The notes beneath the pieces are model-generated. The model was not told the DNA's origin, did not search any database, and saw only the letters and a program-made list of their open reading frames with translations. Made by a program: the position numbers and the translations under genes. This document shows positions 1 to 64,000 of a stretch of 64,000 nt of DNA, piece after piece (position 1 is the first letter of the stretch; the number at the start of each line of letters is the position of its first letter). The DNA comes from Sphingomonas quercus (GTDB taxonomy: Bacteria; Pseudomonadota; Alphaproteobacteria; Sphingomonadales; Sphingomonadaceae): assembly GCF_018863195.1 (NCBI RefSeq), contig NZ_JAHKRT010000001.1:1-64000 (forward strand), written 5' to 3'.

Positions 1-136
1 CATGCGCATCGACATTGGCCATCGCCTCCGTCTTCAGCGGCGACAGCCTCCCCGGCCCCGCCGCCGCCCCCGCCATACCCGGCATCAGCATCGCGCCTGT
101 CATCAGCGCCGTCATCAACGTGCGGGCGAACTTCAT
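1..136 (-). CDS. Signal-peptide protein, probable M20 amidohydrolase (5' end only)
   Basis: Only the first 45 codons lie in the window; the gene runs off the left edge. They read as a signal peptide (MKFARTLMTALMTGAM, then a small-residue stretch ending AGAAAG) followed by LSPLKTEAMANVDAH. That segment is what I remember from the mature start of sphingomonad secreted amidohydrolases related to p-aminobenzoyl-glutamate hydrolase subunit B. The gene begins 28 bases after the stop of the TonB receptor upstream, so the two are probably cotranscribed. The same receptor-then-M20 order recurs at 31.2-35.7 kb, which supports the call. The signal peptide is seen directly; the enzyme class is inferred. 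Confidence 0.55.
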   Translation of the reverse strand, partial: MKFARTLMTALMTGAMLMPGMAGAAAGPGRLSPLKTEAMANVDAH

Positions 137-164
137 ATCCATCTCCCCGGATGCAAACAGGATC

Positions 165-3155
165 TTAGTAAGAGAAGCGCACGCCGAGCCTGAACACCCG
201 GCCGAGCACATCATAGAGCTGGCGGTTGGTCTGGGCGGCGGACGGGGTGTTGTTGGCGGTGATATCGCCGGCGACCAGCACCGGATCCCGGTTGAAGATG
301 TTCTTGATCGACAGGAACGCTTCCGCCTTGCTGTTGCCGATCTCGAAACCGTAACTGGTGTTGAGATCGACGTAGAAGGCGCCGGGGATACGGTTGTTGT
401 TGATGCTGTAGCCGTTGTCGGCGGCCATCTGCGCCTGGGTCCTGGCCGGACAGGACGCTTCGCAATCGACATATTGGGTGTTGTAGACACCGCCGCTCAC
501 GCCACGGCCGACGACGCTGATCGAAAACGGCCCCTGATCATAGCCCGCCGACAGGCGATAGCTCCAGTCGGGCGTGCTGCCGCTGTTCTGGCCGGCCGCC
601 TGGCTGGGCACGCCGATGCCATTATTGGTGTAGACGCTGATATAGCGCGTCGCCAGCGCGCGCACGGTGACATTGCCTGCCAGCACCGGCCGGCGGTAGC
701 TTGCCTCGAAATCGATGCCGCGCGACTTGGTCTCCGAATAGTTGAGCGACGTCGAATTGACGATCGAGATGTCCGACGCCGGCGTCAGCGCGCCGCCGTC
801 GGCGGTGACGATGTTGGCGCAGGCAGAGGCGATGTTCTGGCGGAAGCAGAGATCGGTGATGTTGGCTGCGCTCAGGCTGCCGATCGCACCCGTCATGCGG
901 ATCGCGTAATAATCCACCGACATGGCGAAGCCCGGAAGGAAGCGCGGCGTGAGCACCACGCCGACGCCGTAGGTCTTGGCCACTTCTGGCTTGAGGCCGG
1001 GATTGCCCATCACCTGCTCGAGGATCTCGTCGCTGCGCACCGTGCCGTTGGGCTGGAGCACCTGCACCGTATTGGTCCGCCGGATGCCGGGGGCGAACAG
1101 CTCGTTGAGATTGGGCGCACGGATATCGCGGGAGACAGTGCCGCGCAGCTTGATGTCGTCGATCACCTGATAGGTGAGGCCGAGCTTCCAGGTACTGACC
1201 GTGCCCGAAGTCGAATAGTCGGTGACGCGCACCGCGCCGTTCAGGTCCATGCCGCGCAACAGCGGCACCACCGTCTCGAGATAGGCCTCCTTCACATTGT
1301 AGGAGCCCTTGGTGACCAGATAATTGCCGTAGAGCCAGCCCGACGCGAATTGGGGATCGACGCTGCCGTTCACCTGCTCCTTGCGCCATTCGCCGCCGAA
1401 CGCGATCGAGACGGGGCCGGCCCAGGTCTCGAAGAGGTCCGCGGTGGAGAGGTTGAACGCAGCGACGTCCTGCTTCAGCGTCTGCTTGCGCAGCGGCTGG
1501 TCGCCATTGTTGAAGATATAGTCGATCGCCGCCGGGCTGGCGCCGCCGACGCCGATGCGGTTGATCGGCACGCAGCCATTGTTCGGGCTGGCGAGCGTCG
1601 AGCGGCAGACGATGGTGCCGGCGGCGATGCCCGCGCTGTTGCCGGCCGGCGCGAAGACGGCGTCCTGGGCCAGCGCCATGCGGGCGGTGTTCCAGGTGTT
1701 GATCAGGCTCTCGTTCGTCTTGGCGATGCCCTTCTGATAATAGGCATCCCATTTCCATTCCCGCGACAGCGCCTCAAACCCGCCCTCGGCGCCGAGCACG
1801 TAGCGATAGACCTGGCGGGTGTTGTCGCTGCCCGCCGCCGGGATGCCGGAATTGGTGGTGCCGATGGTGATCGAGCGGAGCTGCTGGGCGGCAGGCACCG
1901 TCGCGTTATAGGCGTTGACGCGGCTCAGGAAGGCGGCTGGCAGGAAGGCATTGTCGAGCTGGATCGAGACGCCGGTGCTCGGCGTCTGCTGGTAATAGCT
2001 CAGCCCGTTATAATGGCTGTAGGCCATCTGGGCATAGACCTGCAGCGCCGGCGAGAATTCCCAGCTGACCCGCCCGAAGCCGCTGTAGCGTTCCTCATCC
2101 GGCATCAGCGAGTTGGTGCCGACGAAGCCGTCCAGGCTATATTGCCAGTCGCCGCCGAGCATCCATTGCCCGCTGGTCCGGGCGACCGGCGCGCCGGCGG
2201 CGAACTGGCCGGTCGTCGCGCGCCCGGTGGCGGGATCGATCGTGCCGAAATAAGTGTCCTGGATGCCGGCCGGGCCGTTGGTGACGAGGCCGCCCGGCGT
2301 CATGCTGCGCACGCCGATGCCGTCCGACACGAGATAATAGGGCTGACCGTTGGTCGCCGTCCAGGCCGGGTTGACCATCATGAAGTGGCCCTTGCTGTTC
2401 CACTTCCGATCGATCGTGCTCTTGCCCTGCTGGTTGAAATATTCGCCGCTGACGAGAATATGGCCCTTGCCGCCGCCGAACGGCATGCCGGCGGTCAGCG
2501 TCACCTTGTGGTTGGGCACGTCGCCATAGGTGGTGACGCCATATTCGTAGCTGCCCTTCACGCCGGTATATTTGCGGTCGAGGATGAAGTTGACGACGCC
2601 GGCCACCGCATCCGAGCCATAGGCCGACGAGGCGCCGCCGGTCACCACCTCGACCCGCTCGACCAGCGCCTGCGGGAAGGTGTTGGTGTCGACGAGCCCG
2701 GTGGCCGAGGACGCAACCGAGCGCTGACCGTCGAACAGCACCAGCGTGCGCACGGCGCCGAGATTGCGCAGGTTGAGCGCGGAGATGCCCGCCTCACCCG
2801 CCGAGAGGCGGCCGGAATTGGTCGCGCCGTTCTGGCTGCCGCGGATGGCGGGGAGGGTGGCCGCGAAGTCGGCGATGCTCGCCGGCGCCTCGGCCTGCAA
2901 CTCCTTGGTGCTGATCACGCTGACCGGGGTGGGCGCGCTATAGCCGTCGCGAACGATGCGCGATCCGGTGACGGTGATATCATCGACGGTCGGCGCGGCT
3001 GCATCGGCAGCGGCCATCACCGGCGCGGCATCCTGAGCCTGAGCCTGAGCGCCAACGCAGAGAGCCATCATGCCTGCCGTCGCCAGGCTGCGATGCCTGA
3101 GGGAACGCCAGCTGCTACGTGCGTCGGATGCGATGAAACCCGGTAGTATCGTCAT
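165..3155 (-). CDS. TonB-dependent outer-membrane receptor
   Basis: A 996-aa protein that should sit in the outer membrane and import a substrate using TonB energy. It has a long signal region ending near AQAQAQ. A TonB-box/plug start follows (DDITVTGSRI), then plug motifs such as LRNLGAVRTLVLFDGQR and VEVVTGGASSAYGSDAVAGVVNF. A long beta-barrel ends in the aromatic residue of RLGVRFSY. I chose the ATG at 3155, not the one 30 bases upstream, because a GGGGG stretch sits just before it. The plug resembles the sphingomonad receptors often found with peptidases and amidohydrolases. The partial amidohydrolase behind it and the divergent metalloprotease suggest a peptide or amide substrate, but the ligand is unknown. 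Confidence 0.93.
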   Translation of the reverse strand: MTILPGFIASDARSSWRSLRHRSLATAGMMALCVGAQAQAQDAAPVMAAADAAAPTVDDITVTGSRIVRDGYSAPTPVSVISTKELQAEAPASIADFAATLPAIRGSQNGATNSGRLSAGEAGISALNLRNLGAVRTLVLFDGQRSVASSATGLVDTNTFPQALVERVEVVTGGASSAYGSDAVAGVVNFILDRKYTGVKGSYEYGVTTYGDVPNHKVTLTAGMPFGGGKGHILVSGEYFNQQGKSTIDRKWNSKGHFMMVNPAWTATNGQPYYLVSDGIGVRSMTPGGLVTNGPAGIQDTYFGTIDPATGRATTGQFAAGAPVARTSGQWMLGGDWQYSLDGFVGTNSLMPDEERYSGFGRVSWEFSPALQVYAQMAYSHYNGLSYYQQTPSTGVSIQLDNAFLPAAFLSRVNAYNATVPAAQQLRSITIGTTNSGIPAAGSDNTRQVYRYVLGAEGGFEALSREWKWDAYYQKGIAKTNESLINTWNTARMALAQDAVFAPAGNSAGIAAGTIVCRSTLASPNNGCVPINRIGVGGASPAAIDYIFNNGDQPLRKQTLKQDVAAFNLSTADLFETWAGPVSIAFGGEWRKEQVNGSVDPQFASGWLYGNYLVTKGSYNVKEAYLETVVPLLRGMDLNGAVRVTDYSTSGTVSTWKLGLTYQVIDDIKLRGTVSRDIRAPNLNELFAPGIRRTNTVQVLQPNGTVRSDEILEQVMGNPGLKPEVAKTYGVGVVLTPRFLPGFAMSVDYYAIRMTGAIGSLSAANITDLCFRQNIASACANIVTADGGALTPASDISIVNSTSLNYSETKSRGIDFEASYRRPVLAGNVTVRALATRYISVYTNNGIGVPSQAAGQNSGSTPDWSYRLSAGYDQGPFSISVVGRGVSGGVYNTQYVDCEASCPARTQAQMAADNGYSINNNRIPGAFYVDLNTSYGFEIGNSKAEAFLSIKNIFNRDPVLVAGDITANNTPSAAQTNRQLYDVLGRVFRLGVRFSY

Positions 3156-3731
3156 GATTGCCCCCGATTTTATGATTTCGGGCAATCCTCTCCATTTTTC
3201 TTATGCTTTTTCGTCGCCTTGGCGGGGCGACTATATTGTATAACTGCAATAACAACCTGCTCATATTCAGACATAAACACGCCCGTCGTCCGAGCGCCTG
3301 CCATACCTATTGGAGCTAATTTGCCAGCTGCCCCTATCCTTAAACGTTATCAGAATGGTGATTGCGGTTCCCACAATTATCCGGACGCAATCAGAGAGGT
3401 GATTGCAGATTCCGGCGCGACATCGGTAATCGACGCCGGAAACTGCTCGCCGGGTTTCGGTTCGCGACATCCGATCCCGGTGCAAGCGCAGGGAGGGCCG
3501 CAGGAGATTCGGAAATCGGCGCTCGGGGCGACGAGCGCGCCGGATTCGGCGCACGATACCCGCCTGCACGACCGAAAGCGTCATGGCCTCAAGACGGGTG
3601 GCGAAGAAATGACAGAAAATGCAATCAAGGCCATGCTAGCCTAAGGCTGTCCGGGGAGGGGCGGGGCAGCAGATATTTGCGGATCGCTCCCGTGGCGCCG
3701 TCCGGCGTGCGCGAAACAAGGGGATGATTTC
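3156..3731. other. Divergent intergenic region, no gene seen
   Basis: This stretch separates the minus-strand TonB receptor from the plus-strand metalloprotease. It should hold the promoters of both. It contains an AT-rich patch at about 3230-3260, but no -35/-10 pair with acceptable spacing could be assigned. Small open frames here lack coding bias and ribosome sites. An 11-codon frame at 3609-3644 ends shortly before the metalloprotease ribosome site; a leader-peptide role is possible but unsupported. Confidence 0.5.
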
Positions 3732-6155
3732 ATGAAGCGGAAGATCCTGATCGGTACTGGCTGCGCCTTGCTCGCGCTCGCCGCAGCTCCGGCCGTCGCC
3801 CAGCAGCCGGCCGGCGGCGGCGGAGCGCTGATGCCGGTGCGCGTCGTCGCTGCCGAGGGACGCATCCTGATGACGCTGCCGCCGCCCGACAGGGACGGGG
3901 TGTCGGGCCGCTATCTCTATGCCAGCGCGCTGCGCACGGGCCTCGGCTCGGCGGATCTCAGGCTCGATCGCGGCATGCTGGGCGGTGAGCAGATTCTCGC
4001 CTTCCGCCGCATCGGCAAGAAGATCGCCGTCACCTTCGAGAACCCGCGCTTCAAGGCGAGCGGCGACGCCGGCGTCCAGGCGGGCGGCCGCGACAGCTTC
4101 CCGTTCAGCACCATCGTCATGCTCGATATCGCCGGCACGGGGCCGGACGGCACGACGACGGTGGATATCGCGCCGTTCCTGACGCGCGACCTCGTCGGCA
4201 TCGCGGACACGCTGAACCAGGGCGGGAAGGGGTTCCGCCTCGCCGAGACGCTGAGCGCGGCGGATCCGTCGTCGGTGAAAATCTTCCCGGACAATGTCGA
4301 GATGGAGGCGCTGCAAACCTACACCTCCGACGCGCCGGGCCGGGACGTCTCGGCGATCGCATCCGAGCCCAAGCAGGTCAGCTTCATCGTCCACCACAGC
4401 TTCATCCGGCTGCCGGGGCCGGGCTTCCAGACCCGCAAGTTCGATGTCCGCGCCGGCAGCTTCGTCACCCAGCATTATGATTATGGCACGCCGCTCGGAG
4501 AGCCCGTGGTCGAGCAGCTCGCCAATCATTTCCGCCTGGAGAAGGTCGATCCGTCGGCCGCGCGCTCGCGGGTGAAGAAGCCGATCATCTTCTACATCGA
4601 TCGTGCCGCGCCCGAGCCGATCCGCACCGCGCTGATGGAGGGCGTCAATTACTGGCGGACGGCATTCGACAAGGCCGGCCTGATCGACGCCTTCGAGGCA
4701 CGCATCCTCCCTGAGGGCGCCGATCCGCTCGACGTGCGCTATTCCATGGTCAACTGGAGCAACCGGCTGACGCGCGGATGGTCCTATGGCGGGGGCATCA
4801 CCGATCCGCGCACCGGCGAGATCATCAAGGGCAATGTCGTCATCGGCGCGCTGCGCGTGCGCCAGGACATGATCATCTTCGAAGGCCTTGTCGGCGCCGA
4901 TCAGGACAATAAGGGCGGGCCGAACGATCCGGTGCGCGTCTCGCTGGACCGCATCCGCCAGCTCGGCGCGCACGAGGTCGGCCATGCGCTCGGCTTCATG
5001 CATAATTTCGCCGGCAGCATCCAGGACCGCACCACGGTGATGGATTATCCGCCGCCGCGCATCAAGCTGACCAACGGCAAGATCGACCTGTCGGACGCCT
5101 ATGCCAAGGGCGGCGGGCCGTGGGACGATTTCACCGTCGACTGGCTCTACGGCCAGCCAAAGCCGGGCGAGGATCCGGATGTAGCGGCGCGTCGCAAGGC
5201 GCTGGCGGCCAAGGACCTGCTGTTCATCACGGACGTCGACGGACGGGCGCCGGACACGCCGAGCCCGTGGGGCAGCATGTGGGACGACGGCGCCGATCCG
5301 GTCGACGCGCTCGGCCATATGATGGCGGTGCGCAAGGTCGCGCTCGCCAATTTCGGCACGGCCGTGCTGCAACCGAACGAGGCTCTTTCGAACTTGCGCC
5401 GCAAGTTCGTGCCGGTGTGGCTGCTGCATCGCTACAATATCGACGCTACCGGCAAGCTGATCGGCGGCATCGATTATCGCTACGCCGTCAATGGCGACAA
5501 TCATCCGCCGGCCCAGCCGGTGCCCGCCGCGAGGCAGATGGCGGCGCTGGATGCGCTGCTCGCAACGCTGTCCGCCGATGCCCTGACCGTGCCTGACCGG
5601 CTGGTGATGCCGCTGTCCGCCGCGGTGAACGGCGGGCGCGACCTGCAATATAATCTGGAGGTGTTCCAGAATGCCTCGGCCTCGGCGTTCGATCCGCTGG
5701 TCGCGGCCGACGCGGCGGCGCAGATGACGCTGGACTCGCTGCTGGCGCCGGCGCGACTGACCCGCGTCTATGAGCAGCATCGCCGCGATCCGGCCTATCT
5801 CGGCGTGGACCGGCTGCTCGACAGGCTGCTCGCGGCGACGGTGGACGCGCGGAAGGATGCGGTCGGACGGCGCATCGCGTTTCGCACGATCCTAACGATG
5901 GCGCGCACGGCGCGCGACAACGATACTTCCGTCGATGTGGCCGCGCTCATCAATGATCGGCTGCGTGGATTGGCCGACCGGCTGAAGGCGGCAGGCACCG
6001 GCGAGGATGGCGCCTGGGCGCGCAGCGTCGCGCAGATCCTGTCCAATGACGGGGCGCTGACCCGCGAACTCGCCAAACGCCCCGCAGCGCCGGCCATTCC
6101 GCCGGGCATGCCGATCGGCAGCAGCGAGAGCGACTGGTTCGACGACGTGATGTAG
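3732..6155 (+). CDS. Secreted zinc metalloprotease, EcxA-like (DUF5117/DUF5118)
   Basis: An 807-aa secreted metalloprotease. A signal peptide (MKRKILIGTGCALLALAAAP, cleavage near AVAQ) leads into DUF5118/DUF5117-type regions over about residues 30-290. The catalytic zinc site HExxHxxGxxH follows (H414, E415, H418, H424, read as HEVGHALGFMHN). This metzincin-like signature is typical of the EcxA zinc-binding family. AAGGGG nine bases before the ATG supports the start. The protein probably cleaves peptides in the periplasm or outside the cell. Its divergent neighbour is a TonB receptor, so it may generate that receptor's ligand; this is inference. Length and domain order look intact. Confidence 0.93.
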   Translation: MKRKILIGTGCALLALAAAPAVAQQPAGGGGALMPVRVVAAEGRILMTLPPPDRDGVSGRYLYASALRTGLGSADLRLDRGMLGGEQILAFRRIGKKIAVTFENPRFKASGDAGVQAGGRDSFPFSTIVMLDIAGTGPDGTTTVDIAPFLTRDLVGIADTLNQGGKGFRLAETLSAADPSSVKIFPDNVEMEALQTYTSDAPGRDVSAIASEPKQVSFIVHHSFIRLPGPGFQTRKFDVRAGSFVTQHYDYGTPLGEPVVEQLANHFRLEKVDPSAARSRVKKPIIFYIDRAAPEPIRTALMEGVNYWRTAFDKAGLIDAFEARILPEGADPLDVRYSMVNWSNRLTRGWSYGGGITDPRTGEIIKGNVVIGALRVRQDMIIFEGLVGADQDNKGGPNDPVRVSLDRIRQLGAHEVGHALGFMHNFAGSIQDRTTVMDYPPPRIKLTNGKIDLSDAYAKGGGPWDDFTVDWLYGQPKPGEDPDVAARRKALAAKDLLFITDVDGRAPDTPSPWGSMWDDGADPVDALGHMMAVRKVALANFGTAVLQPNEALSNLRRKFVPVWLLHRYNIDATGKLIGGIDYRYAVNGDNHPPAQPVPAARQMAALDALLATLSADALTVPDRLVMPLSAAVNGGRDLQYNLEVFQNASASAFDPLVAADAAAQMTLDSLLAPARLTRVYEQHRRDPAYLGVDRLLDRLLAATVDARKDAVGRRIAFRTILTMARTARDNDTSVDVAALINDRLRGLADRLKAAGTGEDGAWARSVAQILSNDGALTRELAKRPAAPAIPPGMPIGSSESDWFDDVM

Positions 6156-6171
6156 GCCGCGGACCGCAGAG

Positions 6172-6197
6172 GCGACGGCGGTGAACCCCGCCGTTGC
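6172..6197 (+). terminator. Hairpin after the metalloprotease gene
   Basis: A 10-bp stem (one G-T pair) with a 6-base loop lies 16 bases after the stop codon. The run of T residues begins only about 10 bases further on, so it is a weak intrinsic terminator at best. Confidence 0.4.
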
Positions 6198-6209
6198 CCG
6201 GGTCCGATT

Positions 6210-6431
6210 TTACATAATATATATTATCGGACTGAGCGACGTCCCGTCGGGGCGGTCGCGCGGCAATGCGATCGTCCATGCCGCGATCGCCATGGCATCC
6301 AGCCTCCCCTCCAAGGCGAGTGTGATTGCATCAGCCCCATCCCGGAGGATGATGATCCCGGTGTCCGCCAGCGGGCATCGCAAGTTACGTAGCCCCAGAG
6401 AATGCCGGAGCCCATTGCCGCAGGCTGGCAT
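6210..6431 (-). pseudogene. Possible gene remnant, coding-like 3' end
   Basis: A minus-strand frame of about 70 codons keeps strong G/C preference at third positions until the AT palindrome that carries its stop. Its best part reads LADTGIIILRDGADAITLAL, then EGRLDAMAIAAWTIALPRD. The order of residues vaguely recalls the C-terminal helices of mannitol dehydrogenase/fructuronate reductase proteins (KLPQRL..., then ALA...AAW). That match comes from memory and is weak. There is no convincing start or ribosome site, so a decayed fragment is more likely than a working gene. Confidence 0.3.
6214..6227. repeat. 14-bp perfect AT palindrome
   Basis: ATAATATATATTAT is a perfect dyad in otherwise GC-rich DNA. 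It could be a regulator operator or simply an easily melted site. No gene start lies within 400 bases on either side in the right direction, so no target is assigned. Confidence 0.5.
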
Positions 6432-6637
6432 TCAGGGCGAGCAACGCTGCGATTTTGTGTTGATGGCGGAAGGAAGAGTCGCTCCGGGCATGTCCTGGCA
6501 CCATATTCCTCTGCCCCCCCCTCGCATTCATGGGGAAGCTCCAGTCAATCAGGATAATGGGTGTGGTCACGAGCGCGGCGCGCGAGAGCCCGTGAGGCCC
6601 GACCATGCCGATCTCGTGGACGCGCCGGACGGGATCA

Positions 6638-7354
6638 TCACGATCGCGCTGCTGCGACGATTGGGCCACCCTTGCCGGACTGCACGAGGACCGCCGTGCG
6701 GTAGACAGGGTTGGGGTTCGGCGGCAATGCGAAGCTCGATGCGGCGCCCGACCAGGTGCCGATCGCCGTCAGCTGGCGGACGATATTACGGTGAGGCAGC
6801 GTGCGCCCGCCATTCTCACCGGCGCGGATCGGCACATTATTGACGCGCGGGTCATAGCGGACGACCCATATCGTCGACGTTGGCGCGCCGCGCGCTGCGC
6901 CGATAAACAGTTTGTCGCCAGTCAGCCGGATCTGCGGACCAGAATGTCGCGGTGCCGCGGTGATCGCCGCTTCAAGCTGCTGGCGATCGTTACCGACGAT
7001 CGTCTGCTTTCCGCCGTTTATGACCATCTGCGGCGTCGCGACTTCGCCGCGCCCGGCGCTATGGGCGTAGTCCCACTGCCGTGCCGTGAACCGGGGTGTG
7101 GCGAAAGTGTCCTTCCAGCCGAGCTGGTCCCAATAGGTCACCGCGAACGACAGCGGGATGACGTCCGGGCGATCGGCGATCGCATTGAGGTTCGCATTGG
7201 CCGGCGGACAGGAGGAGCAGCCCTGGCTCTGAAACAGCTCCACCAATACCGGCGAGCCGGCGGCAGGCGGCGGCGAAACGGATGCTGCGGAGACGCCAAC
7301 AGCGCCAGCAGCCGCCAGCGCGAGAGTCGCAGCGATCCAATGTTGGCTCTTCAT
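6638..7354 (-). CDS. DUF1223 thioredoxin-fold secreted protein
   Basis: A 238-aa protein with a signal peptide (about residues 1-24) and the DUF1223 hallmark VELFQSQGCSSCPPANANL, including a CxxC pair at C46 and C49. DUF1223 proteins have a thioredoxin-like fold; their substrate is not established. GAGGAG about 8 bases upstream supports the start. It follows the AhpD-like gene by 126 bases on the same strand and probably shares its ECF-type promoter, since no such promoter was found directly upstream. Context suggests a redox role in the periplasm, which is an inference. Confidence 0.85.
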   Translation of the reverse strand: MKSQHWIAATLALAAAGAVGVSAASVSPPPAAGSPVLVELFQSQGCSSCPPANANLNAIADRPDVIPLSFAVTYWDQLGWKDTFATPRFTARQWDYAHSAGRGEVATPQMVINGGKQTIVGNDRQQLEAAITAAPRHSGPQIRLTGDKLFIGAARGAPTSTIWVVRYDPRVNNVPIRAGENGGRTLPHRNIVRQLTAIGTWSGAASSFALPPNPNPVYRTAVLVQSGKGGPIVAAARS

Positions 7355-7480
7355 CGTGATGCTCCTCGACTGGTTCCGTGGATCTGGGCCTGCCCTCGGC
7401 CGCGCCCGTTAGACCCCGGCAGGCGCCTGAACGACCATAGGCCGGCCCGATAAAGCGGACCGGCCAAATCATGAATCGGC

Positions 7481-7780
7481 TCAGAACAGGTGCGTGCCGT
7501 GGGTGATCGCACCGCCGGCGCGGATCGCCGCAGCGACGGTGGTCGCTTCCGCGAGCTGCGCATCGGTTGCGCCGGCTTCTCGCGCCTGCCTGGTATGGAT
7601 CTCGATGCAATAGACGCACTGCGTCGTGAGCGCGACGGCAACGGCAATGAGCTGCTTGTTGAGCGCGGAGATCTCGCCGTCCCTGAACACGGCCTTGTCG
7701 AACTCCCAGAAGGCCGACATCGCGTCGGGCGCGCCCGCATCCAGGCTCTTCAGTTTCTTCAGCTTACCCATGTCGTGCAT
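7481..7780 (-). CDS. AhpD-like carboxymuconolactone decarboxylase family protein
   Basis: A 99-aa protein with the CMD/AhpD core. The signature CxxCxxxH is present (C55, C58, H62, in TQCVYCIEIHT), typical of alkylhydroperoxidase-type members that reduce peroxides through a cysteine pair. I chose the ATG at 7780 because GAGGAA lies 6 bases before it. An in-frame ATG at 7855 would add 25 polar residues. That ATG sits only about 8 bases after the -10 element of the upstream ECF-type promoter, so a leaderless longer form cannot be excluded. It is the first gene of a two-gene unit with the DUF1223 gene. Confidence 0.88.
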   Translation of the reverse strand: MHDMGKLKKLKSLDAGAPDAMSAFWEFDKAVFRDGEISALNKQLIAVAVALTTQCVYCIEIHTRQAREAGATDAQLAEATTVAAAIRAGGAITHGTHLF

Positions 7781-7862
7781 GTCGCGTTCCTCGTCGTCGT
7801 TCGAAGGTGGATGCTCTGGCCGGGTCGGACGTTGCCCGTCGCGCGCCGTCAGCATGAGGACC

Positions 7863-7888
7863 TACGTGCCGGCCGGGGCGGGGGTTAC
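7863..7888 (-). promoter_or_regulatory. ECF-type promoter for the AhpD-like/DUF1223 unit
   Basis: On the minus strand GTAACC is followed by exactly 16 bases and then CGTA. The same architecture occurs at four other gene starts in this island. It resembles the Caulobacter SigF consensus as I remember it (GTAACC, 16, CGAA). Confidence 0.75.
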
Positions 7889-7946
7889 AGAGCTGACCGA
7901 ATGACGAAATCCTCGTCGCCGGCCACCGACTGTGGGACGGATGAAC

Positions 7947-7978
7947 GGGAGGAGCGGGTCGTCCCGATCCGCTCCTCC
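7947..7978 (-). terminator. Hairpin after the spondin-domain gene
   Basis: A perfect 11-bp GC-rich stem (GGGAGGAGCGG and its complement) with an 11-base loop lies about 50 bases past the stop of the minus-strand spondin gene. No strong U-tract follows, so termination may be partial. Confidence 0.5.
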
Positions 7979-8030
7979 CCAGCCTTCGGCCGTCAATCAG
8001 GGACGTGGCGTGGACAATCGCCGGGCCTGA

Positions 8031-8837
8031 TCATGCCGTCGCCGCACCGGCGAACCTCGTGTCCTTGCGCACCACCGCCCCGATGAGGCCGAAGCCGAGC
8101 ATCATCATCGCCCAGGTTGCCGGCTCCGGAACGGCGGCGGCGGAAAAGGTGATGCGGTAAAATGGCGTCTCGGCGGAAAGCCCGCTGTTGAAACTATAGC
8201 CCGGCGCCGTGGTGAGCCCGTTGAACTTGCTGAAGTCGGCGAAGCTGCGCGAGACCGTGCCGTTCTCCGGATCACGCAGCGTCGCGTCGGCACCGGCGAT
8301 GTAGGCGGCATTTGCCGGATTGAAGAGCTCCGAGCCGGCGTCCCAGATATCGCCGGCGGTCTGCGTGATGGAGCTTATCAGCAGATTGCCCGCTGCATCG
8401 AACAGGCGATAGGCGTGCGGATCATCATTGCCGATGAAGGAATCGTTGCTGGGCACGACCATCGCCGCAAATGAAAAGAAGGGGTTGGTCGCCGGGTCGA
8501 CCGTAAAGGTCGCGCTCGCCACCTCGCCCGGGGGCATCGGGGCGCCACCCACCGTGCCGAGGACCGCAGCCGGATCTGCCGCGGCAAAGGCCGATAGCCA
8601 GTCCGTGCCAGAGCCGAGTTCGGCCGCCGTGACGATCGGCATGGCGGCAGGGCCGCCCTGATCGAAGGCATCGAAGGTGCCGCCGCTGAAGCCGACGTTG
8701 AGCGGCGCGACACCGACGCTTGTCGGCGGCGCGATGTTCTGCACGGTGACCGTGACCTTGCGCTGAGCAAAGGCCGGCTGGGCCACGGCTGCGGCGACAA
8801 GGACGGCCGGAATTGCCATTCTCGCGATCTGCTTCAC
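8031..8837 (-). CDS. Spondin-domain protein with PEPxxWA-CTERM anchor
   Basis: A 268-aa exported protein. It has a signal peptide ending near AFAQ, then a Spondin_N-type domain (VTVTVQNIAPPTSVGVAPLN, GGTFDAFDQGGPA, and APMPPGEVASATFTVD). The end is a PEP-CTERM sorting signal, VPEPATWAMMMLGFGLIG, with a basic tail. Such tails are recognised by exosortase. The start is a GTG at 8837, supported by AGGGAGA upstream. The longer in-frame reading has no signal peptide. It has its own ECF-type promoter 44 bases upstream, so this surface protein appears to be part of the stress regulon. Its function is unknown. Confidence 0.88.
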   Translation of the reverse strand: MKQIARMAIPAVLVAAAVAQPAFAQRKVTVTVQNIAPPTSVGVAPLNVGFSGGTFDAFDQGGPAAMPIVTAAELGSGTDWLSAFAAADPAAVLGTVGGAPMPPGEVASATFTVDPATNPFFSFAAMVVPSNDSFIGNDDPHAYRLFDAAGNLLISSITQTAGDIWDAGSELFNPANAAYIAGADATLRDPENGTVSRSFADFSKFNGLTTAPGYSFNSGLSAETPFYRITFSAAAVPEPATWAMMMLGFGLIGAVVRKDTRFAGAATA

Positions 8838-8880
8838 GACGCATTCTCCCTTGAGCAGACGGGATGCCTGCGTTCGGCAG

Positions 8881-8906
8881 TACGTCGACCGTGAGACCGC
8901 CGTTAC
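8881..8906 (-). promoter_or_regulatory. ECF-type promoter for the spondin-domain gene
   Basis: Minus-strand GTAACG, a 16-base spacer and CGTA, giving a predicted leader of about 35-40 bases before the GTG start at 8837. Confidence 0.72.
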
Positions 8907-8947
8907 AGTCCCGGGCGCGGATGCGGCGAAGCGTGGACGGGCCGCAG

Positions 8948-9591
8948 TCACCAGCGAAGCAGCCGTGGCCCCAGCAACGCGCCGACCCCCGCTGCAAGCG
9001 CTATTCCAAGACTGTACCAGGTGAGCACAAAGATCGCGGAGACTTCCGGACAGTGGAGGCAATAGATCGTGGCCGCCCAGGCGCCCGCCCCCAGCCCCGC
9101 CACCGCGCCGGCGGCGCGAAGGCGGTCGGCGCAAGCTTGCGGAACGACCAGAGCAGCCCGGCGAAGATCGGCGCGGCGAGCGCCACAACCAGCCACGGAC
9201 ATGCCATCCAGCTGCGTCCGAGCCACATCGCGAGCCAGTGCGATGAGGGCGTCCGGGCGAGCTCGCCGACCCCGACACCTGCCAGGATCAACACAGGCGC
9301 CGCCAGAAACCAGAGTCCGCCGAGCGATCCCGGCGCAGGTCGCGCCAGACGCGAGATCCCGTATACCGCGCCGAGCCCGAGCGAAATCGTGTAGGTCCAT
9401 TTCATCCAGAAGGAGAAGCCGTGCATCGCGACGCGCAGGTCCGGACGGACGCCGAGCGTCACCGTCACCAGCAGCATGGCCGCGACGCAGCCGGCGGCGA
9501 TGCCCAGGCCGATCCGCGTAACGACGGCGTGGCGCGGCACGGATCGAACATCTCGGCTCAGCGCCTGAATGAGCTGATCGTTGTTCATCAT
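8948..9591 (-). pseudogene. nrsF: NrsF-type (DUF1109) anti-sigma factor, frameshifted
   Basis: The first 156 codons give a multi-helix DUF1109/NrsF protein starting MMNNDQLIQALSRDVRSVP with a conserved cysteine at C131 (WMACPW). After LAPT the frame carries an unlikely Arg/Pro/Ser-rich tail to 9001. Family-like sequence continues in the next frame (RLRAAGAVAGLGAGAW, IYCLHCPEV, LGIALAAGVGALLGPRLLRW) to a stop at 8948. Adding one base near 9120-9128 restores a 214-aa protein whose second cysteine becomes C181. I recall positions 131 and 181 as the conserved cysteines of Caulobacter NrsF. The family restrains a SigF-type ECF factor at the inner membrane. The frameshift may be a true mutation or a sequence error. 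Confidence 0.82.
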
Positions 9592-9683
9592 GAGCAGCCT
9601 TTGGTGGCATCCTCGAAACCTTCGGCCGCGAGGATCGCCTCGACTTGAGCTGGGCTTCGCTCGTTGCCGTCCTCAACCCGGGC
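9588..9683 (-). other. 31-codon open stretch overlapping the nrsF start, possible sigma-gene tail
   Basis: Immediately upstream of nrsF a stretch with no start reads ARVEDGNERSPAQVEAIL, then AAEGFEDATKGCS, and its TGA overlaps the nrsF ATG. A stop-start overlap like this is typical of a sigma/anti-sigma operon. Its first part loosely resembles the end of sigma region 4 (SRV.RARAQ.EAIL). A TAG lies just upstream and only about 70 bases remain before the msrA stop. It may be the last remnant of a lost ECF sigma gene. This is speculative. Confidence 0.25.
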
Positions 9684-9684
9684 C

Positions 9685-9710
9685 TATGTCGGTTGGCCGC
9701 GATCAGTTGC
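9685..9710 (-). promoter_or_regulatory. Degenerate ECF-type promoter before nrsF
   Basis: GCAACT, 16 bases, CATA has the same spacing as the five good sites but three mismatches. It may be a decayed or weak promoter for nrsF, or chance. Confidence 0.2.
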
Positions 9711-9756
9711 AAAGCTGCTGCCGACGTTCCTGGGATCTCCGGCGGCACGAGCGATC

Positions 9757-10428
9757 CTACGACCGATAGAGGCGCGGCATCATGCGGCGTAGCGCGTCCA
9801 CTTTCGGCGCGTCGTTGATGACGATGTACGGGTAGGTCGGGTTCTTCGCCATGAAGTTCTGATGATAGCCTTCGGCCGGATAGAAGTGATCTGCATGCTC
9901 GATCCGCGTGACGATCGGGCGGGAAAAGATATGCGACGCCGTGAGCTGCTGGAGGTAGGCACGCGCGACCCGCTCCTGCGCGGCCGACTGCGGGAACAGC
10001 GCGGTGCGATACTGGGAGCCATGATCAGGCCCCTGCGCATTCAACGTCGTCGGGTCCGCCACGACGGAGAAATAGACGCGCAGCAGGTCGGCATAGCTGA
10101 CCCTGGCGGGGTCGAATATGACCCGAACCGCCTCGGCGTGTCCGGTGGTGCCGGTCGACACCTCCTCATAGGTCGCGGCGCCGGCCCGCCCGCCGGCATA
10201 GCCCGACGTCGCCGAGGCGACGCCCTTCACATGGTCGAACACGCCCTCCACGCCCCAAAAGCATCCGCCGGCGAAGACCGCGGTCTCGGTCTTGCCGGAT
10301 ACAGGGGCGGTGACGCTGGGCTGCGGTGCGTCGACAAATGCTTCCGCGGACGCGCCAACAGCGGAGGATGCCGCCACCATGGCCAGCACAAGGACGCCGC
10401 CGAAACCGAGGTAGGAAACTGAACGCAT
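9757..10428 (-). CDS. msrA: Periplasmic peptide-methionine (S)-S-oxide reductase
   Basis: A 223-aa MsrA with an N-terminal signal segment (about residues 1-28), so it acts in the periplasm. The catalytic motif GCFWGVE has its nucleophile at C56. Family blocks such as TSGYAGG, YEEVSTGTTGHAEAV and DHGSQYRTA follow. No further cysteine is present, so it is a 1-Cys form that needs an external reductant. AAAGGAG lies about 10 bases before the ATG. It is divergent from msrB, and both genes have matching ECF-type promoters in the shared upstream region. The CcdA and thioredoxin-like genes nearby could supply electrons; that link is inferred. Confidence 0.95.
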   Translation of the reverse strand: MRSVSYLGFGGVLVLAMVAASSAVGASAEAFVDAPQPSVTAPVSGKTETAVFAGGCFWGVEGVFDHVKGVASATSGYAGGRAGAATYEEVSTGTTGHAEAVRVIFDPARVSYADLLRVYFSVVADPTTLNAQGPDHGSQYRTALFPQSAAQERVARAYLQQLTASHIFSRPIVTRIEHADHFYPAEGYHQNFMAKNPTYPYIVINDAPKVDALRRMMPRLYRS

Positions 10429-10458
10429 GGCCGGAAAACTCCTTTGACTACCCTGACA

Positions 10459-10484
10459 TACGCAGATCCCTGTCGTGGCGTTAC
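10459..10484 (-). promoter_or_regulatory. ECF-type promoter for msrA
   Basis: Minus-strand GTAACG, 16 bases, CGTA. Its -35 overlaps the -35 of the divergent msrB promoter within the palindrome GTTACGCGTAAC (10480-10491). Confidence 0.75.
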
Positions 10485-10486
10485 GC

Positions 10487-10512
10487 GTAACCTCGGCGGC
10501 CGATCGGACGTA
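10487..10512 (+). promoter_or_regulatory. ECF-type promoter for msrB
   Basis: Plus-strand GTAACC, 16 bases, CGTA. The -10 element ends only 9 bases before the msrB ATG at 10522, so transcription should begin within a few bases of the start codon and give a leaderless or nearly leaderless mRNA. Confidence 0.77.
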
Positions 10513-10521
10513 TCACCAATC

Positions 10522-11064
10522 ATGACCCACCCATCCGATCGCCGAGCCTTCCTCACCACCAGCGCCCTGGCGCTCGCCGGCGCCGCCATGGCCACCGCCA
10601 GCCTGCCGGCGCTTGCGGCCGCGCCCCGCCCGTTGCGCCTGAGCGACGCTGAGTGGCGCCGGCGCCTCTCGCCGCAAGCCTATGCCGTGCTCCGGCAGGC
10701 CGCGACCGAGCGCCCGTTCTCGAGCCCGCTCAACGCCGAGCACCGCAACGGCACCTTCCTCTGCGCCGGCTGCGCGCTGCCGCTATTCGCCGCGCGCACC
10801 AAGTTCGACAGCGGCACGGGCTGGCCGAGCTTCTGGACGTATCTCCCCGATGCGATCGCCACGAAGAGCGATACCAGCCTGTTCATGGAGCGGACCGAAG
10901 TGCGCTGCGCACGCTGCGACGGGCATCTCGGCCATGTGTTCGACGACGGGCCCAAGCCGACCGGCCTTCGCTACTGCATGAACGGCGACGCGATGCACTT
11001 CGCGCCGCTCCCGGCATTTCCGGCCGCACCTGCACCGTCCCCGGGAGGCGTGGCCAGGAGGTGA
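10522..11064 (+). CDS. msrB: Tat-exported peptide-methionine (R)-S-oxide reductase
   Basis: A 180-aa MsrB. The N-terminus carries a Tat-type signal (SDRRAFLTTS, then a hydrophobic stretch to LPALAAA), so it is probably exported folded. Four zinc cysteines occur as two pairs (C81/C84 and C129/C132). SGTGWPSFW and the catalytic C152 in RYCMN are present. The ATG at 10522 was chosen because the ECF-type promoter lies just upstream and the signal starts there; an earlier in-frame ATG at 10444 would precede the promoter. With msrA it should repair both sulfoxide epimers in periplasmic proteins. Confidence 0.94.
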   Translation: MTHPSDRRAFLTTSALALAGAAMATASLPALAAAPRPLRLSDAEWRRRLSPQAYAVLRQAATERPFSSPLNAEHRNGTFLCAGCALPLFAARTKFDSGTGWPSFWTYLPDAIATKSDTSLFMERTEVRCARCDGHLGHVFDDGPKPTGLRYCMNGDAMHFAPLPAFPAAPAPSPGGVARR

Positions 11065-11202
11065 ATCAAGCGTTGCGCACATCGCGGCCCGATGGCGCAT
11101 GACCTCAAGGCGGTCCTGTCCCATCGGGCCGATCACCTCACCGGCTTCGTCCCAAGGCGATTGCCGGCCGCCCGCCCCGCCACGGCCGTTGGACTGGAAG
11201 GG

Positions 11203-11931
11203 TCAGAACTGGGTCGACCACTCGGTCATCCAGTCCGGGAAATGATCAAGCGCGAACGCTTCGACCTTCCGGTCGAAGCCGGTCAGGATGAAGACGCCGA
11301 CCAGGAGGAGAAGCACGCCCAGCACCGCTTTCCCGCGTCCGCCGGCCGCCATCATCCGCCCACGCCACCGGGCGAGCGCCCCGCGAGCCGCGAATGCGAT
11401 GACCAGCAGCACGGTCGAGATGCCGAGCCCGAAGGCAACCATAACGAGGGCCACCTCGCCCAGGTCCTTGCCTTCGGCCGCAAGTGCGACCGCGGCGCCC
11501 AGTGTCGGACCCACGCAAGGCGCCCAGACGATGCCGAGGAGCGCCCCGACCAGCCCCTGCCCCCACAATCCCGCCCTGCCGTCCAGCGAGGACTGGCGCT
11601 CGCTCGCCCACGCGGCAAGCGGGGTAGCGATACGGGTGAGCACGTCCTGCAGCTTCGGCAGGAGCAGGATTACGCCGGCCGCGCACAGGATAGCCGCCCC
11701 GGCCGCGCGCACGACGAGCGTGTCGATCCCGAGCGCTTGCCCGAACGCGGCCACGATGAAGCCCGTCGCGGTGAATGCGGCCACCAGCCCTGCCGCCAGC
11801 GCCAGCGGAGCATAGCGGTGCCGCTGCGCCGCCGACGAGAGCACGATCGGCACCAGCGGCAGCACACAGGGCGACAGGATGGTGAGCGCGCCCGCCGCAT
11901 AGGCGAGCGCGGGATTGAGAGCGGACGCCAT
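11203..11931 (-). CDS. CcdA-like cytochrome c biogenesis/thiol transport membrane protein
   Basis: A 242-aa protein with about six membrane helices of the CcdA/DsbD-gamma family. The two redox cysteines expected in helices 1 and 4 are visible: C22 in LSPCVLPLVP and C139 in WAPCVGPTLG. The family moves electrons from cytoplasmic thioredoxin across the inner membrane to periplasmic partners. It starts 8 bases after the stop of the thioredoxin-like gene, so the two form an operon under that gene's ECF-type promoter. The Msr genes next door make periplasmic sulfoxide repair its most likely destination, rather than cytochrome c maturation. That assignment is inferred. Confidence 0.88.
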   Translation of the reverse strand: MASALNPALAYAAGALTILSPCVLPLVPIVLSSAAQRHRYAPLALAAGLVAAFTATGFIVAAFGQALGIDTLVVRAAGAAILCAAGVILLLPKLQDVLTRIATPLAAWASERQSSLDGRAGLWGQGLVGALLGIVWAPCVGPTLGAAVALAAEGKDLGEVALVMVAFGLGISTVLLVIAFAARGALARWRGRMMAAGGRGKAVLGVLLLLVGVFILTGFDRKVEAFALDHFPDWMTEWSTQF

Positions 11932-11939
11932 CCTCGGCG

Positions 11940-12350
11940 TCAGGCGATCGCGCTGTGGATCACCGCGGTGACCTTGCCGTCATCGGTTTCGTGGGCGATC
12001 CGGGCCGTCTCGCGCTTGCCGTGGAAGGCGATCACCGTCGACTGCATCGTGGCGCCGAACTTCTGCCAGAGTGGCTTCTGCGTGTCGTAGTCGATACGGA
12101 ACACCTGCATGTCGCGATATGCGGGCTCTGCGGTCACCCGGGCGATGGTCTTGGCCTGCTCGCGGCAGACCGGGCACCAGGGCGCATGAACCCACACGAT
12201 GATCGGCTTGCCCGCCTTCTGCGCATCATCGAACGCAGCTTGATTGAATGGCTGTACCGCGGGAGCCGCGGCGGCGGCGGGCGAAACGGCGACGACCGTC
12301 GGAACTCCGGCAGCAAGAGCCGCCAAAACCGCGAAAGAAGACTGGCGCAT
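11940..12350 (-). CDS. Periplasmic thioredoxin-like protein
   Basis: A 136-aa thioredoxin-fold protein with a signal peptide (about residues 1-29, ending in an Ala-rich stretch). The active site is WCPVC (C59, C62). The ATG at 12350 is supported by AGGGAGG 5 bases upstream. A longer in-frame start at 12392 would overlap the ECF-type -10 element and spoil the signal peptide. It is followed by the CcdA-like gene. Together they form a plausible membrane-to-periplasm reductant chain, with MsrA and MsrB as candidate acceptors. The acceptors are not shown by sequence alone. Confidence 0.86.
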   Translation of the reverse strand: MRQSSFAVLAALAAGVPTVVAVSPAAAAAPAVQPFNQAAFDDAQKAGKPIIVWVHAPWCPVCREQAKTIARVTAEPAYRDMQVFRIDYDTQKPLWQKFGATMQSTVIAFHGKRETARIAHETDDGKVTAVIHSAIA

Positions 12351-12382
12351 AGGGCCTCCCTGAAACTGTGAAGCACGCTTCC

Positions 12383-12408
12383 TACGGGCCATCGCCGGGC
12401 GCGGTTAC
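12383..12408 (-). promoter_or_regulatory. ECF-type promoter for the thioredoxin-like/CcdA operon
   Basis: Minus-strand GTAACC, 16 bases, CGTA, about 33 bases upstream of the ATG at 12350. The roughly 220 bases further upstream, as far as the next gene, hold no recognisable gene. Confidence 0.75.
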
Positions 12409-12627
12409 ACATGGTCGAGAAGGTCGGCCTCACGACGATGATTTTTACCGGACGGGGGCGGTCAAGGGCTGCATGCGCGAGGCGGTGGCCGGCGCCGGTC
12501 GTGATAAGCGAGGCACGCCGAACAGCGCCCGGGCGCGCCCCTAAATTGTCCACTCGTCTTCTGGCAGCCTGCACGGTCGTGGAATCCGGCTATCTCCCGC
12601 CACCGACACTCCCCCCGCCGTGCCGGA

Positions 12628-13416
12628 TCAGCGCACGACCAGCCGCGTGTAGAGATGCCACGTCGCATAGCCGAGCACCGGCAGCACCACCGCCAGGCCG
12701 ATCAGCGCCGGAATGGCACCAAGGACGAGCAGCGCGCCGACCATCAGGCCCCAGCGCAGCATGACGCCCTTGTTCGCCGCGACAGCGCGCACGGAGGTAT
12801 CAATTGCGGTCCGGGCATCAACCGGCTTGTCGACCAGCATCGGCATCGACACCACGCTAACCGTCAGCGCCAGCGCCGAGAAGAATAGCCCGGCGGCGTT
12901 GCCGAGCACGATCAGCGCCCAGCCTTCGGGCGTGGTGAACAAGCGCGTCAGGAAGCCGTTCACCGTCTCCGGCACCGGCCCGATCAGCCACAGATAGAGT
13001 CCGGCCGCCACCGCCATCCAGGCGAAGAACACCACCAGCAACAGCCCGCCGACGATGACGATCGCGTCGAAAGCCGGGCGCTTCGCCACGTCGAAAAAAT
13101 GTGACCAGTCGGACGGCAGGCCCTGTTCGCGGCGGCGGGCCAGTTCGTAGAAGCCGATCGCCACCGCCGGGCCGAGTAGCCCGATACCGGCGAGCAACGG
13201 GAAGAGCAGATGGACCAGCGAACCCTGCAACGCCACGATCGCCGCGACAAAGCCAATCACCGGATAGATGATGCCGGCGAAGAGCAAGTCACCGCGCCGT
13301 TCCATGAAATCGGCCCAGCCCTCGCTGAGCGCTCTCCGCAGGTCCGCCGTCTCGATGGTGCGAACCTCGTAGCTTTCGACAGGTCGATCGATGCCTTCGA
13401 CATGGGCAATTGCCAT
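12628..13416 (-). CDS. DUF2189 integral membrane protein
   Basis: A 262-aa membrane protein of the DUF2189 family, which has no defined function. The N-terminal 60 residues are soluble (VRTIETADLRRALSEGWADF). About six hydrophobic helices follow, with the family pattern LFAGIIYPVIGF and LLFPLLAGIGLLGPAVAIGFYE. The start at 13416 is backed by AAAGGAG. The gene is monocistronic; its closest neighbour on the same strand is the thioredoxin operon, which has its own promoter. No ECF-type promoter was seen. Confidence 0.85.
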   Translation of the reverse strand: MAIAHVEGIDRPVESYEVRTIETADLRRALSEGWADFMERRGDLLFAGIIYPVIGFVAAIVALQGSLVHLLFPLLAGIGLLGPAVAIGFYELARRREQGLPSDWSHFFDVAKRPAFDAIVIVGGLLLVVFFAWMAVAAGLYLWLIGPVPETVNGFLTRLFTTPEGWALIVLGNAAGLFFSALALTVSVVSMPMLVDKPVDARTAIDTSVRAVAANKGVMLRWGLMVGALLVLGAIPALIGLAVVLPVLGYATWHLYTRLVVR

Positions 13417-13778
13417 GACGCGCTCCTTTGATCCCCGCTCGCGGATCATACGCCTCCCCCAGCCGGGCGGCAATCCACCGCTCCATATTGCTGGAAATCG
13501 AGGTCATATTTCTTGCCGGGCATGAAGAACCTATGTATCGTTAACTAAATATATAGAGGAATCGGCGGTTTCTGCCGATTCGAGTTCGGAGAGCCCTCTT
13601 CAGCTGACGATCCGGTTCGGCGTGCCGCGGAAAGAACAAGAACATTCATTGCGATGTCCTTGGTCTTAGCCGTGCCTTTGTCCTATCATACTCGATTTAT
13701 TAGAAAATCGTCTTGGGTACCCCAGCGTTCCTCGTGCGGGCGGATGCACATTCGAATTCATCACAGGGAGGATCGATC
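13417..13778. other. Divergent intergenic region with a hairpin and a possible promoter
   Basis: This 362-base region is AT-rich at 13530-13558. A 7-bp perfect stem (AATCGGC/GCCGATT, 7-base loop) spans 13560-13580. Toward the plus-strand gene, TTGTCC (13678-13683), a 17-base spacer and TAGAAA (13701-13706) form a possible sigma-70 promoter. No gene was seen. Confidence 0.4.
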
Positions 13779-14930
13779 ATGAGACTTGCAGGAAGAATAG
13801 GCGCGCTCGCCTCGGTGGCGCTCGCCGCCGTCACCATCGCCGCGGCGCCGGCCGAGGCCGTCGTCTACCAGAGCTCGATCATCGCATCCGGGCTCGACAA
13901 TCCGCGCGGCCTCGCCTTCGGGTTGGACGGCGCGCTCTACATCGCCGAGGGTGGCACGTTCAACAATGGCCCGGTCGGCCCATCCGGCGAAGGCCCCGCA
14001 GCCTATGGCACCACCGGCGCGATCTCCAGGGTCGACAATGGCGTGCAGACCCGCATCATCAGCGATCTGCCCTCGTTCACCAATATCAACACCGGCTCGG
14101 CATCCGGCCCGCAGGACATCGCCTTCTATAACGGCGTCGGCTATTTCGTCGTCGGCCTCGGCGCCAATCCGGCCGTGCGCACCAATGAACTGGGCTCCGC
14201 GCCCGGGGCGGCCAACCTCGGCTCGCTCTACTCCTTCACCGGCGCCACCGTCACCAAGATTGCCGACCTCGCCGGCTACGAGGCTTCGGAGAACCCGACC
14301 GGCGACCAGATCGACAGCAACCCCTATCACCTGACCGCCGGCGCCAACGGCCTGCTGGTCACCGATGCCGGCGGCAATTCGCTGCTCAACGTCACCGCTG
14401 GCGGCGCGGTGTCTACCGCCGGCACTTTCGCCGACGTCGGTTATGACGCGGTGCCGACGGGTGTGTCGGTCGGGCCGGACGGGGCCTTCTATGTCGGGCA
14501 GCTTACCGGCTTTCCCTTCCCGGTCGGCGGCGCGGATATCTTCCGCATCGATCCGTTGACCGGCATCCAGTCGATCTACGCCACCGGCTTTACCAACATC
14601 ACCGACATCGCCTGGGGCGCGGACGGCAGCCTCTATGTGCTGCAGATCGCCGACAACGGCCTGCAGAACGGGCCGTTCGGCTCGATCCAGAAGCTCAACG
14701 CCGATGGCACGCACAGCCTGGTCTATGGCGGCCTGTTCGCCTCGACCGGATTGGAGATCGGCCGCGACGGCTCCTTCTACGTCACCCAGAACAGCTCCGC
14801 GCCAGGCGTCGGCCAGGTGCTGCGCATCTTCGCCGTGCCGGAGCCGGCGACCTGGGCGATGATGCTGATCGGCTTCGGCGCGGTGGGCATGATGGCGCGC
14901 CGCCGCCAGCCCGTCCTCGCCAACGCCTGA
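13779..14930 (+). CDS. ScyD/ScyE-like beta-propeller protein with PEPxxWA-CTERM
   Basis: A 383-aa exported protein. A signal peptide (ends near AEA) is followed by repeated propeller-like blades with ASGLDNPRGLAFGLDGALYI, TGVSVGPDGAFYVGQL and DIAWGADGSLYVLQ, matching the ScyD/ScyE family. The C-terminus is a PEP-CTERM signal, VPEPATWAMMLIGFGAVG, followed by MMARRRQ. GGGAGG 8 bases upstream supports the ATG at 13779 over a longer frame. In cyanobacteria the ScyD/E names come from the scytonemin cluster, but this family is widespread and no pigment genes are nearby. A surface or matrix role is likely. Confidence 0.88.
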   Translation: MRLAGRIGALASVALAAVTIAAAPAEAVVYQSSIIASGLDNPRGLAFGLDGALYIAEGGTFNNGPVGPSGEGPAAYGTTGAISRVDNGVQTRIISDLPSFTNINTGSASGPQDIAFYNGVGYFVVGLGANPAVRTNELGSAPGAANLGSLYSFTGATVTKIADLAGYEASENPTGDQIDSNPYHLTAGANGLLVTDAGGNSLLNVTAGGAVSTAGTFADVGYDAVPTGVSVGPDGAFYVGQLTGFPFPVGGADIFRIDPLTGIQSIYATGFTNITDIAWGADGSLYVLQIADNGLQNGPFGSIQKLNADGTHSLVYGGLFASTGLEIGRDGSFYVTQNSSAPGVGQVLRIFAVPEPATWAMMLIGFGAVGMMARRRQPVLANA

Positions 14931-14954
14931 TCGACGACGGCGTCCGAGGCAAAC

Positions 14955-14994
14955 AGGGCGTCCGGCCAGACGGCCGGGCGCCCTTCCCCTTTTC
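14955..14994 (+). terminator. Intrinsic terminator after the ScyD-like gene
   Basis: A 13-bp stem (one T-G pair) with a 4-base AGAC loop at 14955-14984 is followed by TCCCCTTTTC. Confidence 0.7.
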
Positions 14995-15085
14995 TCACTA
15001 CAACGCAACCGCCCAACGCAGCACTTGCCCCGCATGGAAGGCCGATGCAGGCTGGACCGCGCACATGTCGACGAGGGGAAGGAAC

Positions 15086-16000
15086 ATGGAGAGCGGACAG
15101 GGGAAGATCCCGGCCGAGGCGGTGGACCTCTATACCCGTTTCGTTCACGGGGAGATCAGCCGCCGGGCCTTCACCGCCGGTATCAGCCGGTGCGCTGGCG
15201 CCGGCATGACCGCCGGCGGGATCATCGCTGCCCTGATGCCGAACTACGCACTGGCCCAGCAGATCCGCCGCGACGACGAGCGTATCCGCGCCGGCTATGA
15301 GACGGTGGCGTCGCCGAAGGGCAATGGTTCGATCCGCGGCTATCTGGTGCGGCCGTTCAGCGCCGAATCCCGGGAGGCGACCTCGACAAAGCTGCCGGGC
15401 GTCCTCGTCATCCACGAGAATCGCGGTCTCAACCCGCATACCGAGGATGTCGCACGGCGCTTCGCGCTGGAGAATTTCATCGCCTTCGCGCCCGACACGA
15501 CGACCTCGCTCGGCGGCTATCCGGGCGATGATTATAAGGGCGGCCAGATGTTCGCGAAGATCGATCGGGACAAGATGACCGAGGATCTCGTCGCGGCCGC
15601 GCGCTGGCTGAAGGCGCATCCCGGATGCAATGGCAGGATCGCGGCAACCGGCTTCTGCTACGGCGGCGGCGCCTCCAACGCGCTGGCGGCGATACTTGGC
15701 GACGAGCTGTCGGCCGCCGCGCCCTTCTACGGCGCGCCGACCCCGGCGGCCGAGGTGCCCCGGATCAAGGCGGCGATCCTCATCCACCACGGCGCGCTCG
15801 ATACCCGGCTCGCCGAAGGCTATCCGGCCCAGGAGGCGGCGCTGAAACAGCATAATATCCGCCACGAAGGCCATGTCTGGCCGAACTCCGTCCACGGCTT
15901 CTTCAACGATGCCACGCCCGAGCGTTACAACAAGGTGACGGCGCCGCAGGCGTGGAACCGGACGATCGAATGGTTCAACCAATATACCCGCACCGCCTGA
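15086..16000 (+). CDS. Dienelactone hydrolase family protein, Tat-like signal
   Basis: A 304-aa alpha/beta hydrolase. The nucleophile elbow has cysteine in place of serine (GFCYGGG, C191), as in dienelactone hydrolase. D239 (GALDTRL) and H270 (VHGFFND) complete the triad. An N-terminal region with SRRAF and a following hydrophobic stretch suggests a Tat signal, giving a periplasmic or membrane-anchored enzyme. GGGGAAGGAAC upstream supports the ATG at 15086. A MarR regulator follows 26 bases later on the same strand and may control it. No aromatic-degradation genes are nearby, so the substrate is unknown. Confidence 0.9.
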   Translation: MESGQGKIPAEAVDLYTRFVHGEISRRAFTAGISRCAGAGMTAGGIIAALMPNYALAQQIRRDDERIRAGYETVASPKGNGSIRGYLVRPFSAESREATSTKLPGVLVIHENRGLNPHTEDVARRFALENFIAFAPDTTTSLGGYPGDDYKGGQMFAKIDRDKMTEDLVAAARWLKAHPGCNGRIAATGFCYGGGASNALAAILGDELSAAAPFYGAPTPAAEVPRIKAAILIHHGALDTRLAEGYPAQEAALKQHNIRHEGHVWPNSVHGFFNDATPERYNKVTAPQAWNRTIEWFNQYTRTA

Positions 16001-16026
16001 CCGCCGCGTGGCCCCCGGGGGCATGA

Positions 16027-16422
16027 ATGGATGATCTGACCGACGAGCATTATGTGGCGCTGGCGAGGATCCGCTACGAGCTGCGCCACTTCCTCCATTT
16101 CAGCGAGGAGGCAGCCGCCGCCGCCGGGGTGACTCCGCAGCAGCATCAGGCGTTGCTCGCCATCCGCGCGGCCGGCGGCGAGATGCTGGTCGGCGCGCTC
16201 GCCGAGTTTCTGCTGCTGAAGCCGCACAGCGCCAGCGAGCATGTCGACCGGCTGGCGAAGCTGGGGCTGGTCAGCCGCAAGCCCGGCACGGCGGATCGCC
16301 GGCAGGTGTCCGTCGCGCTCACCGAGGACGGCCGGGCGGTGCTTGCCTCCCTCTCACGCGTCCACCGCGAGGAACTGCGCCGCATCCGGCCGCTGCTGAC
16401 GCAATTGATCGGCGGGCTTTGA
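16027..16422 (+). CDS. MarR-family transcriptional regulator
   Basis: A 131-aa winged-helix regulator. The recognition-helix region (AEFLLLKPHSASEHVDRLAK) and the wing (GLVSRKPGTADRRQVSVALT) fit the MarR family well. Family members repress nearby genes and respond to small phenolic or oxidative signals. The upstream ribosome site is weak. It lies just after the dienelactone hydrolase gene and converges with the small membrane gene at 16428. Its target may be the hydrolase unit, but no clear dyad operator was located. Confidence 0.88.
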   Translation: MDDLTDEHYVALARIRYELRHFLHFSEEAAAAAGVTPQQHQALLAIRAAGGEMLVGALAEFLLLKPHSASEHVDRLAKLGLVSRKPGTADRRQVSVALTEDGRAVLASLSRVHREELRRIRPLLTQLIGGL

Positions 16423-16427
16423 GCCGA

Positions 16428-16601
16428 TCAGTCGCCGCCGAACATGCGGATCAGCAATACGCCGAGCGCAAACACCGCGATCCAGGCGATCGCCATCAGC
16501 GCCATCGAGCGCGCCGGCAGGCGGCGGACGGCGATGCTGCCGCCGACCAGCACGAGCATGCCGAGGATCAGCAGCACATCGACGGCGCGATCCGCGTCCA
16601 T
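16428..16601 (-). CDS. 57-aa two-helix membrane peptide
   Basis: A small minus-strand gene whose ATG overlaps the TGA of the metallo-hydrolase gene by one base (TGATG), suggesting translational coupling. The product begins MDADRAVDVLLILGMLVLVG, continues with an RRLPARS loop and a second hydrophobic helix (MALMAIAWIAVFALGVLLI), and ends RMFGGD. It is the last gene of the metG-tatD operon. Third-position GC is strong and the frame ends cleanly. No known family was recognised; it may be a small conserved sphingomonad protein. Confidence 0.7.
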   Translation of the reverse strand: MDADRAVDVLLILGMLVLVGGSIAVRRLPARSMALMAIAWIAVFALGVLLIRMFGGD

Positions 16602-17368
16602 CAGCCGAACTCCAGTTCCATGCCGTCATAGCCAGGCTCGACGCCGTCCGGCAGGATGCGAAGCAAGGTGCGATAATCCATGCTGTTGTCCATGTGCATC
16701 AGCACCGCCCAGCCCGGTTTGAGGCGCTGGATCCAGCCCAGCGCCTTTTCGAGATTGGGATGGGTCGGATGCGGGGTGACGCGCAGCGCGTCCAGCACCC
16801 ACACTTCGACGCCCCGGAACAGCGCCGCCATCTCATCGGTAAGCGCATTGAAATCGGTCGAATAGCCGGCCGAATAGCCCTCCCAGTCGAAGCGCAGCCC
16901 GGCCGAGGTGATCGCGCCGTGCGGCTGGTCGACGACGCGGATACGGATGTCGCCGATCGTGAAATCATCGGGCAGATCATGGCCGACCACGGTCGGCGGA
17001 TATTGATCCTTGCCCTGGAAGGCATAGCCGAAGCGCGCCCGCATCGAGGCCATGGTCTCCGGACGGGCGTAGCAGTCGATCGCGCCGCGCTTGGCGAACC
17101 AGAGCTGGCGCAGATCGTCGATGCCGTGGGTGTGATCGGCATGATCATGCGTCCAGATGACCGCGTCCACCGCCCCGCAATCGGCATCGAGGAGCTGTTC
17201 GCGCATGTCCGGCGAGGTGTCGACGAGGATGGTGGTGGTCTCCGTCCGCACCAAGATCGAGGCGCGGCGGCGACGGTTCTTCGGCTCGGCGGGATCGCAT
17301 TTGCCCCAGTCATTGCCGATGCGCGGCACGCCCGAGGAGGTGCCGGTGCCGAGCAGCCGGACCCTCAT
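16601..17368 (-). CDS. Metallo-beta-lactamase-fold hydrolase, PhnP-like
   Basis: A 255-aa metal-dependent hydrolase. The signature HxHxDH is present as H74-D-H76-A-D78-H79. The N-terminus LLGTGTSSGVPRIG and the CDPAEPKNRRRRAS segment match PhnP-like phosphodiesterases that act on cyclic phosphate esters. Its ATG overlaps the tatD stop by 4 bases (ATGA), so the genes are cotranscribed. The tatD-metallohydrolase pairing behind metG is common in alphaproteobacteria and hints at nucleic-acid or cyclic-nucleotide clearance, but the substrate is not fixed by sequence. Confidence 0.9.
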   Translation of the reverse strand: MRVRLLGTGTSSGVPRIGNDWGKCDPAEPKNRRRRASILVRTETTTILVDTSPDMREQLLDADCGAVDAVIWTHDHADHTHGIDDLRQLWFAKRGAIDCYARPETMASMRARFGYAFQGKDQYPPTVVGHDLPDDFTIGDIRIRVVDQPHGAITSAGLRFDWEGYSAGYSTDFNALTDEMAALFRGVEVWVLDALRVTPHPTHPNLEKALGWIQRLKPGWAVLMHMDNSMDYRTLLRILPDGVEPGYDGMELEFG

Positions 17369-18144
17369 GCGCGGCGCGCCTTCGCGAAGAGCGCGAAGAA
17401 ATTGTCCGCGGTCCGATCGGCCAGCACGGCGACCTCCTCGCCGCGCAGCCCGCCAAGGAAGCGGGCCGTGTCGGCGACGAACGCCGGCTCGCCCGGCTTG
17501 CCGCGATGGGGCACCGGCGCGAGGAACGGCGCGTCGGTCTCGATCAACAGGCGATCTTCCGGAAGGGTTGCAGCGATGTCCTGCAAGTCCTTGGCATTCT
17601 TGAAGGTGACGATGCCGGAAATGGAGATATAGAGCCCGAGATCGAGGGCCGCCCGGGCGAAATCGGCGCTCGCCGTGAAGCAGTGGATAAGCGCCGGATA
17701 GGCCCCCTTTCCCATCTCGTCGCGCAGGATGGCGATGGTGTCGGCCTCGGCGTCGCGGGTGTGGACGATCAGCGGCAGCCCCGTTTCGCGGGCGGCGGCG
17801 ATATGGGCCCGGAAACTCGTCTGCTGCTGCGCGCGATCGGATTTGTCGTAATAATAATCGAGCCCGCTCTCGCCGATGCCGACGACCCGCGGATGGGCGG
17901 CAGCATCGACCAGCCGCGCCGTGTCGATATCGGCATGCTGGTCGGCCTCATGTGGATGGATGCCGACCGAGGCCCACACGTCCGCCTCGCGATCCGCGGT
18001 GGCGATGACCTCGTCCCATTCCCGCGCGCGGGTCGAAATGTTGAGCATCGTGCCGACGCCCGAGGCGCGGGCGCGATCCAGCACTTCCGGCTGACGCTCG
18101 ACCAGGCCGGGATAATTGAGGTGGCAATGACTATCGACAAACAT
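17365..18144 (-). CDS. tatD: TatD-family metal-dependent deoxyribonuclease
   Basis: A 259-aa TIM-barrel hydrolase. The metal motif DSHCHL is at the N-terminus, GIHPHEAD follows at about residues 80-87, and GESGLDYYY and IETDAPFLAP (metal-binding and catalytic blocks) come later. The length is typical. TatD enzymes have 3'-5' exonuclease/DNase activity linked to DNA repair and are cytoplasmic. The gene is 49 bases after metG and overlaps the next gene by 4 bases. Confidence 0.95.
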   Translation of the reverse strand: MFVDSHCHLNYPGLVERQPEVLDRARASGVGTMLNISTRAREWDEVIATADREADVWASVGIHPHEADQHADIDTARLVDAAAHPRVVGIGESGLDYYYDKSDRAQQQTSFRAHIAAARETGLPLIVHTRDAEADTIAILRDEMGKGAYPALIHCFTASADFARAALDLGLYISISGIVTFKNAKDLQDIAATLPEDRLLIETDAPFLAPVPHRGKPGEPAFVADTARFLGGLRGEEVAVLADRTADNFFALFAKARRA

Positions 18145-18193
18145 GGCCGCCAGATAGGCACCCTGCCCGCGCCGCGCCAGTCGAAAGCTTGGC

Positions 18194-19711
18194 TCAGATG
18201 TCGAGGCGCGGGAAGACGCCCTCCGGCGGCGGCAGCGCGTTCCCCGGGGCGAGGCCGGTGTCGAGGGTGGCGAAGCTGCGCGCGTCTGTCGCGACGCCGA
18301 GTTGATCGAGCAGCCGGTCGGCGCTCGCCGGGATGAACGGGCGCAGCATCAGCGCGACGCGGCGCAGGCCGTCGGCGGCGCGATAGAGCACGCCGCCCAT
18401 GCGGGCCGGGTCGGTCTTCTTCAGCGCCCAGGGCTGTTCGCTCGCGACATAATTGTTGAGGTGGCTGGCGAGCGCCAAAGCGTGCTCGGCGGCGCGATGG
18501 AGGGCGAGATCGGCCATCGCCCCGTGATAGGCCGGCACCAGATCCGCAAACTGGGCGGCGAGCGCGGCGTCCGCATCGCTGTCCGGGCCTGGCGCGGGCA
18601 CCAGCCCATCGCAATTCTTGGCGATCATCGACAGGCTGCGCTGGGCGAGGTTGCCGACATTGTTGGCAAGATCGGCATTGACGCGGGTGACGATCGCTTC
18701 GTGGCTATAGCTGCCGTCCTGACCGAAGCTGACTTCGCGCAGGAGGAAGTAGCGCAGCGCATCGACTCCGTAAATCTCTGCCATTTCAATCGGATCGACG
18801 ACGTTGCCGACAGACTTCGACATCTTCTCGCCGCGATTGAGCAGGAAGCCGTGGCCGAATACCCGCTTGGGCAGCGGCAAACCGGCCGACATCAGGAAGG
18901 CGGGCCAATAGACGGCATGGAAACGGACGATGTCCTTGCCGATGATATGCACATCAGCCGGCCACCATGCGGAGGCATCGCCCGGATAGCCGGCACCGGT
19001 CAGGTAATTGGTCAGCGCGTCGACCCACACATACATGACATGGCCCGGGCTGCCCGGCACCGGCACGCCCCAGTCGAAGCTGGTCCGCGATACGGACAAG
19101 TCCGCAAGGCCGCCCCTGACGAATGACACCACCTCGTTGCGGCGCCCGTCCGGGCCGACGAAATCGGGGTTCGCTTCATAATGAGCGAGCAGCCGATCCT
19201 GATAGGCGGACAGACGGAAGAACCAGCTTTCCTCCACTGTCCATTCAACCGGCGTGCCTTGCGGCGACAGCCTGGCCCCGTCCTCCCCGGCAACCAGCTC
19301 CTTCTCGTCGTAAAAGGCCTCGTCGCGAACCGAGTACCAGCCTTCATAGCGATCGAGATAAAGATCGCCATTGGCCGCCATTGCCTGCCAGATCGCCTGG
19401 CTGGCGGCATAATGATCAGCGTCGGTGGTGCGGATGAAGCGATCATAGGAGATGGAAAGCTTGTCATCCATCGCCTTGAAATACGACGACATCTCGTCGG
19501 CAAGCTGGCGCGCCGTCAGGCCCCGGCCGCGCGCCGTCTGGGCCATCTTCAGGCCGTGCTCGTCGGTGCCGGTGAGGAAGCGGACGGTGCGGCCGAGCTG
19601 CCGTTGATAGCGGGCGATGACGTCCGTCGCGATCGCCTCATAGGCATGGCCGATATGCGGGCGGCCATTGGGATAGCTGATGGCGGTGGTGATGTAGAAG
19701 GATTCGGTCAT
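18194..19711 (-). CDS. metG: Methionyl-tRNA synthetase
   Basis: A 505-aa class I synthetase that charges methionine onto tRNA. HIGH is at residues 19-22 (PHIGHAYE) and KMSKS lies in [10 protein letters not shown]. The region between the catalytic halves has no CxxC pairs, so it is the metal-free type, without the zinc knuckle of the Escherichia coli enzyme. There is no C-terminal tRNA-binding extension. The ATG at 19711 overlaps the holB stop by 4 bases, which fixes the start; the longer reading frame upstream belongs to holB in another frame. Confidence 0.96.
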
Positions 19712-20694
19712 CGGCTCGCTTGTGTCTGGGGCGCCAGCGCCGCGAGCATGCTGCCCAACTCGAAGACGGTGGTCTGGGGATCGAGCGAGAGGCGCACCGC
19801 GCTGCCGGCAAGGGCGCGCGCCTTCTCCCACAGGGCGATCGCCTCGGCAAGCGCGGCTCCGGAGCGCCGCCGCGCCTCTTCGGCGATCGCCGACGGCGCA
19901 CGCTCCAGGAACATCTCGTAGCGCGGCTGGGCGGCCTTGAGCGCGAGCTGGCGGGCGAGCGCGGCGCGGCGCTGGTTGAGCGGATCCCCCTCGGTCACGA
20001 GCGCCGCCATGGCCTGATCCAGCGCCTCGATATCCAGCCCCGCGAAGCGCAGCGCCGAGCCGGGAGCGCCCGCGCCGAGCGCGGCCAGCGAGGCGATCTC
20101 GGCCGCGTCCGCCTCGGGCATGGCATCACGAAGCGCGGCGGTCATGTCGGCGTCATCCAGCCGGCCGAAGCGGAGCAGGCGGCAACGCGAGCGGATCGTC
20201 GGCAACAGCCGGCCCGGCGCGTGACTGACGAGAAGAAACACCGTGTTCGCAGGTGGTTCCTCGAGATTCTTGAGAAGCGCATTGGCCGCCGAGCGCTCCA
20301 TATCGTCGATCGAATCGACCACGATCGCGCGCCACTCCGACAGCGACGGCGTGGTCGACAGCAGCCGCTGCAAGCCGCGCACCTGATCGACGCTGATGTT
20401 GCGGGCGAGCTGGTCCGACCTGTCGCGGACCAGCCGCTCCAGCCGGGCGAAATCCGGGTGACTGCCTGCCTCGAAGAGATGCGCGATGGGGTGGTCGCCG
20501 GGCAGCTCCAGTCCCGGCGCCAGCACCGGCGGTCCGGCCGCCTCGGCGAGCAGTCGCCGCGCCGCCATGTCGGCGAAGCGCGCCTTGCCCACGCCCTGTG
20601 GCCCGGCGAGCAGCCAGGCATGATGCAGCCGCCCGGATGCGCGCGCCGAGAGGAAGGCATCCACCGCGGCGGCGTGGCCGTAAAGATGGGTCAT
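19708..20694 (-). CDS. holB: DNA polymerase III delta' subunit
   Basis: A 328-aa AAA+ protein of the clamp loader. It has a degenerate P-loop ([10 protein letters not shown]), the block [11 protein letters not shown], and the conserved [20 protein letters not shown] region with the sensor segment [10 protein letters not shown]. It has no zinc-module cysteine cluster. The gene overlaps tmk upstream and metG downstream by 4 bases each; tmk-holB-metG is a conserved alphaproteobacterial arrangement. Confidence 0.95.
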
Positions 20695-21314
20695 GCGATG
20701 GCGTCCAGCGCGGCGAGCAAGCGGGCGGTCACCTCGCCCTCCTCACCGGTGGCATCGATCAGGCGCACCCGCTCCGGCTCCTCGACGGCGATGCGCTCGA
20801 AGAAGGCGCGGACCCGCGCGTGATAGGCGTCGCCCCGGCGGCGGAAGCGGTCGGCAGCGCCGTCCCGCGCCAACTCCCGCGCCTCCGCCTCGCCCGGCGG
20901 CAGGGACAGCACCAGCGTACGATCCGGCAACAGCCCGCCGCTGCCGATGCGGTGCAGCGCCAGCACGTCCGCGTCGCCAAGCCCGCGCGCATCGCCCTGA
21001 TAGGCGCGCGAGCTGTCGAGGAAGCGATCGCACACCACCCATTGGCCGGCGGCGACGGCCGGGCGGATCACCCGTTCGACATGGTCCGCGCGGGCGGCCG
21101 CGAACAACAGCGCCTCGGCCGCCGGCGACCAGCGCTCGCCGTCACCCTCGAACAGCAGGGCGCGGATTGCCTCCGCGCCCGCGCTGCCACCCGGCTCGCG
21201 GGTGGTGACGACGTCGTGGCCGCGTGCACGAAGCGCCTCGGCAAGCAGGCGGAGCTGGGTGGATTTGCCGACCCCCTCCCCGCCCTCAAGGCTGATGAAC
21301 CGGCCTTGCGACAC
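20691..21314 (-). CDS. tmk: Thymidylate kinase
   Basis: A 207-aa kinase that converts dTMP to dTDP. The P-loop GGEGVGKST is at residues 11-19, the DR(F)xDS motif appears as CDRFLDSSRAYQG, and the LID region is Arg-rich. It begins one base before the stop of the preceding carboxypeptidase gene ends, so there is no spacer, and it overlaps holB by 4 bases. Confidence 0.96.
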   Translation of the reverse strand: MSQGRFISLEGGEGVGKSTQLRLLAEALRARGHDVVTTREPGGSAGAEAIRALLFEGDGERWSPAAEALLFAAARADHVERVIRPAVAAGQWVVCDRFLDSSRAYQGDARGLGDADVLALHRIGSGGLLPDRTLVLSLPPGEAEARELARDGAADRFRRRGDAYHARVRAFFERIAVEEPERVRLIDATGEEGEVTARLLAALDAIA

Positions 21315-22481
21315 TCAGGCGAGACCGAACAGCGCCCGGAGCCCCGCCCACAGCCGATCGAAGAACCCGGCCGGGCCGACATCGCTGGCGGCGACGAGCG
21401 GCAGCAGCTGCTGGCCGGCGTCGGCCGAGGTCACCACCAGATCGGCGACATGGTCGCCGGCCTTGATCGGCGCCTTGAGCGGCCCCTGATAGACAACCTT
21501 CATCGTCATGTCGGACGCAGCACCCGCCGGCACGGTGACGGTGAGGTCGCGCGGGGCGATCAGCCCCACTTCGCGGGCATTGCCCAACTGCACCTCGGCG
21601 GTCTGCACCTGCTTGCCCTTGGCGAAGAGCGGGCGGGCGCGCCATGCACGGAAACCCCAGTTCATGAAGCTGACCGACTGGGCGATGCGCTCGTTCGACG
21701 AGGAGAGGCCGGCCATCACCATCACCAGCCGCCGGCCATTCTGCTCCGCCGAGCCGGTGAAGCCATAACCGGCTTCTTCGGTATGGCCGGTCTTCAGCCC
21801 GTCGGCGCCGGCGACGCGGCCGAGCAGCGGATCGCGATTGGCCTGGGTGATGTCCTGGCCCGAGCCCATCGTCTTGCCCCAGGTGAAATCGAGCCTGGAG
21901 TAGAAATCCTTGTAGAGCTTGGGATGGTCGCGGATCGTCGCCTCGGCCAGCCGCGCCAGATCGCGCGCCGTGACATAGGTGACGCCATTGTCCGGCCAGC
22001 CATTGGACGTGCCGAAATGCGAATTGGTGAGGCCGAGCTTGCGCGCCTGCTCGTTCATCAGGCTTACGAAGGCAGGCTCGGTGCCCGAAATGCCCTCGGC
22101 GAGCACCACGCAGGCGTCATTGCCCGAGAGCGTGACGATGCCGGCAAGGAGGTCCGCCACCGACACTTCCTCGCCGGGCGAGAGGAACATCGTCGAGCCG
22201 GCAGCCGGGCCGTGCCACTGCTTCCACGTCTCGGGCCGCACCTGGAACTTCTGGTCCAGCTTCAGCTCGCCCTTCTTGAGAAGATCGAAGGCGACGTAGA
22301 CCGTCATCATCTTCGCCATCGAGGCGGGCGGCATGCGCAAGTCGCCGGCCTTGTCATAGAGCACCGCGCCCGAGGACAGGTCCTTGAGATAGGCGACCTT
22401 GGCGGTCGTATCGAAGGGCGGGGCGGCCGCGATGGCGGGGGCCGAAAGGCTGAGCAAAGCAACGAGATAAGCGGGCTTCAT
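21315..22481 (-). CDS. D-alanyl-D-alanine carboxypeptidase (penicillin-binding protein)
   Basis: A 388-aa exported serine peptidase of the DacA/DacC type that trims peptidoglycan pentapeptides. The signal peptide is MKPAYLVALLSLSAPAIAAA. The active site has SxxK at S54-K57 (SMAK), SGND, and KTGHTE, followed by a C-terminal beta domain and an amphipathic tail. I chose the ATG at 22481 because it gives a clean signal peptide; an ATG six codons upstream (22499) is equally open. It sits between a murein transglycosylase gene and tmk on the same strand. Confidence 0.93.
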   Translation of the reverse strand: MKPAYLVALLSLSAPAIAAAPPFDTTAKVAYLKDLSSGAVLYDKAGDLRMPPASMAKMMTVYVAFDLLKKGELKLDQKFQVRPETWKQWHGPAAGSTMFLSPGEEVSVADLLAGIVTLSGNDACVVLAEGISGTEPAFVSLMNEQARKLGLTNSHFGTSNGWPDNGVTYVTARDLARLAEATIRDHPKLYKDFYSRLDFTWGKTMGSGQDITQANRDPLLGRVAGADGLKTGHTEEAGYGFTGSAEQNGRRLVMVMAGLSSSNERIAQSVSFMNWGFRAWRARPLFAKGKQVQTAEVQLGNAREVGLIAPRDLTVTVPAGAASDMTMKVVYQGPLKAPIKAGDHVADLVVTSADAGQQLLPLVAASDVGPAGFFDRLWAGLRALFGLA

Positions 22482-22552
22482 GCGTCCGGGACCAGTCATG
22501 TGAGGAATGTGATGCGATTCAGGTTAGCGCGGGGCGAGGCCCCGTCTCAAGC

Positions 22553-23635
22553 TCAGTTCACCACTGCATCGGCGAGCAGGCCGACCGACAAGGCGTAATA
22601 GTTGGAGCAGTTGTAATCGAGGATGGCCCGATAGTTGGTGGTGAGAAGATAGGCGGTCTGCCCCGGGCCGTCGGGCTCGATCAGGGTCGCCATCTCCTCG
22701 TCCGCCGGCCACGGCCCGCCGGCCTGGGTCAGGCCCTTCGCCTTCCACTCGGCGACGGTCAGCCAACGGCTATGCCGCGCAAAGACGCGCGGGCAGCGCG
22801 GGCTCACCAGCCTGGTCGCCACGGCGCCGCGATCGAAATCGGGCGGCACCATCACCGCCGTGCCCCAGCGGACATCGGGCTTCCAACCGGCGTTGACGAG
22901 ATAATTGCCGATCGAGGCAAGCGCGTCGTCGGCGTTGTTCCAGATATCGACCTTGCCGTCGCCATTGCCGTCGCGGGCGAGGCGCAGATAGACGGACGGC
23001 AGGAATTGCGGATAGCCGGTGGCGCCGGCCCAGCTCCCCTTGAGCTGATCGCGCCTCACGCCGCGATCGATCATCTTCAGCGTGTCGATGAACTCGGTGG
23101 TGAACAGCTCGCGACGCCGCCCCTCGAAGGCGAGCGTGGCCAGCGAGCGGGGCAGATCGAAATTGCCGGTATAGCCGCCATAATCCGTCTCATGCCCCCA
23201 GATGGCGACCATGATCGCCTCCGGCACGCCGGTCTCCGTCTCGATGCGGGCGAGCGAGGGGCGCGCGTTCAGCCAGGCGCGCTGGCCACGCCCGATGCGC
23301 GCGGCATCGACATGGCGGGCGCGATAGGGCGCGAAGGCCGGCGGCGCCGCGCTCGGCGTGCCCGGCTGGCGGCGATCGAGCGTCACCACCCGCGGATCAT
23401 AGCTGAGCGTCGGGATCACCGCGTCGAACGTCGCGGCGGTCACTCCCTCGGCGAGGGCGCGCTGGCGCAGCCCGACGACGAAGGCGGAGAAGCCGGCTTC
23501 CTCCGGCGGCGCGGCGGCGGCCGGCGGAAGCGGCTCGGGATCGGCATCCTCTTCCTGCACCTGGGCATGGGCGGCGATCGACCCGCAACAGGCGGCAACG
23601 AGGAGAAGCGAACGGATACCGGGCAGGAAGGACAT
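22553..23635 (-). CDS. Lytic murein transglycosylase, MltB family
   Basis: A 360-aa periplasmic enzyme that cleaves glycan strands of peptidoglycan with formation of anhydro-muramic acid. A signal peptide is followed by a Pro/Glu-rich linker. The SLT_2 domain carries the catalytic glutamate in IWGHETDYGG and the block GATGYPQFLPSVYL. The start at 23635 follows AGGGAGGGCGA; the longer frame upstream lacks a signal. With the carboxypeptidase behind it, this is a cell-wall pair at the head of the tmk operon. Confidence 0.92.
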   Translation of the reverse strand: MSFLPGIRSLLLVAACCGSIAAHAQVQEEDADPEPLPPAAAAPPEEAGFSAFVVGLRQRALAEGVTAATFDAVIPTLSYDPRVVTLDRRQPGTPSAAPPAFAPYRARHVDAARIGRGQRAWLNARPSLARIETETGVPEAIMVAIWGHETDYGGYTGNFDLPRSLATLAFEGRRRELFTTEFIDTLKMIDRGVRRDQLKGSWAGATGYPQFLPSVYLRLARDGNGDGKVDIWNNADDALASIGNYLVNAGWKPDVRWGTAVMVPPDFDRGAVATRLVSPRCPRVFARHSRWLTVAEWKAKGLTQAGGPWPADEEMATLIEPDGPGQTAYLLTTNYRAILDYNCSNYYALSVGLLADAVVN

Positions 23636-23688
23636 TCGCCCTCCCTGCCACAGGCGGCGGGGATCATGAACCCCCGTCGCCCGCGGGC

Positions 23689-25101
23689 TCAGAAATCGGT
23701 GACGAAATCGAGGAAGAAATAATGCGCGTCGCCATTGTCGGGGGCGTTGGGCGCATCCTTCAGGAAACGGCCCCGCGCCAGCACCGCGCCGCCGGCCTCG
23801 ACCCGGAAGATCTTGGGCACGAACCAGTAGCGCACGCGGCCCTCGACCTGGGTGCCGGCATGATCGCCGGACCGGCCGCGCGCATCGCGCACACCGGTCG
23901 AGCCGAAGCTGTCGGTCTTCGAATCGAGCCACAGGCCGCGGACCATGACGAAGCCGTCGAGCTTCTTGCTCGGCGCCGCTTCCAGCCTGACGCCAACCGA
24001 GCGCAGATTGGCCCGGGAGACCATGCCATAGAGGCTGGACGGGCCGAAATCGGTGCGCGCCGCGCCGTAAAGGCTGTCGAATCGGGTGATCTTGCTCGGG
24101 TCGCTGTCCTCGCCGGTGATCTTGTCACCGTGAAATGAGATACGCGGTGCCCACGGCCCGCCAAACTTCCGCCCGACCTCGCCATGGATCAGCCACGCCG
24201 ACACGTCGACATCCTTGCGATCGGTGGCGGCGGTCGAGGCGCGGGCATGTCCGGTCTGGCCGATGCCTTCCACCTCGAAGTCGAAGCTGTTCGTCTGCGG
24301 CTTGCGGAACAGGCGGCCACCATAGGTCACCAGATGCCGGTTCCTCGTTGCCTGATAGGAGGCATCCCGCTCGGCGAGGCGAAAGACATAGGCTTCGCCG
24401 GTGACGCCCGCGATCAGCGGCCGGGTATAGTCGCCGCCGAAGAACTGCAGGCCGGTGCGGGCGCGGTCCAGCTCGACCCTGTTGTGGTGGATCGCGTCCG
24501 GATCGCTCGGCAAGCGCGTGCTCGGCATCGTCCAGAACAGCAGAAGATGGTCCTTCCCCTGCCCCGTCCAATCGAACGAGACGCCGGTGAAGCTGTTGAC
24601 GCTGTCCGAGAAATCCGGCCGCGCGGCGAGGCGCCCCGCGCCGATGTCGAGCGTGAAGCGACCCGCAGTGAGGGCGCCCCGCGAACCCTTGCCGGTCATG
24701 CCGTCGAGATCGAACCGCAGATAGGCCTGTAGCGGCTCGAGCGCGTTGACCTCGTTGATGCCGGCGGACGAATTGTCCTTCTCGGCATAGCCGCGCGCGT
24801 CGCGCAGCTCGCCGACGATGTGCACCGGACCGGTATCATAGTCGGCGAGCAAGGTGGTGCGGAAGGTGGTGAGCAGGTCGCGCCTGGCGATGTTGGGGCG
24901 AAGCTGCCCGTCGATGCCTTCGACGCGGGTGCGGAAATTCAGCTTGAGGGTGAGATTGTCCGGCGCGTCGACCCATTCATGCAGCGGATTCGAATCGGCC
25001 GCCACCGCCGGCGAAAACCCCGCCGCCGCCATGACCATTCCCCAGCCCATCGCCGCGGCGCGCGTGCGCCGGGCGAGCCCATGCTTGTTCTCGTTCACCA
25101 T
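23689..25101 (-). CDS. Outer-membrane porin, alginate-export family
   Basis: A 470-aa beta-barrel protein. A signal peptide (to about residue 35, PAVAADS) precedes the Alginate_exp-type barrel with LKLNFRTRVEGIDGQLR, NEVNALEPLQAYLRF and FSDSVNSFTGVSFDW. The barrel ends YFFLDFVTDF with a terminal aromatic. Members form solute channels, and most are not tied to alginate. No polysaccharide genes are adjacent. It lies 53 bases upstream of the transglycosylase gene on the same strand and may be cotranscribed with it. Confidence 0.85.
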   Translation of the reverse strand: MVNENKHGLARRTRAAAMGWGMVMAAAGFSPAVAADSNPLHEWVDAPDNLTLKLNFRTRVEGIDGQLRPNIARRDLLTTFRTTLLADYDTGPVHIVGELRDARGYAEKDNSSAGINEVNALEPLQAYLRFDLDGMTGKGSRGALTAGRFTLDIGAGRLAARPDFSDSVNSFTGVSFDWTGQGKDHLLLFWTMPSTRLPSDPDAIHHNRVELDRARTGLQFFGGDYTRPLIAGVTGEAYVFRLAERDASYQATRNRHLVTYGGRLFRKPQTNSFDFEVEGIGQTGHARASTAATDRKDVDVSAWLIHGEVGRKFGGPWAPRISFHGDKITGEDSDPSKITRFDSLYGAARTDFGPSSLYGMVSRANLRSVGVRLEAAPSKKLDGFVMVRGLWLDSKTDSFGSTGVRDARGRSGDHAGTQVEGRVRYWFVPKIFRVEAGGAVLARGRFLKDAPNAPDNGDAHYFFLDFVTDF

Positions 25102-25272
25102 CCCACCTTATCGAAACCCATATCGGGACGGGCGACAAGGTCCATGCGGCATGCGGAGCCCTCTGGCTGCGCAAACGACGTGCCCCCCGGCCTACCATCC
25201 GCCGAACGGCCTAATCACATTGTCCTAACGGGGAGCTAACCGAGGGATCGCAAACTGTTGGCGGCGGCGCTC

Positions 25273-28166
<2,894 letters not shown>

Positions 28167-28292
28167 GCGTTTCCCCAAAAAAACTTCGCGACCGCCGCGC
28201 GGCCCGGTGAGGGATGGCGCTGGCGTTGCGTCTAACCCATGAACGTGGTGCGTTCGGCGCGGCTGGCGCAGGGCGAGCAAAGGGGGCTGAGA

Positions 28293-31097
28293 GTGAAAAG
28301 AGAGATGTTGCTCGGTGCGGCGGCGATCGCGCTGTTCGGTGGGGCCCAGGCGGTTGCGCAGACGAGCATTTCGCCGCCCAACAATGCGGGCGTCACCAGC
28401 CCGCGCGAAGCTTTCCCGGTAGAGCCGGGCAGCGATTACTATCTCGCCAATTACAGCGCCTATGAAGCCTATCTGAAGAAGATCGCCACCCAGTCCGACC
28501 GCATGAAGCTGGTCGACATCGGCAAGAGCGCCGAGGGGCGGACGCAGTGGATGGCGATCGTCTCCTCGCCCGAAAACCTCGCCAAGATGGACCAGTATCG
28601 CGGCATCGCCCAGCGACTGGCCAAGGCCGAGGGGCTGACCGACGAACAGGCCCACCAGCTCGCCAACGAAGGCAAGGCAGTGGTGTGGATCGACGCCGGC
28701 CTGCACGCCACCGAGGTGATCACGGCGCAGAGCCAGATCCACGTCCTCTACCGCATGCTGACCTACAACGATGCCGAGACGAAGCGCATCCTCGACAATG
28801 TCATCATCCTGTTCGGGCATGACAATCCGGACGGCATGCAGCTTGTCGCCGACTGGTACATGCAGAAGGCGGACGAGAAGAAGCGCGAATACAACTACAT
28901 CCCGCGCCTGTATCAGAAGTATATCGGCCACGATAACAACCGTGACTCATTCATGGCGCAGATGCCGGAGACGGAGAACGTCAACAGGCAGCTGTTCCGT
29001 GTCTGGTATCCGCAGATCATCTTCAACCAGCACCAGACCGGCCCGGCGGGCATGGTGGTGTTCGTTCCGCCGTTCCGCGATCCGTTCAACTACAACTATG
29101 ATCCTCTGCTCGTCACCGAGCTGGACGAAGTCGGCGCGACGATCCACAGCCGCCTGATCGGCGAGGGCAAGCCCGGCTCCGGCATGCGCAGCGCCGCCAA
29201 CTACTCCACCTGGCATAACGGGATGGAACGCTCCATCTCCTATTTCCACAATTCGATCGGCCTGTTGACCGAGATCATCGGCGGGCCGACGCCGCAGAAG
29301 ATCCCGCTCATCCCCGACACGCAGCTGCCCAAGGGCGACGAGCCGATGCCGGTGGCACCCGGCGCGTGGCATCAGAGCCAGAGCCTGGAATATCAATGGT
29401 CGATGGATCGCGCGGTGCTCGATTATGCGGCGCGCAACCGCGAACGGCTGCTGTTCAACATCTATCGCATGGGCGCCAACGGCATCGCCCGCGGCAATCG
29501 CGACAGCTGGACGATCGAGCCCAACGACATCGATGCGCTGAAGGAAGCCGCCAAGGCTCGCCAGGCTCCGTCCGCGGCCTCGGAGCCGAGCTATGATCCG
29601 CGCCAGCGCAACGCCGTCGACCCCGCGCTCTACGAGACCGTGCTGCACGATCCCGCCAAGCGCGATCCGCGCGGCTATGTCATCCCGCTCGACGCCCAGC
29701 GCGACCTGCCGACCACGATCACCTTCCTCAACACCCTGATCAAGACCGGCGTCGACGTGCTGCGCGCCACCCAGCCCTTCACGGCAGGCGGCAAGACCTA
29801 TCCGGCCGGCTCCTTCGTGGTGAAGACGGCACAGGCCTATCGTCCGCACGTCCTCGACATGTTCGAGCCGCAGAACCACCCGAACAATCTCGAATATCCC
29901 GGCGGCCCGCCCAAGGCGCCCTACGACATCACCGGCTACAACCTCTCCTACCAGATGGGCATCGGCTATGATCGCATTCTCGAGGGATTCGACGGCCAGT
30001 TCGAGAAGGTGCCCGATCTGCTGACGGCGCCGGCCGGCCATGTCATCGGCACCGGCAAGGCCGGATGGCTGCTCCGCCACGAGGCAAACAACAACTTCAT
30101 CCTCACCAATCGCCTGCTGAAGGCCGGCGTGAAGGTGGCGTGGCTGAAGGAGCCGACCAGCGCCGAGGGCAAGCAGTTCGGCGCCGGCGCGGTATGGGTG
30201 CCGGCTTCGGCCGCCGCGCAGAAGATCATCGCCACCAGCACGCAACAGCTTGGCGTCGACGCCTATGCCGTCGCCGCCAGGCCGAGCGGCGCGGCGATGC
30301 CGCTCAAGCCGGTCCGCGTCGGGCTGGTCGATCAATATGGCGGCGTGATCCCGTCCGGCTGGATCCGCTGGCTGCTCGAGCAATATGAGTTCCCGTTCAA
30401 GGTCGTCTATCCGCAGGAACTCGACGCCGGGAAGCTCAACGCCAAATATGACGTGCTCGTCTTCGCCGACGAAACGGTGCCGCCGTCCAACGATAGCCCC
30501 TATCGCGGCCGCACCCCGAACCAGCCCAAGCCGGAGGATATCCCGGCCGAGTTCCGGTCGTGGCTCGGCGTTATCAGCGACGCCAGGACGGTGCCGCAGC
30601 TCTCCGCCTTCGCCAAGGCGGGCGGCACGATCGTGACGATCGGCAGCGCCAATCGGCTCGGGCCGCTGCTCGGCGCGCCGGTGCAGCCGGCGCTCGTGCG
30701 CATGGTGAACGGCAAGCCGGCGCCGCTCGACACCAAGGAATTCTATATTCCTGGCGCGCTGATCCGGGCGGATGTCGATCCGAACCAGCCGCTCGCCTAT
30801 GGCGTGCCGGACAAGGTCGACATGTTCTTCGACCACAGCCAGTCGTTCAACATCGCCGCCGGCAGCCCGACGGCGAAGCGCGTGTCCTGGTATTCGGACG
30901 CGAAGCCGCTGCGCAGCGGCTGGGCGATGGGTCAGGAAAAGTTGCAGGGAACGACCGCGATCGTCGATGTCGATCTCGGCAAGGGCAAGCTGTTCGTGGT
31001 CGGCCCGGAGGTGACGCAGCGCGCCCAGCCCTATGTCACCTTCAAATTCCTGTTCAACGGCCTGCTCTACGGCCCGGCCGAGGCCGCCGCTCGTTAA
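28293..31097 (+). CDS. Secreted M14-family metallocarboxypeptidase
   Basis: A 934-aa exported zinc peptidase. It starts at a GTG (28293) preceded by AGGGGG. The signal peptide runs MLLGAAAIALFGGAQAVAQ. The M14 zinc ligands are H138 and E141 (LHATEV) and H247 (NQHQTGP). The N-terminal domain contains DIGKSAEGRTQW and HDNPDGM. The long C-terminal half has a glutamine-amidotransferase-like or accessory fold and is typical of the large sphingomonad M14 proteins. A strong terminator ends the gene. The TonB receptor and M20 amidohydrolase that follow suggest a peptide-use locus. Confidence 0.92.
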   Translation: MKREMLLGAAAIALFGGAQAVAQTSISPPNNAGVTSPREAFPVEPGSDYYLANYSAYEAYLKKIATQSDRMKLVDIGKSAEGRTQWMAIVSSPENLAKMDQYRGIAQRLAKAEGLTDEQAHQLANEGKAVVWIDAGLHATEVITAQSQIHVLYRMLTYNDAETKRILDNVIILFGHDNPDGMQLVADWYMQKADEKKREYNYIPRLYQKYIGHDNNRDSFMAQMPETENVNRQLFRVWYPQIIFNQHQTGPAGMVVFVPPFRDPFNYNYDPLLVTELDEVGATIHSRLIGEGKPGSGMRSAANYSTWHNGMERSISYFHNSIGLLTEIIGGPTPQKIPLIPDTQLPKGDEPMPVAPGAWHQSQSLEYQWSMDRAVLDYAARNRERLLFNIYRMGANGIARGNRDSWTIEPNDIDALKEAAKARQAPSAASEPSYDPRQRNAVDPALYETVLHDPAKRDPRGYVIPLDAQRDLPTTITFLNTLIKTGVDVLRATQPFTAGGKTYPAGSFVVKTAQAYRPHVLDMFEPQNHPNNLEYPGGPPKAPYDITGYNLSYQMGIGYDRILEGFDGQFEKVPDLLTAPAGHVIGTGKAGWLLRHEANNNFILTNRLLKAGVKVAWLKEPTSAEGKQFGAGAVWVPASAAAQKIIATSTQQLGVDAYAVAARPSGAAMPLKPVRVGLVDQYGGVIPSGWIRWLLEQYEFPFKVVYPQELDAGKLNAKYDVLVFADETVPPSNDSPYRGRTPNQPKPEDIPAEFRSWLGVISDARTVPQLSAFAKAGGTIVTIGSANRLGPLLGAPVQPALVRMVNGKPAPLDTKEFYIPGALIRADVDPNQPLAYGVPDKVDMFFDHSQSFNIAAGSPTAKRVSWYSDAKPLRSGWAMGQEKLQGTTAIVDVDLGKGKLFVVGPEVTQRAQPYVTFKFLFNGLLYGPAEAAAR

Positions 31098-31127
31098 GCC
31101 TCTGTACCAATAAAGTTCCCCCCAGGG

Positions 31128-31159
31128 GCCGGGATGGTGACATCCCGGCTCTTTTTTTT
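31128..31159 (+). terminator. Strong intrinsic terminator after the M14 gene
   Basis: A 9-bp perfect stem (GCCGGGATG/CATCCCGGC) with a GTGA loop is followed by TC and eight T residues. Confidence 0.92.
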
Positions 31160-31249
31160 GCGCTGCGTCGTGAGGGGGTGGCGCAGGCGCGCGTCTTTCC
31201 TGTCGAGCCCGTCCGCCAAGGACGGCCGATCTCAACAGGGGGACAGACA

Positions 31250-34200
31250 ATGGCGACGCGCTCCGCAATTCACTGGCTGCTGGTCGGGAGCTGCGCCTGC
31301 AGCGCGCTCGCCAGCGGCATGGCACAGGCCCAGACCGCCGGCGAGGTCGCGCCCGAGGCGCCGCCGGCCGGCCGCGAGGAGATCGTGGTCACCGGCTCGC
31401 GCATCGCGCGGCCCGACTATGTCTCGAACAGCCCGATCGTTTCGGTCGGCTCGGAGGCGATCCAGAATTCCGGCCAGATCACCATCGAGCGGTCGCTGAC
31501 CCAGATGCCGCAATTCTCCGGGTCCTTCGGCCAGTCCAACGGCGGCAGCACCTCGACCGGCCTCAACGGCGGTCAGTCCTACGCGTCGCTGCGCGGCCTC
31601 GGCCCCAAGCGCACGCTGCTGCTGCTCGACGGCCGCCGGCTGCAGCCGTCCAACCCGGATGGCTCGGTCGATCTCAACATCATCCCGGAGGCGCTGATTG
31701 AGAATGTCGAGGTGATCACCGGCGGCGCCTCGACCACCTATGGCTCCGACGCGACCGCCGGCGTCGTCAATTTCCGCCTCAAGCGCAAGTTCGACGGCGT
31801 CGAGCTGAACAGCCAATATGGCGTCAGCGACTATGGCGACGGCCAGTCGTTCCGCATCACCGGCACGGTCGGCGGCGAGTTCGCGGATGGCAAGGGCAGC
31901 GCCGTGCTGTCCGTGGACTATACCGATCGCGGTCGGGCCTATCAGAAGAAGCGGCCTTACTACCTTGCGCGCAGCAACGTTCCCGGCACCGCCACCCTCC
32001 CCCAGGGCACGGCGCTGTTCGGCGGCAACACCCCGACGCTGGCGTCCGTCAACGCGCTCTTCCAGGGCAAATATGGCACCGCCGCCCTGCCCGGCAGCGC
32101 CGCCGGCCGCTACACCGCGCAGCTCGGTTTCAACACGGACGGCTCGCTGTTCAGCACCGTCAACGTGCCCGTGCTCAATTTCCGTGATCCGGAATCGGAC
32201 CTGGCCTACATCGTGACCAGCAGCCCGGGCAGCCAGCAGATCAATTTCGGCTTCACCGGCAGCTCCATCCAGTCGAACCTGAAGCGCTACAATATCTTCG
32301 GCAAGACGGAGTATGAGCTCAGCGATCACCTGAAGGTCTTCGCTCAGGTCACCTATACCAGCTACAGCTCGGTCGGACTTTCCAATCCGACGCTGGCGTC
32401 CAACGTCTACGGCCTGTCCGTGCCGGTGACCAATCCCTTCATCCCGGCCGACTTCAGGCCGATCCTCGCGTCGCGCGCCGATCCGAACGCAGACTTCAGC
32501 TTCTACAAGGCGTTCAACCTGCTCGGGCCGCGCTATCAGGGCTATGAGTACAACGTCTACCAGATCACCACCGGCGCCTCCGGCGACATCGGCGTGAAGG
32601 ACTGGACCTGGGACCTGTACGGCAGCGTCAGCCAGGCGAAGTTCGAGAACTGGCAGACCGGCGGCGCCAGCTTCCAGGCGCTGCACGACCTGCTCTACAG
32701 CCCCAATGGCGGCACAAGCCTGTGCGCGGGCGGCTTCAACCCGTTCGGCGACCGGACGCCCTCGCAGGCCTGCGTCGACTATATTTCCCGTCGCACGCTC
32801 AACACCAACGAGCTGCGGCAGCGCACGGTGGAAGGCAACATCCAGGGCGAGCTGTTCAAGGGCTGGGCGGGCCCGGTCCGCTTTGCGGTGGGCGCCGATT
32901 ATCGCTACAACAGCTACGGCTTCCAACCGGACTCCGCCTTCTCGCTGCCGAACGGGACCAGCGACATCGTCGGCTACAGCGTGCTGCTGGCCGCCCGGGG
33001 CAAGGTCAGCACCAAGGAAATCTACGGCGAGCTGCTGTTCCCCGTGGCGAAGGACCTGCCGCTGGTCCAGGAACTCAACCTCGACCTTGGCGCGCGCTAT
33101 TCGGATTACAGCTCGGTCGGCGGCGTCGCCACCTACAAGGCCGATCTCGACTGGCGGGTGTTCGAGCCGCTGCGGCTGCGCGGCGGCTATAACCGCGCCA
33201 TCCGCACGCCGAGCGTGGGCGAGCTGTACGCGCCCGTATCCACCGGCAGCGTCGGCATCGGCGCGCCGAACCGCAGCAACAATAGCGGCGATCCCTGCGA
33301 CACCCGCTCCTCCTATCGGCAGGGCGCGAACAGCGCCAAGGTGCAGGCGATCTGCCTGGCGCAGGGCATGCCCGCCTCGCTGGTCGGCACCTATGCGCTC
33401 GGCACCTCGCAGGTGTTCGCGCTGACCGGCGGCAACCCGGAGCTTGAGGAAGAGACGGCCGACACCTTCTCGGCCGGAGCCGTGATCACATCCCCGTTCA
33501 GCTCGCCATTGTTCCGCCGCATGTCGCTGTCGGTCGACTGGTACAAGATCAAGGTCAAGGGCGCGATCGGCCCGTTGTCGATCTCTCAGGCCTTCCAGTT
33601 CTGCTTCAACGCCGACGGCAGCAACCCGACCTATGATCCGAACAATTATTATTGCGGCCTCGTCGGGCGGCGTAATCCGTCGACCGGCGTGCCGGTCAAT
33701 CCCAGCCAGCCGCTGCTCAACCTCGGCAAGTTCGACGTCAGCGGCGTCGACGTGCAGTTCGACTGGCAGGTCGATCTCGATGACCTCGGTCTCGGCAATG
33801 CCGGCAAGCTCTCGCTCAACACCGCCGTCAGCTATCTCGACAAGTTTGCATCGCAGGCGCTGCCCGGCGCCCCGACCTATGATTATGCCGGGACGATCGG
33901 ATTCAGCATCGATACGGCCGGCGGCATCGCCCATCCGCGCTGGAAGTCGATCACGGCCCTGTCCTGGTCGAAGGGCCCCGCGACGCTCGGCTTCCGCTGG
34001 CGCTTCATCGACAAGATGAAGTCGAACCAGTCGGTCACCTCGGCGACCAGTACGCTGCGCGGTATCAACGCCTATAACGTGTTCGACCTCAACGCCCGCC
34101 TCGACCTGCCGTGGAATGGCGAGCTGCGCCTGGCCATCACCAATCTGTTCAACAAGACCCCGCCCCAGAATGGTGACGAAGCCGGCAATTTCGACTCCCA

Positions 34201-34255
34201 GAATTACGACACGATCGGGCGTTATTTCTCCTTCGGCATCAGCCAGCGCTTCTGA
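31250..34255 (+). CDS. TonB-dependent outer-membrane receptor
   Basis: A 1001-aa receptor. After a signal peptide (to about AQAQ) comes a TonB box (EEIVVTGSRIA) and the plug (LRGLGPKRTLLLLDGRR, VEVITGGASTTYGSDATAGV). A large barrel ends FGISQRF. AGGGGGACAG before the ATG fixes the start at 31250; the reading frame is open for about 690 bases upstream but that part is M14 coding in another frame. The receptor lies between a secreted peptidase and a secreted M20 amidohydrolase, so peptides or acyl amino acids are likely substrates. It is related in plug sequence to the receptor at 165-3155. Confidence 0.94.
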   Translation: MATRSAIHWLLVGSCACSALASGMAQAQTAGEVAPEAPPAGREEIVVTGSRIARPDYVSNSPIVSVGSEAIQNSGQITIERSLTQMPQFSGSFGQSNGGSTSTGLNGGQSYASLRGLGPKRTLLLLDGRRLQPSNPDGSVDLNIIPEALIENVEVITGGASTTYGSDATAGVVNFRLKRKFDGVELNSQYGVSDYGDGQSFRITGTVGGEFADGKGSAVLSVDYTDRGRAYQKKRPYYLARSNVPGTATLPQGTALFGGNTPTLASVNALFQGKYGTAALPGSAAGRYTAQLGFNTDGSLFSTVNVPVLNFRDPESDLAYIVTSSPGSQQINFGFTGSSIQSNLKRYNIFGKTEYELSDHLKVFAQVTYTSYSSVGLSNPTLASNVYGLSVPVTNPFIPADFRPILASRADPNADFSFYKAFNLLGPRYQGYEYNVYQITTGASGDIGVKDWTWDLYGSVSQAKFENWQTGGASFQALHDLLYSPNGGTSLCAGGFNPFGDRTPSQACVDYISRRTLNTNELRQRTVEGNIQGELFKGWAGPVRFAVGADYRYNSYGFQPDSAFSLPNGTSDIVGYSVLLAARGKVSTKEIYGELLFPVAKDLPLVQELNLDLGARYSDYSSVGGVATYKADLDWRVFEPLRLRGGYNRAIRTPSVGELYAPVSTGSVGIGAPNRSNNSGDPCDTRSSYRQGANSAKVQAICLAQGMPASLVGTYALGTSQVFALTGGNPELEEETADTFSAGAVITSPFSSPLFRRMSLSVDWYKIKVKGAIGPLSISQAFQFCFNADGSNPTYDPNNYYCGLVGRRNPSTGVPVNPSQPLLNLGKFDVSGVDVQFDWQVDLDDLGLGNAGKLSLNTAVSYLDKFASQALPGAPTYDYAGTIGFSIDTAGGIAHPRWKSITALSWSKGPATLGFRWRFIDKMKSNQSVTSATSTLRGINAYNVFDLNARLDLPWNGELRLAITNLFNKTPPQNGDEAGNFDSQNYDTIGRYFSFGISQRF

Positions 34256-34274
34256 CCACCGGCGGAGGACGATC

Positions 34275-35738
34275 ATGCATAACGCCTTCACATTCGGGCT
34301 GGCCGCGACCCTCGTCGCGGCCAGCCCCGGCTGGGCCAGGGAATTGACGCCGCCCGACCAGACGCAGCTGCTCGGCACGATCGACCGCGATTCCGCGGTA
34401 CTCGGCGACACTGCCCTGCAAATCTGGAAGTTCGCCGAGCTCGGCTATCTCGAAACGCAGAGTTCCGCCTTGCTGCAAAGCCGGCTGAAGGAGGCCGGCT
34501 TCCAGATGAAGACCGGCATCGCCGGCGAGCCCACCGCCTTCCTCGCCAGCTATCGCAACGGCAGTGGCGGCCCGGTGATTGCCGTGCTGGCGGAGTTCGA
34601 TGCGCTGCCGGGCCTCGCCCAGGCGGCGGTGCCGACGCGCCAGCCGCTGAACCAGGCGGCCGGCCATGGCTGCGGCCATAACCTGTTCGGATCAGCGTCC
34701 ACCTACGCGGCCATCGCCGTCAAGGAATGGATGATCCGCAACAATATCAAGGGCGAAATTCGCCTCTATGGCACGCCCGCGGAGGAAGGCGGATCGGGCA
34801 AGGCCTACATGGCGCGCGACGGGCTGTTCAACGATGTCGACATCGCGCTGCACTGGCATCCCGGCAATGCCAACTCGGCCGCGCAAGGCCCGAGCATGGC
34901 CAATATCAGCGGCAAGTTCCGGTTCCACGGCAAATCCTCACACGCCGCGGCGGCGCCGGACAAGGGCCGCTCCGCACTCGACGCCGTCGAGGCGATGGAC
35001 GCGATGGTCAATCTGATGCGGGAGCATATTCCGGATCGAACCCGCATCCATTACGTCATCACCAACGGCGGCAAGGCTCCCAACGTCGTGCCCGACGAGG
35101 CCGAGGTATATTACTATGTACGGCAGACCGATCCGCAGATCGTCATTTCGGTGATGGACTGGGTGAAGCAGGCCGCTGCCGGCGCGGCCATGGGCACCCA
35201 GACCAAGGTCGATTTCGAACAGACCGGCGGCGTCTACAGCCTGCTTCCCAACGAAGCGCTGATGCATGTCATGGACCGCAATCTCCATCGCGTCGGCGGC
35301 ATCAGCTGGACGCCGGAGGAGCAGGCATTCGGCGCGGAGATTCAGAAGAGCTTCACCGGCCAGGCGCCGCCTCTCTCCAGCGTCGGCGAAATCCAGCCGG
35401 CCGTGATCGGCAGCGAGGGGGCCGCATCCACCGACGTCGCCGATGTGAGCTGGGTGGTGCCGACCGTCGGGCTTTCCACCGCCACCTTCGTCCCCGGCTC
35501 GGCCGGCCATAGCTGGCAGAATGCGGCGGCGGCGGGGATGAGCATCGGCGTTAAGGGCGCCATTCTCGCGGCCAAGACCCTGTCGCTGACGGCCGCCGAG
35601 CTGTTTCGCAGCCCGGAGGAGATCAGCGCGGCCAAGGCCGAGTTTGCCAGGCGGCGCGGCGCGGGCTTCCAGTACAAGTCGCTGGTCGGCGACCGCAAGC
35701 CGCCGCTCGACTATCGCAAATCCACCAGCGTGGAATAG
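34275..35738 (+). CDS. Secreted M20-family amidohydrolase
   Basis: A 487-aa zinc amidohydrolase with a signal peptide (MHNAFTFGLAATLVAASPGW). Metal-site residues lie in HGCGHN (131-136), TPAEEGGSGK and HWHPG. It matches the AbgB-like subgroup that splits p-aminobenzoyl-glutamate or related aminoacyl amides. GGCGGAGGAC precedes the ATG, 19 bases after the receptor stop, so the two are an operon. The protein would act in the periplasm on material brought in by the receptor. The exact amide is not known. Confidence 0.92.
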   Translation: MHNAFTFGLAATLVAASPGWARELTPPDQTQLLGTIDRDSAVLGDTALQIWKFAELGYLETQSSALLQSRLKEAGFQMKTGIAGEPTAFLASYRNGSGGPVIAVLAEFDALPGLAQAAVPTRQPLNQAAGHGCGHNLFGSASTYAAIAVKEWMIRNNIKGEIRLYGTPAEEGGSGKAYMARDGLFNDVDIALHWHPGNANSAAQGPSMANISGKFRFHGKSSHAAAAPDKGRSALDAVEAMDAMVNLMREHIPDRTRIHYVITNGGKAPNVVPDEAEVYYYVRQTDPQIVISVMDWVKQAAAGAAMGTQTKVDFEQTGGVYSLLPNEALMHVMDRNLHRVGGISWTPEEQAFGAEIQKSFTGQAPPLSSVGEIQPAVIGSEGAASTDVADVSWVVPTVGLSTATFVPGSAGHSWQNAAAAGMSIGVKGAILAAKTLSLTAAELFRSPEEISAAKAEFARRRGAGFQYKSLVGDRKPPLDYRKSTSVE

Positions 35739-35755
35739 TCCCCCGCGCCTGGTGG

Positions 35756-35792
35756 TCCGGCCGCCCCCTCGACGCTCCGGGGGGCGGCCGGA
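35756..35792. terminator. Bidirectional hairpin between convergent genes
   Basis: A perfect 12-bp GC-rich stem (35756-35767 with 35781-35792) lies 17 bases past the M20 stop and 6 bases past the fecR stop. It can serve both convergent genes, although neither side has a clear U-tract. Confidence 0.6.
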
Positions 35793-35798
35793 GCCGCT

Positions 35799-36797
35799 TC
35801 AATATTGGGCGAGCACCAGTTCGTGGTCATCCTGATGCGCGATGCGGGCAATGCGATAGCTCTCCAGCGCCGAGGCCAGCGCGTCGCCGTCCGTCGTATT
35901 GAGCACCCCGCTGAACGGCACGTTGGCGAGCGTCGCGTCCCGAAGCACGATCTGCCGCGCGGAATAGCGGTTCATCTCCGCCACCACCTTGCCCAGCGGC
36001 TCGGCATTGAAGCTGATCCGGCCCTCCAGCCAGCCCATCGCATCCTCGGCGTGATCGGCCGTCACCCGCACACCCGTCGCATCCGCCTCCAGCGTCGCGC
36101 CGCGGTGCAGGATGGTGGACCGGCGCGCGGCCGGGGTGTCCACCTTCACGGTGCCCTCGGTGAGCGCGACGCGAAAGCGCTGCGGCGCCAGCCGCACCGA
36201 AAATGCGGTGCCCAGCGCCATCACCCGGTTGCCGGCGCCCGAGACGATGAACGGATGGGCGCGATCCTTGGCGACCCGGAAAAAGGCCTCGCCCCGCACC
36301 AGCTCGACGCGGCGCTCGGCGCCCCATTGCGGCAGGCGGACGAGGCTTGCGGTGTTGAGGGTGACGCGCGATCCATCGGCGAGCTTCACGGTCAGCCGCT
36401 CGCCCACCGCGGTGCGATATTCCTTTGCCGCGGCAACCAGGGTGCGGTCCGGTTGCGGCGACGGGCGGCGTACCGCGAAGAACGCGCCGCCGACAACCAG
36501 CGCAAGCAGGGCGATCGCCGCTGCCATCGCCATCCAGTTGAAGTTCGTCTCACGCGCCGGCGCCGCCATGGCCAGCGCCTCCGCCCGCATCGCGCGAAGC
36601 TCGGCATCGTCGGCCGCGGCATCCAGCCTGTCGGCGATCGTGGTCAGCGCATCCCAGGCGCGGCGATGTTCCGGCGCGGCCGCGTGCCAGCGGGCGAAGT
36701 CGTCCCGCGCCGCCAGCCCGGCATCGTCCGCATGGAGGCGGGCATACCACGCCGCTGCCTCGGCATCGGCGTCCTTGTTCGCCTTGATGTCGGTCAT
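35799..36797 (-). CDS. fecR: FecR-type inner-membrane anti-sigma/sigma regulator
   Basis: A 332-aa regulator. The cytoplasmic N-terminal domain (AAAWYARLHADD, FARWHAAAPEHRRAWDAL) is DUF4880-like. One membrane helix follows at about residues 88-108, then the periplasmic FecR domain (GERLTVKLADGSRVTLNTAS, VELVRGEAFFRVAKD) and a C-terminal STN-like part (ISFNAEPLGKVVAEMNRYS). Family members pass a signal from an STN-carrying TonB receptor to an ECF sigma factor. The ATG overlaps the sigma stop by 4 bases, so the two are one operon. Confidence 0.94.
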   Translation of the reverse strand: MTDIKANKDADAEAAAWYARLHADDAGLAARDDFARWHAAAPEHRRAWDALTTIADRLDAAADDAELRAMRAEALAMAAPARETNFNWMAMAAAIALLALVVGGAFFAVRRPSPQPDRTLVAAAKEYRTAVGERLTVKLADGSRVTLNTASLVRLPQWGAERRVELVRGEAFFRVAKDRAHPFIVSGAGNRVMALGTAFSVRLAPQRFRVALTEGTVKVDTPAARRSTILHRGATLEADATGVRVTADHAEDAMGWLEGRISFNAEPLGKVVAEMNRYSARQIVLRDATLANVPFSGVLNTTDGDALASALESYRIARIAHQDDHELVLAQY

Positions 36798-37315
36798 TCG
36801 CCTGCGCGCGCTGCGAGATGGCGGATCGCCTTCATGATATGCTTTTCGACGGCACTCACAGAGATCCCCAAATGACGGGCGATCCCGCCGTAACTCATCT
36901 CTTCGAAGCGATGAAGAACAAATATCTGCCGCGTGCGGTCGGGCAGCTCCTTCAGGGCCGCGATCAGGAGGGCGAGCTGTTGCTTGCCCTCGAGCACCCG
37001 GGCCGGCGAGATTTCCTCGACCGGATGATCGGGTTCCTCCAGCGGGCTGTGCTGGGAGCGCCGGCGCACCTGATCGCGCCGCCCGCGATCGGTGAGCACG
37101 CTGTGCGCGACCTGGAACAGATAGCCCTCGAAATTGCCGATACCCATCTCGCTGCGGCGCACCTGCATGCGCAGCACGACTTCCTGCACCATGTCGTCCA
37201 CATCGCACGGCGCCACGCGCTTGACGAAGAAAGCGCGCAGCCCGCCGAGATAATGGACGACGTCGCTGGCCGGCTTCCGATCAAGCGGAATTTCGGCGCG
37301 GCTGGACGTGAACAT
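36794..37315 (-). CDS. fecI: FecI-type ECF sigma factor
   Basis: A 173-aa ECF sigma factor with region 2 (CDVDDMVQEVVLRMQVRR) and region 4 helix-turn-helix (LPDRTRQIFVLHRFEEMSYG, then IARHLGISVSAVEKHIMKAI). AAAAGGGG lies before the ATG. It should drive the divergent TonB receptor gene at 37532 when FecR is signalled. It differs from the SigF type that would pair with NrsF, so it is not an obvious partner for the stress-island promoters. Confidence 0.94.
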   Translation of the reverse strand: MFTSSRAEIPLDRKPASDVVHYLGGLRAFFVKRVAPCDVDDMVQEVVLRMQVRRSEMGIGNFEGYLFQVAHSVLTDRGRRDQVRRRSQHSPLEEPDHPVEEISPARVLEGKQQLALLIAALKELPDRTRQIFVLHRFEEMSYGGIARHLGISVSAVEKHIMKAIRHLAARAGE

Positions 37316-37531
37316 ACCCCTTTTGTCCCCCTGTCTGTTCCGATCCTGCGGGGATTTATTATTTTTGTAACCGACTATGTTGCTTCGCTGCCGTCAAGCG
37401 TGGAAACTGTTACGGTGGAGCCGTCGCAGAAGCGGCCTGCTGAGTGTGCCCGGCACGACACAGAAAGGACGAGGCTGGGCATCGCCATTCCCGGCCGGCG
37501 CCGCATATTCGCGTGCCACCCGGCCCGCCCG

Positions 37532-40036
37532 ATGCGCGCGCTGGCGCCGTTCATCGCAGCTATCTCCTCGGGGGCACTGGCGCGCGCCTATGATCTGGCG
37601 ATCCCGGCCGGCCCGCTTGATCAGGGGCTGACCAGCTATGCCGTGCAGACCGGCCGCCAGATCCTGTTCGCGCCGGGTCTCGTCGCCGGCAAACGGGGCA
37701 ATGCGGTCACCGGCCTTGTCGATGCCGATCGCGGGCTGAGCGCGTTGCTCGCCGGCAGCGGCCTCGTCGCGCGGCGGCTGCGGGGCGAGGTGCTGATCAT
37801 CGAGGTCCGGCCGGCGCCGCTTCCTGCCGCGCCACCGCGCCCGCCCTCGCCGGCCCCGCCCGATCCGCCGCCAGAGGAGATCGTGGTGACCGCGCTCAAA
37901 CGCGAGACGCTGCTGGCGGAGACCGCGGTCAGCATGGACGTGCTGACCGGGCGCGATATCAGCGGGCGCAACATCTACGATCTGCGCCGGATGATGCGCA
38001 GCGTGCCGGGCTTCGCGACGATCGACACCGGCAGCGGCCAGCAACGCCTGGCGATCCGCGGCGTGTTCGCCACCGGCGAGGCCACGGTCGGTGTCTATTA
38101 TGACGAGACCCCGATCAGCGGTCCGAGCGGCACCACCTTCGATCCCGGGCAGGTGGCGCCGGACGTCGAACTGGTCGACGTCAACCGCGTCGAATTGCTG
38201 CGCGGCCCGCAGGGCACGCTCTACGGCGCGAGCTCGATGGGCGGCACGCTGCGCGTCCTGTTCAACCAGCCCGACGCCAGCGGCTGGCATGGCGACGTGC
38301 GCGGCGGGCTCGATTTCGTGACGCGCGGCAATACCGGCGCCAATTTCTCCGCCGTCCTCAACGCGCCGATCGTCGCCGATCGTCTCGCCGCGCGCGTCGT
38401 CGTCTATCGGCGCACGCTGGGCGGCTATATCGACCGGCCGAACCTCGGCCTCAGCGATACCGGCGGCATCACCCGCAAGGGCGCGCGGATCGCGTTGGCA
38501 TGGACGCCGGAGCCCGCCGTGCATGTCTCGCTATCCGGGCTGGTCCACCGCGGCAGCGCCGACGACGCGACCTATTGGTCAACCCGCCTCGGCCCCTATC
38601 GGAACGATCAGCCGACCCGCACGCCGACGTTCAACACGCTCAAGCTGCTCAGCGGCACGGCGCGCTGGGACGCGGCGTTCGCCACGCTGACGGCAACCGC
38701 GTCCGCCTATCGCTGGCTGGTGACGCGCGACAATGACTATACCAGCGTGCTCGCCCGCCAGCGCACCAACGCGACGAGCTGCCGGGACTACAACAAGCTT
38801 CCCGACGACGGCGCCTGCACGCCCGCACAGTTCGCCAGCTTCGCCGCCTATGCCGACAGCCGCCTCCCGGGCATCCTCTATCAGCCGATGCTGGTGCGCA
38901 GCCAGAGCGGCGAGGTTCGGCTTGCCTCCCCGGCGGGCGCGACGACGATCTGGACGGTAGGCGGCTTCGTCGAGCATCGTCGCGATCGGGTCGACAGCAT
39001 CGTGCTGCGCGCCGATCCGCGCACCGGCATCGTGATCACGCCTTACGACGTCACCGGCCTGCGCACGATCTGGACGACGCTCAGCCAGCAGGCGCTGTTC
39101 GGCGAGCTTACCCAGCCGATCACCTCGCGCTTCTCGCTCACCGGTGGTGGCCGCTATTTCCGGTATCGCCGTTCGGCGACGGGCGATGTCTCCCAGCCCA
39201 ACATCCTCACCGGCACCGCCGATCTCGCCGCCGGCCCCTTCCATACCCGCGAAGGCGGCGCCAATCTGAAGGCCCAGCTCGCCTGGCATCCGGGCCACGA
39301 CGCGATCGTCTATGCCCAGGCGGCCGAAGGCTTCCGGCCCGGCGGCGTCAACATCACGCCGAACCTCACCGAGGAGGAGCGCAGCTATCATGCGGACCGG
39401 CTGTGGAGCTACGAGCTGGGCGGGCGCACCCGGCTCCTCAACGGCGCTGTCGGGGCCAGCCTCGCCGCCTTCCACATCGACTGGTCGGACATGATCTACG
39501 CAACGGCGAGCGCCAATGGTGCCTTCGCCTACAACACCAATATCGGACCGGTGAACATCGACGGCGCCGAGGCCGAGATCAGCACCATTTGGGCGCCCGG
39601 CGGCGAGCTGGTGTTGCGGATCAGCTATGTGAATGCGCGCCTTGCCGCCGATCAGACGAGCAACAACCCGCGCGGCCTCGGCCGGAAGGGGGACAGGCTG
39701 CCCAACGTCGCCCACCTCGCGGCCTCCGCCTCGCTCAGCAAATCGGTCCAACTGGCCCGCGCGCTGACGGGCTTTGCGCGGGCGGACGTCACCGCCGTCG
39801 GCGCCTCGGGCACGCAGTTCAATCCCTCGATCACCTATTATGACCGCTCGCCCGCCTATGTGCTGACGGATGTCCAGGCAGGGGTGGAGCATCGCGGCTG
39901 GGAGGCCGCGATCGCGGTGCAGAATCTTTTCGACAAGGCCGGCGCGGGCCGGGCGCTGTCCAACACCTTCCTGTCCAACCAGGTCTATTCGGTCCCGCCG
40001 CGAACCATCACGCTGACGCTGGCGCGGCGTTTCTGA
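37532..40036 (+). CDS. TonB-dependent receptor with N-terminal STN signalling domain
   Basis: An 834-aa receptor. A short leader (MRALAPFIAAISSGALARA) is followed by an STN domain (YDLAIPAGPLDQGLTSYAVQ, ending near GEVLIIEV), a Pro-rich linker, a TonB box (EEIVVTALKRE), the plug (LRGPQGTLYGASSMGGTLRV) and a barrel ending TLARRF. The STN domain indicates surface signalling through the divergent FecIR pair. The ATG at 37532 has no clear ribosome site, so the start is uncertain. The plug is of the type common in sphingomonad receptors for polyphenols, siderophores or sugars. An MFS transporter converges downstream. Ligand unknown. Confidence 0.9.
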   Translation: MRALAPFIAAISSGALARAYDLAIPAGPLDQGLTSYAVQTGRQILFAPGLVAGKRGNAVTGLVDADRGLSALLAGSGLVARRLRGEVLIIEVRPAPLPAAPPRPPSPAPPDPPPEEIVVTALKRETLLAETAVSMDVLTGRDISGRNIYDLRRMMRSVPGFATIDTGSGQQRLAIRGVFATGEATVGVYYDETPISGPSGTTFDPGQVAPDVELVDVNRVELLRGPQGTLYGASSMGGTLRVLFNQPDASGWHGDVRGGLDFVTRGNTGANFSAVLNAPIVADRLAARVVVYRRTLGGYIDRPNLGLSDTGGITRKGARIALAWTPEPAVHVSLSGLVHRGSADDATYWSTRLGPYRNDQPTRTPTFNTLKLLSGTARWDAAFATLTATASAYRWLVTRDNDYTSVLARQRTNATSCRDYNKLPDDGACTPAQFASFAAYADSRLPGILYQPMLVRSQSGEVRLASPAGATTIWTVGGFVEHRRDRVDSIVLRADPRTGIVITPYDVTGLRTIWTTLSQQALFGELTQPITSRFSLTGGGRYFRYRRSATGDVSQPNILTGTADLAAGPFHTREGGANLKAQLAWHPGHDAIVYAQAAEGFRPGGVNITPNLTEEERSYHADRLWSYELGGRTRLLNGAVGASLAAFHIDWSDMIYATASANGAFAYNTNIGPVNIDGAEAEISTIWAPGGELVLRISYVNARLAADQTSNNPRGLGRKGDRLPNVAHLAASASLSKSVQLARALTGFARADVTAVGASGTQFNPSITYYDRSPAYVLTDVQAGVEHRGWEAAIAVQNLFDKAGAGRALSNTFLSNQVYSVPPRTITLTLARRF

Positions 40037-40045
40037 GGTCGGTCG

Positions 40046-41602
40046 TCAGGCCAGGTCGAGCTGGCGCAGGTCGCGCCCGCGCGTCTCGCGGCCGAACCAG
40101 GCGACGAGGATCAGCGCGACGATCGTCGGCAGCATGATCAGCGCCGCGGCCAGCCCCATCGACAGAGCGATGCCACTGATCGTCAGCGCCTGCGCGAACA
40201 GCCCGCCCGCCTTGGTGCATGCCGCCACCCAGCCGGTGGCCCGACCGCGTACGCGGAGCGGAAAGCTTTCGGCGGCATAGGGCAGAACGATGGCGATGAT
40301 GCCATTCGTCCCCACGATCAGCAGCGCCACCGGCAACACCGGGCTGCCGACGCCGGCGAGTTCGAGCCGCAACACCAGCGCCAGCCCGGCGAGCGTCAGC
40401 GCGACCATCGCCACCAACGACCATTTGGTGCTCCATCGGCTGTAGAGCAGCGCTGCGAGGAATACCGTGGGAAAGGCGATCAGGGCGCTTTCGGCGAGCA
40501 GCCGGCTCGACACGCCGACCGAATAACCCTTGGCGACAAGATCGGCGGGAAGCCACAGCAGCAGCCCGAAATTGATCAATCCCCAGGACAGCGCGCAGAC
40601 GCTGAGCGCGGCGAGCTTGCCGTAGAGGCTGAGGCCGGTCAGCGCGTGCGACCCGGCGGCCGGGGCGGAGGCCATTGGCGGCACCTTTCGCGCCTTCGAC
40701 CCGAAACGGCGCATCACCGCCTCCGCTTCCGCCACGCGGCCGCGCGCCAGCAGGAACTTGGCCGATTCCGGGATGAATGCGCCGAGCAGCACCAATGTCA
40801 GCCCGGTCGGCAGATTGGCCAGCCACAGGATGCGCCAGCCGAAAATCGGCTGCAGGATTGCGGAAAGGCCGCTCGCCGCGAAATAACCGCCGACGGCGCC
40901 CAACCCGCCGACCAGCACCAGGCTCCAGCCACGGTGGCGGTTCGGCATCATCTCCGCGAGCAGGGCATAGGTAACCGGCAGCATCCCGCCCGCTGCCGCC
41001 CCCATCATGAAGCACATCGCGATATTCCAGGCGAGACTGGGCATCGCGCCGCAGATCGACGTGCCGACGAACATCACCGCCGACAGCAGGATTGACGCCT
41101 TGCGCCCGTAGACGTCGGCGATGACTCCCCACAGCACCGATCCGGCGACCGTGCCCGCCAGCGCCGCGAACGGCACCAGCGACACCGTCGCCTTGGCCAC
41201 CCGATATTCGCTGATCATGCCGGGCACGGTGAAGCCCAGCGACGCCGGCTTCATCACGTCGATGACGAGCGCGACAACCAGCACCAGCATCAGCCCCCAA
41301 TGGGCAAGGCCGAGTGGCGCATCCTCGGGCGCGGCGACGACGATGTCCGCGCTCGCGGCATAGTGGGCAGTGACATTGCGCGGCAGCAGCCCATAGGCGG
41401 CGACGAGCATGCCCGCGACGATCGCGCCCATGCCGGCGATCATCAGCCGATCCATCGGCATGCCGGCGAGCTGATAATGCATCGTCCGCGCCATCGCGAA
41501 CATCGGCAGATGCGCGCAGACGCCCGCGGTGACGGCGACGCAGCCGAGCACGAACGCCCAGATCGCCTGCCGGTCCGATAAAGTGCTGCCCCACCCGCCC
41601 AT
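40046..41602 (-). CDS. MFS transporter
   Basis: A 518-aa, roughly 12-helix inner-membrane transporter. The MFS signature between helices 2 and 3 reads GVIADVYGRKASIL, and IPESAKFLLARGR after helix 6 recalls sugar and organic-acid porters. The protein has a long, polar segment near residues 80-95. It converges on the STN receptor gene with only 9 bases between stops. Together they may import one compound across both membranes, but no catabolic gene is adjacent. Confidence 0.88.
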   Translation of the reverse strand: MGGWGSTLSDRQAIWAFVLGCVAVTAGVCAHLPMFAMARTMHYQLAGMPMDRLMIAGMGAIVAGMLVAAYGLLPRNVTAHYAASADIVVAAPEDAPLGLAHWGLMLVLVVALVIDVMKPASLGFTVPGMISEYRVAKATVSLVPFAALAGTVAGSVLWGVIADVYGRKASILLSAVMFVGTSICGAMPSLAWNIAMCFMMGAAAGGMLPVTYALLAEMMPNRHRGWSLVLVGGLGAVGGYFAASGLSAILQPIFGWRILWLANLPTGLTLVLLGAFIPESAKFLLARGRVAEAEAVMRRFGSKARKVPPMASAPAAGSHALTGLSLYGKLAALSVCALSWGLINFGLLLWLPADLVAKGYSVGVSSRLLAESALIAFPTVFLAALLYSRWSTKWSLVAMVALTLAGLALVLRLELAGVGSPVLPVALLIVGTNGIIAIVLPYAAESFPLRVRGRATGWVAACTKAGGLFAQALTISGIALSMGLAAALIMLPTIVALILVAWFGRETRGRDLRQLDLA

Positions 41603-41741
41603 GCCACTGCTTTACACCGCCCTGACGGCGCCGCCATCCCCAGCGACGCCCGTGCCCGGCACACTAGCTCCTGCCGCTGCCGGCGCGACCGTCCGTCCCC
41701 GGCGAAGGATCGGGAAGAGCATCAGGCCGGCGCGCAATATC

Positions 41742-41831
41742 TGGCGGATGGGGTGGGATTCGAACCCACGGTGGGCGTGAACCCACGGCGGTTTTCAAGA
41801 CCGCTGCCTTAAACCACTCGGCCACCCATCC
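41742..41831 (-). tRNA. tRNA-Ser (UGA), CCA encoded
   Basis: The minus strand folds as a class II tRNA. The acceptor is GGATGGG paired with its complement, the D arm contains GCCGAGTGG, the anticodon loop CTTGAAAAC carries UGA, a long variable arm follows, and the T loop is GTTCGAATC. The 3' end is encoded as G-CCA (41742-41745). It reads UCA codons. Confidence 0.95.
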
Positions 41832-41926
41832 TGCTGGCCGGATGCGCTTATCCTCTCCCCGCCGAGGAGGAAAGGGCGCTATCCTGTCACCATGAGTCGC
41901 CCATCGTTTTTCGGAGGAGTTTCGTG

Positions 41927-42256
41927 ATGCCCCGCCCCCTGCTCGTCCTCGTCGTGACGCTGTTCGGCGCGAGCGCGGCGCTCGCCCAGCCCAGCGCCAA
42001 CGCCTTCAATGACCGACTGCGCAAGCTGTCCCCCGATCAGCAGAAGGCTGCGATGCGGCAGGCGATCACCAACAACGGCAACCGATGCGGTCGCGTCGAG
42101 AAGGCGGATTTCCAGCAGCCCTACAAGAATCTGATGATGTGGACGGCGACCTGCAACCCGGGCGGCCGCTTCGCGGTGTTCGTCGGTGCCGATCAATCGG
42201 TCCAGGCGCGGCCCTGCGCGGACCTGGCCAGCCTCAAGCTGCCGGTCTGCCGCTGA
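41927..42256 (+). CDS. Hypothetical secreted protein with four cysteines
   Basis: A 109-aa protein with a signal peptide (about residues 1-20, ending ALAQ). The mature part has four cysteines (in NRCGRVEKADF, TATCNPGGRF, RPCADLA and the final VCR), which could form two disulfides. GGAGGAG lies 7 bases before the ATG at 41927; a GTG one codon earlier would be too close to it. No family was recognised. It converges with rpmE, and a hairpin separates them. Confidence 0.72.
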   Translation: MPRPLLVLVVTLFGASAALAQPSANAFNDRLRKLSPDQQKAAMRQAITNNGNRCGRVEKADFQQPYKNLMMWTATCNPGGRFAVFVGADQSVQARPCADLASLKLPVCR

Positions 42257-42263
42257 AACGCAA

Positions 42264-42286
42264 ACGGGCGGCCGATGGCCGCCCGT
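42264..42286. terminator. Bidirectional hairpin between the hypothetical gene and rpmE
   Basis: A 10-bp perfect stem (ACGGGCGGCC and complement) with a GAT loop. On the minus strand it is followed by TTGCGTTT, suiting rpmE. Confidence 0.7.
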
Positions 42287-42308
42287 CCCGCCGTCCGATC
42301 GGACGAAC

Positions 42309-42539
42309 TTACTTCTTGGTGAGGCTGAGCCCGCCGAAGCGCTTGTTGAAGCGCGCGACCTGGCCGCCCTGGTCGAGAAGGCGCGCGTTGCCGCCGGTCC
42401 ACGCCGGGTGGACGGTCGGGTCGATGTCGAGCTGCAGCGTGTCGCCCTCGGACCCCCAGGTCGAGCGCGTCTCGTAGACCGTGCCGTCGGTCATCTGCAC
42501 CTTGATCATGTGATAGTTGGGATGGATATCCTTCTTCAC
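42309..42539 (-). CDS. rpmE: Ribosomal protein bL31
   Basis: A 76-aa large-subunit protein. [28 protein letters not shown] and [13 protein letters not shown] match bL31, and there are no zinc cysteines, so it is the C-minus type. The start is a GTG at 42539, backed by GGAG upstream; the ATG at 42602 would add an unrelated tail. A 5-codon frame (ATG to TGA) ends across the GTG, possibly helping translation. Confidence 0.95.
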
Positions 42540-42635
42540 CGCGCAATCTCCATGGCGGCTGGTTCCGACCAGCCTGAAAAGAAGGCGGCGCCATAGCGGC
42601 ACCGCCCCGAAAACACAAGCTCGCCGCCCCCCCGC

Positions 42636-43106
42636 CTACTCGGCTGGCGGATCAGCAATCATCGCCGTGAAGTTGGCCTGCGCCGCCACCTTGCCGTCAA
42701 GCATCGCCCTGCCGGCGAACTTGCAGACGGTGGCGCGCTTCTGGACGAACTCCACCTCGAGGCGGAGCAGGCAGCCGGGCTCGACCGGCTGGCGGAACTT
42801 CACCTCGTCGATCGACATGAAATAGACGAGCTTGCCCGAGCCGGCGAGACCGAGGCTCTCGACAGCCAGCACGCCGGCGGCCTGCGCCAGCGCCTCGACG
42901 ATCAGCACGCCGGGCATGATCGGCCGGCCAGGAAAGTGGCCGGCGAAGAAGCCCTCGTTGACCGTCACCGCCTTCACCGCGACGATGCGCTGGTCGACGA
43001 CGAGCTCTTCGACCCGGTCGACCAGCAGCATCGGGTAGCGATGCGGCAGCGCCGCCATCACCCGGCGGACGTCAAGCGGCCCCAGATTGGTGGCGGCGTC
43101 GCTCAT
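42636..43106 (-). CDS. fabZ: (3R)-hydroxyacyl-ACP dehydratase
   Basis: A 156-aa hot-dog-fold enzyme that removes water from 3-hydroxyacyl-ACP in fatty-acid synthesis. The catalytic histidine H57 is in [12 protein letters not shown] and the glutamate E71 in VLIVEALAQ. The gene follows ompH by 10 bases. In many Gram-negatives lpxD lies before fabZ and lpxA after it; both are absent here. Confidence 0.96.
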
Positions 43107-43116
43107 CGCGTTCGCC

Positions 43117-43752
43117 TCAGCGGCCCGGCGCGGCGGCAGGAGCGGCCGGAGCAGCGGCGGCCGGAGCCGGCGCGGCGCCGGCGGCGGGGGCGCCCTGCTG
43201 CGGCAGCTGGATGCTCACCGTCTTGAGCTGCGTGTCGAGGCGCTGCATCAGCGTCGTCGTCACGTCGGCGGCGGGATCTGCGGCCAGTGCCTCGTTGCGC
43301 GGAATCACCGCCGCAACCTTGCGCTCGGCGCGGATCTGCTCGGCGATCGGCACCGCGGCGCGCAGGATCTGGTCGCGCACGAAATTGCCGACCGCGTTCG
43401 CTTCCTGCTGGGTGCGGTTGAGCGCCTCGTCGGCGGCCTGCAGCTTCTGCTGGGCATCGGCGAGGGCGGCGCGGTTTGCGTCGGGAAGGCCCGAGCCGTC
43501 CGGCTTCACCAGCTTGCGGGCGGCCTCGACCTGGGTGTTGTAGGCGGTCGCCGCCGCGTTGAACGCATTCTGCTGGCTGGTCGCGGTGCCCTGATACTTG
43601 GTCTGGATCTGGGTGGCGCCGTTCTTGGCCGCGAGGCTCTCGGAGAACAGGCGGTTGAGGTCGACCGTGACGATGCCGCCGGTCTGGGCGGCGGCCGGCA
43701 CGGCGGCGAAGATGGCGAGGCCAAGCGCCGCGCTCTTGATCATCGTCTTCAT
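43117..43752 (-). CDS. OmpH/Skp-like periplasmic chaperone
   Basis: A 211-aa exported protein. A signal peptide (to about AAAQ) leads into a helical Skp-like body with [14 protein letters not shown] and a coiled-coil segment ([17 protein letters not shown]). It ends in an unusual Ala/Pro-rich tail of about 30 residues (from QQGAPAAGA onward). Skp holds unfolded outer-membrane proteins for the BAM complex. Its ATG overlaps the bamA stop (TGATG), coupling the two. Confidence 0.9.
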
Positions 43753-46448
43753 CAGAACTGGGTCCCTACGTTGAAAGTGAACAATTTCGGATCGTCGCCC
43801 TTCACGGTGACAAGGGCCTTGGCGATGTCGAGGCGCAGCGGGCCGAACGGCGAGTTCCAGTTCACGCCGAAGCCCACCGCGATGCGCGGCCGGGGCGAAT
43901 CGCCCAGGAATTCCTCGCGGAAGGGGTTGATGGTGTTGGTGTATTTGGTCGTCCCGTTCGGGCAGACCGAGCCGACCGGCACCGTGCCGGAGATCAGGCC
44001 ATTGCCGTCGAGGCACTGGAGATTGCCGTTCTTGTCGAGGATGTCGCGCACCACGACCTGCTTCTGGTCGATCAGCGTGCCGTCGGCATAGCTCGGCTTC
44101 TTCACGCCCCACAACGCGCCGGCATCGACATAGATGGACGGGCGCAGGCCCATTTCGCGCGCACCGGCCGAAAGCGGGATCTCCAGCTCGGCGCGAGCAT
44201 GATAATAATAGCGGCCGCCGATGGCGTCGTCCTGGATCTGGTTCTTGTCGGTGACCAGATCGTTGGGATCATCGGTGCTCGTGTCATAGGGGGTGCGCTT
44301 CACGCGCGGGCCGATGCCGCGAATGTCGAAGCCGCGCATCTGCGGCGAACCGAGCATGAAGCGATCGGTCAGGCGAACCGCGTCGGAGCCGTTGCGCCCC
44401 TTCTGGAATGGCAGGATGGCGCCGCCCTCGCCGCCCACCGAGAAGATGAAGCCGCCGAACACGTTCCAGTATTTGGTGCCCTCGAGGCGGCTGCGCAGAT
44501 ATTTCACGTCGCCGCCCAGGCCCGCCACGTCCTGGCTGAACACGACGCGCTGGCCCGCCGACGGGCGGAGGCGGTTGTTCAGATTGTCGAAGACGAAGCT
44601 GTAGCCCACCGACGAGGTCAGCCGGTTGCCGACGGCGTCGCAGAGATAGCGCCCGGCAAGCAGCGGGTCGCAGACGCCGTTGGTATAGAAGGTGCCCTTG
44701 TCGAGCGTGACATTGTCGAAAGTCAGGCCGTAGCGCAGCGCCAGCTGGGTATATTCGGTGAGCGGCACGCCGGAGCGGATCTGGAAGCCGGTCGACACCT
44801 GATGATAGGTGGTCTGGCGATCGTCGTTCAGATAGTTGAACGAGTTATAGTCGCGCCTGAACACGTCGCCGCCGACGGCGATGTTGCGATCGAACAGATA
44901 GGGCTCGGTGAAGCCCAGCTCGATCGACTTGGAATAGGTCGAATAGTCGACGCTGGCGCGCAGTTCCTGGCCCTTGCCCATGAAGTTGCGCTGGGTGACC
45001 GACAGGTTGACGATGAACCGCTCGAGGCTGGAGAAGCCGGCCGAGACCTGCAGCTCGCCAGTGGCCTTTTCCTCGACATTCGCCTCGAGCACGACGCGAT
45101 CCGGCGCCGAGCCCTGCTTCTGCTCGATCTCCAGCTTGTCCTGGAAATAACCGAGGCTGCGGATGCGATCGCGCGAACGCTTCACCTGGAAGCCGTTGAA
45201 GGCGTCGCCCTCCCCGAGGCGGAACTCGCGGCGGATCACCTTGTCGCGGGTGACGGTGTTGCCGTTGATGTTGATGCGCTCGACATAGACACGCGGAGCG
45301 TCCGCCACCTTGAAGGTGACGTTCATCTGCAGCTTGTCCTTGTCGCGCCGGAAATCCGGGCTGACGTCCGCGAAGGCATAGCCGAGCAGACCGGCCGTCT
45401 CCGTCATCTGATCGACAGTGTCCTCGATCATCTTGGCGTTGTACCAGTCATCCTTCTTCATGCGGATGAGGTACTGGAGCATCTCGGGCCGGAGATCGCG
45501 GATGTCGCTTTCGATCTTCACGTCGCCGAATTTGTAGCGTTCGCCCTCCTCCACCACATAGGTGATGATGAAGTCCTTCTTGTCCGGGGTCAGCTCGGCG
45601 ACCGCCGAGACGACGCGGAAATCGGCATAGCCCTCGGTCAGATAGAACTGGCGCATCTTCTGCTGGTCGTAAGCCAGCCGATCCGGATCATAGCTGGTGC
45701 CGGACGAGAAGATGTGGGTGATCGAGCTTTCCTTGGTGGCCATCTCGCCACGCAGGCGGCCGTCCGAGAATTTCTCGTTGCCGATGATGTTGATGCGCCG
45801 GACCTTGGATTTCGCCCCCTCGCTGATCTCGAACACGACATCGACGCGGTTCTGGTCGAGCTGGACCATCTTCGGCTCGACGGTGGCGGCGAAGCGGCCC
45901 TGACGGCGATAAAGCTCGATGATGCGCGCCACGTCGGCGCGGACCTTGGAGCGGGTGAAGATCTGGCGCGGGGCGAGCTTGATCTCCGGCCGGATCTTGT
46001 CTTCCTTCAGGCGCTTGTTGCCCTCCAGCACAATGCGGTTGATCACCGGATTCTCGCGCACGGTGATGACGATGTCGTCGGTCGCCTGGTTGATCGAGAC
46101 GTCGGCGAACAGCTCGGTGGCGTAAAGATCCTTCAGCGCCTGATCGAGCGATTCGCGGGTATAGGCGTCACCCGCCTTGAGCTTGATATAGGAGCGGACG
46201 GTGTCCGCCTCGAGCCGCTGGTTGCCGACCACCGAGATCGATTTGATGACGCCGCCCGTCATCGGCGCCGGCGCCGATGCGTTCGGGAACGCCACCGGCG
46301 GCGGCGCTGCACCCGCACCGGGGCCCTGTGCCGGGGCCTGCGCCTGCGCGCTGGCCACACACAACATCAGCCCGCCGCCGAGTGCCGTACCGAAGCGGAG
46401 TGCGGAAACCGTCGTGCGGCGATCGCCGTAACCCTTTTGACTCACCAA
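43752..46448 (-). CDS. bamA: Outer-membrane protein assembly factor BamA
   Basis: An 898-aa protein with a signal peptide and a Pro/Ala-rich spacer, then five POTRA domains (about residues 65-430: ISVVGNQRLEADTVRSYI, INRIVLEGNKRLKEDKI, VERININGNTVTRD). The 16-strand barrel contains VSAGFSSLERF and SVGYSF, and ends TFNVGTQF. It inserts barrel proteins into the outer membrane. Position between rseP and ompH is conserved. Confidence 0.97.
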   Translation of the reverse strand: MVSQKGYGDRRTTVSALRFGTALGGGLMLCVASAQAQAPAQGPGAGAAPPPVAFPNASAPAPMTGGVIKSISVVGNQRLEADTVRSYIKLKAGDAYTRESLDQALKDLYATELFADVSINQATDDIVITVRENPVINRIVLEGNKRLKEDKIRPEIKLAPRQIFTRSKVRADVARIIELYRRQGRFAATVEPKMVQLDQNRVDVVFEISEGAKSKVRRINIIGNEKFSDGRLRGEMATKESSITHIFSSGTSYDPDRLAYDQQKMRQFYLTEGYADFRVVSAVAELTPDKKDFIITYVVEEGERYKFGDVKIESDIRDLRPEMLQYLIRMKKDDWYNAKMIEDTVDQMTETAGLLGYAFADVSPDFRRDKDKLQMNVTFKVADAPRVYVERININGNTVTRDKVIRREFRLGEGDAFNGFQVKRSRDRIRSLGYFQDKLEIEQKQGSAPDRVVLEANVEEKATGELQVSAGFSSLERFIVNLSVTQRNFMGKGQELRASVDYSTYSKSIELGFTEPYLFDRNIAVGGDVFRRDYNSFNYLNDDRQTTYHQVSTGFQIRSGVPLTEYTQLALRYGLTFDNVTLDKGTFYTNGVCDPLLAGRYLCDAVGNRLTSSVGYSFVFDNLNNRLRPSAGQRVVFSQDVAGLGGDVKYLRSRLEGTKYWNVFGGFIFSVGGEGGAILPFQKGRNGSDAVRLTDRFMLGSPQMRGFDIRGIGPRVKRTPYDTSTDDPNDLVTDKNQIQDDAIGGRYYYHARAELEIPLSAGAREMGLRPSIYVDAGALWGVKKPSYADGTLIDQKQVVVRDILDKNGNLQCLDGNGLISGTVPVGSVCPNGTTKYTNTINPFREEFLGDSPRPRIAVGFGVNWNSPFGPLRLDIAKALVTVKGDDPKLFTFNVGTQF

Positions 46449-46530
46449 TCCCCGCCTTCACCCGCTGGAACGCGCGAAACGCCCGTCCCTTGAGCCCTGT
46501 TAGCTAGCCCGCCGCCCTGCCCCAAGCGGC

Positions 46531-47664
46531 TCAACCGATCAAGCCGGCAAGCGTCCGCCATAAGCCGAAAGAACCCAGATCGTTGAACGTCACGAACAGC
46601 ATCAACGACAGGAGCATCGCCAGACCCGACCGGAACGCCCATTCCTGCACCCTGGGCTCCAGCGGCCGGCGGCGAACCGCCTCGATCGCGTAGAAGAACA
46701 GGTGCCCGCCGTCCAGCAAAGGAACTGGCAGCAGATTGATGAACCCCAGATTGATGGAGATCATCGTCATGAACCAGATGAACTCGAACCAGCCCATGCT
46801 CGCCTGCTGGCCGGAGACCTGGGCGATCTTGAGCGGACCGCCCATCTCGCTGGCGGCACGCTGGCCGCGAATGATCTGGGCGGTGGTCTCGATCATCATG
46901 CCGACGGCGTTGACGGTGTAGCGCAGCGACGCGCCGACCACTTCGGTCGGCCCGAGCTTGCGCATCTCGCCGCGCCCGGCGAGGATGCCGAGGCGGCCGA
47001 TGCGCATCTCGTTGCCGAAGCGATCGCGCAGCAGCTGGGAGCCCGTGACGATTGGCAGCGACATCGTCCGGCCATCGCGCTCGACGGCCAGCGTCATGCG
47101 CTCGCCGGGGCGGATCTGAACGATGTCCTGAATCTGCTCGAAGCGCCCGATGGCGCGGCCGGACACGCTGGTGATGCGATCGCCCGCGCGCAGGCCGGCG
47201 GCGGCGGCCGGGGAGCCCGGCTGGACGCCGGCGATCACGGGCGGGGTGGTCGGCTCGCCCAGCGTCGCGAATACGGCGCAGAAAACGAGGATCGCGAACA
47301 GGAAATTGGTCGCCGGCCCGGCCAGCACGATCAGGAAACGCTGCCATACCGACTTGGCCTGGAAAGTGCGCGCGCGCTCGGCGGCGGGCAGCGCCAGCCA
47401 TTCCGTGGTCGGCGTGGACGCCGGATTCATGTCGCCGGCGAACTTCACATAGCCGCCGATCGGCATCCAGCCGACTTTCCAGCGCGTGCCGCGGCGATCC
47501 GTCCAGCCGAACAGCTCGCGGCCGAAGCCGATCGAGAACACGTCGGCCTTCACCCCGCAGGCGCGGCCGGCGAGATAATGCCCCATCTCGTGGATGAAGA
47601 TCAGGGGACCGATGACGAGCAGGAAGCTCAACACGGTCATGATGATGCCGGGGGTCTCAGTCAC
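46531..47664 (-). CDS. rseP: Site-2 intramembrane metalloprotease RseP
   Basis: A 377-aa inner-membrane protease. The zinc motif HEMGH is at residues 25-29 in the first helix. A PDZ domain covers about 125-205 (VQPGSPAAAAGLRAGDRITS), and the second metal motif NLLPVPLLDGGH lies near 310. It cleaves anti-sigma factors and signal-peptide remnants within the membrane. It overlaps dxr by 4 bases. Confidence 0.96.
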   Translation of the reverse strand: MTETPGIIMTVLSFLLVIGPLIFIHEMGHYLAGRACGVKADVFSIGFGRELFGWTDRRGTRWKVGWMPIGGYVKFAGDMNPASTPTTEWLALPAAERARTFQAKSVWQRFLIVLAGPATNFLFAILVFCAVFATLGEPTTPPVIAGVQPGSPAAAAGLRAGDRITSVSGRAIGRFEQIQDIVQIRPGERMTLAVERDGRTMSLPIVTGSQLLRDRFGNEMRIGRLGILAGRGEMRKLGPTEVVGASLRYTVNAVGMMIETTAQIIRGQRAASEMGGPLKIAQVSGQQASMGWFEFIWFMTMISINLGFINLLPVPLLDGGHLFFYAIEAVRRRPLEPRVQEWAFRSGLAMLLSLMLFVTFNDLGSFGLWRTLAGLIG

Positions 47665-48821
47665 GCGATCACGGTCTCCAGCGCCCTGTCGGCATAGGCC
47701 CGCGCCTCGGCATCGATAGCGAATACGTCGTCGAGCGAGGCGGGCGCGGGCGGATCATAGGCGCAAAGAGCTTGATCGACGATTGCGGCGATATCGAGGA
47801 AGCCGGCGCGTCGTTCCAGAAATGCCGCGACGGCCCGTTCATTCGCCGCGTTGAGCACGGCCGGCCGCGCCCCACCCGCCGCCAGCGCGGCGCGCGCCAG
47901 CGCCAGCGCCGGGAACCGCGCCGGATCGGGCGCCTCGAAGGTCAGCGTGCCGATCGCGGCGAGGTCGAGCGGCCGACACGGCGTCTCCATCCGCCGTGGC
48001 CAGGCAAGCGCGTGGGCGATCGGCACGCGCATATCCGGCGAGCCGAGCTGGGCGAGCGTCGACCCGTCGACATAATCGACCATCGAATGGATTACCGATT
48101 GCGGATGGACGAGGATATCGAGCCGCTCGGGTCCCACCGGGAACAGGTGGTGCGCCTCGATCAGCTCCAGCCCCTTGTTCATCATCGTGGCGGAATCGAC
48201 GGAGATCTTGGCGCCCATCGACCAGTTCGGGTGCTTCACCGCCTCGGCCGGGGTGACGCCCCGCATCTGCTCGGGCGACCAGGTGCGGAACGGGCCACCG
48301 CTCGCCGTCAGCACGATGCGGCGGACGCGGCTCAGGTCGGTGCGGTCCAGGCATTGAAAGATGGCGTTGTGCTCGGAATCGACCGGCAGCAGCGTCGCGC
48401 CGTTGCGCTCCACCGCCGCAATCATCAGCGCGCCGGCGGAAACCAGCGCCTCCTTGTTGGCCAGGGCGACCGTGCCGCCGCGCTCCAGCGCCGCCATCAC
48501 CGGCGGCAGCCCGGCGCAGCCGACGATCGCGGCCATCGTCCAGTCCGCCGGCCGCGCCGCCGCCTCGACGATCGCGTCTCCGCCGGCGGCTGCCTCGATG
48601 CCGGAGCCTTCCAGCGCGTCGCGCAGAGCCGCGTAAAGCCCCGGCTCGCCGATCACCGCGACCTCCGCCCCCAGGCGCCGCGCCGCGTCTGCCAGGCCGG
48701 CGACATCGCGATGCGCGGTAAGGGCGACGACGCGATAGTCGTCGGGGGCGCGCTCGATCAGGTCGAGCGTCGAGGTGCCGACCGAGCCGGTGGCGCCAAG
48801 CACTGAAACGCTACGCTTCAC
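47661..48821 (-). CDS. dxr: 1-deoxy-D-xylulose-5-phosphate reductoisomerase
   Basis: A 386-aa enzyme of the MEP isoprenoid pathway. NADPH is bound at the GATGSVGTSTLDLI N-terminus; ALANKEALVSAG, PVDSEHNAIFQCL and SVDSATMMNKGLELIEA carry the metal and substrate residues. It overlaps cdsA and rseP by 4 bases each. Confidence 0.97.
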   Translation of the reverse strand: MKRSVSVLGATGSVGTSTLDLIERAPDDYRVVALTAHRDVAGLADAARRLGAEVAVIGEPGLYAALRDALEGSGIEAAAGGDAIVEAAARPADWTMAAIVGCAGLPPVMAALERGGTVALANKEALVSAGALMIAAVERNGATLLPVDSEHNAIFQCLDRTDLSRVRRIVLTASGGPFRTWSPEQMRGVTPAEAVKHPNWSMGAKISVDSATMMNKGLELIEAHHLFPVGPERLDILVHPQSVIHSMVDYVDGSTLAQLGSPDMRVPIAHALAWPRRMETPCRPLDLAAIGTLTFEAPDPARFPALALARAALAAGGARPAVLNAANERAVAAFLERRAGFLDIAAIVDQALCAYDPPAPASLDDVFAIDAEARAYADRALETVIA

Positions 48822-49615
48822 GGATATCCCACCATCACCAGTCCGGCGACGATCACCGCCACCGGCACCACGCCGTCCACCCGGTCCATCACCCCGCCAT
48901 GTCCGGGCAGGAGGTGGCCGCTATCCTTGACGCCCGCGCGCCGTTTCAGCCAGCTCTCGAACAGATCGCCGCCCTGCGCGGCGGCGGCGAGCAGCGCGGC
49001 GGTACCGGCGAGCCGGAACGAGATGTTGAACGGAAAGGCCAGTGCCACGCCGATGACCAGCGCTGCCACCATGCCGCCGATCAGCCCCGCCCAGGTCTTG
49101 TTCGGGCTGAGCCGCGGCGCCAGCTTCGGCCCGCCGATGGCGCGGCCGGCGAAATAGGCGCCGATGTCGGTCGCCCATACGATGACCAGCGTCCACAAGG
49201 TCAGCGTGATCCCGTCATATTGATCGCGCAGGTAGATGAGCGACAGGATCGGCAGCAGCGCATAGAGCACGCCCGCACCGTTCCAGACGCTGCGCGACAG
49301 CAGCGCCACGGCGAGCGCTGCGGCGACGGCGGCGGCGAGGATAGCCTCACGCGGCACATCCGAGCCGAGCAGGATCAACAGAATCAGCGGCAGCGCCGTC
49401 GCGGCAACGAGCAGGCGGGTCGCCACCCGGCCGGCCCCCATCAGCCCGGCCCATTCCACCGCGATGGCCACCGCCGCCGCGCTGAGCAGGCCGGTGAAGG
49501 CGATCGAGCCGTAGCCGATGGCGGCGACGGCGATGATGATCATCACCACGCCCGAGGCCGCCCGCACCGGCAGATCGGAGCGGCGGCGGCCGGCGGGGGC
49601 GGCCCCCTCGCTCAC
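48818..49615 (-). CDS. cdsA: Phosphatidate cytidylyltransferase
   Basis: A 265-aa membrane enzyme making CDP-diacylglycerol. The C-terminal signature is complete ([25 protein letters not shown]), with [12 protein letters not shown] and [11 protein letters not shown] before it. The start is a GTG at 49615 that overlaps the uppS TGA (GTGA). The longer frame upstream is uppS read in another frame. Its product feeds pssA at 54.0 kb. Confidence 0.94.
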
Positions 49616-50358
49616 AGGCCCCCGAAGCGCCGCTCGCGTGCGCCGAAGCGGGTGACCGCCTCGGCCAGCGCCGCAGCGTCGAAATCCGGCCACAGCGTGT
49701 CGACGAACATCAGCTCCGCATAGGCCGCCTGCCACAGCAGGAAATTGGAAAGGCGCACCTCGCCTGAGGTGCGGATCAGCAGGTCCACCGGCGGCAGGCC
49801 GGCGGTATCCAGCCGCGCCTCGATCTCCTCGACATCGATTGCTTCCGGCACGAGCGTGCCGGCGCGCGCCTCCTCCGCGAGGGCGCGCGCGGCGCGGACC
49901 AGCTCGTCCTGGGCGCCATAGTTCAGCGCCAGCACCAGCGTCAGCCGCGTGCCGGAGGCGGTGCGCGCGATCGCCTCGTCGATCAGCGCGCGGACATCGG
50001 CATCCAGTCGCGCCAGATCGCCGATCACCCGCAGCCGCGCGCCATTCGCGACCAGCTCTGCCACCTCCGCCTTGAGGAAGTGGCGTAGCAAGCCCATCAG
50101 GTCGCTGACCTCCTCGACCGGCCGCCGCCAGTTCTCGGACGAAAAGGCGTAGAGGGTGAGCACCTCGATGCCGATTTCGCCGGCGGCGCGGACGGTGCGG
50201 CGCACCGCCTCGGCGCCCTGGCGATGGCCGGCGATGCGCGGCAGGAAGCGCGCCTTCGCCCAACGGCCATTGCCGTCCATGATGATGGCGACATGGCGGG
50301 GCACGGCCCTGCCCCCGCCCCCGTCACCCCGCACGGAAAGGGCAGTCGCCGCCGTCAC
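49612..50358 (-). CDS. uppS: Undecaprenyl diphosphate synthase
   Basis: A 248-aa cis-prenyltransferase that makes the lipid carrier for cell-wall synthesis. Catalytic D28 is in [10 protein letters not shown]; the blocks [20 protein letters not shown] and [20 protein letters not shown] follow. The GTG start at 50358 overlaps the frr stop by 4 bases. Confidence 0.95.
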
Positions 50359-50918
50359 TTTCCGAGGATTTCCTTTTCCTTGGCGGCGAACGCGGCATCG
50401 ATATCGGCGATGGTGGCGTCGGTCGCCTTCTGCACGTCGGTCTCGTGGCGCTTGCGCTCGTCCTCGGAGAGGCCGTGCTTCTTCTCGTCGGTCTTGAGGT
50501 TGTCCATGCCGTCGCGACGCACGTTGCGCACCGCGATCTTGGCCTTCTCGGCATATTGGCCGGCGAGCTTGGCAAGCTCCTTGCGGCGCTCCTCGGTCAG
50601 ATCGGGGATGGGCAGGCGCAGCGTCTGGCCATCGACGATCGGGTTGAGGCCGAGCCCGGCCGAACGGATCGCCTTGTCGACGGGGCCGACATTGCTCTTG
50701 TCCCACACCTGCACCGAAAGCAGCCGCGGCTCAGGCGCGGAGACGGTCGCCAGCTGGCTGATCGGCATGTGCGCGCCATAAACCTCGACCGTCACCGGAT
50801 CGAGCAGCGACACCGACGCGCGGCCGGTGCGCAGGCCCTGGAGATCATGCTTCAGCGATTCGACGGCGCCGGCCATGCGGCGATCGAGATCGGCCTTGTC
50901 ATAGGTTGGTCCGGCCAT
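50355..50918 (-). CDS. frr: Ribosome recycling factor
   Basis: A 187-aa protein that with EF-G splits post-termination ribosomes. Family blocks are [40 protein letters not shown] and [12 protein letters not shown]. It follows pyrH with 3 bases between. Confidence 0.97.
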
Positions 50919-50921
50919 GTC

Positions 50922-51725
50922 TTACTCCTGTTCCGTCAATGTCTTGGGCTCGATCTCAACCATCGCGTCTGAACTGCGCCGGCGATGTTCGAGCCCCTCA
51001 TCCTGCTTCAGATTGCCGACGACCGTGGCCACGCCTTCGCCGGCCAGCACCCGGGCGAGATTGCCCTGCTCGCGGATGTTGAACACCACGATCGGGATAT
51101 CATTGTCGCGACACAGCGCCACCGCCGAGGCGTCCATCACCTTCAGATCATCCGCCAGCACGGTGTTGAAGCTGACCTGATCATAGCGGCGCGCGCCCGG
51201 TACCTTCTTGGGATCGGCATCATAGACGCCATCGACCGAGGTGCCCTTGAACAGCGCGTCGCACTTCATCTCGGCGGCGCGGAGCGCGGCGCCGGTGTCG
51301 GTGGTGAAGAAGGGGCTGCCGACGCCCGCCGCGAAGATCACGATCCGCCCCTTCTCCAGATGCCGTTCGGCTCGCCTGCGGATATAGGGCTCGCACACCG
51401 AGGCCATCGGGATGGCGGACTGGACGCGGGTATCGACGCCGATCTGCTCGAGCGCGTTCTGCACCGCGAGGGCATTCATCACCGTCGCCAGCATGCCCAT
51501 ATAATCGGCGGTGGTCCGCTCGATGCCCTTGGCGGCGGCGGCCAGGCCGCGGAAGATATTGCCCCCGCCGACAACCACGCACAGCTCATGGCCCATGGCG
51601 CGGGCATCCGCGATTTCCTGGGCGACGCGGGCGGTGGTCTCGGGATCGATCGACACCCGCCCGTCGCCCATCAGCACCTCCCCGGAGAGCTTCAGCAGGA
51701 TCCGGTTGAAGCGCGGGCGAGACAT
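50922..51725 (-). CDS. pyrH: Uridylate kinase
   Basis: A 267-aa amino-acid-kinase-fold enzyme converting UMP to [36 protein letters not shown] and [12 protein letters not shown] are typical. The ATG at 51725 fits the family start; the ribosome site is weak. The C-terminus has an extension of about 25 residues beyond the usual GT(V/I)VG end. Confidence 0.96.
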
Positions 51726-51819
51726 GGATGGAGGCGTCCGATCTGCAGCATGAAGGGGGGTTGGGGCGGGCGGCACCTTAGAGGCGCCGTTGCCGGAAAG
51801 CAAAGGGTGGCCGGACGGC

Positions 51820-51857
51820 AAAAGGGCGCCGATCGCATCGCTGCGACCGGCGCCCCT
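51820..51857 (-). terminator. Hairpin between tsf and pyrH
   Basis: On the minus strand GGGGCGCCG pairs with CGGCGCCC across a 16-base loop and is followed by TTTT. It can end part of the rpsB-tsf transcripts before pyrH. Confidence 0.65.
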
Positions 51858-51874
51858 TCCGGTTCGACGATAGC

Positions 51875-52798
51875 TCAGACGCCAGCGGCGGCGGCGACCT
51901 CGGCGGCGAAATCCGACTGCTGCTTCTCGATGCCCTCGCCCAGCTGGAAGCGGACATAGCCCTTCAGCGTGATCGGCGTGCCGGCTTCCTTCGCGGCGGC
52001 ACTGACCACGTCCTGCACCGGCGTCTTGTTGTCCATGACGAACAGCTGGCTGAGCAGCGCCGCTTCCTTCTTGAACTTGGCGATCGCGCCCTCGACCATC
52101 TTCTCGATGATGTTGGCGGGCTTGCCGCTCTCGTTCGCCTTCTCGGCGGCGACGACGCGCTCGCGCTCGATCATCACCGGATCGAGACCCTCGGCATGGA
52201 GCGCCTGCGGGTTGGCGGCGGCGATGTGCATGGCGAGCTGCTTGCCCAGCGCCTCCAGCTTGTCGGCCGACGCAGCGGATTCGAGCGCGACCAGCACGCC
52301 GATCTTGCCGAGGCCGGGGGCCACAGCATTGTGCACATAGGGCACGATCACGCCCTCGGTGACCGAGATGATCTGCGCGCGGCGGAGCGCCTGATTCTCG
52401 CCGATGGTGGCGATATTGGCGGTCAGCTTCTCCTGAACCGTGCCGCCGCCCGGATAGGCGGCCGCGGCCAGCGCCTCGATATTGTCGCCCGTCGCCAGCG
52501 CGACCTGGGTCACGTCACGGACGAACTGCTGGAACTGGTCGTTCTTGGCAACGAAGTCGGTCTCGGAATTGACCTCGACGGCAGCGCCCGTGGTGCCGGC
52601 GACGGCGACGCCGACCAGGCCCTCGGCGGCCTGACGGCCGGCCTTCTTGGCGGCGGCGGCGAGGCCCTTGGTGCGCAGCCAGTCGATCGCGGCTTCCATG
52701 TCGCCGGAGACTTCGGCGAGCGCCTTCTTGCAATCCATCATGCCGGCGCCGGTGCGCTCGCGCAGTTCCTTGACGGTGGCAGCGGTGATCTCCGCCAT
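51875..52798 (-). CDS. tsf: Elongation factor Ts
   Basis: A 307-aa nucleotide-exchange factor for EF-Tu. The N-terminal [18 protein letters not shown] and [12 protein letters not shown] motifs are diagnostic. It lies 81 bases after rpsB with a strong hairpin in between. Confidence 0.97.
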
Positions 52799-52825
52799 GG
52801 CGAAATCCTTTCGGGCTTGAAATGA

Positions 52826-52854
52826 CGCGGGGCGACTGTGCCAGCCGCCCCGCG
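52826..52854 (-). promoter_or_regulatory. Intercistronic hairpin between rpsB and tsf
   Basis: A 9-bp perfect stem CGCGGGGCG/CGCCCCGCG with an 11-base loop and no U-tract. It may act as an mRNA-stability or processing element setting the S2 to EF-Ts ratio. Confidence 0.5.
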
Positions 52855-52879
52855 ATGAAATCCGGCTATCGCCGATCTG

Positions 52880-53632
52880 TTACGCGAGAGCGGCTTCCGC
52901 GGGCGGCTCGTCCATCGCGCCCAGATCCTCGCCGCGCGACGCGCGGTTGCCCTGGTTGCCGCGGGTGGCGGCCTCGGCGATCGCCTCGCAGTAAAGACGG
53001 ATGGCGCGGCTGGCGTCGTCGTTCGCCGGGATCGGGAAGGCGATGCCGTCGGGCGACACGTTGGAATCGAGGATCGCGACCACCGGGATACCCAGCGTGT
53101 TGGCTTCCTTGATCGCCAGCTCTTCCTTGTTGGCGTCGATGACGAACATCACGTCCGGCACGCCGCCCATGTCGCGGATGCCGCCGAGCGACAGCTCGAG
53201 CTTGTCGCGCTCACGGGTGAGCTGGAGGACTTCCTTCTTGGTGAAGCCCTGGGTATCGCCCGAAAGCTGCTCCTCGAGGCTCTTGAAGCGCTTGATCGAG
53301 TTGGAGATCGTCTTCCAGTTGGTGAGCATGCCGCCCAGCCAGCGATGGTTGACGAAATGCTGGCCCGAACGGCGCGCGGCGTCGGCAATCGGCTCCTGCG
53401 CCTGGCGCTTGGTACCGACGAACAGCACCTTGCCGCCGGCCGCGACCGTCTGCGACACGAAATCGAGAGCGCGCGCGAACAGCGGCACGGTCTGCGACAG
53501 GTCGATGATGTGGATGCCGTTGCGGTCGCCGAAAATATACGGCTTCATCTTCGGATTCCAGCGATGGGTCTGGTGGCCGAAGTGGGCGCCGGCGTCGAGC
53601 AGCGCCTGCATGGAGACGGTGGGAACCGCCAT
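52880..53632 (-). CDS. rpsB: Ribosomal protein uS2
   Basis: A 250-aa small-subunit protein. [36 protein letters not shown] and [15 protein letters not shown] identify it. AAGGAG about 8 bases upstream supports the ATG at 53632. It heads the long minus-strand run to fabZ. Confidence 0.97.
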
Positions 53633-53756
53633 AGGATAATCTCCTTCCGGTTGAACCTCTGCGGAGCAGTGACCGACCGAGATCGGCACCGGGTTATGGC
53701 GCTCCGCATGCGGGATGGACGGGCCCCTTACTGGCGGCCGCGACTTAAATCAAGCC

Positions 53757-53785
53757 TTGTCATAAGAACAAAAAGGGAACATAAG
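53757..53785 (+). promoter_or_regulatory. Sigma-70-like promoter with a LexA-type SOS box in the spacer
   Basis: TTGTCA (53757-53762), a 17-base spacer and CATAAG (53780-53785) form a plus-strand promoter. The spacer contains GAAC, seven bases, GAAC (53766-53780), the direct-repeat LexA box known from alphaproteobacteria. A third GAAC follows at 53786. LexA bound here would block the polymerase. The downstream gene is the 72-aa membrane protein; rpsB reads the other way. Confidence 0.55.
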
Positions 53786-53863
53786 GAACGCATGGCGCCG
53801 GCAGGGGGTTGGCGTTCCAGATAAATTCCACGGAAATTCCGTTGGATCGGACGGAGACCGGGC

Positions 53864-54082
53864 ATGGCCCAATTGTTTTCGACGCTGTTTTTCGCCGCTG
53901 TGCTCGCTGGCGTCGGCACGCTGATCGTGCGGATGCTGCGCGCCGAGGCCGGGAAGATTCTCGACGCGCTGGCGATGATGCCGCCGCGCCCGGCGCCGCG
54001 GCCCTGGCCGTCGCGGGTGCGGCTGGTCGGCATCGCCCGGCCGGCGGCGGTCAGATCGGCCGCGCGGCGCGCAACCGCCTGA
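53864..54082 (+). CDS. 72-aa single-helix membrane protein, possibly SOS-controlled
   Basis: A small protein with one N-terminal membrane helix (about residues 5-24, FSTLFFAAVLAGVGTLIVRM) and a basic, Pro/Arg-rich tail. GGAGACCGGGC before the ATG gives a plausible ribosome site. The last 32 bases overlap the 3' end of pssA on the other strand. No family was recognised. The LexA-type box 84 bases upstream invites comparison with small SOS division inhibitors such as Caulobacter SidA, but there is no sequence evidence for that role. Confidence 0.6.
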   Translation: MAQLFSTLFFAAVLAGVGTLIVRMLRAEAGKILDALAMMPPRPAPRPWPSRVRLVGIARPAAVRSAARRATA

Positions 54083-54842
54083 ACCGCGCATAGCTGCGCA
54101 CGCTGAACGGGACGGCGAGGACATAGGCAATCGTCAACAGCGTCAGCGTCTCCCACGGCGCGCTGATCAGCGCAGCGCCGATCATCGCGATGACCACCAG
54201 CGCGCCGAAACGCACGCCGCGGCGCAAGCGGAGCGAGCCCCAGCTATAGGTCGGCAGCGAAGACGCCAGGAGGAAGGCAGTGAGCGCCGTCCATGGCGCC
54301 ACCACCCAGATTTCGCGGAACACGTCCATGCCGGTGGCGAGCCACAGATAGATCGGCAGGAACAGGACGCCCGCCCCAGCCGGCGCAGGAACCCCGGTGA
54401 GGAAGCCGGCCGCCTTGTGCGGCTTTTGCGAGGCCTCGATCTGGGCGTTGAACCGCGCCAGCCGGAGCGCGCAGCACAGCGCATGGGCGAGCGCGAACAG
54501 CCACCCGTAGCGGGGCAGCGCCTGTAGCGACCAGAGATAGATCACCACCGAAGGCGCGACGCCGAAAGCGATCACGTCCGACAGCGAATCGAGCTCGGCA
54601 CCGAACCGGCTCTCGCCTTTGAGCAGGCGGGCGATGCGGCCGTCGACGCCGTCGAGCACGCCGGCGACGATCATCGTCGCCACCGCCCTCTCCCACTCCC
54701 CCGCCACCGCAAACCGGATGCCGGACAGGCCGAAGCAGAGCGCCAGCGCGGTGACCGCGTTGGGCGCGACGGCGCGCAACGGGATGCCGCGCGCCGCCCG
54801 GTCCCGCCAGCGCGTGCGCGCCTCGGGGTCCGGCTCGCTCAC
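54051..54842 (-). CDS. pssA: CDP-diacylglycerol-serine O-phosphatidyltransferase
   Basis: A 263-aa membrane enzyme making phosphatidylserine. The CDP-alcohol phosphotransferase motif is complete: DGVDGRIAR, eight residues, then [10 protein letters not shown]. About seven hydrophobic helices are visible. Its ATG overlaps the psd stop by 4 bases, so decarboxylase and synthase are cotranscribed for phosphatidylethanolamine synthesis. Confidence 0.95.
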
Positions 54843-55573
54843 TGGGCGATCCCCTCGGGCGCGTCGGGTATTCCGGCGACACCAAGGATCGTTTCGCCGG
54901 CGATGGTGCGCTGGCCGACGATCACCTGCGGCGCGGTGTCGGCGGGCAGGAACACGTCGACGCGGCTGCCGAAGCGGATCAGCCCGATGCGCTGGCCGGC
55001 CGCGACCATGTCCCCGCCCTTGACGAACGGCACGATGCGGCGGGCGACGAGACCGGCGATCTGGGTGAACCCAATGCGCAGCCCCTGCCCGTCCTCGACG
55101 AGGATATATTGCCGCTCATTTTCCTCGCTCGCCTTGTCGAGGTCGGCATTCAGGAATTTTCCGGAGACATAGATGACACGCCGGATCGTGCCGCCGATCG
55201 GCGCGCGATTGATATGCACGTCGAACACCGACATGAAGATGGAGACACGCGTCAGCGGTTCCTGGCCGAGCCCGTCCGGCCCTTCCAGCTCGCGCGGCAC
55301 TGGAACGCGCGTGATCATTGTCACCAGCCCGTCGGCCGGCGCCACGATGAACCCCGGCCCGCGCGGCGTGACACGCACCGGATCGCGGAAGAAGGACGCC
55401 ACCCACAAGGTGATGCCGGCCATCGGCCAGGCGAGCGTTTCCCACGCCATCAGCGCGAAGAACAGCGTGAGGGCGGCGGCGATCACGACATATTTGCGGC
55501 CGTCCGGGTGAACGGCGGGCGCGCGATAGCGCACCGTCGGGGTGCCGAGATCCGGCTTTGGAAGGGAGGTCAT
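54839..55573 (-). CDS. psd: Phosphatidylserine decarboxylase proenzyme
   Basis: A 244-aa proenzyme of the short type. Self-cleavage should occur at the Gly-Ser of [11 protein letters not shown] to make the pyruvoyl group. One or two membrane helices lie at about residues 28-62. [13 protein letters not shown] and [16 protein letters not shown] are typical. It produces phosphatidylethanolamine and is divergent from icd. Confidence 0.95.
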
Positions 55574-55701
55574 GGGGCGGCACCCTAAGCGCCTGTCGGG
55601 CGGCTGACAATTGCGTGGGTCAATCGCATGGCCCGTTGATCACGACGCTTGCAACCCCTAAGCGGGCGGGGTTTTCCAACCTCCAGCACGGTGGAGCCGA
55701 T

Positions 55702-56922
55702 ATGGCAAAGATCAAGGTGAAGACCCCGGTCGTCGAGATCGACGGCGACGAGATGACCCGCATCATCTGGGAATGGATTCGCGAACGCCTGATCAAGCCC
55801 TATCTCGACATCGACCTGCTCTATTATGATCTCGGCATCGAGAAGCGCGACGAGACCAACGACCGGATCACCATCGACAGCGCCAATGCCATCAAACAAT
55901 ATGGCGTCGGCGTGAAGTGCGCCACGATCACCCCGGACGAGGCCCGCGTCGAGGAATTCGGCCTCAAGAAGATGTGGAAGTCGCCCAACGGCACGATCCG
56001 CAACATCCTCGGCGGCGTCGTCTTTCGCGAACCGATCGTGATCCAGAACGTCCCCCGGCTGATTCCGGGCTGGACGGACCCGATCGTCGTCGGCCGCCAC
56101 GCATTCGGCGACCAGTATCGCGCCACCGATTTCCGCGTGCCCGGCCCCGGCAAGCTTAAGATGGTGTGGACCGGCACCGACGGCCAGCAGATCGAGGAGG
56201 AGGTGTTCGACTTCCCGTCCAGCGGCGTCGCCATGGGCATGTACAATCTGGACGAATCGATCCGCGATTTCGCCCGCGCCAGCATGAACTACGCGCTGGA
56301 CCGCAAGTGGCCTCTCTACCTCTCCACCAAGAACACCATCCTCAAGGCCTATGACGGGCGCTTCAAGGATCTGTTCGCCGAGGTGTTCGACGCCGAGTTC
56401 AAGGACAAGTTCGCTGCCGCCGGCATCGTCTACGAACATCGCCTGATCGACGACATGGTCGCCTCCGCGCTCAAGTGGAGCGGCAAGTTCGTCTGGGCCT
56501 GCAAGAATTACGATGGCGATGTCCAGTCGGACCAGGTGGCCCAGGGCTTCGGCTCGCTCGGCCTGATGACCTCGGTGCTGATGAGCCCGGACGGCAAGAC
56601 GATCGAGGCCGAGGCGGCGCACGGCACCGTCACCCGCCATTATCGCATGCACCAGCAGGGCAAGGCGACCTCCACCAATCCGATCGCGTCGATCTTCGCG
56701 TGGACCGGCGGTCTCAAGTTCCGCGGCAAGTTTGACGACACGCCCGATGTGGTGCGCTTCGCCGAGACGCTTGAGCGGGTCTGCATCGAGACGGTCGAGG
56801 CCGGCCAGATGACGAAGGATCTCGCCATCCTCATCGGCCCGGATCAGGCGTGGATGACCACCGAGCAATTCTTCGAGGCGGTTCGCGCCAATCTCGAAAA
56901 GGCGATGGGCGCCTGGAACTGA
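55702..56922 (+). CDS. icd: NADP-dependent isocitrate dehydrogenase
   Basis: A 406-aa TCA-cycle enzyme of the eukaryote-like homodimer subfamily. [14 protein letters not shown] starts it; [30 protein letters not shown] and [12 protein letters not shown] carry the substrate, metal and NADP residues. GGTGGAG precedes the ATG at 55702. A strong terminator follows. Confidence 0.97.
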
Positions 56923-56941
56923 CCTGAGAAACAGCGACAGG

Positions 56942-56977
56942 ATCGGCCGGCATCAAACTGATGCCGGCCGATTTTTT
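56942..56977 (+). terminator. Strong intrinsic terminator after icd
   Basis: A perfect 13-bp stem (56942-56954 with 56960-56972), a 5-base loop AAACT, and six T residues. Confidence 0.95.
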
Positions 56978-57043
56978 GTTGGATCGCCTGCTTTTATCTA
57001 CCAAAGGGTAGAAATCCCCAGCCAATGCCGCAAAGATGCCGGC

Positions 57044-58822
57044 ATGGCGTTTCCCCTCAACTCCGCGCATTTCAGCGATGCCGTGCTGATCCTGGGTACC
57101 GCGGGCATCGTCATTCCGATTTTCACGCGAGTGCGGGTGAGCCCGGTGATCGGCTTCATCCTCGTCGGCATCCTCGTCGGCCCGCACGGCCTGGGCGCGC
57201 TGGTGCCGCGGGCGCCCTGGCTCTATTTCTTCACGATCACCGATACACACGCGATCGAGCCCTATGCCGAGTTCGGCATCGTGCTGTTGCTGTTCACGAT
57301 CGGGATGGAGCTGTCGTTCAAGCGACTATGGCTGATGCGGCGGATGGTGCTCGGGCTGGGCGTCACCAAATTGCTGGTGTCGGCGGCGGCGATCGGCGCG
57401 CTCGTCTATCTGCTCGGCCAGCCGACCGCCGGGGCGCTGGGCCTCGGGCTGGCGCTCGCTCTGTCCTCCACCGCCCTGGTGCTGCCGATGGTCAACACCA
57501 CCAGCATCGTCGGCACTGCCGCGTTCGCGATGCTGCTGCTGGAGGACCTGGCGCTGGTGCCGATCATCTTCACGCTGGGCACGCTCGCGCCCTATGCCGC
57601 CGACCCGGGCTGGGAGGCGATCCTGCGCGCGTTTCTGGTTGGCACGGCGGTGATCGTCAGCCTGATCGCCGCCGGCTATTTCCTGCTCCCGCGCCTGTTT
57701 GCGCAGGCGGCCCGGGCGAAAAGCCCCGAGCTGTTCCTTTCGGTCAGCCTGCTCGTCGTGATCATGTCGGCCATTGCCACCACCGCGGCGGGATTGTCGC
57801 CGATCGTCGGCGCGCTGCTCTCGGGCATGCTCATCGCCGAGACCGAATATCGCCACCAGGTCGAGACCATCATCGAGCCGTTCAAGGGGCTGGCGCTGGG
57901 CGTGTTCCTGCTCACCGTCGGGATGAGCATCGACCTGCGCCAGATCCTCGCCGAATGGGACAAGCTGGCGATGGCGGTGGTCGCGGTGGTGACGATCAAG
58001 GCGCTGGTCACCGCCGGGCTGCTGCGGCTGGCCGGCAATCGGCGGGGCATGGCGGCGGAAACCGGTCTGTTGATGTCCTCGCCGTCCGAGACGACGCTGA
58101 TCGTGCTCAGCGCCGCCGCCGGCGCCCAGCTCATCCAGCCCTCCACCGCCAATTTCTGGCAGACGGTGACGGCGATCGGCCTCACCATCACGCCGATGCT
58201 GGCCCGCATCGGCCGGGACGCCGCCCGCCGCGTGGAACGGCGGGAGGCCGTCTCCGCCGATCCGGAACATGCCGAGGAAGGCCCGCCGCGGGCGATCATC
58301 ATCGGCTTCGGCCGCGTCGGCCAGCTCATCGCCGATATGCTTGACGTGCATGGCCGGCCGTGGGTGGCGGTGGAATCCGATATCGACGCGGTGACGGCGG
58401 CGCGCGCCGCGGGGCGGCCGGTGATCTTCGGCGATGCGGCGCGCACGGAGCTGATCGAGCGGCTGCACCTCGACAGCGCCAGCGCGCTGGTCCTGACCAT
58501 GGACGATCCCGTGCAGCAGGTACGGCTGACGCGCCGCGCCCGGCGGGACTTTCCGAGGCTGACCATCGTCGCCCGCGCCCGTGACGGGCATCACGCCGCC
58601 GAACTCTATCGCGCCGGCGCCACCGACGCCGTGCCGGAGCAGCTGGAAAGCTCCCTGCAGCTGTCCGAGGCGGTACTCGTCGATCTCGGCGTGGCGATGG
58701 GTCCGGTAATCGCCTCGATCCATGAGAAGCGCGCCGCCCAGCGCGCCGAGATCATGGCACTCGGCAATCTCTCGACGCCGCCGGTCGAGCGCGGACGCCG
58801 TCTGCGCGACGCCGCCGGCTAG
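57044..58822 (+). CDS. CPA2-family cation/proton antiporter with TrkA-N domain
   Basis: A 592-aa transporter like KefB/KefC/YbaL. About 12 helices occupy residues 1-400 (GFILVGILVGPHGLG, EFGIVLLLFTIGMELSF, ALSSTALVLPMV). The cytosolic TrkA-N/RCK domain starts near 415 (AIIIGFGRVGQLIADML). It exchanges potassium or sodium for protons and is gated by nucleotide or redox ligands. Its stop shares the palindrome CTAG with the stop of the convergent gene. A small TCTACC/GGTAGA hairpin at 56997-57012 lies upstream. Confidence 0.93.
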   Translation: MAFPLNSAHFSDAVLILGTAGIVIPIFTRVRVSPVIGFILVGILVGPHGLGALVPRAPWLYFFTITDTHAIEPYAEFGIVLLLFTIGMELSFKRLWLMRRMVLGLGVTKLLVSAAAIGALVYLLGQPTAGALGLGLALALSSTALVLPMVNTTSIVGTAAFAMLLLEDLALVPIIFTLGTLAPYAADPGWEAILRAFLVGTAVIVSLIAAGYFLLPRLFAQAARAKSPELFLSVSLLVVIMSAIATTAAGLSPIVGALLSGMLIAETEYRHQVETIIEPFKGLALGVFLLTVGMSIDLRQILAEWDKLAMAVVAVVTIKALVTAGLLRLAGNRRGMAAETGLLMSSPSETTLIVLSAAAGAQLIQPSTANFWQTVTAIGLTITPMLARIGRDAARRVERREAVSADPEHAEEGPPRAIIIGFGRVGQLIADMLDVHGRPWVAVESDIDAVTAARAAGRPVIFGDAARTELIERLHLDSASALVLTMDDPVQQVRLTRRARRDFPRLTIVARARDGHHAAELYRAGATDAVPEQLESSLQLSEAVLVDLGVAMGPVIASIHEKRAAQRAEIMALGNLSTPPVERGRRLRDAAG

Positions 58823-60318
58823 ACTGTCTTCGCCCGGTTCGGCAGCCGCGGCAGCGGCTGTTCGCCGGGTGCCGGCCAGTAATCGCGCGGCAGGGCGCGA
58901 CCAACCCTGGCGAACGCCGCCTTCACCGCCGGATCAGCGGCCAGCTTCGCCCAGGCGGCGTCAGTCGGAGTCGGAATGAAGAAGAGCTGCGCGCCGCCGG
59001 GCTGGAGAAAGGCGATCAGGCGGCTGGCCTGCTCCGCGTCGGACAAGGTGGCAACCGCGGCGGCCGACGCCTCGGCGAAGCGCCCGGTGCACAGCATGGT
59101 CTCGATCGCGGCGCCGGGATTGTCGGCGACGCGGATCGCGGCGATGCTCGCCCCGGCCTCGTCCACCCGGCCGAGGCCGTATAGTGCGCAGCCCTCGGCG
59201 CGGCGCAGCCAGGCCAGCCCGAACGCGTTGTAGCGCTGCGGATGGGCCAGCCCCTCGCGGGCGACGGCAAGCGCCTCGTCATTGTGGCCAAGATCCTGCA
59301 GCCAGCGCGCCAGATAGAGCCGGCCGTTGGCGGCGACCGGCGACTTGTCCGGATCGAGCCTCGCCAGCGCACGCAGCCGATCGAGCGCGCCATCGGCGTT
59401 GCCCGAGGCGACCAGCGCCGCGGCGCCATAGAGAACGGCCGTGAAATCATCCTCCCCCATCGCCTCGTCGATCGTCACCTGGCGACTGAGCAGATCGGCA
59501 TCCTCGTGCCGGTTAAGCATTTCGAACGCCTCGATCGCCTCCCGGCGCGTGCGCGGATCGCCGGCGGCGGTGGCCAGCGCGGAAAGGCTGCGCGAGGCGA
59601 AGCGGCCGATCGCCTTCTCGCCGCGCGGACCAAGGCGCTCCTCGATCGCCGGCCACAAGGCCGCGTAGCGGCGCTCGCCGGCCATGCGCAGCAGCTCCTC
59701 CGGGCGATCGATGTCGGCGAGGAACGGCTCTGCCTCGCCCGCCTTGCCATCCGCGATCAGCGCGCGCACCGCGTCCCCGGACAGGTCCTGGCTGATGTCG
59801 GTGCCGTCGGCGGGCTGCCAGTTGGCGCGGGCGAGCGCCAGCGCGGTGCGATAGCGGCGGGCATAATCGCCCTCGCGGGTCAGCTCGCGCGACAGGCTGG
59901 TCCACAGCTGGCTGTTGAAGCCGCCGAGCAGGCGCGGCGCGTCGGTGGCGATGGCGGCGAGCTGGTCGGCGCTGTCGGCGAAACGGCCCTGCGCGGCGGC
60001 CAGAAGCAGGCCGAAGCTGCGCACCACCGGATTGTCCGGCGATGCCGCGAGCAGCTCGCGATGGGCGGCGGCACCCTCGTCGAGCCGTCCCACGCGGAGC
60101 AGGCAGAGCAGCCGGCCGGCCTGCACCGCCTCATGCTCCCGCCCGGTCGTCTCCCCGAGCAGCGGTTCGAGCGTGGCGAGCGCGGCCGGGCAATCATTGT
60201 CGGCGGCGAGCAGCTGAGCCTTTTGCAGCGCGGCGGCGACCTCCATCGGTGCGGCGGCTGCGGCCGCTGGGCCGGAGAGGATCGCGGCCAGGGCGAGGAG
60301 GAGAGGCTTAGGCCTCAT
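58819..60318 (-). CDS. Exported TPR-like helical-repeat protein
   Basis: A 499-aa protein with a signal peptide (MRPKPLLLALAAILSGPAAA). The body is Ala-rich helix-turn-helix repeats of TPR type (CPAALATLEPLLGETTGREH, LARWLQDLGHNDEALAVARE). The ATG at 60318 lies inside the last codons of phaZ (11-base overlap), so the two are coupled. No catalytic motif was seen. A scaffold or assembly role in the periplasm is likely; a link to polymer granules is only suggested by position. Confidence 0.78.
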   Translation of the reverse strand: MRPKPLLLALAAILSGPAAAAAAPMEVAAALQKAQLLAADNDCPAALATLEPLLGETTGREHEAVQAGRLLCLLRVGRLDEGAAAHRELLAASPDNPVVRSFGLLLAAAQGRFADSADQLAAIATDAPRLLGGFNSQLWTSLSRELTREGDYARRYRTALALARANWQPADGTDISQDLSGDAVRALIADGKAGEAEPFLADIDRPEELLRMAGERRYAALWPAIEERLGPRGEKAIGRFASRSLSALATAAGDPRTRREAIEAFEMLNRHEDADLLSRQVTIDEAMGEDDFTAVLYGAAALVASGNADGALDRLRALARLDPDKSPVAANGRLYLARWLQDLGHNDEALAVAREGLAHPQRYNAFGLAWLRRAEGCALYGLGRVDEAGASIAAIRVADNPGAAIETMLCTGRFAEASAAAVATLSDAEQASRLIAFLQPGGAQLFFIPTPTDAAWAKLAADPAVKAAFARVGRALPRDYWPAPGEQPLPRLPNRAKTV

Positions 60319-61546
60319 CCCGCGCCCGGGCCTCGGCGTCGGCGATCCAGGCTTCGACCACCGGCGCGGTCTTCTCGCGCCAGCGGCGGCCGTTGAAGAT
60401 GCCGTAATGGCCGACACCCTTGGCCATGTAATATTTCTTCAGCTCCTTGGGGAGGCTGGCCGAGATATCCAGCGCCGCCTTGGTCTGGCCGAGGCCGGAG
60501 ATATCGTCGCGCTCGCCCTCGATGGCGAGGATGGCGACATCGGTGATCGCAGCCGGATCGACGCGGCGGCCGCGATGCAGCAGCTCGCCCTTGGGCAGCG
60601 CATGGTGCTGGAAGACGAGATCGATGGTCTGCACGTAGAATTCCGCGGTCATGTCGCAGACCGAGCGATATTCGTCGTAAAAACCCTTGGTCGATTCCGC
60701 GCTCTCGCCGTCGCCCGCGACGAGGTGCTTGAACATGCCGTAATGGCTCATCAGGTGGCTGCCGAGGTTCATCGTCATGAACCCGGCCAGCTGCAGGAAG
60801 CCCGGATAGACCCGGCGGCCGGCGCCCGGGTAGTAGAGCGGCACCGTCGCCAGCACATTCTGGCGGAACCAGGCCAGCGGGCGGGTCATCGCCATCTCGT
60901 TGACGCTGGTCGGCGCCTTGCGGGTGTCGATCGGACCGCCCATCATCGTCAGCGAGCGCGGACGATAGGGGCTCTTCTCCGCCGACAGCACAGCCGTGGC
61001 GGCATAGGCCGGCACAGAGGGCTGGCAGACGGCGAGCATGTGCGCGCCCGGCCCGATCTTCTCCAGGAACTCGACGAGATAGTCGATATAGTCGTTGAGG
61101 TCGAAGCTGCCGTCTTCGAGCGGCACCAGCTTCGCGTCACGCCAATCGGTGATGTAGACGTCGTGCGTCGCCAGCAGCCGCTCGGCGGTGCCGCGCAGCA
61201 GCGTGGCATAATGGCCGGACATCGGCGCCACGATCAGCAGCTTCGGGCCGCCCTCCACCCCTTCCCGGCGAAAGCGCTTGAGCTGGCCGAATGGCTTGCG
61301 CAGCACGATCTCCTCATGGATCGGCACGTCCCGGCCGTCGATGGTCGTATGGGTGAAGCCGAAGGCGGGCTTGCCGCGCGCCGCGGCGGCATGGGCGAAC
61401 ACATCGAGGCCCGAGGCGACCAGCGGGCCCATGGCGACATGGCTGAGCGGGTTCACCGGGCTCTGCAGCCATTCGGACCCGAGGTTCGCCATCATGCTCG
61501 CCCCGGCGAGCCATGAACGCTGCAGATCATAAGCATTATAGAGCAT
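60308..61546 (-). CDS. phaZ: Intracellular polyhydroxyalkanoate depolymerase
   Basis: A 412-aa cytoplasmic enzyme that mobilises stored PHA. The start MLYNAYDLQRSWLAG matches the family. The nucleophile is the cysteine in AVCQPSVPAYAA, the usual replacement of the lipase-box serine in this family. GHYATLLRGT, VYITDWRDAKLVP and VGHYGIFNGRRWRE are family blocks. The ATG at 61546 was chosen by homology; one at 61588 is also open. No PHA synthase is in the window. Confidence 0.93.
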   Translation of the reverse strand: MLYNAYDLQRSWLAGASMMANLGSEWLQSPVNPLSHVAMGPLVASGLDVFAHAAAARGKPAFGFTHTTIDGRDVPIHEEIVLRKPFGQLKRFRREGVEGGPKLLIVAPMSGHYATLLRGTAERLLATHDVYITDWRDAKLVPLEDGSFDLNDYIDYLVEFLEKIGPGAHMLAVCQPSVPAYAATAVLSAEKSPYRPRSLTMMGGPIDTRKAPTSVNEMAMTRPLAWFRQNVLATVPLYYPGAGRRVYPGFLQLAGFMTMNLGSHLMSHYGMFKHLVAGDGESAESTKGFYDEYRSVCDMTAEFYVQTIDLVFQHHALPKGELLHRGRRVDPAAITDVAILAIEGERDDISGLGQTKAALDISASLPKELKKYYMAKGVGHYGIFNGRRWREKTAPVVEAWIADAEARARDEA

Positions 61547-61740
61547 CTGAAATTCCGTCGTCCCGAGTCTGGCCCCCAAGCCACCCATTTAATGCGCCGC
61601 CGCCGCCGCGTCAGAGCCGTTCACGGGCTTAACGCATCATCCTTTCGATCTGTCTAATTATATCGAGCCATCTTTTGCCCATCCCGTTCCGGGACGCGCG
61701 CGCCATTGCCCGGGAAATCTGCCGCTGCTAGGGCCTGCCG

Positions 61741-63525
<1,785 letters not shown>

Positions 63526-63533
63526 CACGGCAC

Positions 63534-63560
63534 GGGGGCCCGGCGTCGCCGCCGGACCCC
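63534..63560. terminator. Hairpin between convergent ABC exporter and DUF2171 genes
   Basis: A GC-rich imperfect stem (GGGG..CCGGCG with CGCCGG.CCCC, one bulge). No T-run on either side, so it is a weak candidate. Confidence 0.4.
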
Positions 63561-63579
63561 TGCCGATCCGGTCAACCCG

Positions 63580-64000
63580 TCAATAGGTGCCGGAGAAGCT
63601 GCGGTTGAGATTGCGACCGCCGCTCCAGTCACTGTCATTGTCGCGGCTGGTCTGATCGTCACCGCTCCCGCCGAACAGCCCGCCGCGGCGCTGCTGCTCG
63701 TTATTATCCTGCTCCTCGCGCCACAGGCGTTGGGCCTCGGCGGCGGTCTTGCTGATCGTCACCCGCCCTTCCTCGACCGTTTCCAGCCAAGACGAGGGAA
63801 TGCTGTGGTGATGGCCGCCGGCCGACTGATCGGTCTTGGTCAGCTTGATGCGGTCGCCGCGCACATGATCGACAGTGCCGACATGCTGGCCGTCGGAGCC
63901 GAGCACCTCGGCATGCTCCTTGACCTGTTCCAGCAGCTGGCGCTGGGACTGGCGGCGCGTGCGATAGTTCGAGAACTCGCTCTCGAAGCGCGACTGGTTC
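63580..64000 (-). CDS. DUF2171 domain protein (3' part, runs off the window)
   Basis: The visible 139 codons are the C-terminal part; the frame is open to the right edge (FESEFSNYRTRRQSQRQLLE), so the start lies outside. The DUF2171 domain reads HAEVLGSDGQHVGTVDHVRG, GGHHHSIPSSWLETV and VTISKTAAEAQRLW. A Gly/Asp/Asn-rich tail ends NRSFSGTY. DUF2171 relates to PRC-barrel-like folds and is often found in stress-induced small proteins; function unknown. Confidence 0.85.
   Translation of the reverse strand, partial: NQSRFESEFSNYRTRRQSQRQLLEQVKEHAEVLGSDGQHVGTVDHVRGDRIKLTKTDQSAGGHHHSIPSSWLETVEEGRVTISKTAAEAQRLWREEQDNNEQQRRGGLFGGSGDDQTSRDNDSDWSGGRNLNRSFSGTY

Follow-up and report, generated by a model that had tools for sequence, protein, structure and literature searches.

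The question raised by this locus is what a broken anti-sigma gene means for the regulon around it. An earlier note, made from the letters alone, had reported an NrsF anti-sigma gene with a frameshift and had suggested that the regulon could be constitutively on or deaf to its signal. We examined the gene within the window, the whole 64-kb stretch of Sphingomonas quercus DNA analysed here. Its start codon lies at 9591 on the minus strand, with relatives aligning to the second ATG at 9588. In a Pfam profile search, the minus-strand ORF 9591-9001 (196 aa) matches positions 1-149 of PF06532 (E 2.7e-40) and a second frame of the same strand, at 9157-8948, matches positions 144-204 (E 2.2e-24); a genome-wide search placed the two parts at 9561-9115 and 9133-8951. 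Both lie above the curated PF06532 cut-off, although in two frames:

9115..9591, minus strand: nrsF part in the start-codon frame, PF06532 1-149, with the first conserved cysteine kept
8948..9133, minus strand: C-terminal part of nrsF in the other frame, PF06532 144-204, with the second conserved cysteine and the stop codon

Since the two matches overlap at 9115-9133, the frame switch falls within these bases, consistent with the position near 9120-9128 proposed earlier; the identity of the gene and its frameshift, as sequenced, are thereby confirmed. The start-codon frame stays open to 9001, through an unrelated Arg/Ser-rich tail. Comparison with orthologues, which the earlier note had recommended, found a continuous frame and both conserved cysteines in all 46 distinct intact relatives (50 rows; L020-L023 duplicate L028, L056, L035 and L034 and each was counted once, and for L012, L015-L017 and L089-L105 only the summary row was used). 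The relatives are 212-216 aa long (L019 and L027, at less than 35% identity, were left out of this count), so that the 214 aa predicted for the gene with one base restored is the length expected. The window copy has no such continuous frame of about 213 aa: it is a broken copy of the PF06532 family and not a working member. A programmed frameshift is not supported, as 46/46 distinct intact relatives read the same stretch in one frame.

The two family cysteines occupy positions 130 and 180 of the relatives, numbered from the second Met, each in 46/46 distinct intact sequences. These positions agree with the claimed 131 and 181 and correspond to C131 and C181 of Caulobacter NrsF (PMC3511200). 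An extra cysteine three residues before the second is found in 39 of the 46. The 196-aa reading has cysteines at 35, 131 and 189, of which C131 is the first family cysteine and C189, within the Arg/Ser-rich tail, is not the second; the latter is encoded in the other frame (...YCLHCPE...). The first cysteine is kept and the second is found only in the other frame, so that no single protein carries both; the earlier description of C131 as kept and of C181 as lost with the C-terminal part holds for this reading.

The damage extends upstream of nrsF. An ECF sigma gene directly precedes an intact nrsF in 42/42 related loci from a scan of named genomes; in L026 (genome G010) it lies about 1.26 kb before nrsF, not adjoining. 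The window leaves only the gap between the end of msrA (9757) and the start of nrsF (9591), which is too small for a sigma gene, about 540 bases long. Compared with the closest loci, L028 (Sphingomonas formosensis) and L029 (Novosphingobium clariflavum), the gap consists of a spacer, 32 bases like the sigma start, 44 mid-gene bases and the last bases of the gene, about 90 of the 540 bases being left in three pieces: 9676-9645 resembles the 5' end, 9644-9601 codon 101 onward, and 9603 to about 9589 the 3' end. Two internal deletions are seen against L029, of about 268 and 177-180 bases, and the bases CAA are common to both sides of the second junction. The intact relative is an ECF sigma factor with regions 2 and 4; directly before nrsF, the window holds only a remnant of such a gene. 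The operon promoter has changed as well, in both boxes. Among 48 distinct related loci, 44 score 8-10 of 10 against GTAACC-N16-CGTA (L063, L040, L026 and L027 score 5-6; L019 scores 8, with GTGACC at an odd distance), and the autoregulatory promoter GTAACC-N16-CG(T/A)A is not found before the window operon:

9589..9676, minus strand: ECF sigma gene remnant, by likeness to intact L028/L029
9685..9710, minus strand: altered sigma-nrsF operon promoter, GCAACT-N16-CATA, 7/10 against GTAACC-N16-CGTA

Judged by its sequence, the ECF16-type sigma/NrsF module at the window is dead.

The sites and genes around this module are preserved:

7863..7888, minus strand: perfect GTAACS-N16-CGTA site before a CMD-domain gene (7481-7855) and a DUF1223 gene (6638-7354)
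8881..8906, minus strand: perfect site 3' of nrsF, before a PEP-CTERM gene (8031 to about 8840)
9757..10428, minus strand: msrA (PF01625), intact by profile match
10459..10484, minus strand: perfect site before msrA
10487..10512, plus strand: perfect site before msrB
10522..11064, plus strand: msrB (PF01641), intact by profile match
11203-11931, minus strand: DsbD/CcdA-like gene
11940-12392, minus strand: thioredoxin-like gene, probable start 12350
12383..12408, minus strand: perfect site before the thioredoxin-like/ccdA pair

All five perfect sites of the 64-kb window thus fall within 7863-12408, each before a gene or gene pair, as expected of ECF16 target genes, whereas 100 shuffles gave a mean of 0.02 sites and never reached five. 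Genome-wide there are ten GTAACS-N16-CGTA sites, five in the window, three at a sigma-nrsF pair on contig C9 and two others; eight of the ten are therefore at these two loci. It should be noted that a reversed control pattern has 11 sites in the genome, so it is the grouping of the real sites and not their total that is special. The CGAA variant has three sites in the genome against eight for its control, none of them at the window or C9 locus. Both msrA and msrB bear the promoter type of the ECF16 sigma group. In several relatives (L018, L021-L025 and others), an extra GTAACC-N16-CGTA lies no more than about ten bases from the stop codon of nrsF, so the next gene seems to form a unit of its own within that regulon. 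A short stretch at 11065-11202 resembles the C-terminal part of an SDR gene that stands complete between msrB and ccdA in the S. formosensis cluster; the window SDR gene was therefore lost too.

Could another sigma factor serve these promoters? The best sigma match elsewhere in the genome, on contig C9, is 77% identical to the S. formosensis sigma, stays close to it in the alignment through regions 2 and 4, and is accompanied by an intact NrsF of 213 aa; a more distant sigma (37%) and NrsF are found on C15. Relocation of the window sigma gene was rejected, its best match being this C9 paralogue in an operon of its own. The C9 pair has three promoter sites, of the same type as those of the window. 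Its neighbours (L018) are genes for an MNIO enzyme (PF05114), a DUF2063 protein, an SDR and a DoxX protein, a setting that may resemble the Caulobacter sigma-F operon as a whole, with a possible link to bufferins. DUF2063 genes are also within the Caulobacter sigma-F regulon (PMC3511200). G001, a genome of the same genus, has a C9-type pair at a distance of 2-4 kb from its msrA and msrB, both of which bear perfect sites. Because of the conserved regions 2 and 4, the shared site type and this arrangement, the C9 sigma, our candidate for transcription of the window target genes, is likely to drive the window promoters in trans. We also observed that the middle fragment of the window sigma remnant (9644-9605) shares 36/40 bases with the C9 paralogue, compared with 34/44 with L028 or L029; this closeness differs from that of nrsF as a whole and could reflect gene conversion or kept ancestral bases.

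We therefore favour, with a probability of about 0.75, a dead imported ECF16-type switch inside its own regulon, whose promoters are kept and served in trans by the C9 sigma. The resident C9 sigma would be able to use the same promoters, which would make the imported switch redundant; the switch would then have decayed, the sigma gene probably first and nrsF recently, and msrA, msrB and the others would now depend on the C9 sigma in trans or be expressed at some other basal level.

Where did the cluster come from? The window nrsF falls among scattered sphingomonads (five rows, 100/98), beside S. formosensis and N. clariflavum first and Sphingomonas sp. PAMC 26621 and S. phyllosphaerae next, and the C9 copy stands in an open fork (92/81) with copies of two same-genus genomes (G001 and G004) and two Novosphingobium copies. 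A search of 397 family genomes gave nrsF matches with an E value of 1e-40 or lower in 23, and identity exceeded 67% in just two, the window's own genome and that of S. formosensis (G020). The same-genus stretches retrieved for comparison align to the window from 16.5 kb onward and nowhere earlier. Six cluster genes have codon scores of 0.10-0.28 compared with 0.25-0.56 for 36 others, scores biased in favour of the window bulk by a codon table trained on high-scoring window genes. Import of the cluster together with its own switch is the simplest reading of these patterns. A plasmid source was considered and set aside: 214 plasmid records match parts of 7400-12500, none covering 80% in one place; the ccdA-thioredoxin part is present at 78% on a plasmid of Sphingomonas hankookensis, and a DUF1109 gene at 73% on one of Sphingomonas sp. 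R1. Further along the window, about 18 kb (23462-41742) are absent from G004 and G001, where the flanks lie 270-310 bases apart; the segment ends beside a tRNA-Ser gene (41742-41831) and has the look of a tRNA-associated genomic island.

On the window branch, nrsF shows 15 synonymous against 5-6 nonsynonymous changes before the break and 8-10 against 1-2 after it. As change is mostly synonymous in both parts, the break is most likely recent. The sigma remnant has changed at more residues than nrsF (4/21 versus 9/189, p 0.03; bases, 10/63 versus 40/526, p 0.051), but not differently from intact msrA (4/21 versus 22/202, p 0.28). These counts hint that the sigma gene may have been lost before nrsF was broken, an order that agrees with Caulobacter, in which nrsF could not be deleted, probably since free sigma is toxic (PMC3511200).

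The same synonymous pattern on both sides of the break is also what would be expected if the frame break were a sequencing or assembly error, nrsF being intact and acting as a second anti-sigma on the C9 sigma. Moreover, proportionally fewer residues have changed in nrsF than in msrA on that branch (9/189 versus 22/202, p 0.04). We nevertheless consider such an error improbable, though it is the most serious competitor: long homopolymers are absent from the break stretch, the promoter of the operon has changed, and no frame break was found in the 17 other window genes comparable with same-genus genomes (18 genes were compared for frame breaks, and one was dropped at 24% identity). Two of the compared genes covered little of the relative's ORF; on reading, both had the start and the end of a complete gene. 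Twelve frame-split matches were set aside as following no listed window gene, being plus-strand hits over minus-strand genes or in another frame, and a codon-usage scan of the window that found no direct frame change also missed the nrsF break and is no evidence. One of the 17, a pyrH-like gene, has a longer C-terminus, ending (50922-51012) about 25 residues later than its counterparts in G002 and G004. An extra base in the raw reads, named earlier as the finding that would make the nrsF gene intact, would restore only nrsF and not the switch; the sigma gene and the promoter would still be dead.

It is far less probable that transcription running on from msrA yields a truncated NrsF that acts as a brake on the C9 sigma, still binding it but unable to sense or release. 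Directly upstream, msrA is read from the same strand and has a perfect promoter, the interval 8800-10600 showed no terminator-like site, and in Bradyrhizobium japonicum OsrA the cysteine kept here is tied to sigma binding and the one lost to release (PMC3420878). However, positions 141-200, where the family is best conserved, are mostly lost, and nothing shows selection for the foreign, Arg-rich tail. The wider proposal, in which this truncated product is a signal-deaf brake in a rewired circuit, made by msrA read-through while the resident C9 switch runs the imported repair regulon, is a shade less credible again. Finally, Caulobacter NrsF cysteine changes do raise basal expression (PMC3511200), but the suggestion that the regulon is constitutively on or deaf for want of a working anti-sigma is the least plausible of all and is not supported here, since the cognate sigma gene is a remnant, so that the broken anti-sigma has no local sigma to release, and the C9 sigma has its own intact NrsF.

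A dead switch amid kept promoters can be compared with known systems. In Caulobacter crescentus SigF-NrsF (ECF16), NrsF likewise has two conserved cysteines and the sigma gene is followed by nrsF, but both genes are intact, compared with a sigma remnant and a frameshifted nrsF in the window, and the SigF promoter is GTAACC-N16-CGAA, compared with a CGTA -10 box here; no response of msrA homologues to sigma-F is seen in that account, which argues against simple equivalence (PMC3511200). B. japonicum EcfF-OsrA (ECF16) is similar in that its regulon includes methionine sulfoxide reductases as well as a protein of cytochrome c biogenesis, and in its GTAAC...CG(t,a) promoter and autoregulation; it differs in its intact switch and in a spacing of N14-15 before a further base (PMC3420878). 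Brucella melitensis BcrS-AbcS (ECF16) has a two-cysteine DUF1109/NrsF anti-sigma and a link to methionine sulfoxide repair, but its switch is intact and the genes are MsrQP-like repair genes and a methionine-rich peptide instead of MsrA/MsrB (PMC8315932). RpoE7 of Sinorhizobium meliloti is a further ECF16 sigma (PMC6180224), and a type of perchlorate island carrying sigF/nrsF has pseudogenes among its accessory genes (PMC4623255). Closest is the S. formosensis cluster (L028/L020), with the same gene order (thioredoxin-like, ccdA, msrB, msrA, nrsF) and an nrsF 92% identical to that of the window over the first 155 residues, but there the sigma gene is complete, nrsF is intact and an SDR gene is retained. 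The published ECF16 systems fit the window regulon.

The loss of the switch is decay of an ordinary kind, made instructive by its setting. A dead switch corrects a reading that would predict constitutive expression. If the trans-control step is true, the locus would be a clean snapshot of regulon capture, in which the promoters of an apparently imported stress regulon are kept while their own switch decays beside a compatible resident one, and the repair of methionine sulfoxide in this strain would be expected to respond to the signal that the C9 NrsF senses.
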